From positions 1 through 33,926 of the IMG/VR virus record IMGVR_UViG_3300025132_000144: a stretch of 33,926 nt of DNA, one strand, 5' to 3'. Source of the DNA: a virus. The notes under the pieces are model-generated. The model searched no databases and was not told where the DNA came from. It saw only the letters and a list, made by a program, of their open reading frames with translations. Made by a program: the position numbers and the translations under genes. This document shows positions 1-33,926 of the stretch, piece by piece. Every line of letters begins with the position of its first letter. Position 1 is the first letter of the stretch.

Positions 1-1
1 C

Positions 2-415
2 GATCCTGCTGTATCTGAAGCAGAAAGAGGGGAATGGTTATCTCAAATGGAAGGGACAGTTGACGACCTAGAAGGTTTGTCTTTTTCTATGAATGACAAA
101 GGTGATGAGTTTATTTATAATCTAGATGACGATGCTCGTCAGGAGATTAAAGGATATAACTCTAACCTAGAAAACTTCTTTGATAAGTATGTCGATAAAA
201 GTGGCGACTGGGACTTTGACGCTTTGAATACGGATATGTACATCTTAAACAATATTGACAAGATTGTTAGGGGTGTCGCTAATCAGTATAGAAGCAAAGG
301 AACAGAAAGCGTAATTAATGAGATTAAGAATCCTTCGTTTACTCAGGATAAACAAGAAGCTCCTACAAAACAGGAGTCAACTCTAGATATGTTGAGACGA
401 CAAATACTTGGTTAA
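2..415 (+). CDS. Probable head scaffolding protein, C-terminal part (5' partial)
   Basis: The frame is open from base 2 with no stop, so the gene begins to the left of the window. The ATG at 47 is probably internal. The visible 137 residues are acidic and helix-prone, with the stretch GDWDFDALNTD followed by LNNIDKIVRGVANQ, and end in a charged tail (STLDMLRRQILG). A small acidic helical protein directly before a major capsid gene is the usual place for a phage scaffold. The pattern 'DWDF..L..D...LNNIDKI.R' fits proteins seen at this position in Bacteroidota phages. It should act as an internal template during procapsid assembly and then leave. The function rests on position and general character, not on a catalytic motif. 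It could also be another head-maturation protein. Confidence 0.6.
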   Translation, partial: DPAVSEAERGEWLSQMEGTVDDLEGLSFSMNDKGDEFIYNLDDDARQEIKGYNSNLENFFDKYVDKSGDWDFDALNTDMYILNNIDKIVRGVANQYRSKGTESVINEIKNPSFTQDKQEAPTKQESTLDMLRRQILG

Positions 416-437
416 AAACGAAAATTAATTACTTTAT
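408..437 (+). promoter_or_regulatory. Possible Bacteroidota-type promoter for the capsid gene
   Basis: TTG at 408-410 is followed after 19 bases by TACTTTAT at 430-437. The Bacteroidota primary-sigma consensus is TTTG, 17-23 bases, TAnnTTTG, so only the last base of the -7 box differs. Transcription would start near 443, about 10 bases before the capsid ATG. The -33 box lies in the last codons of the upstream gene. AT-rich leaders produce near-matches by chance, so this is tentative. Confidence 0.4.
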
Positions 438-453
438 TTAAAATTATAAAAAA

Positions 454-1875
454 ATGGCAACAGTAAGTTTAGCTTCAGGGATGGTGGCAACACCTTCTAA
501 TGTAGCAGTTGCAACAACATCTAACTATGTTGGTACTTCAACGTTAATTAACGCTGATGGTACAGATGGTATTCCATTACATAAGCGTGACGTTGATGAG
601 CAACTAATTAAGCGATACGGTAATCAAGGTATTACTGGATTAATGGAACTTTTAGGTTCTAAAAAAGAAACACAAGCTCAAACTTTTGAGCACTATGAAG
701 AAACTCTTCTTCATAACCACTTCACAGGTGCTATCTCTAGTAATGATTTAACTGTAGGTACTTCATTTACAGACACAGGAGACGCTTCTGGTAATACAGT
801 AGTTCGTGATGGTGACCTTTTATTAGGTAACACAGGAGTTATGTATTATGTAACTGGTAAAGCTGATGGTTCTGCATCTTCTCAACCAGAAGATAATTTC
901 CAATGTAAATTAGTTTCTACAGGTGCTTTAGCTGGGTCTCCTTCTGATACATCATTTGCTATTGTAGGTAATGCTTACGCAGAGCAAACTGATCAGCCAG
1001 GTGGTATTACTCCTCGTGTAGATCAATACCAAAACAAGTGTCAAATTATCAAGGAATCTTTTATTGTTTCAGGTTCTGAAGCAACTAACGCAGTTTATGT
1101 AAAGGTTAACTCTCCTGAGCATGGTTCTGGTTACTTATGGTACCTACAAGGTGAGGCTGATACTTATCAAAGATTTCAAGATTATGCTGAATTAGCAATG
1201 ATTATTGGAGAAGCTGGTGACAGCACTTTAGATGATGGTGCTACTGATGGTGCTGGTTCTAAAGTTGTAACAACAGAAGGTCTTTTACCATTTATTGAAA
1301 ACAAAGGTCAATCTATGGATCTTGGTTCTTCAGCAATTACTATGGCTGACTTTGATGCTGCTGTTAAGTCTTTAGACAAATACAGAGGTGCAAAAGAGAT
1401 GGCTCTTTACGCTGGTATTAACTTATCTTTAGATATTGATGACTTATTAGCTTCTCAAGGTGCTTACGCAGCTGGTGGTGCTAACTATGGTACTTTCGCT
1501 AATAACAAAGACATGGCGTTGAACTTAGGTTTCAACTCGTTCTCTCGTGGTGGTTACACTTTCCACAAGAAAACTTACGACCTATTTAACCGTCCTGACT
1601 TGTTAGGTGGTACTGGATTTAACTACAATGGTTACGGAATGTGTATTCCTATGGATTCACAAAAAGATGCTAAGTCTGGTGAGAAGATTCCTTCGTTAAG
1701 AATGCGATACAAAGCAGCTAACGGATACTCTCGTGAGATGGAGCACTGGTTAACTGGTGGTGCTATTCTACAAAACAAAACTAACGGTGTTGATGAGTTA
1801 CGTTGTAACTACAGAACTGAGCGTGGTTTTGAAGGATTTGCTCCTAACCGTTTCTTATTGTTCAAAAAATCATAA
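454..1875 (+). CDS. Major capsid protein
   Basis: This 473-residue protein is the likely shell subunit of the icosahedral head (HK97-type fold inferred, not demonstrable by eye). It directly follows the probable scaffold gene and precedes the connector genes. The N-terminal part has VDEQLIKRYGNQGITGLMEL followed by a segment with QTFEHYEETLLHNHF, fitting an N-arm and E-loop. The C-terminus (MEHWLTGGAILQNKTNG, then NYRTERGFEGFAPNRFLLF) matches the final strand pattern seen in capsid proteins of Bacteroidota podoviruses. The centre is rich in Gly, Ala, Thr and Ser. The start is the ATG after an A-rich leader (TTATAAAAAA) with no Shine-Dalgarno sequence, as expected for a Bacteroidota host. Codon use is strongly biased towards repeated codons such as GGT and GCT, as in highly expressed genes. 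Confidence 0.8.
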   Translation: MATVSLASGMVATPSNVAVATTSNYVGTSTLINADGTDGIPLHKRDVDEQLIKRYGNQGITGLMELLGSKKETQAQTFEHYEETLLHNHFTGAISSNDLTVGTSFTDTGDASGNTVVRDGDLLLGNTGVMYYVTGKADGSASSQPEDNFQCKLVSTGALAGSPSDTSFAIVGNAYAEQTDQPGGITPRVDQYQNKCQIIKESFIVSGSEATNAVYVKVNSPEHGSGYLWYLQGEADTYQRFQDYAELAMIIGEAGDSTLDDGATDGAGSKVVTTEGLLPFIENKGQSMDLGSSAITMADFDAAVKSLDKYRGAKEMALYAGINLSLDIDDLLASQGAYAAGGANYGTFANNKDMALNLGFNSFSRGGYTFHKKTYDLFNRPDLLGGTGFNYNGYGMCIPMDSQKDAKSGEKIPSLRMRYKAANGYSREMEHWLTGGAILQNKTNGVDELRCNYRTERGFEGFAPNRFLLFKKS

Positions 1876-1902
1876 TTATTAATATATAAAAAACATAAGA
1901 AA

Positions 1903-2328
1903 ATGGTAGAAAAATATTTATTCGTAAGAGTTGGTGGAGCTGCTGCTACTGAAGATGATGAAGCAACAGGATCAACTTATTATCCGTTTAGTTCTTTTAG
2001 AGGAGCTTGTTCTGGGACATCTGATCAAAAAGGAGCTGTAACTGACGATGATGATGCAGTAAGTTTATTCTTTACACCTAAAGCTTCAACTGGAGCTGGT
2101 GGAGATGCTGATGACGCTCAAGGTGATAATGTAGATGTTGTTATTTTAGCTTGTGCTCAGTATGGTCAAAAGGCTGTAATGGACAATCTTCTTGAACAAA
2201 TGGTTCATGTTTCAAATGATAAAAATTCAGCAATATTAAAAATATTTGATGGGTATGTTGGAAACACTGGTAGCGACTTAACTGGAGTTACAGGTGCTAC
2301 TGTATTACACGTTGAAAATGCTGACTAA
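1903..2328 (+). CDS. Unrecognised small acidic protein, probably virion-associated
   Basis: I do not recognise this 141-residue protein. It is acidic, with an Asp-rich run (TDDDDAVS and GGDADDAQGDN), and rich in Gly, Ala and Thr. It has no transmembrane segment. It begins 27 bases after the capsid stop, shares the capsid gene's codon style, and is followed by a GC hairpin that probably ends the capsid transcript. These facts suggest it is made in large amounts with the capsid. A head-decoration or minor capsid protein is the simplest guess. The segment around residues 75-100 (VDVVILACAQYGQKAVMDNLLEQMVHVSND) is the only obviously structured stretch, an apparent strand-helix. Confidence 0.7.
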   Translation: MVEKYLFVRVGGAAATEDDEATGSTYYPFSSFRGACSGTSDQKGAVTDDDDAVSLFFTPKASTGAGGDADDAQGDNVDVVILACAQYGQKAVMDNLLEQMVHVSNDKNSAILKIFDGYVGNTGSDLTGVTGATVLHVENAD

Positions 2329-2355
2329 TAACTAGCAATAGTTAATTATATTACT

Positions 2356-2378
2356 GGAGGGGAGCAATCCCCTCCTTT
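2356..2378 (+). terminator. GC-rich hairpin after the capsid pair
   Basis: Perfect 8-bp stem GGAGGGGA (2356-2363) / TCCCCTCC (2368-2375) with a GCAA tetraloop (GNRA type), followed only by TTTAT. The stem is very stable for this AT-rich genome. The T-run is short, so it may be a partial terminator or an mRNA-stabilising 3' end that raises capsid output relative to downstream genes. Confidence 0.65.
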
Positions 2379-2413
2379 ATAAAACTTTAAGTTAATTTTA
2401 GAAAATAATTATT

Positions 2414-3292
2414 ATGACACCAACAAAAAATCGTAAGGCTGTTACGCCTCCTACGTCTACTAAGGTCGAAGCTAAAGCTCCCGTAGTAGAAAAAAAATTC
2501 ACTCCTCAATTTACTAATAAGAAACAAGAGTATAAGCCTTCTGTTTATCAATTAGTATCAAAATCTAAAAGAAGAGATGGAATGCCTCAATACCCTATAG
2601 TTTCTTTGCTAAAGGCTGAGGATATTATATTTGATCCTGAAAAAGGAGAAAATAGAAAGATTAGATACGTTCCTGGTGAAACCTCTATATTTGTAGACGA
2701 CCACCCAGAAACGGCTAGAATGAGAGAACCTATATCTTTTAATAATGGTTTTCTTTTTGTAGATCACACTAACCCTACTCTTAAAAAGTATTTAGATACT
2801 TGCAACGCTAACGGTAGTAATCCTCATAGAATAAAATCTAAAAACATTTTATTTACAATGAAGGATGATGAAAAAAATGCACAAGAAAAAATAGCAAAGG
2901 TAGCTGATGTTATGGATGCTGTACAAAGTGCTCTTAAAATGCCTTTAAATGAGCTTGTAGGGTATGCTAAGGTATTAGGTGTTAATACCAATAAGAGTGT
3001 AGATGAGATTCGCTGGGATATGAAGATCCAAGCAGAAAAGAATCCTACAGCTTTCTTAGCAGGTATGAATGATCCTCGTACAGAGATGAAACAACTTTTA
3101 TTAATGGCTGAGGAATCAGGTATTATCTCTATGAAGAAATCAGGTGTAACTTGGGTATCTTCAGGTAATACTATTTGTGTCCCTGCAATTGGAGTTAAGC
3201 CTATCGAGAGAATGGTAGACTTTTGCTCTGAAGGTGAGGGAGAGCAGATATACTCTGAGATAGAGCGTAGACTAAAAGCGATTAATGGATAA
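2414..3292 (+). CDS. Unrecognised 292-residue protein, probable virion or connector-associated
   Basis: No family is recognised with confidence. Residues 1-40 are Lys/Pro/Thr-rich and look disordered. Residues 45-140 look like a mixed alpha/beta domain (PSVYQLVSKSKRRDGMPQYP, then IIFDPEKGENRKIRYVPGE). After a charged linker, residues 150-235 are helical (LNELVGYAKVLGVNTNKSVDEIRWDMK) and faintly resemble small helix-extended-helix modules. The C-terminal 55 residues (ISMKKSGVTWVSSGNTICVP) look like a small beta-hairpin domain. The start is an ATG after TTAGAAAATAATTATT, with no Shine-Dalgarno sequence. It lies between two hairpin terminators, so it may form its own transcription unit within the late block. 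Position between capsid and adaptor genes suggests a role in head completion. Confidence 0.65.
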   Translation: MTPTKNRKAVTPPTSTKVEAKAPVVEKKFTPQFTNKKQEYKPSVYQLVSKSKRRDGMPQYPIVSLLKAEDIIFDPEKGENRKIRYVPGETSIFVDDHPETARMREPISFNNGFLFVDHTNPTLKKYLDTCNANGSNPHRIKSKNILFTMKDDEKNAQEKIAKVADVMDAVQSALKMPLNELVGYAKVLGVNTNKSVDEIRWDMKIQAEKNPTAFLAGMNDPRTEMKQLLLMAEESGIISMKKSGVTWVSSGNTICVPAIGVKPIERMVDFCSEGEGEQIYSEIERRLKAING

Positions 3293-3312
3293 TGTATTAA
3301 TGCTATATATAC

Positions 3313-3343
3313 AAGAGGGGGACTTAACGGTCTCCCTTTTTTT
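3313..3343 (+). terminator. Rho-independent terminator
   Basis: Stem GGGGGAC (3317-3323) / GTCTCCC (3330-3336), one G-T wobble, loop TTAACG, followed by seven T's (3337-3343). A-T pairs with the T-run extend the stem downwards (3313-3316). It sits 20 bases after the stop of the preceding gene. Its T-run overlaps the -33 box of the next promoter. Confidence 0.8.
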
Positions 3344-3370
3344 GTTATACGGATTTATTTCGTACTTTTG
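3341..3370 (+). promoter_or_regulatory. Bacteroidota-type promoter for the connector/tail genes
   Basis: TTTG (3341-3344), 18 bases, then TACTTTTG (3363-3370) followed by C. This is an exact match to the Bacteroidota consensus TTTG-N17-23-TAnnTTTG. The expected start is near 3376, about 17 bases before the ATG at 3393. It begins inside the preceding terminator's T-run, so one stretch both ends the upstream unit and starts the adaptor/nozzle unit. It is the best promoter in the window. Confidence 0.75.
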
Positions 3371-3392
3371 CTAGGGAATAAAACACACAATA

Positions 3393-4121
3393 ATGACGAT
3401 TGATGAAGTATACAGACTCGTGCAAACCTTTGCAAATAAAGAACAGAGAGGTTTTATAGCACCCTCTGAATTTAACTTATTGGCAAAACAAGCAGAGTTA
3501 GAATTATATAATAAAAGACTTTCTATAGTAAAAGAGAAAGCCCCTACAAAAAGATCTCAAGGAATATACGGGGAGAGTTTATCTCCAGAGTTAGCAAGAC
3601 AAGATATAGCTACGTTTTTAGTTGGGTCTTCTGTCACTGGAGTTAGTAAACTGTCACCCCACCTTGGGTCAACTTTTACTTTAACTAGTGATTATGTAGA
3701 GTCTATGTTTATTCACATAGATGAGGAGCATAGTATTTCAACTAACATTCCTGTAGATATTGTAGAACCAAAAGATGTGAATCAAATCCTTAGAAGTAGT
3801 TTGGTAAAACCATCTATGGAATACCCTATAGCTCTACTTGGGGCTGATGCTTCAGGTGCTTCTAAAGTGTTTTCTGTTTTTCCTGAAAATATAACTAAAG
3901 TTGTAGTTTACCATTACAGGAATCAAAATACGCCAAAATGGAACTATGTTACTATAGGGGGGAAACCTGTTTACAACCACTCAGGATCAAATGGATTTAA
4001 ATTATCTGTTAGGTGTCATGGAGAGATTGTAGTAAAAATATTAGAATATTTAGGAGTTTCAATTAGAGAGCCTGAAGTTGTGCAATACGCACAATCTAAC
4101 GAGATAAAATCAGATAGTTAA
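3393..4121 (+). CDS. Head-tail adaptor / ring protein (R1-like)
   Basis: The 242-residue product begins MTIDEVYRLVQTFANKEQRG, then FIAPSEFNLLAKQAELELYN. This 'DEVY.LV...NKEQRGFI.PSEFN..A..A' signature recurs in connector or ring proteins of crAss-like and related Bacteroidota phages, encoded just before the second adaptor and nozzle genes. The N-terminal 60 residues are helical; the middle is beta-rich and variable. A C-terminal helix (FKLSVRCHGEIVVKILEYLG) is followed by a polar tail. It should form part of the oligomeric ring joining the portal to the tail nozzle. It has its own consensus promoter and stops two bases before the next ATG, so the two are probably translationally coupled. Family assignment is from pattern memory. 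Confidence 0.7.
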   Translation: MTIDEVYRLVQTFANKEQRGFIAPSEFNLLAKQAELELYNKRLSIVKEKAPTKRSQGIYGESLSPELARQDIATFLVGSSVTGVSKLSPHLGSTFTLTSDYVESMFIHIDEEHSISTNIPVDIVEPKDVNQILRSSLVKPSMEYPIALLGADASGASKVFSVFPENITKVVVYHYRNQNTPKWNYVTIGGKPVYNHSGSNGFKLSVRCHGEIVVKILEYLGVSIREPEVVQYAQSNEIKSDS

Positions 4122-4123
4122 TT

Positions 4124-5323
4124 ATGGCAATAGATTACACAAATATAGATGAGGTCGTAAATGACTTTCAGTTAATGATAGATGATACGTCTTATGATAA
4201 AAACGCACAAATTTATCAGTTAAGATTATTAGCACTTCAAGGCTTAAGAGAACTTAAGTTTGATGTTGAGCAAAGTGTTAAAACAAAGGAATTATTTATA
4301 AACACTACTACTCTTAAATGTACCTTGCCTACTGATTATGTAAAAATGATTAAAATTGGTTTTAAGAATGATAATGATGAGATTCATCCTTTAGGTTATA
4401 AATCTAATTTATCTTTAAATGCAGGTGCACAATCGTTTATTAATGATGATTCTTATAACGAAAACAATCCTTACTACCATACAGACATAGGTAAAAAGTT
4501 TGGTGTAGGTGGAGGGAAAAATTCTTTAGGATACTACAGGTTAAATAGAGATAAAAATACTGTAAGTTTTTCTTCAGATGTAGCTGGTAAAACAGTGTTT
4601 ATGGAGTATATATCTGATGGTTTAGGATCTGACCAATCCGAAACAGAGGGTCAACAACCAAGAGATCATATTATAAGACTTGATTTTAATTCTGCTGGTA
4701 CAACAGGTGATAAAATTCGAAATGGATCTGTGTTAAGAATCCCACGAGCTGATTCGAGTTCATCTTATTATAGCTATGTTTTTACAACTGGTACTCCAAC
4801 AACTCATTCACACATTAAAATTGCAGCAGAAGATGATGCTGCAGTAGTAGCAGAAAAATTTTCTACTGCGATAAACGGGGGTTACTCTCATTTGGATATA
4901 TTTCCTAAAAGTAATAAAATAAAAGCATCTCATTTTACAAGTTCAAGCATAGTTACTTTAACGTATAGCGATATAACTGCAGATCCATACCCTCTTAGTC
5001 TTGAGGACGCAAACTTTAATAATAATCTTAGTCAAACTGTTGGTGTAAGCACAATTAAAGTTGTAACCTCTCAAACTTTAATTCAACAAGGGATTGCTGG
5101 TACTGGACCTAGAGTTCATAAGTTATGTGAGGAGGCTTTACGTTGTTACATATACTACAAATACATTCAAAGAAAACGTGGCGTTCCTGCTAACGAGAAA
5201 CAAATGGCTAAAAGAGCTTACTATAACGAGAAAAGATTAGCAAGAGCTAGAATGATGAACTTTAATAAAGAAGCTGCTATGCAGATTTCTAGAAAAGCGT
5301 TTAAGCAATCTCCTAAGATATAA
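4124..5323 (+). CDS. Head-tail adaptor / tail tubular A-like protein with an inserted domain
   Basis: The 399-residue product has two recognisable ends. Residues 1-95 (YQLRLLALQGLRELKFDVEQ, then TLPTDYVKMIKIGF and HPLGYKSN) match the N-terminal half of tail-tubular-A/gatekeeper-like adaptors. Residues 330-399 match their C-terminal helix pair (HKLCEEALRCYIYYKYIQRK, then VPANEKQMAKRAYYNEKRLA and a KQSPK end). Between them, residues about 175-330 form an extra beta-rich, Thr/Ser-rich domain (YVFTTGTPTTHSH, then AVVAEKFSTAIN). Family members as I know them are near 230-250 residues, so this looks like a domain inserted into a surface loop. The protein should sit below the portal and bind the nozzle encoded next, six bases downstream. 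Confidence 0.75.
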   Translation: MAIDYTNIDEVVNDFQLMIDDTSYDKNAQIYQLRLLALQGLRELKFDVEQSVKTKELFINTTTLKCTLPTDYVKMIKIGFKNDNDEIHPLGYKSNLSLNAGAQSFINDDSYNENNPYYHTDIGKKFGVGGGKNSLGYYRLNRDKNTVSFSSDVAGKTVFMEYISDGLGSDQSETEGQQPRDHIIRLDFNSAGTTGDKIRNGSVLRIPRADSSSSYYSYVFTTGTPTTHSHIKIAAEDDAAVVAEKFSTAINGGYSHLDIFPKSNKIKASHFTSSSIVTLTYSDITADPYPLSLEDANFNNNLSQTVGVSTIKVVTSQTLIQQGIAGTGPRVHKLCEEALRCYIYYKYIQRKRGVPANEKQMAKRAYYNEKRLARARMMNFNKEAAMQISRKAFKQSPKI

Positions 5324-5329
5324 TTTACA

Positions 5330-8300
5330 ATGGCACAAGATAAAAGAGTATTTACGGGTGGGATGGATAAAGACTCTGAACCACGCCTAATTAAGCAGGG
5401 TGACTATAGAGACGCAAAAAACATTAGGAATATTGCTTCGTCTGATGGTACCTCAGGGTCTGTTGAGAATATAGAGGGGACTAACGAAACTAACTATAAC
5501 TTTATAGACGAGTCAGAAACTATAGTAGAGGTAATAAATGATCAGGTAGTTACAGTAACTCAAAATTTTGAGTATAAAGATATTATCTTTTCTGGTAAAG
5601 AGGTTTATAATGCAACTTATAGTTTTGCACCTCTTAATGTAAACGCTTCAGGAAGTTTGTTTCCATTATTTTCAAACTTACCTTCAGGTAATCTTGGTTG
5701 GGCAGGTTTAAATGGAGCCTTAGGTACTTCAGCATATTTACATTCAAGGTTTAATCCTGATAATGGTACTTTAAGTCAGAATATACCTCTTTTAGCTACA
5801 AATTCTGTATCTGGAGAAACAACCCCTATATTGGGTCGTTCAGAATTATACGTTATACATGGCTCTAGTATAAATGCCTATAATGCAGGTGTTTTAACTG
5901 AAATGAATGGTACTGAACCTCTTGATGGATCTAGATTATTTATTTTAAGAATAATATCAAACGTTCCAGATGTAAGTTTTGAACTTGATTTTTCTCACTC
6001 AAACCTAACAATTGGTGCTTCAGGCGAATTAGGTAGTGGTGGTATTGCCCCTACATATTGGAGTAATACTCTTGACGAAAACCTTACATACGGAAGCCTA
6101 GATATTATGGCACCTGGAAATCAGGTAGTTCTAGGGTCTGCCTCAGGGATTCAAGAGGAACTATCTGAAATAACTGTAGATGGAGACCTTGTATCAAGTA
6201 CTGCTGAGAATGATGATGGAAGCCCTATAGGGGATATAAATGTTTTTAGTGGGAACTCAAACATAACAGAGGTTCAGATGACTATCTCTGGTTTTAATCC
6301 TACCTCAGCTCAAGATCCTCTAAACGAGTTTAAAATGTTTAGTGTTGCTCAAAATGAAGATGGCTCTATTCAAGCTATACCTTTTGCTGTGGATCAGTTT
6401 GGTCTTTTTGAAAGTGACTTTAATAGTGGGGATCCTTTTGAGTTTGACGGTGATCAAACAGAAATAGCTGCCTCACTTATAGATAAGCTTAGCGTTCCTT
6501 TTAGTACTCAGATAATTGTTCCTTCAGGTTCTTCTTCTGTAACTCATACTATATCTACAGCAAATCAAAACGTTGCAACTGACTTTAGTGCTAACACTGT
6601 ATTAGGTGTTGCTAGGAGTTCAAACCTTAGTGCTGAAGCTTCTGCTAGTGACTTTCTTGTTGTAGAGTCTTACGACTCTCTTTCTAGTTTTAATTACGGA
6701 AGGTTTAACTCTAACTTTATTGACTCTAATCCTAGTGTAGCTATACTTAACGATTCTATAACTATAGCAAATCCTAGTCGTGGGGGTGCGTTTAATAGGG
6801 AGATATTTTTCCCTGTTCCCTCTACAGGTATAGTTAAAGGTGAGACCTACAGAATAGAAGCAAACATATCTACTTTTTCTTCTTCAGGTAATTCTATTAC
6901 TTTTCAAACTCAAGATGGAAACAATATTAGCCCTGCAGTAACATCTACTGACAGTAGTTTTTCCTTTCAGTTTGAAGCAGTAGAAAACAACCAATTATTT
7001 AAACTGGTTATAGCTAACGATTTTGCAGAACAAGATACTATAGTTATGTCTGGGGTATCAATAAGACAATATCAAAATCCTGTAGGTAGTCTTATAGTTG
7101 AATTTAGAGCCTCTCATAATTTTGATTTAGTTTTTGGTACTGATGTAGCCACTGTTATAGATCAGTATGAACAGGGTACATCTATAAGAGATTTAGAGTG
7201 GTTTAGTGGGGTTAATGTTAATTTACTTCAAACTATTCAGTACGGAGAAGTTTATGATAATATAATTGCTGGTAATCAAGATTATCTCGATCAAATAGAA
7301 GAGTTAGATAATACTATAGCATCTCTTCAGGATCAACTTAATAGTTTAACCACAGAGTATAATGCTACTATAACATCTTTAAACGATGCTCTTGCGTTAG
7401 ACTCATCAGAAGCGATAGGTAGCTACAACTTAATAAATGGTAGTGCTTCAAATTTAGCTGAGGCTATTGCTGCAAATGATGAATCTCTTGCTGTTCTGTT
7501 TGATACTTTAGGTTCTAATCAAGATCAGGTAGATGATGCTTTTGCATCAGGTGAAGCACAAGGTATTGCTTCTGCTGCTGCTGAATTAGCTGCGTTACAA
7601 ATCGAATTAGATGAAGCATTAGATAATCTTGAAAACGCTACTGCCACTGTAGTAAACGCTGTAGGTCAAAATTTAATTACAAATGGGGACTTTACTTCAG
7701 TTGGCTCTCTATTAAATGGTAGTTTAGGTTGGAGGCTTTATGATGGTGACAATAGTTTTGGAGCTGCCCAGGCTACTGGGGAAGATATATCTATTCAAGA
7801 TCCAGGTAATGGAAATGGCTTTTTAAGGCTAAGAAGAGAGCTTGATGCTATTGTTGATGAAATAACGTCTGTTGCTGCTTGGAATACTACAGAAAACTCA
7901 TCAGAGATTACGGAGTCTTCAAAAATCTATAGGCTTCAATTTGATGTGGTTTCGTCAACAACAGTTGCTGGCTACCCATCAACCTCTTTACTGCAATATT
8001 ATGATGGGTCAGGTTGGGTAGATGTAGGAAGTGTAAGTGGCCTCCACGATACAAATAAAGTTATTTTTTACGAAGCTACAGGAACTATCTTTGCAATAAG
8101 GTTAAGAATAAATGATCGTATTTTAGATTTAGATAACTTTAGCCTTCAAGAGATAAGCACAGATACTTTAGATGATTTTTATGAGTTAGAAAATAATCTT
8201 TCTACTGCTCAAGAGACTCTTCTTGAAATTGAAGAAGCTATAGCTTTAGATACAGATGTTCTTGTTGAAGCAAACCCTGGTGTAACTGTAGAGAATTTAA

Positions 8301-11300
8301 TTAATGCTTATAACGAAGCAAGTGGAAGTGTTAGTGGGTTAACAACTGAAATAAGTGGATTAATTGCTCTTTTAAATAATGCTTCGTTTTCTAATGCAGA
8401 TGTTGACGCATCTGTAAATGACCAAATAACAGAGTTAGAGACGGCTATTCAAACTATAGTTAATTTAGATGAGAGTATAGGTGGAGACCAGGGATTTGTA
8501 AATATTTCTGAGTTTCAAAATGCAATCACTAACCTTCAAAGTAGCTCTGGTGAGTTAATAGATTTACATGCTGATTTGCAAGCTATTGCAAATAATATAC
8601 TTGATTTTATTCCATCTGATATGGATTACACTAGCGTGCCAATAGACGCTGAATCAGGAGAAGTTGTAGGTATATATAACGTGTCGGGTTTAAGTGATCA
8701 GACTTACTATACCATGTATCAAACTGTCCTTGAGCAGATTGTGAATCAATACGGTACTATTCTTCTTAATGCTAATTCTATATCTAACGAAAATTCAAGT
8801 CTTAATTCTCAACTTATACATGATGCAGAACAGGCTGTTTCTAATTTAGCTGATCAACAGGAAATCTTTGATGGCCTCCTTGCAGATGCTGAATCTGATG
8901 CTGTTGATGCGTATAATTTACAAGTGGCTGCAGAAACTGCTTTGGCTAATGCAGAAGCTGCACACGCAGATGAAACAGCAGCAAATGCTGCAGCACATGC
9001 TGCTGAGGTAGGTAATCTACAAACTACAATAGATGAAAATGCTATTACAATAGTAGCTAACAACGATGAAATATCTGATCTTCAAGATCAATTAGCTGCC
9101 TCTTATGGTATAGATGAAATAAATAATTTAAATAATCAAATAGATGATTTAACAAATCAAAACACTGCTTTACAAGATAATAACAATGCTTTAACAGCTC
9201 AAATATCTTCTATAAACGCAAGCTTAGACAGTCTTAGTGCAGATCTTTCTCAAGCAGTTATTGATTTAAATGCTGCTAACGATGCTTTAATTGCAGCAGA
9301 TCCTGACCTAGCAACTGCTGCTGATAACGTAGCATCTCTAACTGCTATAGCTAACGGTCTTGAGATTGATCTTCAAGCCGCCCTTGACAACGCAGAAGAT
9401 GGTGTTTCTCAAGCTGATTTAGATGCTGCAGTTGCTGTCGTTCAAGATTCTTTAAATACTGCTAATGAAGCTTTAAATTTCCTTACAGGTCAGAATCCTT
9501 TAACTAATCTAGCTACAAACAGTACTTTCGATGATGAAAGTAATATTAGCCCTCCACATGGAACAAGTGTTGAAGGTGGAGTATTTTCATTTTCTACAAA
9601 TGCCATGAGGGTTTTTAGAATACCTCTTGAAAATAATTCGTGGGTACCAGGAGAATATATATTCTCTTGTCAACTAACATCAACTACATCTGTTCCTATA
9701 GCTATTCAAAACACAGAAGATTATGTTCCAGTAGGTGTAAATATGTCAAACCCTAATATTTCTACCACTGACGGAACACTTATTTATAGAATTACTAACA
9801 CTCACCTTGATGAAGAGGGAATTGGAAATGCTAGAATTACTTTCAGCCTTCCTGTTGATTCCGTAGGTACCCTAGACAATGTTTATTTATTTAAAGTTCC
9901 TGATAATTTAAACTTATCAGATGAAGCAATTGGAGCTATATCAGGGGACTTTGAAAACATGCAAAGTCAATTAGTATCTTCAATAGTTGGTTTATCTAAC
10001 TCTGCAAGTGAGGATGATCTTTTATTTGCTTATGAGTCTGGTTACTCAGATGGTGCTGCTTCGGTAACTCCAGAAGATGGCATTGGTCAAGCTGATGTAG
10101 ATGCTTCTTACTCAGTTGGTTATGCAGCAGGTGCTGCTTCGGTAACTCCAGAAGATGGCATTAGTCAAACTGATTTAGATGCTGTTCAGAATCTTAGTAA
10201 TTTAATTTCTAGTAATTTTCTGATTGAGGTAGGAGAATTAACCTCAAACATTGTCTCCTTGTTAGGTATGCTATATAATTTATCTTCAAGTGTTGAGAGT
10301 TTTTCAGCAGGATCTTTAAGTGCCGCTTTAGGTAATTTAAGCCTAATATCAACTACCAATGACACTGTAGTAGCTGATTTTAACGAACAATATGCCACAG
10401 ATTCACAAGAACTTAACGATATTATAACAGCTATTCAAGAGCAGTTATTACTTGTAGAGGAAGCAAACGCACAAGGGGATGGTAATGTTTATAATGAATA
10501 CAGTTTTGTCCTTTATGGTTATTCCGTTTTTCAAAACTCTCATACTTTTGATTTTTTTAATGAAGGTAGAGCAGTACAGCTTATATATTTAAATGACAAT
10601 TTACCTGGTTATGAAGGTCATATAGACTTAGTTCCAGATAATGGAAACAACATTGCTGCAGGTGTTTTAGGTTCTTGTCATTTATTTGATAACAGCCCTC
10701 AAAGTCATAATCAGGATGGTACTTACGGATCATTAGGTCCTCACGATCACATTAAAGTTATAGGCTCAGGAACTGAGAACGTTACAATACTAAAACTTTC
10801 TATAAAGAACTTTGGAAGTTCAAGTGTTTTATCTACAGCAAGTTCTCCTCTTATAACAGAAAACTATGAGTTTTTTGACGGTAGTGAAAGCCTTATAGAT
10901 AGGGGTCTTCATTTTACTATATCTGTTTTAGCTGGAGATCCTAACTGGCAATTTCACACTGCAAACGATGATGGAACAAACTCACAAGCTCTTGATCCAG
11001 ATGGGTCTTTAACTCATGTAAATCTTTATAATGAAAGTTTGGCGATTCCAGCTACATCCTCTTCCTCTGCAACTAATAATATAACTAATACTGGATCTGA
11101 GGAAGATTTTTCAAGTGGACAAGCAGGTTTTACAGGAACGGATGCTTGGAATTTTGTATCAGCCGAAGATCATTGGGCCCATGGCGAAACTGTAATAGGT
11201 CCTACTGATGTTTTACAAAAGACTCCAAATTTAACTTTACAGGCTGGTACAACTTATGAAGTAACATTTCAATGTTGGTGTCATTTTGCTTCTAATAATG

Positions 11301-14300
11301 AAAATACGGCTAGAGCTTTTTCTGTTGATCTTGGTGATAATTCGCTTGGTTCTACTCATGCAAACACAGCAAGTTCTGTGCTATATAACAATGAGAATCC
11401 AAACGAGGCCATTTATGAAGAAAGATATAGAAGATGGGAGGCATTTCCTGGTGAAAATGTTGCTGTAATAAATGATTTTTCTACGCCTCCAGGCTATGCT
11501 AATCAGTATCACAAAGTTGTTATAACAACTGGCGATAGCTATACGGCAAATGTATTGAGAATATATGGATCACCTACATCAGGATCAGATGAATCGGTTT
11601 CAGGTGGATTTACTGGATGGATTTCTAATATTTCAATTAATGAAATTCAACTCATATCGGCTGGTACAAGTACTGTAAACGCAAATCTTTTATACGAAAG
11701 AACTGCTACTGCAGTAGAGAATGCTAGATCTAGGTACTCAAACCCTTTATATAACAGGTCTAGAATATTAAACGGATCTGCTAAAAGGATGATAAAAGAT
11801 AAGGTGACTGGTATTACTAAAGAGATACCTATTGTTGCTGATGGTTATAAGTGTATTGGAGTTTACGAAGATAAGCCTAAGAATAAAATATATTATTTTG
11901 TAGAGAATAAAATTTTAAATAATAAAAAGTATGATTGCATACTAGAGTATGATTTAATGAGTGACTCAGTAGAAACTGTTTATCAAGATGGTAGGGTTTC
12001 TAGTGACGGATCTAACAATCGTATATTAAACTTTTACGACTCTAACCTTATAACAGGTGTAAGTAAAATTGACGATATTCTTTATTGGACAGACAATGTT
12101 CGATTAAGTAGTACTGTCTACAATAGACCTAGAAAAATAAACGTTGAGCTTGCAAAAGCAAACGAAAAAAACATAAACAGTCCTAGGTTTGTTTTTAAAG
12201 ACGCTTATATTAGAAGTAGTGTATCAACTGTATACATAGGTATTGGTTCTAACGATCATGTTCTATCAGCAGGTGATGATATTTACGCTCAACTTGGATT
12301 AACTTCAGGTGCTGCAGCTACAGGTATAAACGGTTACTCTAGAGTTATAGGGGTGGTTAGAAAACCTAACGTAGGAACTGAATTTATAGTAACAAACTCT
12401 AGTGCTACTGTAACAACAAATATTGACCATGGCTTAGATGATTACCAGGGAGATTGGATAGGTATAGAGGATTCTGCTAACAACAATTTCCCTTACTACT
12501 ATCAAATATCTACTATAGTTGGTAATACTATTACTTTAACGTCTCCTTACAATCAAGCTACAAATAGTAACGGAGCTTCTCCTGTTACCTTTGGAGGTAA
12601 ACTTGCTGTAGGTATAATCACAGATTCTCCTTGGCCTGGTAACTTTACTCCAGTAGATGGTGTTATATTATATGCTGACCCTTACTCTGATAATAGGTTG
12701 GCAGATGCTTACTCTCCTTTGATTAGTTTTGGAACTACTGAAGATAAGATGAAGTACTTTGACGTTGTAAAACATCAACCTACTCATAAACCTTCTATAT
12801 CTATAAATACAGATACGAGCTTTGCTGCTAACAACATTCTTGATAACGTGTTTCAGTTTAAATATAGATACGTTCATGTAGACAATGAGCAAACCTCTTA
12901 CAGCCCTATATCAGATATTGCAATTGACCCTATATTTGCTTTAAATTCTGCTGTTGACGCAGAGGACTATGCTGCTATAGCAAACAAGATAGTTGTAGAT
13001 TATGATGATAGTATTGGTGACGTTAAGGATATAGAGATCGTAGCTAGGAAGGGTAACAATGGTGAGTTTGTTTTAGTTGATAACGTGACAAATAACTTTG
13101 TAAAATACCTTAAGAAAGCAAAAAACAAGTACCTACCAGAATATCAGTACACTGATATAAATTCTGCTATAAACTTTTATAATAACGGTACCTATCCTTT
13201 TGTTGATAAAAAAGACTCTGACAAGCTTTATGATGCTGTCCCAAAGGTGGCTAAAGCACAGACTGTATTATCTAACAATAGAATTGCTTATGGTAATATT
13301 ATAGAGGGATTTGATAATACTAATATAGTAGCTAACTCAAGTTACGATAACCCAGAGGGCAGTACTTTAACGTCCTCTTCGGTTGCACTTCAAACTTCAG
13401 CAGAGTCAGGTCAAGGTGGGTTTACAGACTTACAATCTAGCCCAGCAGAGCTATTTAATAACAATCTTGGTGGAGGAGACGGTAAGACTGAACATACTCA
13501 AGCTTGGTATTTAGGAGGATTAGATCTTTCTAGTGGTAAAACACAGACGGTTTACATAAACTATAGTTGGAAATATCAAAAGCAAACTGATTTATCACTT
13601 GTTGGTACTCAAAAAAGAAATGGTAGTTTTTCTTTACCAGGAGTAGACGTTACTGGAATAGAAACAATTAACGAGCTAGGAAACTTTCTTGCTCAAACTA
13701 TAAACGCAGGAAACGGAACCACTAATCTTTCAACTGATGACGGTGATTGTAACCATACTACTTCGGCTGAATTTGATCCTTCTTATAGTGGAGTTCCTCT
13801 TTTAAAGATTACTTTTAAATATGACCACGAAAATCCATTTTCTATGGCGGGTACCTGGGATAATCTTGATGGTGATAAGGATAAATGGCAACCTACAAAT
13901 GAATCAGTATTTTTATCTGGTGATCCAGGATTATCTTCGTTTAAAACAGGGGCGTTCCATAATTTTGGTATAGCTTACTTTGACGAGACAAACAGATGTT
14001 CTTTTGTTAATACAGCTGCTGATTATTCAAACGTAACAGCAGTAGGTGGTGTCCCTTTAAACGGTACAAGACCTTACAATCCGTTCTTTACTGAGTCTGC
14101 TGGACCTGCTTTAAATACACCATCTCAAGTTACTCTTAATATATATAATCAACCTCCTACGTGGGCAACTCATTATCAGGTTTACTACACAGGAAATACA
14201 ACTATTGATAACGATCCAGATAGCGATTTCCCAGGCTTTATTCAAATGATGTTTGTTGGTGCTAAGGTTGCTACTGATAGTAACGACAAGCAAATATATT

Positions 14301-17011
14301 TAAATTTAGGAGCTTTAAAAGGTAAAGACTGGAGTTACAATCAAGCTAACAACTCTAAGTTAAATTACAATTATGTTGCTGGAGATAGAATTAGATTTAT
14401 AAGTTTTGAATCAAACAACTCTAGATTTAAGTACTCAGAATATATAGACTTAGAGATTGCAGGTATGGATCTTTACCTTCAAAACGAAGAGCCACCAATA
14501 GATGTTAACGGTGACACTGAAGGTTTTTACTTAAGAATAAACGACCCTGGAGAGACTGCTGCTCAATTTGGTAATGCTGCTCAAACTATTAATATAGCAC
14601 ACTCAGGTTTTAGTTACGCAAGTAGTGGGTATAACAAGCTTGTAGCAGAGATATATAGACCTAAGAAAGATTTAGATGAGGACTTAATGGTTTACTACGA
14701 GATAGGAGATAAAATACCTATTTTAAGTGCTGGTTTCCTTACTAGAAGACATGGTGGAGACTCATCTCAAGGATCAGACTTTACTTATAATAAAGAAATT
14801 GGTGAGAGAATATCTGATATTCCTGCTACTATAAATATCTCTAATGGAGATGTGTACTTTAAACCTAGAGGTATGGCCACCACAGATACTGGAAGTCTTC
14901 AAGAGGTATTCTTCCCTGAAGATTATTATCTTAATGATTTCCATAGGACAAACCACTACAGTAAAGGTAGGATAAACGTTGTTAACAATAACGCTGCTGA
15001 AAGAAGATTAGATACAACTGTGTACTACTCAGAAACATATTCTAGTACAGGTTCTGTTAACGGGTTATCTTCATTCAACCCTGCTAATAGTCCTTACTTT
15101 GATTATAATAAAAGCTTTGGGTCCATACAATCTCTTCAAATGAGGGATAACGACTTACTTATATTCCACGAGAATAAAGTTGGTAGAGTTTTAGTTCAGA
15201 AGGATATTCTTAATACAGCTTCTGGTGAAGGTTTAGTTTCGTTATCTACAAACGTAATAGGTAACTATGTAAGCCTTTATCAAGGTGAGTATGGTTGTTG
15301 CTTACAACCTGAAAGTATTGTTAGTTTTGGTAACATATTTTATTTTATTGATATTAAAAAGGGTGCTGCTTTAAGATTGTCAGCTGACGGTTTAACAGTA
15401 ATTTCTGATAGTGGTATGAGAGATTACTTTAGAGACCTTGGTGAAATGTATACTATTCATGACCCTGAACAAACTGAGAATCAAGTCTTTAATATTGTTG
15501 CAGGTTACGATCCTAAGTACGATGAGTATATTGTAACGTTCCCTAATGTTTACACTGATAGAGGAGAAGGCTTATGGGGTGGTGACAGAGGATTCTGGAA
15601 CTCTTCTATTGATAAGTATCAAAACAAAAGAGTAAATCTTATTTATAGTAATCAAACTATTGCTTTTAACGAGAAAGTAAATAGGTGGACATCTTTTTAC
15701 GAATTTTACCCAGAGTATTACGCTAGAATTGGTCGACAATTTATAGGGTTTAAAGAGGGGAGATTATATAGACACAATATGACTGATAGACATTATCAGG
15801 ACATATATGCTCTTTCTGAAGATCATTACCTTAACAAGGTTAATAAAAAATATAACAGTTTTTATGGTGAGCAGTTTGACTCTCATATAGAGTTTCCATT
15901 TAACGCTGAGCCTTCTTCTGTAAAATCTTTTAACGCTATTAGTTTAGAGAGTGACTCTAAATTATTTGCCTCTATGTACACTAATATAGGACAGGTTGTT
16001 CAGGGTAGTAGATTAAGTGATGGGTATAAAAATGTTATATCAACAGATATTGGCTATAAAAAAGTTGATGGTACGGTTTCTAAATACGAGTCTGAAACGT
16101 CAGGTAACAATGTTATTCAAGGTTTTGGAGTTAACTTCTTTGAGCAAGTAAAGAAAGGAGATTTGGTTAAAATATTTGGGCTAGATAAAAACAATATTTA
16201 CACTTTTATCCATAGGATTGTTATATCTGTTGTTTCAAATAGCTTAATTGTTTTAAATGAGGATATTAATATTACGGTTGAAGGTAACCACATGGAAACC
16301 TTAGACTACAAAACAAAAGAAGGGGTTCATTACGCTAACATTCCTTTTGTTGAGTCTATGATTAACACTAGTGGGGATGAGTTATCAGGATATGGTGATT
16401 ATAGTGAGGTAGGTGACGGATCAGAAATTTCTGGTATCGGACCAATTACAGGGATTACTTCTGCTGGTGGGTCTGTTTTGAAAGAATATAGTGGATTTTT
16501 TACTGCTGATTCTAATAGTATAAGCTATAAGATAACCCCAAATAATATGATTGTTGGTGCTGAGTATGTTTTAACCGATCAAAGTAATTATTTTAATGTA
16601 GGTTTAGTTAACAATAATTTTGTATATAATGCGTTTTCACCTACAGGAACTGTATTTGTCTGTCAAAAACCTACATCAATTGATACAGGAAAAGTTACTA
16701 GTACAGATTTCAAGTTATACGTTAGAAGACTAGACAATACAGTTGTATTCCTTGGTTATCCTTATTATTTAAGTTCAGGTTCTATTAGTTTTGTTGCTGA
16801 TTTAAACTACTCTCAACCAGACGATCAAGAAGCTGGAGGGTTTTTATTTGTAGTTAAGAATGGTAGAGTAGAGGGTGAGAAAATGAAAGGTCAGTATATG
16901 ATGACAACATTAACTACTGAACACCCAGGACCTGCAGTTCTATCAAAATATAAGTTTAACCTGTACGCTGCTAACGCTGATGTAGATAAGAGCGAGCTTA
17001 GTAATAAATAA
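5330..17011 (+). CDS. Giant tail nozzle ('muzzle'/stabilisation) protein with ~2100-residue appendage insertion
   Basis: The 3893-residue product starts like a nozzle/stabilisation protein: VFTGGMDKDSEPRLIKQGDY, RDAKNIRN, then SVENIEGTNE (residues 7-53). The matching continuation appears only at about residue 2165: GYKCIGVYEDKPKNKIYYF, LITGVSKIDDILYWTDN, FQFKYRYVHVDNEQTSYSP, DIEIVARKGNNGEF, KAKAQTVLSNNRIAYGN-type motifs, and a C-terminal LFAV-like strand (KYKFNLYAAN). The intervening segment (nt about 5495-11820) holds: a beta-rich region; a jelly-roll-like module (~465-583); a coiled coil (~649-689); a carbohydrate-binding-like module beginning NLITNGDF (~778-941); a long Ala/Asn-rich coiled coil (~1160-1385); a third module beginning NLATNSTFD (~1387-1522); two 26-residue repeats (1568-1619); and a fourth module (~1921-2114). 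The nozzle likely forms the tail tip. The insertion probably binds host surface glycans. No frameshift is visible across 11.7 kb. Confidence 0.8.
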   Translation: MAQDKRVFTGGMDKDSEPRLIKQGDYRDAKNIRNIASSDGTSGSVENIEGTNETNYNFIDESETIVEVINDQVVTVTQNFEYKDIIFSGKEVYNATYSFAPLNVNASGSLFPLFSNLPSGNLGWAGLNGALGTSAYLHSRFNPDNGTLSQNIPLLATNSVSGETTPILGRSELYVIHGSSINAYNAGVLTEMNGTEPLDGSRLFILRIISNVPDVSFELDFSHSNLTIGASGELGSGGIAPTYWSNTLDENLTYGSLDIMAPGNQVVLGSASGIQEELSEITVDGDLVSSTAENDDGSPIGDINVFSGNSNITEVQMTISGFNPTSAQDPLNEFKMFSVAQNEDGSIQAIPFAVDQFGLFESDFNSGDPFEFDGDQTEIAASLIDKLSVPFSTQIIVPSGSSSVTHTISTANQNVATDFSANTVLGVARSSNLSAEASASDFLVVESYDSLSSFNYGRFNSNFIDSNPSVAILNDSITIANPSRGGAFNREIFFPVPSTGIVKGETYRIEANISTFSSSGNSITFQTQDGNNISPAVTSTDSSFSFQFEAVENNQLFKLVIANDFAEQDTIVMSGVSIRQYQNPVGSLIVEFRASHNFDLVFGTDVATVIDQYEQGTSIRDLEWFSGVNVNLLQTIQYGEVYDNIIAGNQDYLDQIEELDNTIASLQDQLNSLTTEYNATITSLNDALALDSSEAIGSYNLINGSASNLAEAIAANDESLAVLFDTLGSNQDQVDDAFASGEAQGIASAAAELAALQIELDEALDNLENATATVVNAVGQNLITNGDFTSVGSLLNGSLGWRLYDGDNSFGAAQATGEDISIQDPGNGNGFLRLRRELDAIVDEITSVAAWNTTENSSEITESSKIYRLQFDVVSSTTVAGYPSTSLLQYYDGSGWVDVGSVSGLHDTNKVIFYEATGTIFAIRLRINDRILDLDNFSLQEISTDTLDDFYELENNLSTAQETLLEIEEAIALDTDVLVEANPGVTVENLINAYNEASGSVSGLTTEISGLIALLNNASFSNADVDASVNDQITELETAIQTIVNLDESIGGDQGFVNISEFQNAITNLQSSSGELIDLHADLQAIANNILDFIPSDMDYTSVPIDAESGEVVGIYNVSGLSDQTYYTMYQTVLEQIVNQYGTILLNANSISNENSSLNSQLIHDAEQAVSNLADQQEIFDGLLADAESDAVDAYNLQVAAETALANAEAAHADETAANAAAHAAEVGNLQTTIDENAITIVANNDEISDLQDQLAASYGIDEINNLNNQIDDLTNQNTALQDNNNALTAQISSINASLDSLSADLSQAVIDLNAANDALIAADPDLATAADNVASLTAIANGLEIDLQAALDNAEDGVSQADLDAAVAVVQDSLNTANEALNFLTGQNPLTNLATNSTFDDESNISPPHGTSVEGGVFSFSTNAMRVFRIPLENNSWVPGEYIFSCQLTSTTSVPIAIQNTEDYVPVGVNMSNPNISTTDGTLIYRITNTHLDEEGIGNARITFSLPVDSVGTLDNVYLFKVPDNLNLSDEAIGAISGDFENMQSQLVSSIVGLSNSASEDDLLFAYESGYSDGAASVTPEDGIGQADVDASYSVGYAAGAASVTPEDGISQTDLDAVQNLSNLISSNFLIEVGELTSNIVSLLGMLYNLSSSVESFSAGSLSAALGNLSLISTTNDTVVADFNEQYATDSQELNDIITAIQEQLLLVEEANAQGDGNVYNEYSFVLYGYSVFQNSHTFDFFNEGRAVQLIYLNDNLPGYEGHIDLVPDNGNNIAAGVLGSCHLFDNSPQSHNQDGTYGSLGPHDHIKVIGSGTENVTILKLSIKNFGSSSVLSTASSPLITENYEFFDGSESLIDRGLHFTISVLAGDPNWQFHTANDDGTNSQALDPDGSLTHVNLYNESLAIPATSSSSATNNITNTGSEEDFSSGQAGFTGTDAWNFVSAEDHWAHGETVIGPTDVLQKTPNLTLQAGTTYEVTFQCWCHFASNNENTARAFSVDLGDNSLGSTHANTASSVLYNNENPNEAIYEERYRRWEAFPGENVAVINDFSTPPGYANQYHKVVITTGDSYTANVLRIYGSPTSGSDESVSGGFTGWISNISINEIQLISAGTSTVNANLLYERTATAVENARSRYSNPLYNRSRILNGSAKRMIKDKVTGITKEIPIVADGYKCIGVYEDKPKNKIYYFVENKILNNKKYDCILEYDLMSDSVETVYQDGRVSSDGSNNRILNFYDSNLITGVSKIDDILYWTDNVRLSSTVYNRPRKINVELAKANEKNINSPRFVFKDAYIRSSVSTVYIGIGSNDHVLSAGDDIYAQLGLTSGAAATGINGYSRVIGVVRKPNVGTEFIVTNSSATVTTNIDHGLDDYQGDWIGIEDSANNNFPYYYQISTIVGNTITLTSPYNQATNSNGASPVTFGGKLAVGIITDSPWPGNFTPVDGVILYADPYSDNRLADAYSPLISFGTTEDKMKYFDVVKHQPTHKPSISINTDTSFAANNILDNVFQFKYRYVHVDNEQTSYSPISDIAIDPIFALNSAVDAEDYAAIANKIVVDYDDSIGDVKDIEIVARKGNNGEFVLVDNVTNNFVKYLKKAKNKYLPEYQYTDINSAINFYNNGTYPFVDKKDSDKLYDAVPKVAKAQTVLSNNRIAYGNIIEGFDNTNIVANSSYDNPEGSTLTSSSVALQTSAESGQGGFTDLQSSPAELFNNNLGGGDGKTEHTQAWYLGGLDLSSGKTQTVYINYSWKYQKQTDLSLVGTQKRNGSFSLPGVDVTGIETINELGNFLAQTINAGNGTTNLSTDDGDCNHTTSAEFDPSYSGVPLLKITFKYDHENPFSMAGTWDNLDGDKDKWQPTNESVFLSGDPGLSSFKTGAFHNFGIAYFDETNRCSFVNTAADYSNVTAVGGVPLNGTRPYNPFFTESAGPALNTPSQVTLNIYNQPPTWATHYQVYYTGNTTIDNDPDSDFPGFIQMMFVGAKVATDSNDKQIYLNLGALKGKDWSYNQANNSKLNYNYVAGDRIRFISFESNNSRFKYSEYIDLEIAGMDLYLQNEEPPIDVNGDTEGFYLRINDPGETAAQFGNAAQTINIAHSGFSYASSGYNKLVAEIYRPKKDLDEDLMVYYEIGDKIPILSAGFLTRRHGGDSSQGSDFTYNKEIGERISDIPATINISNGDVYFKPRGMATTDTGSLQEVFFPEDYYLNDFHRTNHYSKGRINVVNNNAAERRLDTTVYYSETYSSTGSVNGLSSFNPANSPYFDYNKSFGSIQSLQMRDNDLLIFHENKVGRVLVQKDILNTASGEGLVSLSTNVIGNYVSLYQGEYGCCLQPESIVSFGNIFYFIDIKKGAALRLSADGLTVISDSGMRDYFRDLGEMYTIHDPEQTENQVFNIVAGYDPKYDEYIVTFPNVYTDRGEGLWGGDRGFWNSSIDKYQNKRVNLIYSNQTIAFNEKVNRWTSFYEFYPEYYARIGRQFIGFKEGRLYRHNMTDRHYQDIYALSEDHYLNKVNKKYNSFYGEQFDSHIEFPFNAEPSSVKSFNAISLESDSKLFASMYTNIGQVVQGSRLSDGYKNVISTDIGYKKVDGTVSKYESETSGNNVIQGFGVNFFEQVKKGDLVKIFGLDKNNIYTFIHRIVISVVSNSLIVLNEDINITVEGNHMETLDYKTKEGVHYANIPFVESMINTSGDELSGYGDYSEVGDGSEISGIGPITGITSAGGSVLKEYSGFFTADSNSISYKITPNNMIVGAEYVLTDQSNYFNVGLVNNNFVYNAFSPTGTVFVCQKPTSIDTGKVTSTDFKLYVRRLDNTVVFLGYPYYLSSGSISFVADLNYSQPDDQEAGGFLFVVKNGRVEGEKMKGQYMMTTLTTEHPGPAVLSKYKFNLYAANADVDKSELSNK
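10031..10186 (+). repeat. Two tandem 78-bp in-frame repeats in the nozzle insertion
   Basis: Units at 10031-10108 and 10109-10186 encode 26 residues each with the shared core GAASVTPEDGI-Q-D-DA. A 33-base block is identical in both (10052-10084 and 10130-10162). A degenerate third copy of the core (EDGVSQADLDAAV) lies near 9400-9430. Such GAASVTPEDG repeats occur as spacers in phage tail proteins. The near-identity suggests recent duplication or recombination. Confidence 0.85.
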
Positions 17012-17026
17012 TAAGAAAAAAAATAG

Positions 17027-17034
17027 TACATTTG
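17027..17034 (+). promoter_or_regulatory. Possible -7 box upstream of internal virion genes
   Basis: TACATTTG matches the Bacteroidota TAnnTTTG box exactly and sits in the 38-base gap between the nozzle gene and the next ATG at 17050. No good TTG lies 17-23 bases upstream, so the promoter may be weak or a chance match. If used, the leader would be about 10 bases. Confidence 0.35.
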
Positions 17035-17049
17035 TAAAAATTCAATAAC

Positions 17050-18228
17050 ATGGCACGAAGAGTAAAACCTAAGATAAAATATAATAAAAATAAAAAAACA
17101 CCTAAAGCTTTTGTTGGGGCTGCAACTGCAGCCCTTGGGTTAGGTAAAATGATTTATGGTGGTATTCAAGCCAGAAAGGCCAAAAAAGAAGAAAGAGATT
17201 TTGATAAAGATAGGTTAAAAGGACAGGTTAGTTCAGCCACTCAAAAGATGGCAGATCAACCTATGGATCAAGGCTACATAGAACAGATGCAAGGTCAGCA
17301 AGCTGCTGATAGGGCTTCTGCTATGGGTGCTTTATCTAAAGATCCTAGAAACGCTTTAGCAGGTGTTCAAGCCCTAGAGAGTCAAGCTGCAAAACAGCGT
17401 ACAAACTTAATGGGTATGCAACAAAGAGCTAAAACTTCAGCTATGCAGAACTTAGCTAAAGAGCAGCAAGATGTAGAGAAGCAGAGGTTGGATGTTGCTG
17501 GAGCAGAGTTGGAAGGTATTAAAGGTCAAAAAGCTGCTGCTGAACAAAATATATTTGGTGGCCTTGAAGATGTAGCTAGTGGAGTTGCAGAATATCAGGA
17601 ATCAAAATTAGTAAAAACAGAAAAAGGCGGAAAGATAGGTGAAGATGGTGGGGTCACTCCTGGAGAGTTTGACCACGAAGAAAACCCTATTGACATGGTT
17701 CAAGATGGAGAGAAGGTTGGTGAAGCTACAGGTGGAGAACTTATATTACCTCCTGATGATGTTGACGATATTAGATCTGCATTGAAAGATGGAGACAAAG
17801 AAGCAGCCTTCAAACTAATGGAGGATTTGGTTGCTAAATACGATAAGAACGTTATAGGCGATGATGATAGTGAAGCTCAAGAGGGAGGTAAAGTTAAAAA
17901 ACCTACTGTACCACCTTTAAATCAAGATAGAGCTCAAGAAATCGTTAGAGTGATGAAAGGTAACGCTGATCAAGTTAGAAACGTTGGAGAGCTTCCTTTT
18001 GACGAAGACCCAACAAACCCTGCAGGATTAGTTAAGTATGTTGGTGATAAACTTTCTTTCGACATAGACTCAACTAGTAAGGCTGAGATTGACTTTATTA
18101 AAAACTACAGAGAGCACTTAATTAATGATAAAGGTAGAGTTGACGCACCTCAAAGAAAAATGATGGGTGGTGGATACTTATCTAAAGTAAAAGCTAGAGT
18201 TGGTGCTTACATGAAATCTAAATACTAG
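17050..18228 (+). CDS. Probable internal virion / ejection protein
   Basis: The 392-residue product has a very basic N-terminus (residues 1-17). A short Ala/Gly-rich hydrophobic helix follows (FVGAATAALGLGKMIYGG, 21-38), then a Gln/Ala/Lys-rich coiled-coil region with many Met residues (about 60-180). After that come 'GGK' turns (KTEKGGKIGEDGG; EGGKVKK) and the motif GEATGGELILPPDD. The TGGE-(L/Y/F) motif and the helical, Gln-rich make-up are common in internal or tail-tape-like proteins of Bacteroidota podoviruses. It probably sits inside the head or nozzle and leaves with the DNA. The C-terminus (GGGYLSKVKARVGAYMKSKY) is again basic and could bind DNA or membrane. It ends 3 bases before the next start. 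The function is inferred from context. Confidence 0.6.
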   Translation: MARRVKPKIKYNKNKKTPKAFVGAATAALGLGKMIYGGIQARKAKKEERDFDKDRLKGQVSSATQKMADQPMDQGYIEQMQGQQAADRASAMGALSKDPRNALAGVQALESQAAKQRTNLMGMQQRAKTSAMQNLAKEQQDVEKQRLDVAGAELEGIKGQKAAAEQNIFGGLEDVASGVAEYQESKLVKTEKGGKIGEDGGVTPGEFDHEENPIDMVQDGEKVGEATGGELILPPDDVDDIRSALKDGDKEAAFKLMEDLVAKYDKNVIGDDDSEAQEGGKVKKPTVPPLNQDRAQEIVRVMKGNADQVRNVGELPFDEDPTNPAGLVKYVGDKLSFDIDSTSKAEIDFIKNYREHLINDKGRVDAPQRKMMGGGYLSKVKARVGAYMKSKY

Positions 18229-18231
18229 AAA

Positions 18232-19719
18232 ATGAGTAATGGTTTATTTTTCACAGGTACAGTCCTTAAAAACAATCGTGACCTTTTAAAGGAGGAAGCT
18301 ACCAGACAACAACTTGCTTTACAAAAAGAAAAGCTTGACCTTAGAAAACAAGAGTTTGCTGATAGGCAAAAGGAAGCTAGGAGAAAAGGATCTAAAGCCG
18401 AAATAAAAGATTACAATATAAAGGGCATGGATTCCTTTTTGGTTGATTTATTTCAAGGGCAGGTTGGTGAATATCAAAGCTTTGCTAATGAAAACGCTAT
18501 GGCTATATATGATGGCGACAACGATCTTAAGCGTCAGCAAACAGATATAGAAAGAGATCTTACTACTACTAAAACCAAGTATGATAATATAAGTACTGAT
18601 TTAACATCTTTAAATGATCTTGTTACTGCAGGTAACGCAGAAGACCTTAAATTAGCTGAAGATGGTAGCTATCTTTATCAGTACAACTACAATAAGATTC
18701 AAGAAGAAGTTAGTAGTGGTAATATGACTTTAGACGAAGCTTTAGAAGTTTACCCTATAGACGCTCAATCTATGGTTAACCAAAGTGATTTTGTTCCTTT
18801 TTACATGGCAAATGACGATTACTTCGAGAAAGATGATGAAAAAAGAGAGGGGAAGTTTCCAGGAAAAGATGGTTATGAATATCTTAGTATATCAGAAGAT
18901 CAAAAAAATCAAACTACAAAAGAGATAATTACAAAACTAAGGGTAGACCCTAATGGAGAACATGCCGATAAAAACGCTGGGAGGGTTTATAATAGTGAGC
19001 AGTTTACTATAGATGGTGAAAGAATGACAGGTAAAGAAGCTTTCTTTTTAGAGGCTTACAAAAACGCTAACGGAGATCTTGAAAAGATTACAGCTCCTAG
19101 TGATACTTTAATGAGTCAACTAGACCCTCAAGGTGAAAACTTTAATAAGGAGTTATCTGACCAGTACGCTGAGTATTTAGGCAAAAAAATTGCTGATAGA
19201 GAGTACGAAGACAGAGGTCCTATAAGAGGATCTAAACCTTCAGCTAAAAAGGCAGGAGAAGAAGCTTTATCTAAGGATTCTATATCTTTATTAGAGAGTC
19301 CGTCAGAACAACTTAAAAACATAAATAATATCTCAGTTAAACTTGACGATAATAAGAGTGCTGTTTTGAGAGATGTGACTAAGATTTCAGTATTCTTAGA
19401 TGACTTGCAAGGTGTTGAAGGTCAGAATGTTGGGGACAAAGAAACTCCAGGAACGTTCTTATATAACAAGAACTGGTACGACTCTGACTCAGACAGTATT
19501 GAAGCTAATCTTCAAAGAATTGCTTTAACTGAAGACAACAAGCCTGTAGCTGTAATGGAATACAAAGGATCTTCATTCTTAGTTCCTTTAGGTAGGCTAG
19601 ACTCTTCTTTGTTTAAGAATAAATTTGAGAAGGGAAGTACAGGTGCTAAAATAATAGAATATTCTAATTTAGAATCATCTCAACAAGGTGGTGGAGCTAC
19701 AGAAACACTTGAATGGTAA
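18232..19719 (+). CDS. Unrecognised 495-residue late protein, probable internal virion protein
   Basis: I do not recognise a family. Residues about 10-60 form a strongly charged helix (EEATRQQLALQKEKLDLRKQ), and residues about 95-125 a second coiled coil (QQTDIERDLTTTKTKYDNIS). The rest is acidic, mostly helical and without membrane segments or catalytic motifs. The last 35 residues end in a Gln/Gly-rich tail. It starts directly after the previous gene and overlaps the next gene's first ATG codon, lying between a probable ejection protein and a giant polyvalent protein. A packaged protein ejected with the DNA, or a chaperone for the giant protein, would both fit. Confidence 0.6.
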   Translation: MSNGLFFTGTVLKNNRDLLKEEATRQQLALQKEKLDLRKQEFADRQKEARRKGSKAEIKDYNIKGMDSFLVDLFQGQVGEYQSFANENAMAIYDGDNDLKRQQTDIERDLTTTKTKYDNISTDLTSLNDLVTAGNAEDLKLAEDGSYLYQYNYNKIQEEVSSGNMTLDEALEVYPIDAQSMVNQSDFVPFYMANDDYFEKDDEKREGKFPGKDGYEYLSISEDQKNQTTKEIITKLRVDPNGEHADKNAGRVYNSEQFTIDGERMTGKEAFFLEAYKNANGDLEKITAPSDTLMSQLDPQGENFNKELSDQYAEYLGKKIADREYEDRGPIRGSKPSAKKAGEEALSKDSISLLESPSEQLKNINNISVKLDDNKSAVLRDVTKISVFLDDLQGVEGQNVGDKETPGTFLYNKNWYDSDSDSIEANLQRIALTEDNKPVAVMEYKGSSFLVPLGRLDSSLFKNKFEKGSTGAKIIEYSNLESSQQGGGATETLEW

Positions 19720-22700
19720 TGAATGACGATTTAAAAAAACTATACGAAGCAATTTCAACTAAGTTTGATGTTGGTTCATTTGATGACTTTTCTGCTAAAA
19801 TGGAAACAGAAGATATGCGTAAAAGTTTTTACGATACTGTTTCTGGAAAAGGTATAGACCTTGGTGACTATGAGCAATACGAGTCTAGGTTAAAAAAAAA
19901 AGATTCTTCTATGCCTCAAGGTGCGAGTGCCCAAGTGGATACAGAGGTTTCTCCATCAGTGTCGGAAGATGGTCAATCTTCTTTGGAACAAGACGTTCAA
20001 GCTAGTTTAGAGGAAAGATTAGCTAGTTATGATGGTGTCTCCAACGAGGAGAAGATAAAGATAGCTAGACAGGAAGACCAAAGACCTTTCTTTGAAGCTC
20101 AAGGGTTAAATTACGATGATTTTTTATCAGCAAAAAGTAAAGAGGAAGAGGTTGAGTCAACAAGAAAGACTCAAGAAGAGAAGGATGATCAAGCTTCTTG
20201 GGCTGAGAAGTGGTACGACAGGTTTTCTAATTGGTCAGAATACAACCAAGAACAAACCGAACTAGCTGAGAAAGATGCTACTTCAAAACTATACCTATCT
20301 GGTAACGAAGAAAAGATTAAAGCTGCAAAGACAGAGTATGACAACGCTTTGTTTCAATCCATAGCTAAATCATCTCAATCACCTGAAGAATTTTCTAAAG
20401 CCTTAGAGGATTCAGATATAGACTCACACAATATAAGAATGTCTGCCATGACTATAGATGGCAAAGAAGCTTCTATTAACGAATCTTTAGATTATTGGAT
20501 GAAGACTGATAATGTTAACGCTGCCCAAGATGGGGAAAGCGTAAACTTTAGTATAACAGTTCCAGATCCAAGTGACCCAAGCTACGAGGCTATAAAGTAC
20601 GTTGAAGACTTTATGAATAGACAAATAGATTCTGGAGGAAGGTTTGGTGACTGGGGGCAGAATCTTTTAGCTACAACTATAGATTTAGGTGCAGGTTTTC
20701 TTGAGCAGTTAGAGAAAGCTCCTGCAGCTTTAGGGATGAAACCATCTCCTTTAACTGATTCAGAAGAGTTTGAAGATTTATCTGCCTGGGATTTATATAT
20801 GCAAGAGGGTGGATACTATGCTAATAAGGTTAGCGATTACGCTGAGAATATAAGAGAGAAGACTAGAATACCTGAAGAGTCATCTATTACAAAGGCTATA
20901 TTTGACGGTAACTTTGATGACGCTTTTTTTAATACAGGTAATGGTATTGCTAACGCAGTTCCTTTTACTTTATCTATAGCCCTAGCAGGTGGAGGAACAG
21001 TTCCCCTTATACTTGGTGGTGCCTCAGCTGGAGGTATGAAATCTTTAGAACTTAAAGAAAGAAGAAGAAAAGGTGAAGATATAAAGGATTGGCAAATACA
21101 CTTTAGCGAAGGTGTTACTGCTGTTTCAGAGGCTTTCTTTGAAAAGTATACCCAAGGAATTATAAACTCTGCTAGAACTGCTGGTGGGTTTAAAGCTATT
21201 AAAGATCCTAATATTTTACTTGATAGTTACTTCCAAGGTATTAAAAAATCTATGTTCATAGAAGGGTCTTCTGAGGTAGCAACAGAAGCTTCTCAGTATC
21301 TTGCTGATGCCATCCCTGCAGTTGGACTAGAAGAGTTCGACTCTGGAGAGTTTGCTATTAGGATGGTAGATACAGGTATTATATCAACTCTATTTGGTGG
21401 ACTTACTTATACTACAGTTAGGGGTGCTAAAGATATTAGTAGAAATCTAAACATAATCAACGACAACACCTCTGTAATCTTTACAAACGAAAAGGGTGAA
21501 ACAAGAGAGGTATCTAGGGGTGAGGCTATTAACCTTGCTAAAGATCCAGAAGTGGCACAACAAATTAGAGATGGTAAACTTAAAGTAGACTACTCTGTAA
21601 GTGATGTGGCTCGACAGGCTATAGATGATTTAGTTTATGGTCACAGTGCACCTGATGCTCAGCAGGCTAAAGCTAAGATGTTTGAAAAAGAGAAAGCTGT
21701 ATCTAGCTTATCTAGAAAAATTAATCAAGCCAAAGAGGATGCGAAGGCTAGTAAAGAGGACTACGAAGTTTCCATGGAGGATGTCTCTAGTCTTGCAAGT
21801 GCTATCTCTGAAATGGAGGTTGAAGGTAAGAAGTCTAAGTATAACGTTACTGAAAGTACTAGAGCTGCTAGAGCTGAGTCTAAAAAAATCCTTGACGATA
21901 ACAATATAGAAATAGTAGACGCTGTAGAATCTCAAAACACGTCTGTATCTAAAGTCACTGAAACTGTAGACGCTACAAAGATAGATAGTCAAGAGCAGTA
22001 TGACGCTGTTAAAAAGCAGTTGGAGGACGGTAAGAGAAAACCAACAGTGGTACAATCTCAAAACCAAAGTGGTATAAAGGTTAATGGCGAAGTATCTCAA
22101 ACATCAGAGATAACTCAAGGTAAGTTTAAAAGTGTTTCTGCAGCTAGAAACGCTATGAAAGACTTTGAAGCTAAGAGAGATGCTGCTAAGAGAGGGGAGA
22201 TGTTAGAGAGTGATTTATCATACGCTAACAATAAACTCTTTATAAACACTAAAAAACAAAACCTTGACGAGATACCTCAAGAGGTTATAGATAACAACGA
22301 TTACCACGTGTTAACTTCAGAGAAAGAAGGTCTAACAGAGCAAGAGAGAGTCTCTAGAATGGAGAGTCTTAAGTCTATGCTAGATGAGGCTGGTGCAACT
22401 TATTATACCGTTCAAGGTGTTTATAACGGGGTTGCTGAAGAAAGCCTTGTGGTAACAGGAATAGATAACGCTACTGCTTTAAATCTAGGTAATCAGTTTC
22501 AACAAGAATCTATTTTCTCATCTAAAGATGGGTTGATGTTTGGTGATGGACGTGTAGTTCCTTTAGATGGTGATATGGTTAAAGGACCAGACGCTAGAAA
22601 AAGGGATACTTTAACAATAATGAATGTTGGTGGAAGAAAAGTTTCTATTCATTCAGGTTTAAATAGACTTAAAACTAGTTACGGTAAAAACTTTAACTCA

Positions 22701-25700
22701 GATAATATTCACAAGTTAGACGAGAGTGATCCTAACCATGATAGTGAAGTATTCCAAGGTTTAACTAAAGATCGAAAAAGAGCTTTAGGTTTTGCCTTTA
22801 AACTACTTAGTTCTATTGGTGGCCTTAACGTTACTGTTATTAGAAATAGTAAAGCTATGGAGGAGCAATTAAAAGCCATAGGTCAAGACCCTTCTAAAAA
22901 AATGGGTTCTTTCTTTAGAGGTGCTGACAAGACTATATATGTAAACCTTGAGACTGCTCGTGGCAACACTTTATTCCACGAGATCATTCACCCTATGGTT
23001 GACTTCATTAAGAAGTCTGATCCAGCTCTATATAATAGGATAGAAGCTGAGGTTAAAGAGAGTGGTGTTAAGAGAAGAGTGATGAAGAATGGTCGTAGAA
23101 TGAAGGGTTCTTACCTTGATTGGGCTAAAACAAACTATGAGGGTCTCTCTGAAGAAGGACTTATAGAGGAAGCTTTTGCTGAGATGATGGGTGACGCTGC
23201 TTATGGTCACTTTGTAAATAGTCAATCTAAACTATCTAGAATTAGAGAGGTTATAAAGGCAATGTTATCTAGACTTGGTATTACATCACCTTTTGAAAAT
23301 GTTGAAGCTATAGATCTTAACCAGATGTCTTTATCTAATTTAAGAACAGATTTAGCTGAAGCTTTAGTAAATGGTAGAAAGATTAACGTTGGAGGTGTAG
23401 AGTTTGAGGTTGGAGACATACAAGCTGATAAAGATAAGGTTAACGAGTCTATTAAATTTCAAGTAGACAAATTAGAAAACAATTCTGACCTTGGTGTTGT
23501 AAATATAAACATACCAGATAATACTCAAACCCAAGAGATAAGATTTCAGACTCCTGAATTTTACCCAAACTTTGACGTATCAAAAGTAAAAAGAGGTAGT
23601 ATAAAAGAGTTTAATGGTCAGAAGGCTTTACTTATGTTAACCGATAGGTCAGCATCTGGTATGGTTGTATCTCCAACAGGAGTTAAACATGAGTTTGATG
23701 GTGGAGTGTTTTATCCTTACCAAGAAGATACAGGTGTTTGGGCATTCTCAGATAAGGCTGCAGCAACTAGAATGATTAACGCAGCTAGAGAGAGTGATGG
23801 TTTAGTTTTCTTAACTGCTATGGCTCCAGGATCTATTGACGGTAGCGTTAACATGTTTGATTACGTTATGAAAGAACTTGATCAGGCTATAAAAGACAAG
23901 AGAGCTACTAAAAAAGAAGTTGTAGAGTTCCTTAATAAAAAGATGACTATCAAGTCTTTTGACTCTAAAGCTAAGGATCAAGGTATAAAAACATCTAAGA
24001 TTAAATCTGTAAAAGAGTTTAGTAATCTAGTCTTATCTATGCCTCAAGCTTTTGGTGTTAGAAAAGATATAATAAGAAAATCTATACAGAGTAAGATATT
24101 TGAAAAGTGGGGTATTCCTTCCATGCAAGAAATATACAACACTGTTAATCAAGACATTATAAAAGATCTGAAAGGTAACCCTATAGTATCTGCTATTAAA
24201 ATAGATACAGAAGCTGGGTATGTGGATTCTAGGCTTGATGATAAAATAAAAGATCATCCTACTTATCCATACGTTGTTAAGGGAGAGCCTTTAATGATCT
24301 TTGATGAGTCTGTTGACGCTTCAGAAGTTTGGGGTGAACTTAACTTAGCTGATAAGTTCTTGATAGATTCTAGAACAGGAGAAAAATTAAGTGAGGGTCA
24401 AACACAATCTAGAAGACAAAGAAAGATTGAGATGGCTAGACCTGTTGTTGATATTAGAATGCAGGCTCCTACATACGATATGGAATATACACCTAACTCT
24501 TTAATATCTTTATCTATGTTATCTGATAACAACAGACAACCAGAACAGTGGGTTAAGGAGATAGGTAAAGGCGTTAAAGGTGCTTCAAAGGATGTTGACA
24601 CTATGGGATTATTAGACCTTCTTAAAGCTTATAAAAAGGAAGCTAAGGTTAAGAGTATACCTAAAGAAGTTGTAGCTCAGTTGATAGCTACCAATATGGC
24701 TCAGATAGAGACTAACATCTTAGATAAAACAATAGTCCAATATCCTGGAGCTGTTCTTCCTGGAGGTGAAAACTACAGAGAGTTTCTTATAAATGACAAA
24801 TCTCCTGAAACTATATTTAGTGCCCCTCATTATTTTGGATTACCCTACGCATCGAAAAACCTTATAGCCTCTGCTAGGGTGGATGATAGAGTTGGTCCTA
24901 ATGGGGAGAAGATTCTATTTGTCCAAGAGATACAGTCTGATTGGGCTCAAAGAGCTGCTGATAAGAAAAAATCTGGAGAAAAACTTGGATTTAAAAAAGA
25001 TAATCCACCTCTTACTAAGGAGGAGGGTAATGAAATGGGTGATCTCTCAGCAATATATAATAGAGCAATAAACGAACAGGTAAAAGGCATAAAAGATCCT
25101 TGGGTAGAAAATCTTTTATTTGAATCTGGGGGTTATAGAATTTTTGAATTACTTGAGAGAGTTAATGAAAGAATGAGCAACTCAAAACCAACTGAGGATT
25201 TAAAAAATTACCAGAGATATTTACAACTACAGATGAAAGACGCTAGATTTGAAGATGCTGTAGTAGATCTCCCTTGGAATCAAACAGACCTATGGGTTGG
25301 GTTAACTATTAGAAAGCTTATCAATCAAGCCTCTAAAGAGGGTTACGATCAGATAGCCTTTGTTAATGGCGAGCAGTCTGATAGAGTGCAAGGGCATACT
25401 GATGGTAGAACAGCAGAGTTCTATGATAAGATAATACCTAAGAATATAAACAAAGAGCTTGATAGACTTGTCAAAGGCTCTAAGTTTGAAGTTGGCTCTA
25501 TTGATGAGGCTGTTGTTAACTACACTCTAGCTGATTTTGAGGTTACTTCATCTTCTGAGCTTGAAAACGGAAATATACAATCAGTATTTACGTTAGAAAC
25601 TAGCATGGATAGAGGTGATCAAGTGTCGTTTACTGTGTTATATAAAAATGAAGAGTTCGCAGATGCTGGTGCTCCTTTTGAGTATGAACTAGAATATAAA

Positions 25701-28613
25701 GGAAAGCAAAAAAAATATACTACCTCGCCTGCTTTACAGAACGAGATTCTATCTCTAGTAAATGCAAAACAATCTATAGTTGATCAAGCTATGGGTGACT
25801 TAGCAGGAATGATGGGAAGTGTTTTAAGGGCAAAAAATCAGAACGCAGTAATAAACCTAACCCCAGAACTTAAAGCTGCCACTGATAAGGTTGGTCCACT
25901 TAGGTTCCAAGCTCCTCAAGAGGAAGGAGAAGCTAACGTGTACACTTCAGGGTTAACAACTATAGCTTGGGATATTGCTGACGCAGTTATTAAGGCTGAT
26001 TATGCTGCAGGAAAGTATTTAAGTAAAATACTATCTAAGACAGGTGCAGATAAAGGTAAGGGCTATAAGGTAAGGTTATCTCAACTTTTAGGTAAATCAA
26101 TTGGTGAGCACTCTAACGCAGAGGTTAAAGAGATAATGGTACTTAGTAGGGGTAATCTTAACGCTGAAATTTTAAGGGTTTCAGAAAACAGTAAAGATTT
26201 ACAGAAAGCATTAGAGGGTACTGACTTTACATCAGATCAAATAAACGATTTACTTCATAACATGGATGAGATTAGATCCATGGAAGACTCAGAAATTAAG
26301 TCTATCCTTGTAGATATGAGAATGCACATAGATCAACTTAGTAGAACCCTTATAGAGGAAGAAATGATTGAGGGTAGCACTATGTTTACTGTAGATGAAA
26401 ACATGGGTGTCTACGTTAGAAGATCTTACAAACAGTTTGAAGCTAAGGGTTGGGAGCAGACAGACAACGATATAATAAAGAAAGCCAAAGAGTTTTTATA
26501 CAAAGAAGCTAAGAAAGAAAACCCTACAGCTACTATAAAAGAACTTAATAATATTGTAGGTAAGAATTACAAAAAACTAACAGAGGACAAGGAGTTTTTG
26601 TATAATATAAAAAACTCAACCAGCCTTGATGGACTCAATAGAGTTAACTCTATATTTAAAGAGAAGAAGGTTATACCTGAAGAGATTAGAGACCTTTGGG
26701 GTCAGATAGATAACCCTTTATTTAACTATAGCAATACCGCTATCAAACTAGCTAAAACAGTGTCTGCTGAAAGGATGTATAGAGATATATACGATATTGG
26801 TAAAGGTAAATTTATTTCAGATAGTTTTCAATTAGAAGTTACAGAAAACGAGTTAAAAGGATCTAAGTGGGGATCTTTAGAAGGTAAGTTTGTTGATGAA
26901 GAAATGTTTGCTGTAATGAATCAAGTTGTTGAAAATAAAAATGGCAACGAGCTTCTTAACTTTTACATGAAGATTGTTTTGTTTAACAAAAAAATGTCTA
27001 CTGTTTGGAATCCTGGTACTCATTTTAAAAACGTTGTTGGTAACACAGCTTTTGCTACCATGAATGGTCATATAGGGTTTAGAGGTGAAATGTACAAAGA
27101 TGCTAAAACAGCTTTTAATACAGTAAGATCTCTCAAAGATCCTGAGCTTAAAGCTTTTTATTCAAAATTAGTTAAGCTAGGGGTTGTAAACTCTTCAGCT
27201 TCACTTCAAGAGATAAGAGGTATAGCTAACGATGTATACGATAGTAACTTTGACTTATCAGAATACTTAGATGAAGGAAGAGGGTATGTGGCTAAAAGAA
27301 TGGCTAAGTTAAGTAGAGGGGCTAAAGGAAATATTAAAAAAATTGATGACAGACTTATGAGTCTATATCAAAAGGAGGATGATGTTTGGAAAGCCTTTGG
27401 TTTTATGTCTGAAAAAGCTAGATACATAAAAGCTGGTTTAGATGTCAATCTAGCAGAGCAAATGGCTGCTAAAAATATTAGAAACTTATATCCTAACTAC
27501 AACGAAGTACCTCGTATTATAAGATTACTAGGTCGTAACGCTTTAGTTGGTTCATTCGTTGCTTTCCAAGCTGAATCTGTTCGTAACTCTAAAAATGCTC
27601 TAGCATTAGGATTTGAGGAGATGGGAAGTAATAATTCAAAAATCAAAAAGATTGGTGCTACAAGAATTGCAGGTACTATTGCTACAATGACTTTAATGGA
27701 AAGTCTTCAGCTGTACACAATACAACTATTAGGTGGGGCTATAGGATCTCTTTTAGCAGGATTTGGATTTGGAGAAGATGATGAAGAAGTAGAAGATAGA
27801 ATGATGCGAACTGTAATGCCTGAATGGGATGCTTCTGGTAACATCGCCCTTACCTCAAGGGGTGAGCTTGAATCTATGCAGACTGAAGGTCAAACTCAAG
27901 GAGATAAATACTTTGATTACATAAACTTTTCTAACGTATCTGGAGTCGGTTATATTAAAGATATAATGAGACTTATGTTTAATGATCTCAATACTAATAT
28001 TGGTAAAGAGTCTATGTTAGACATATTAGAAAAAGTTTACGCACCCTTTTTAGGTCAGGAGATGACTTTAACAGTTATGATGGATGCTATAAACAATAAG
28101 GGCAATAAAGTTTATAACCCTACAGATGATATTCACATGCAGATAGCTAGTATTATATCTTATGTTGGTAGCGAAATTGGCCCTGGATTTGTAAGATCAG
28201 GCTTAAGGATTAAAGATTCTATGGATGCTGATTCTGATAAAGTTCCTGTATACGAAACATTAGCTTTCTTTGGATTAAGAGTAAATAGGATTAACGTAAA
28301 CAAGAATATGTCTATACAAACTTACTACGTTTACAAAGACATGATAGATAGAGTTGGCTACGAGGTGTTGAAAGATGAAGATATGTTAATAAATACAGCT
28401 AACCCAGAAGGATCCACTTATGATTCTAAAATGGACGACTACATTAATAGTCTGGTTGATGTTTATGGTGTAGGCATACTAAACAGTATAGAAGGTGATG
28501 ATATTTTATCTATATTTAGAAATTCTAGAATTAGTGAAGAAGTTATAAAGCTTGTAGATCAGAGAGCTAAATCTAGATACCAAGAAGATTATATAAACGT
28601 AGAGGCTAAATAA
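19713..28613 (+). CDS. Giant polyvalent virion protein with zinc-metalloprotease (HEIIH) domain
   Basis: The 2966-residue product fits 'large polyvalent proteins', which are packaged in the head and delivered into the host. The N-terminus (LYEAISTKFDVGSFDDFSAK, then GIDLGDYEQYESRL) matches the start of such proteins in Bacteroidota phages. Segments seen: a hydrophobic Gly/Ala-rich stretch (~409-446); a DUF3293-like segment (~863-946, VQGVYNGVAEESLVVTGID, then GNQFQQESI); a metallopeptidase domain (~1030-1190) with HEIIH at 1089-1093 and EEAFAE at 1152-1157; a polyvalent-associated domain (~1684-1910, PGGENYREFLI, FVQEIQSDWAQ, GYDQIAFVNGEQ); and a C-terminal module with STVWNPGTHFKNVVGNTAF (~2430-2448), VPRIIRLLGRNALVGSFVAF (~2600) and a hydrophobic segment (~2651-2688). 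Likely roles are cleaving host or phage proteins after entry, or aiding DNA passage. ATG 19719, in a TAATG junction with the previous stop, is an equally good start. Confidence 0.75.
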   Translation: MVMNDDLKKLYEAISTKFDVGSFDDFSAKMETEDMRKSFYDTVSGKGIDLGDYEQYESRLKKKDSSMPQGASAQVDTEVSPSVSEDGQSSLEQDVQASLEERLASYDGVSNEEKIKIARQEDQRPFFEAQGLNYDDFLSAKSKEEEVESTRKTQEEKDDQASWAEKWYDRFSNWSEYNQEQTELAEKDATSKLYLSGNEEKIKAAKTEYDNALFQSIAKSSQSPEEFSKALEDSDIDSHNIRMSAMTIDGKEASINESLDYWMKTDNVNAAQDGESVNFSITVPDPSDPSYEAIKYVEDFMNRQIDSGGRFGDWGQNLLATTIDLGAGFLEQLEKAPAALGMKPSPLTDSEEFEDLSAWDLYMQEGGYYANKVSDYAENIREKTRIPEESSITKAIFDGNFDDAFFNTGNGIANAVPFTLSIALAGGGTVPLILGGASAGGMKSLELKERRRKGEDIKDWQIHFSEGVTAVSEAFFEKYTQGIINSARTAGGFKAIKDPNILLDSYFQGIKKSMFIEGSSEVATEASQYLADAIPAVGLEEFDSGEFAIRMVDTGIISTLFGGLTYTTVRGAKDISRNLNIINDNTSVIFTNEKGETREVSRGEAINLAKDPEVAQQIRDGKLKVDYSVSDVARQAIDDLVYGHSAPDAQQAKAKMFEKEKAVSSLSRKINQAKEDAKASKEDYEVSMEDVSSLASAISEMEVEGKKSKYNVTESTRAARAESKKILDDNNIEIVDAVESQNTSVSKVTETVDATKIDSQEQYDAVKKQLEDGKRKPTVVQSQNQSGIKVNGEVSQTSEITQGKFKSVSAARNAMKDFEAKRDAAKRGEMLESDLSYANNKLFINTKKQNLDEIPQEVIDNNDYHVLTSEKEGLTEQERVSRMESLKSMLDEAGATYYTVQGVYNGVAEESLVVTGIDNATALNLGNQFQQESIFSSKDGLMFGDGRVVPLDGDMVKGPDARKRDTLTIMNVGGRKVSIHSGLNRLKTSYGKNFNSDNIHKLDESDPNHDSEVFQGLTKDRKRALGFAFKLLSSIGGLNVTVIRNSKAMEEQLKAIGQDPSKKMGSFFRGADKTIYVNLETARGNTLFHEIIHPMVDFIKKSDPALYNRIEAEVKESGVKRRVMKNGRRMKGSYLDWAKTNYEGLSEEGLIEEAFAEMMGDAAYGHFVNSQSKLSRIREVIKAMLSRLGITSPFENVEAIDLNQMSLSNLRTDLAEALVNGRKINVGGVEFEVGDIQADKDKVNESIKFQVDKLENNSDLGVVNINIPDNTQTQEIRFQTPEFYPNFDVSKVKRGSIKEFNGQKALLMLTDRSASGMVVSPTGVKHEFDGGVFYPYQEDTGVWAFSDKAAATRMINAARESDGLVFLTAMAPGSIDGSVNMFDYVMKELDQAIKDKRATKKEVVEFLNKKMTIKSFDSKAKDQGIKTSKIKSVKEFSNLVLSMPQAFGVRKDIIRKSIQSKIFEKWGIPSMQEIYNTVNQDIIKDLKGNPIVSAIKIDTEAGYVDSRLDDKIKDHPTYPYVVKGEPLMIFDESVDASEVWGELNLADKFLIDSRTGEKLSEGQTQSRRQRKIEMARPVVDIRMQAPTYDMEYTPNSLISLSMLSDNNRQPEQWVKEIGKGVKGASKDVDTMGLLDLLKAYKKEAKVKSIPKEVVAQLIATNMAQIETNILDKTIVQYPGAVLPGGENYREFLINDKSPETIFSAPHYFGLPYASKNLIASARVDDRVGPNGEKILFVQEIQSDWAQRAADKKKSGEKLGFKKDNPPLTKEEGNEMGDLSAIYNRAINEQVKGIKDPWVENLLFESGGYRIFELLERVNERMSNSKPTEDLKNYQRYLQLQMKDARFEDAVVDLPWNQTDLWVGLTIRKLINQASKEGYDQIAFVNGEQSDRVQGHTDGRTAEFYDKIIPKNINKELDRLVKGSKFEVGSIDEAVVNYTLADFEVTSSSELENGNIQSVFTLETSMDRGDQVSFTVLYKNEEFADAGAPFEYELEYKGKQKKYTTSPALQNEILSLVNAKQSIVDQAMGDLAGMMGSVLRAKNQNAVINLTPELKAATDKVGPLRFQAPQEEGEANVYTSGLTTIAWDIADAVIKADYAAGKYLSKILSKTGADKGKGYKVRLSQLLGKSIGEHSNAEVKEIMVLSRGNLNAEILRVSENSKDLQKALEGTDFTSDQINDLLHNMDEIRSMEDSEIKSILVDMRMHIDQLSRTLIEEEMIEGSTMFTVDENMGVYVRRSYKQFEAKGWEQTDNDIIKKAKEFLYKEAKKENPTATIKELNNIVGKNYKKLTEDKEFLYNIKNSTSLDGLNRVNSIFKEKKVIPEEIRDLWGQIDNPLFNYSNTAIKLAKTVSAERMYRDIYDIGKGKFISDSFQLEVTENELKGSKWGSLEGKFVDEEMFAVMNQVVENKNGNELLNFYMKIVLFNKKMSTVWNPGTHFKNVVGNTAFATMNGHIGFRGEMYKDAKTAFNTVRSLKDPELKAFYSKLVKLGVVNSSASLQEIRGIANDVYDSNFDLSEYLDEGRGYVAKRMAKLSRGAKGNIKKIDDRLMSLYQKEDDVWKAFGFMSEKARYIKAGLDVNLAEQMAAKNIRNLYPNYNEVPRIIRLLGRNALVGSFVAFQAESVRNSKNALALGFEEMGSNNSKIKKIGATRIAGTIATMTLMESLQLYTIQLLGGAIGSLLAGFGFGEDDEEVEDRMMRTVMPEWDASGNIALTSRGELESMQTEGQTQGDKYFDYINFSNVSGVGYIKDIMRLMFNDLNTNIGKESMLDILEKVYAPFLGQEMTLTVMMDAINNKGNKVYNPTDDIHMQIASIISYVGSEIGPGFVRSGLRIKDSMDADSDKVPVYETLAFFGLRVNRINVNKNMSIQTYYVYKDMIDRVGYEVLKDEDMLINTANPEGSTYDSKMDDYINSLVDVYGVGILNSIEGDDILSIFRNSRISEEVIKLVDQRAKSRYQEDYINVEAK

Positions 28614-28777
28614 TTTACAAACATTATATAATTAATTATTTAATTACTAAATTTGTAATACTTTTCTAAGGTTCCATTCTGGAACAGTTTGCTTTTTTGT
28701 TCGCATTCATAGATTAGTTTTTTGGTTGTTTAAGAAGGAGGGGTAGTTCCCTCCTTTTTTTTTATTATATTAGCTGT
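28614..28777. other. Intergenic region after the late operon
   Basis: This 164-base region is AT-rich at first and has no coding frame. It holds a TAAATTTG box (28648-28655) without a clear -33 partner. A weak 5-bp hairpin, GTTCC/GGAAC (28671-28685), is followed by a T-rich tail, then comes the main late terminator (28735-28763). A short transcript from the TAAATTTG box to the terminator would be about 100 bases, but nothing proves it exists. Confidence 0.5.
28735..28763 (+). terminator. Late-operon rho-independent terminator
   Basis: An 8-bp stem AAGGAGGG (28735-28742) / CCCTCCTT (28749-28756) with loop GTAGTT runs into an uninterrupted T-tract to 28763. This is a strong plus-strand intrinsic terminator. 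On the minus strand the stem is not followed by T's, so it should act in one direction. Confidence 0.85.
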
Positions 28778-28909
28778 ATGGAAATAGGTATACAATTAGT
28801 TAATGGAGCAGTGTTTGGATTTAGACTATTTGCTCCGACAGAATCTATGCCATACAACGAAATCCAGATCTTTGCTGGAGTTATATGCTTTTATGTTATC
28901 TGGGATTAG
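28778..28909 (+). CDS. Small orphan protein (43 residues) at the operon convergence point
   Basis: ATG at 28778, TAG at 28907-28909. The product starts MEIGIQLVNGAVFGFRLF, has a polar middle (APTESMPYNE) and ends in a hydrophobic strand or helix (IQIFAGVICFYVIWD). The reading frame is full of hydrophobic and aromatic residues in a protein-like pattern. The gene lies between the late terminator and phoH, overlapping the 3' end of phoH by four bases on the opposite strand. It is therefore separated from the late operon by a terminator, and would need read-through or its own promoter, which I cannot identify. I believe small proteins of this style occur next to phoH in related phages, but this is unverified. 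Function unknown; membrane association is possible. Confidence 0.55.
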   Translation: MEIGIQLVNGAVFGFRLFAPTESMPYNEIQIFAGVICFYVIWD

Positions 28910-29565
28910 TAGCCACTAAGTAGCTTAAGAACGTCATCTATAGCTTGATGCCTGTGGTTATCTTCTAGAATAACCTTGAATACAAAATCACTATCCTTTA
29001 TTTTTGCAACGTCATGTATGGCTGAGTAGTTTTGATCTTTAAGATCTATCTGTTGATTGTCTCCACAGAATATCATTATAGAGTCCTTACCTAGCCTACC
29101 TAACGCCATACGAAACTGAGCCTTTGTTAAGTTTTGAAACTCATCTACTATAACTACAGAGCTATCAAATGTTCTACCTCTAAAGTGAGATAAAGATACA
29201 AGCTCTATCTCTCCTTTCTCAACCATACTATTAATCTTATCAGACTTATTGTAAACCTTACGCATGTTTGACATAATTGGTACAAGCCAAGGTTCAAGCT
29301 TTTCTTTCTCACTGCCTGGAAGAAAACCATTATCCTCAGTAGCTATGGTAGGTCTAGTAATTATAATCTTACTGTACTGTCTTTTAAAGAACATGTCAAG
29401 AGCAACCTGAACAGCAAGAAGGGTTTTACCAGATCCAGCCTTACCTATTACAAAACTAAAAGCATGGTTTAAAATACTTTCTTTAGCCTTCTTTTGTTCT
29501 TCAGATAAAGTTATGTTAAACTTAATATTACCCTTGGGTCTCTTTTTATCCTTGTTATCTGTCAT
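28906..29565 (-). CDS. phoH: PhoH-like P-loop ATPase
   Basis: The 219-residue product has the PhoH core. Walker A GKAGSGKT is at 41-48, the PhoH motif IIITRPT at 67-73 with DNGFLPG at 78-84, Walker B VVIVDEFQN at 137-145, and a sensor-like motif FCGDNQQID at 166-174. Length is typical of phage PhoH proteins, which lack the extra N-terminal domains of cellular ones. PhoH-like proteins bind and hydrolyse ATP; some have RNA-unwinding activity, but the phage role is not settled. PhoH is common in marine phages. The start ATG overlaps the stop of the upstream Cys-cluster micro-gene (ATGA), pointing to coupled translation. It is the last gene of the minus-strand operon. The first 15 residues are Lys-rich and probably disordered. 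Confidence 0.92.
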   Translation of the reverse strand: MTDNKDKKRPKGNIKFNITLSEEQKKAKESILNHAFSFVIGKAGSGKTLLAVQVALDMFFKRQYSKIIITRPTIATEDNGFLPGSEKEKLEPWLVPIMSNMRKVYNKSDKINSMVEKGEIELVSLSHFRGRTFDSSVVIVDEFQNLTKAQFRMALGRLGKDSIMIFCGDNQQIDLKDQNYSAIHDVAKIKDSDFVFKVILEDNHRHQAIDDVLKLLSGY

Positions 29566-29720
29566 GCTTCACAGTTATCTCCACAACAGCCATCCTCACA
29601 GGAATCATCCTCGTCTTCAGGATCTACAAGGTCTACTATCCAAGATTCAAATAGTTTATCTTTAGATTCGTCTGATCTTCTTAACGCTTCTCTTAAAGCT
29701 TCATCTCTGTCGTGTAACAT
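29562..29720 (-). CDS. Acidic micro-protein with C-terminal cysteine cluster (52 residues)
   Basis: ATG at 29720-29718 and TGA at 29564-29562, the stop sharing bases with the phoH start (ATGA). The first half is a charged amphipathic helix (LHDRDEALREALRRSDES). A short hydrophobic patch (LFESWIVDLV) is followed by a very acidic run (DPEDEDD). The last 12 residues carry four Cys in the pattern C-x3-CC-x3-C. Such clusters usually bind a metal or form disulfides, but the protein is too small to assign a fold. The coupled start suggests production in step with PhoH. The gene is short but has convincing composition and junctions. It follows the minus-strand terminator at 29735-29790, so it may depend on read-through. 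Confidence 0.65.
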   Translation of the reverse strand: MLHDRDEALREALRRSDESKDKLFESWIVDLVDPEDEDDSCEDGCCGDNCEA

Positions 29721-29734
29721 TACTATATTATTTT

Positions 29735-29790
29735 AAAAAAAGTATTGGGGGGGTACATGGACGGCCAAATCTCAACCCCCCCCCGAATAC
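29735..29790 (-). terminator. Minus-strand terminator with poly-G/poly-C stem
   Basis: Read on the minus strand: GTATTC plus nine G's (29790-29776), a loop of about 22 bases, then seven C's plus AATAC (29753-29742), then seven T's (29741-29735). GTATT and AATAC also pair, giving a 12-bp stem with one bulged C. The T-run directly after the stem marks a rho-independent terminator for the resolvase transcript. The long loop and homopolymer arms are unusual. Confidence 0.6.
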
Positions 29791-29798
29791 AAGAACAA

Positions 29799-29824
29799 CC
29801 TAACCCATATTGCTTAAGGCTAGG
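29799..29824 (-). other. Second hairpin in the non-coding gap upstream of the terminator
   Basis: On the minus strand CCTAGCC (29824-29818) pairs with GGTTAGG (29805-29799) through seven pairs, one a G-T wobble. The adjoining T (29817) and G (29806) can add an eighth wobble pair; the loop is about 10-11 bases. It lies just before the poly-G hairpin. Together they make most of the 130-base gap 29721-29850 structured. No coding frame or tRNA pattern is seen in the gap. Confidence 0.45.
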
Positions 29825-29850
29825 ATTTAGATGTGTAGCACTCACGCAGC

Positions 29851-30315
29851 TTACTCTCGTTTTTTAGAACCCCTGTTTAAAATAAGGTCTACAGTTGCGT
29901 CAACTTCCTTTTGATTTGATGGGACATATACGTCTAATTTTTGATCAGTATCATAAAGATACTTTAAAAACAGTTTGAACCTCATCTTAAATTCAGGAGT
30001 TCTTATTCCTTTTGTTTCTATAATAAAACCTTCCTCTAAATTAATAAAGTCTGGCGTGTAAGATATATTTCTTATGTTACCAGGCTTTTGTTTAAAGGTG
30101 GTCTTACCTTTTGTTTTACCCTTATCCATAAGGAGACCCTCGAACCTGAATTTTTCTACAAGCTCAAAGGTTTTTCCTTCGTATTGATTGGGGATTTTTG
30201 CTTTTTTAAGGGCTTTATAACAGTACAACTCTAGTCCTGAGGCAAATGTGATACCATCTACAACGTGTTTCTTAGCTTTAGTTATTTGCTTTCCCTTTCT
30301 TCTTTTGAATCGCAT
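29851..30315 (-). CDS. T7 endonuclease I-like Holliday-junction resolvase (PD-(D/E)XK)
   Basis: The 154-residue product (from the ATG at 30315; a TTG one codon upstream is less likely) carries the phage endonuclease I-like pattern. Counting from the ATG these are: Glu29 in FASGLELYCYKAL, Asp89 in YTPDF, and Glu100-x-Lys102 in IIETKG. These match the catalytic E, D and E-x-K residues of the PD-(D/E)XK fold. The N-terminal 20 residues are very basic (RFKRRKGKQITKAKKH), as expected for a DNA-binding arm. Residues 50-80 include a Lys-rich loop (MDKGKTKGKTTFKQK) between the first and second catalytic parts. It should cleave branched DNA formed in replication and recombination before packaging. It belongs to the minus-strand replication operon and is followed by a structured terminator region. 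Confidence 0.85.
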   Translation of the reverse strand: MRFKRRKGKQITKAKKHVVDGITFASGLELYCYKALKKAKIPNQYEGKTFELVEKFRFEGLLMDKGKTKGKTTFKQKPGNIRNISYTPDFINLEEGFIIETKGIRTPEFKMRFKLFLKYLYDTDQKLDVYVPSNQKEVDATVDLILNRGSKKRE

Positions 30316-30319
30316 CAAA

Positions 30320-30327
30320 GCAAGTTA
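30320..30327 (-). promoter_or_regulatory. Promoter-like box upstream of the resolvase
   Basis: Minus-strand TAACTTGC (30327-30320), within TTCGTAACTTGC. A near-identical TTCGTATCTTGC lies before the next upstream gene. The box resembles the Bacteroidota TAnnTTTG with one T fewer. It ends only four bases before the ATG, so a transcript starting from it would be leaderless or nearly so. No TTG is seen at the usual -33 distance. Confidence 0.3.
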
Positions 30328-30336
30328 CGAAAATAA

Positions 30337-30609
30337 TTATTTCTTTCCTCTGTTCCTTGCTCTGTTTTTAGATTGACTCTCCATAACTAGCCCACCATTT
30401 TTAGTGTGAGAAGCGTCTTTACCATCACCCTTCTTACCCTTCTTTCTATTAAAAAGATTTAACTTAACACGATATTTTTTTCTTTCCTCAGAAGAGGAAT
30501 ACTCTTTATCGTACTGGTTTTTCTTTTTTCTAGACTTAAGGTTTTTAGCGTAATGCTTAGAGCTGTTACTCTTACCATTAATCTTTCCAGCTAATTTATT
30601 TTGTGCCAT
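30337..30609 (-). CDS. Small, highly basic conserved phage protein
   Basis: The 90-residue product is about one third Lys and Arg. It contains SSKHYAKNLKSRKKKNQYDK, then EYSSSEERKKYRVKLNLFNR, DGKDASHTKNGGLV and a C-terminal SKNRARNRGKK. The pattern 'HYAKN..SRKKK..YD..Y....ER.KYR..LN..NR' with 'GDGKD.SHTK.G..V..S.SKNRARN' is one I recognise as widespread in marine and crAss-like phages, with no established function. The composition suggests nucleic-acid binding, perhaps ribosome- or DNA-associated. The start is the ATG after TATTATAACGTAAT, and a promoter-like box lies 20 bases upstream. Confidence 0.8.
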   Translation of the reverse strand: MAQNKLAGKINGKSNSSKHYAKNLKSRKKKNQYDKEYSSSEERKKYRVKLNLFNRKKGKKGDGKDASHTKNGGLVMESQSKNRARNRGKK

Positions 30610-30629
30610 ATTACGTTATATTATAACAC

Positions 30630-30637
30630 GCAAGATA
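30630..30637 (-). promoter_or_regulatory. Promoter-like box upstream of the basic protein gene
   Basis: Minus-strand TATCTTGC (30637-30630) within TTCGTATCTTGC, a second copy of the motif at 30320-30331. It is 20 bases from the ATG at 30609, giving a plausible leader of about 14 bases. No TTG is seen at the -33 distance. It could be a secondary promoter inside the early operon. Confidence 0.35.
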
Positions 30638-30641
30638 CGAA

Positions 30642-30833
30642 TTATTTCTTTTCCTTAGGTTGATCTGGCATACCAAATACATACTTAGCCAACTTATCTG
30701 CATTTTCCAATAGGGACTTAGCATTTTTACTTGTTGGTAATTCTGAGGCTATCTCTAACACTCTAGCTCTCATCTCGCAGTCAAACTTTAATATTCTAAT
30801 CTGCTGTTCTTTGTTTTTTTGATCCTTGTTCAT
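30642..30833 (-). CDS. Unrecognised 63-residue helical protein
   Basis: The product is short and apparently all-helical: residues 1-32 (MNKDQKNKEQQIRILKFDCE, then MRARVLEIASEL), a short break (PTSKN), residues 38-55 (AKSLLENADKLAKYVFG) and a Lys-rich tail. No catalytic or metal-binding motif is visible. It starts two bases after the stop of the upstream gene (TAGACATG junction) and ends just before the promoter-like box at 30630-30637. The helix-turn-helix-like size could fit a small regulator or an adaptor, but there is no specific evidence. Confidence 0.65.
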   Translation of the reverse strand: MNKDQKNKEQQIRILKFDCEMRARVLEIASELPTSKNAKSLLENADKLAKYVFGMPDQPKEKK

Positions 30834-30835
30834 GT

Positions 30836-31288
30836 CTAAAATTTAATTATAGTTAGTAAATCTATGTCTATATAGAACAACAATTCTCTATCCCATATAG
30901 ATCCTGGTCGTGGGTTTTTCATACCACCCCACTCAACTGTGGCTTTTGTTATTTCGTGCATCCAAATATAACCAATTCCATCTAAAAATCTCCACGCTAT
31001 ACATAAAGGTAAGTCTTTATGAAGGGCTTCTTTTTGACAATGCTGTATCTTTCTTACCGAAGTTCTAACCCTCTCTATGTTTTCCATGTTGAGACTCATG
31101 GTTTTAACCTCACATAAAGACACAACCTTCATGGTTTTGTTGTCTATAATCTCAGCGTCTACTGGAGCGTATTTATCTAATTGCTCAAAGGTTAAGTCTT
31201 TTCCCTCAAGGAGGATACGAAGGGTTTCAGCCTCTCTTTCTCTATCCTCTTGCTTCTCAAATCTAGGCTCAAGCCTCATCTTTACCAT
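30836..31288 (-). CDS. Putative PD-(D/E)XK-like protein
   Basis: The 150-residue product has a spacing of acidic and Lys residues typical of the restriction-endonuclease fold. A first helix carries Glu21 (EREAETLRILLEGK). Asp44 lies in YAPVDAEIID at a strand start, followed by Glu60-x-Lys62 in SLCEVKTM. A helix then follows (MENIERVRTSVRKIQHCQKE), then strands with many aromatic residues (LCIAWRFLDGIGYIWM). The order helix-Glu, Asp, E-x-K, helix supports a nuclease-like fold. The exact family is not recognised and activity is unproven. It overlaps the upstream gene by 20 bases from the first ATG, or 11 if the fourth codon (Met4) is the start. Both fit coupled translation in the replication operon. 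Confidence 0.65.
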   Translation of the reverse strand: MVKMRLEPRFEKQEDREREAETLRILLEGKDLTFEQLDKYAPVDAEIIDNKTMKVVSLCEVKTMSLNMENIERVRTSVRKIQHCQKEALHKDLPLCIAWRFLDGIGYIWMHEITKATVEWGGMKNPRPGSIWDRELLFYIDIDLLTIIKF

Positions 31289-31616
31289 TTATAGACCACT
31301 CGTAAGTAAATGGTGTCTCACCTTTTTTATATGGCTCAGCAGATTTAATAGCTTCACTCATTCTTTTATCAACCTCGTCCATATAAACCTGAAGAAGTAT
31401 AAGGTAACCTGTAAGATCCATGAGGTCATTCTCACTCATATAAGTTTCTTTACTTTTTATACGATTAAGCTTGTCGTTTATACGAGCCTGAATAGCATAC
31501 ATAGGGTCAACGTTAAACAAAACTCCTTTGTCAAACACTGAGTTGCCATAGGATTTGTTTTTCTCTACGAGAAGATCCCTGATCTCATCACACTTTTTTC
31601 TTATTTCTTCCTGCAT
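31269..31616 (-). CDS. DUF1599 / Nmad1 family protein (MazG-like nucleotide metabolism)
   Basis: The 115-residue product shows the DUF1599 (nucleotide modification associated domain 1) pattern. It has LLVEKNKSYGNSVF at 15-28, ARINDKLNRIKS at 44-55 and a C-terminal acidic helix ENDLMDLTGYLILLQVY at 62-78. The K-x2-YG, R-x2-DK-x2-RI and ND-x2-DL-x-GY elements resemble the all-alpha NTP pyrophosphohydrolase fold, whose acidic residues bind Mg. A role in trimming or adjusting the dNTP pool during replication is likely. It starts inside the 3' end of the membrane-protein gene upstream (28-base overlap) and itself overlaps the next gene by 20 bases. Confidence 0.75.
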   Translation of the reverse strand: MQEEIRKKCDEIRDLLVEKNKSYGNSVFDKGVLFNVDPMYAIQARINDKLNRIKSKETYMSENDLMDLTGYLILLQVYMDEVDKRMSEAIKSAEPYKKGETPFTYEWSINGKDEA

Positions 31617-31854
31617 TTTTCTTTACTTTAGATTCGACAGCCTTTTTCTTAGCGTTCTTATACTTGCGTTTATTCGATACTTGATCTTTAGAAACCTTTG
31701 GACTACGTTTAGGTTTAGATTTCTTTTTTTCGCTACTTGAAGCACGTCTTTGATTATCCCTTTCATGTTCTTTAATTTGTTTAGAATAATTTACCATGTT
31801 CCATGCTATAACAATAGATATAACACAGACGACTGATATTGCTATTATCGCCAT
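31588..31854 (-). CDS. Single-pass membrane protein with long basic tail
   Basis: The 88-residue product has one clear transmembrane segment (residues 2-20, AIIAISVVCVISIVIAWNM). After it comes a 65-residue tail very rich in Lys, Arg and Ser (KSKPKRSPKVSKDQVSNKRK, then NAKKKAVESKVKKN). By the positive-inside rule the tail is cytoplasmic. It could tether DNA, RNA or a replication complex to the membrane, or be a small host-takeover protein; I do not recognise a family. The leader has two 17-base A/T repeats immediately before the ATG. The gene overlaps the DUF1599 gene downstream by 29 bases. Confidence 0.65.
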   Translation of the reverse strand: MAIIAISVVCVISIVIAWNMVNYSKQIKEHERDNQRRASSSEKKKSKPKRSPKVSKDQVSNKRKYKNAKKKAVESKVKKNAGRNKKKV

Positions 31855-31889
31855 TTTAATTTAATTTAATTGTTTAATTTAATTTAATT
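31855..31889. repeat. Paired (TTTAA)3TT pentanucleotide repeats in a leader
   Basis: Two identical 17-base copies, 31855-31871 and 31873-31889, separated by one G. Each is TTTAA repeated three times plus TT. On the minus strand they form an A/T-only leader directly before the ATG at 31854, and the second copy includes the stop codon of the gene upstream. Flavobacterial ribosomes favour A-rich, unstructured leaders, so this may be a translation enhancer, or slippage-prone DNA. Confidence 0.8.
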
Positions 31890-32072
31890 ATTTAGATTTT
31901 CAGATTCTTCTTTTAATAAGGCTCTGTTTAACTGAGCCATAGTTGTTAAGTGTTCTGACTCAGGTTTACCCTCGTTATACTTACTAAGTAAGAAAGCTAT
32001 ATGTTCTTCACTTCTCATACCTAGAGGGTTTTGTTTTTCCCAACCCCATTGAATTGCTTTAAAGTCTTCCAT
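31884..32072 (-). CDS. Unrecognised 62-residue protein
   Basis: The product begins MEDFKAIQWGWEKQNPLGMR and continues with a helix (SEEHIAFLLSKYNEGKPESE), then a second helix (MAQLNRALLKEESENLNN). It is acidic overall and has no Cys or membrane segment. No family is recognised. The start follows an A/T leader (TTTTATAATT) like the other genes of this operon. Its stop codon lies inside the pentanucleotide repeat that leads the next gene. Confidence 0.6.
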   Translation of the reverse strand: MEDFKAIQWGWEKQNPLGMRSEEHIAFLLSKYNEGKPESEHLTTMAQLNRALLKEESENLNN

Positions 32073-32090
32073 AATTATAAAATTTAATTA

Positions 32091-32282
32091 TTACTTTTTA
32101 CCTCTTACTCTGCCACCTGGTCTTTTTATTATTCCACCAAGCCCGTTGTAAGTTGAAAGGTCTTGCATTTGCTCTCCACAACTACAAATTGATTCAGGCT
32201 TAATAACCTTATTATCAACTACTTTCATTGTAAATTTACTAACTTCAACGGTTTTATCACAATTTTTACAATATAATTTCAT
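32091..32282 (-). CDS. Small zinc-ribbon-like protein
   Basis: The 63-residue product has Cys5-x2-Cys8 (YCKNCDK) and, 24 residues on, Cys33-x-Cys35-Gly (ICSCGEQM), a zinc-ribbon-like arrangement with one shortened knuckle (C-x-C instead of C-x2-C). Strands between the knuckles (TVEVSKFTMKVVDNKVI) fit the ribbon hairpin. The tail is Gly/Arg/Lys-rich (GGIIKRPGGRVRGKK) and could bind nucleic acid. It may act as a transcription or replication accessory factor; the family is not known to me. An SD-like AGAAGG lies 7 bases before the ATG. Confidence 0.65.
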   Translation of the reverse strand: MKLYCKNCDKTVEVSKFTMKVVDNKVIKPESICSCGEQMQDLSTYNGLGGIIKRPGGRVRGKK

Positions 32283-32289
32283 ATTTACA

Positions 32290-32295
32290 CCTTCT
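32290..32295 (-). promoter_or_regulatory. Shine-Dalgarno-like ribosome binding site
   Basis: Minus-strand AGAAGG (32295-32290), 7 bases before the ATG at 32282, overlapping the stop codon of the upstream gene. It stands out because nearly all other starts here have only A/T-rich leaders. It may boost expression of the zinc-ribbon gene or be chance. Confidence 0.35.
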
Positions 32296-32557
32296 AATGA
32301 ACGTCATGAGACATACATATAAACTCGTAATCAGTTACCCGATCTATCTTTATTTGTATGTCGTTAGTTGATTTATGCTTTATCTCTAAACCCCTTATAA
32401 AATGCTTAACATTCTGTAGCTTTTCAGGGTCAAGCTCAGTAATACATGTCCTGTGAGTGGCTTCCTTCCACTTCTTAGCAGGCTTCTCTACTCCTTTTAC
32501 AAATCTTAGAGTTCTCCATCTATAATGAACTGTAGCGTGGTATATTTCTTTCCTCAT
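32294..32557 (-). CDS. Unrecognised 87-residue protein
   Basis: The product is basic and mixed alpha/beta. It starts MRKEIYHATVHYRWRTLRFV (strand-like, aromatic), then a Lys-rich turn (KPAKKWKEATHRTCITELD), a helix (PEKLQNVKHFIRGLEIKHKS) and a final pair of strands (IQIKIDRVTDYEFICM). His-rich ends (HATVHY, MSHDVH) are notable, but no metal site can be assigned. The start overlaps the stop of the 30-residue membrane peptide (ATGA), so it is probably coupled. No family recognised. Confidence 0.6.
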   Translation of the reverse strand: MRKEIYHATVHYRWRTLRFVKGVEKPAKKWKEATHRTCITELDPEKLQNVKHFIRGLEIKHKSTNDIQIKIDRVTDYEFICMSHDVH

Positions 32558-32646
32558 CTTAAAGAGTTAATTAATTCTTCAATAAGCCAAATAATAAATA
32601 TAATACCGACTATAAAGTCTATAACAAAATTAAAATCTACTTCCAT
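32554..32646 (-). CDS. 30-residue membrane micro-protein
   Basis: ATG at 32646-32644, only two bases after the helicase stop; TGA at 32556-32554, overlapping the next ATG (ATGA). The product is a single hydrophobic helix (FVIDFIVGIIFIIWLI) with acidic residues at the N-terminus (MEVD) and EELINSLR after it. The tight junctions on both sides make it a credible gene despite its size. It might modify the host membrane or anchor a replication protein. Function unknown. Confidence 0.5.
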   Translation of the reverse strand: MEVDFNFVIDFIVGIIFIIWLIEELINSLR

Positions 32647-32648
32647 AC

Positions 32649-33926
32649 CTAAAAAGATTCTGAGGGTTGAGCAGATATATACTTCTCAGTATAATCCTGA
32701 GGATCTATAAACTTAGTGTATTCCTTCTTAAACTTAAGAGGTAGTGTTCCAGTACCTATATTCCTACCTTTAGCAAAGATTAGATCTACAAGACCTTCGG
32801 TTGACCTTCCACTATCATCAGTCATAATGCCATAGTATTCAGGTCTATACACAAGCATAACAATATCAGATGCCTGTTCTATCTCACCACTCTCACGAAG
32901 ATCGGAAAGAGTAGGTCTACACCCATCTCTACGTTCTACACCTCTACTAAGTTGGGATAGAGCCACTATTGTTATATTTAACTCCTTAGCTAAGTTTTTA
33001 AGTTCACGAGCCACCATAGCCACCTCTTGCTCTCTAGAGGTACCACTGCCCTTAACAAGTTGTAGGTAATCTACAAGAACAAACTTAACATCTTTAGTTA
33101 TAACGTACTGCCTAATCTTATTCAGTAGATACCTAAGAGATGAATCTTTACACTCGTCTATAAATAAACTAACACCCTCAAGTTTACCTATAGCCTTGTC
33201 AACCCTATTAAGCTCAGTGCTTTCTAACGCACCCTTCATTATATACCTATTATTTACCTCACTCTCTAAAGATACTAACCTTTGTAGTAGTTGGGTGTCC
33301 CCCATCTCGTAAGAGAATATGGCGGCAGGTATTCCTGATTTGGCACAATTATAACAAAAGGCTAAACCAAGTGATGTCTTACCCATAGATGACGCACCAC
33401 CGATAACAATAAAGTCAGTCTCTTGCCACCCACCAGTAAACTTATCTACTGATTGAAAACCTGTAGGTAAACCCACCATGTTATCAGAATCCATTCTCCT
33501 TCTTATATCATCATGCAACACCTTTAATTGTTTTTTAATATCAGGAATATCACTACCCCTAACTTCAGATATAGATTTCATCTGTTCCTCTACAAACTCT
33601 ATAACGTTAAACAAGTCATCACCATTATCTATCTTTTTTGTAGTGAGTTCTGCTAATTTTTTAAGTTTTATCTTCTTATCTTCTTGCGACAAGTATAAGA
33701 CCATATTCTTTGTTATATAAGCGTAATAATCTGAGTTCATACACTCAGCCACCCTGAGATCCACAAGAGGATCTTTAATAGCAGAGGATATGATTATCAT
33801 ATCAGCCTTATCTCCTTTATCTAACTTATCTGATACCACCTTATATATCTTCCTATTTAAAGGATCAGTAAAGATTTCCTCAGATATAAGGCTGTGGCAG
33901 TCGTAATAGTCTCGTGGATTAGACAT
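32649..33926 (-). CDS. dnaB: DnaB-type replicative helicase (probably 5' partial)
   Basis: The 425 visible residues form a hexameric 5'-3' replicative helicase. An N-terminal helical domain (HSLISEEIFTDPLNRKIYKV onwards) is followed by the RecA-like core. Landmarks are TGFQSVDKFTGGWQ (155-168), Walker A GGASSMGKTS (176-185, Lys183), FSYEM (204-208), Walker B FVLVDYLQL (282-290), ALSQLSRGVERR (322-333) and SDLRESGEIEQASDIVMLVY (341-360) near the arginine-finger region. The ATG at 33926-33924 lies exactly at the window edge. DnaB proteins usually have 10-30 more residues before the IFTDPLNRKIYK region, so the true start is probably beyond the window. It unwinds phage DNA at the fork and heads the visible part of the minus-strand operon. 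Confidence 0.93.
   Translation of the reverse strand: MSNPRDYYDCHSLISEEIFTDPLNRKIYKVVSDKLDKGDKADMIIISSAIKDPLVDLRVAECMNSDYYAYITKNMVLYLSQEDKKIKLKKLAELTTKKIDNGDDLFNVIEFVEEQMKSISEVRGSDIPDIKKQLKVLHDDIRRRMDSDNMVGLPTGFQSVDKFTGGWQETDFIVIGGASSMGKTSLGLAFCYNCAKSGIPAAIFSYEMGDTQLLQRLVSLESEVNNRYIMKGALESTELNRVDKAIGKLEGVSLFIDECKDSSLRYLLNKIRQYVITKDVKFVLVDYLQLVKGSGTSREQEVAMVARELKNLAKELNITIVALSQLSRGVERRDGCRPTLSDLRESGEIEQASDIVMLVYRPEYYGIMTDDSGRSTEGLVDLIFAKGRNIGTGTLPLKFKKEYTKFIDPQDYTEKYISAQPSESF

Follow-up and report, generated by a model that had tools for sequence, protein, structure and literature searches.

The window, a whole virus record of 33,926 bases, encodes a capsid protein distantly related (about 26-30%) to those of flavophages, namely Cellulophaga phi40:1 (Pervagoviridae, Callevirus), elemo and Maribacter phage Panino, and from these relatives its hosts are probably marine Bacteroidota. 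The plus-strand operon is mostly filled by two giant genes of 3893 aa (5330-17011) and 2966 aa (19713-28613). A 43-aa frame (28778-28909, plus strand) closes the structural operon and may be a real conserved microprotein gene, because what appears to be the same coding stretch recurs, reversed, in relatives L090, L094, L097, L109, L113 and L126. Between the converging operons lies a hairpin, AAGGAGGG..CCCTCCTT, followed by a T run (28732-28762, plus strand), which is an ordinary terminator; relatives have similar hairpins there. No tRNA or tmRNA was found in the window, and a scan of it for sigma-70-type promoters, a consensus that does not cover Bacteroidota promoters, gave matches at chance level.

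The feature under study is a 130-nt gap in the minus-strand early operon. Upstream of it lies a gene for a Holliday-junction-resolvase / T7 endonuclease I-like protein of 155 aa (DUF1064; 29851-30318, minus strand; phrog_190, E 2.3e-13), for which PF06356 also scored over its cut-off. Downstream are a Cys-rich microprotein of 52 aa (29562-29720, minus strand), which is kept in relatives and for which PHROG and Pfam searches gave no match, and a PhoH-like protein of 219 aa (28906-29565, minus strand; phrog_170, E 7.7e-63). In distant relatives several Cys residues of the microprotein are retained in an acidic tail, which suggests a putative metal site. A 40-aa GTG frame across the gap (29723-29845) was rejected as a gene: homopolymer indels between relatives change the reading frame, so that no protein is conserved there.

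Read on the minus strand, the gap contains two hairpins, which the initial annotation had already located exactly. Hairpin B (29799-29824) pairs CCTAGCC (29824-29818) with GGTTAGG (29805-29799) through seven pairs, one of them G-U, around a loop with a conserved AAGCAATA, and is an optional module. It is separated by the linker TTGTTCTT (29791-29798) from hairpin C (29742-29790), whose 12 pairs join GTATT (29790-29786) and, after one unpaired C, nine G's (29784-29776) to seven C's (29753-29747) and AATAC (29746-29742). The loop of hairpin C carries an apical motif conserved in relatives, here GATTTGGCCGTC (29760-29771). A tract of seven T's (29735-29741) follows directly as a terminator-like 3' end, giving the succession of G+C-rich stem and T tract typical of intrinsic terminators, and in the window hairpin C can still serve as a leaky terminator; a terminator scan does not list it because its loop is longer than 8 nt. 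As had been claimed, long G and C runs are rare in this DNA: those of at least seven bases occur in the window only in the gap (four overlapping matches), whereas shuffled windows hold 0.67 on average and reach four in 2 of 100 shuffles. The whole gap folds no better than its shuffles (z -0.43; 60 of 200 fold equally well), since dinucleotide shuffles tend to preserve runs; taken alone, hairpin C gives z -1.71 (15 of 200 shuffles) and hairpin B z -2.39 (5 of 200). Single-sequence folding is weak evidence, so the case is decided by the relatives.

Comparison with relatives revealed a third element, module A (29834-29860, minus strand), absent from the initial annotation and overlapping the stop codon (29853-29851) of the endonuclease gene. 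It is predicted to form an H-type pseudoknot in which, in the window, helix S1 pairs ACG with a CGU in the loop, and helix S2 pairs G-U-(bulge)-A-G-C with GCUAC. Model R1, built from 55 sequences including the copy in the window, matches the window at 29831-29862 with 46.1 bits (E 1.8e-10), the next best match scoring 11 bits. The consensus reads A-[C/A]-G-W-GA-G-Y-A-A-G-C-U-R-C-[G/U]-U-GA-R-Y-G-C-U-R-C. The first bases of S1 pair with the loop, and at one of these positions C-G and A-U alternate between copies (C-G 30, A-U 22, U-G 1, other 2; n=55). S2 can be fully replaced, as in GCAAGC/GCTGC, GTACCA/TGGGC, GCTTCC/GGAAG and GGTGAC/GTTAC. After the removal of 4 of 59 A-like strings, whose S2 does not pair, the 55 distinct copies have changes on both sides at 4 of the 5 S2 pairs and at 1 of the 4 S1 pairs, so that both helices covary; the fourth pair of S1 (W-R) can form in just 30 of these 55. 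Among these copies 90.9% of cells are paired, as compared with 76.0% in shuffles, and 61 are changed on both sides, as compared with 17.4 in shuffles and at most 14 in slid structures, counts that are inflated by the kinship of the sequences. Two of the five whole-structure measures are without clear excess, namely the number of pairs with a both-side change (5, equalled by 81 of 500 shuffles) and of further pair types (12, equalled by 133 of 500).

Hairpin C is found in 46 distinct versions among relatives. In 28 representatives less than 80% alike, its own arms scored 24.4 and permuted arms 18.4, a difference matched in none of 2000 permutations. An error in homopolymer length, raised earlier as something that could remove the match, would not matter, because the C stems of relatives are built from mixed bases; their G run is shorter (5 to 9 within the window's own clade) or interrupted by A, and the opposite arm follows. 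The commonest forms of the apical motif are GATTTGGTCGTC and ACTTGGTCGTC, the former being common to relatives together with its surrounding stems. The tail after hairpin C contains TTTT in 14 and TTTTT in 9 of the 28 representatives, against 4.3% and 1.0% of background 14-mers from the window's early region. Hairpin B varies mildly over 20 sequence variants, with a compensatory exchange of CCTAGC/GCTAGG for CCTAGT/ACTAGG. It is gone in L113, L115 and L117, which retain A and C, and is replaced by an unrelated hairpin in L008-L010; in L002, L005, L006, L090 and L092 a different hairpin (CTCTCC...GGAGAG) comes first. The linker with its neighbours could alternatively pair with the 5' strand of module A (ACGAGAGUAA / UUGUUCUUGU), a helix that RNAalifold favours in 26 window-type copies. 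This pairing beats shuffled linkers (0 of 200) but not the linkers of other elements (p 0.096); it is thus without covariation support, which leaves room for a two-state switch. A pairing of the 3' strand of A with the loop of C was tried and found unsupported (p 0.73).

The same site was compared in the best 80 of 230 phoH loci and in 70 endonuclease loci. The element is kept in close relatives, and more distant ones have the microprotein gene immediately after that of the endonuclease. Among 57 distinct flanks, with 9 short flanks set aside, module A is present in 21, of which 9 have phoH downstream and 12 do not, and absent from 36, of which 22 have phoH and 14 do not. The constant association expected of a phoH attenuator is therefore not observed, and the initial proposal of an attenuator controlling phoH and the Cys microprotein finds no support in this dissociation. 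In L126, A and C are kept at the operon end though microprotein and phoH are both gone, and L093, with an endonuclease 91% identical, has no element at this site.

Beyond this site, the module A pattern occurs in at least 120 viral stretches and the hairpin C pattern in 32 stretches of viral contigs. Two matches to the latter, those in L166 and L173, are probably accidental. In L151 (4732-4755, minus strand), an otherwise unrelated GC-rich contig, the match is a perfect GC-rich hairpin whose loop is TTGATTTGGTCGTCT; it may be either chance or a distant C hairpin. With model R1 and a limit of E 1e-3, module A was detected in 21 out of the 35 virus records, a fraction that is no prevalence since the records were picked for carrying A, phoH or the endonuclease; G032 gave a weak match only, and module A was not found in any of four isolated flavophages (phi40:1, elemoF, Panino, immuto). 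In all 21 records it lies at a single locus, in 1 to 4 copies within 660 bases. The gene families beside it, assigned from mechanical choices of open reading frames, number about 28 upstream (113 assigned) and about 50 downstream (114 assigned) over 120 distinct contexts, and the PhoH group accounts for 8 of the 114 downstream neighbours; as loci were fetched by pattern or by phoH or endonuclease, the sample is biased and its frequencies do not estimate those of the population. In 107 of 113 contexts A and the upstream gene share a strand, and the downstream gene lies on the strand of A in 96 of 114, mostly nearby. In L158, L178 and L288 the element stands between convergent genes.

Searches for the element elsewhere were mostly negative. 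In 84,980 prokaryote species genomes only four exact matches were found, three in Serratia and one in Marinobacterium, and these were taken as chance because all lie within open frames 221 or more codons long. Among 50,697 phage records no similar DNA was found for the window element or that of L170, and queries with L174, L249 and L196 gave only weak short matches. Rfam searches of window positions 28600-30400 at E 5 returned three sub-threshold matches to families of animals, plants and plastids, among them MIR395 (plus strand), which touches the gap; the L203 element at E 10 had no match, and at gathering score sets of 14 and 17 loci, including wider modules, gave tRNAs only. No description of the element was found in the literature searched.

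More conserved modules adjoin A in many contigs. Module E, known in 25 distinct copies (L158, L170, L175, L180, L189, L194, L196, L234 and others), is built as a double hairpin closed by AGGC/GCCU, and its loop-loop helix covaries, with four main versions (GCAGU/ACUGC, CGGU/ACCG, CUGU/ACAG and AGAGU/ACUCU). T runs often follow it, at some loci it stands shortly before a start codon, and some copies, such as those of L093 and L170, are not next to A. The window, which is shorter than many relatives (54 to 62 kb), has no E and a single A. Upstream of A in L196, L234, L242, L243 and L192 another conserved module was noted, GGTAATGTCTCAACAATACCAATAAGACC, which in several loci lies within an ACAGCC/GGCTGT stem and could form an H-type pseudoknot. 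L283 (805-948, minus strand) and L284 (556-692, minus strand) each have a tRNA-like gene with a long internal insert and copies of A on either side; Rfam scores these genes as tRNA at 35.5 and 33.4 bits over 144 and 137 nt, and ARAGORN misses them. Similar insert-bearing tRNA-like stretches seem to precede A in L289-L291.

Taken together, the relatives establish, at the level of sequence, a predicted minus-strand fold composed of pseudoknot A, hairpin B and hairpin C with its conserved apical loop, in which the pairing of A and C is maintained through compensatory changes. They likewise establish an element that occupies one locus per genome, swaps gene neighbours, gains and loses modules and is independent of phoH. 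Conserved pairing had been named in advance as the property on which the structured elements depended, and together with the conserved loops it bears out the suggestion of a structured RNA, either a processed small RNA or a protein-binding element. The element is more probably a small RNA with its own function than a phoH switch.

The model that we favour, with moderate confidence, proposes that the gap belongs to a family of structured, modular RNAs, so far undescribed, which uncultured phages carry and which work in trans. The element would be transcribed together with the early operon, and hairpin C with its T tract would set, or partly set, a 3' end. Processing or termination would then yield an RNA of about 130 nt that acts in trans and offers its invariant loop bases, which are GAG and U-R-C-K-UGA for A and GGUCGUC for C, to another RNA or a protein. 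The most plausible partner is a host factor that binds or cleaves RNA and that the phage must bind or distract; the RNA may serve to decoy a host protein that binds RNA. Action in trans is favoured, as a proposal, because of the single locus, the changing neighbours and the persistence at operon ends. Against it, the downstream gene is mostly close and on the same strand, which also fits a role in cis, TTTT is present in only half of the C tails, and on window-type copies taken alone RNAalifold favours the other helix for the 5' strand of A. A more specific and rather speculative version, to which we give distinctly less credence, describes a counter-defence RNA locus in which shuffled pseudoknotted modules (A, E and others) would each decoy a different RNA-binding or RNA-cleaving host defence protein, for example type III toxins, the modules being gained and lost like the genes of anti-defence islands.

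It could also be argued that the element is confined to cis, as an mRNA processing, stability or insulation element in which A blocks 5' exonucleases for the downstream message and C terminates the upstream message at its 3' end. This is the main rival and a possibility to be held tentatively. The overlap of A with the upstream stop codon, the strand shared with the upstream gene (107 of 113) and usually with the downstream one, the T tract found behind hairpin C both in the window and in half the representatives, and the retention of the element at operon ends are all consistent with it. A general insulator, however, should recur between operons rather than keep to one locus per genome, the invariant loop bases exceed what a block or a terminator needs, and A alone, A-A and A-tRNA arrangements occur without C.

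Less probable still, and in our view unlikely, is an attenuator or riboswitch-like leader for the Cys microprotein and phoH, switching among pseudoknot A, the A-linker helix and terminator C. Its appeal lies in hairpin C plus T7 ending 14 nt before the start codon of the microprotein and in the alternative helix of the window clade, an argument opposed by the dissociation from phoH (9, 12, 22 and 14 of the 57 flanks), by the roughly 50 different gene families that the element precedes elsewhere, and by the statistics of the two alternative pairings (p 0.096 and p 0.73). A signal at the DNA level, for replication, recombination or packaging, would agree with the single locus per genome and with the recombination and replication genes near it in the window, yet it is very improbable, because the pseudoknot is strand-specific, contains G-U pairs and has undergone compensatory changes, and because its strand matches that of the upstream gene 107 times out of 113. 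Chance hairpins or a homopolymer artefact, which the unremarkable single-sequence folding energy (z -0.43) would allow, can be practically dismissed, as relatives on many separate metagenome contigs conserve the element and show compensatory changes in it.

A pseudoknotted RNA present in at least 120 viral stretches and absent from Rfam and from the bacterial species scanned represents a large unexplained conserved phage RNA. Action in trans would make it a natural RNA effector, possibly one used in counter-defence. It lends itself to direct testing, since its loops are conserved and close relatives include pairs with and without it.

Among known systems, the strand order of module A (S1-GA-S2-U-S1'-loop-S2') resembles that of ToxI, whose letters, as compared here, agree with the positions named in PMC3475682. 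Type III antitoxin RNAs (ToxI, CptI, TenpI) are short H-type pseudoknots, and phages are known to carry mimics of them, such as the pseudo-ToxI of phage phiTE (PMC3475682; review PMC5086642). As with ToxI, the element is sometimes multi-copy and followed by a terminator-like hairpin and then a gene. Unlike the tandem array of ToxI, it has 1 to 4 copies with irregular spacing (21 records), and one in the window, where its neighbours are the endonuclease, the microprotein and PhoH rather than a ToxN/AbiQ gene. The ToxN/AbiQ toxin (PF13958) scored over its cut-off in none of 29 carrier records, which gave two sub-threshold matches with internal stops, and the downstream genes of the element, again unlike ToxI, span about 50 families, with no Rfam match at E 10 for the L203 element. 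The ToxI-like shape of module A is thus a lead only. GOLLD and ROOL are large ornate RNAs, structured, phage-borne and sometimes located beside tRNAs; the element shares with them structure, carriage by phages and, at some loci, tRNAs close by, and differs in consisting of small modules without an Rfam match. Like the PeSL cassettes of T4-like phages, each a promoter plus an early stem-loop, the element is intergenic and comes and goes between genes; it differs in having one locus per genome and a pseudoknot. Hairpin C resembles an intrinsic terminator in its G+C-rich stem and T tract, and departs from one in that half of its representatives are without TTTT and in that its loop, of more than 20 nt, carries a conserved motif.
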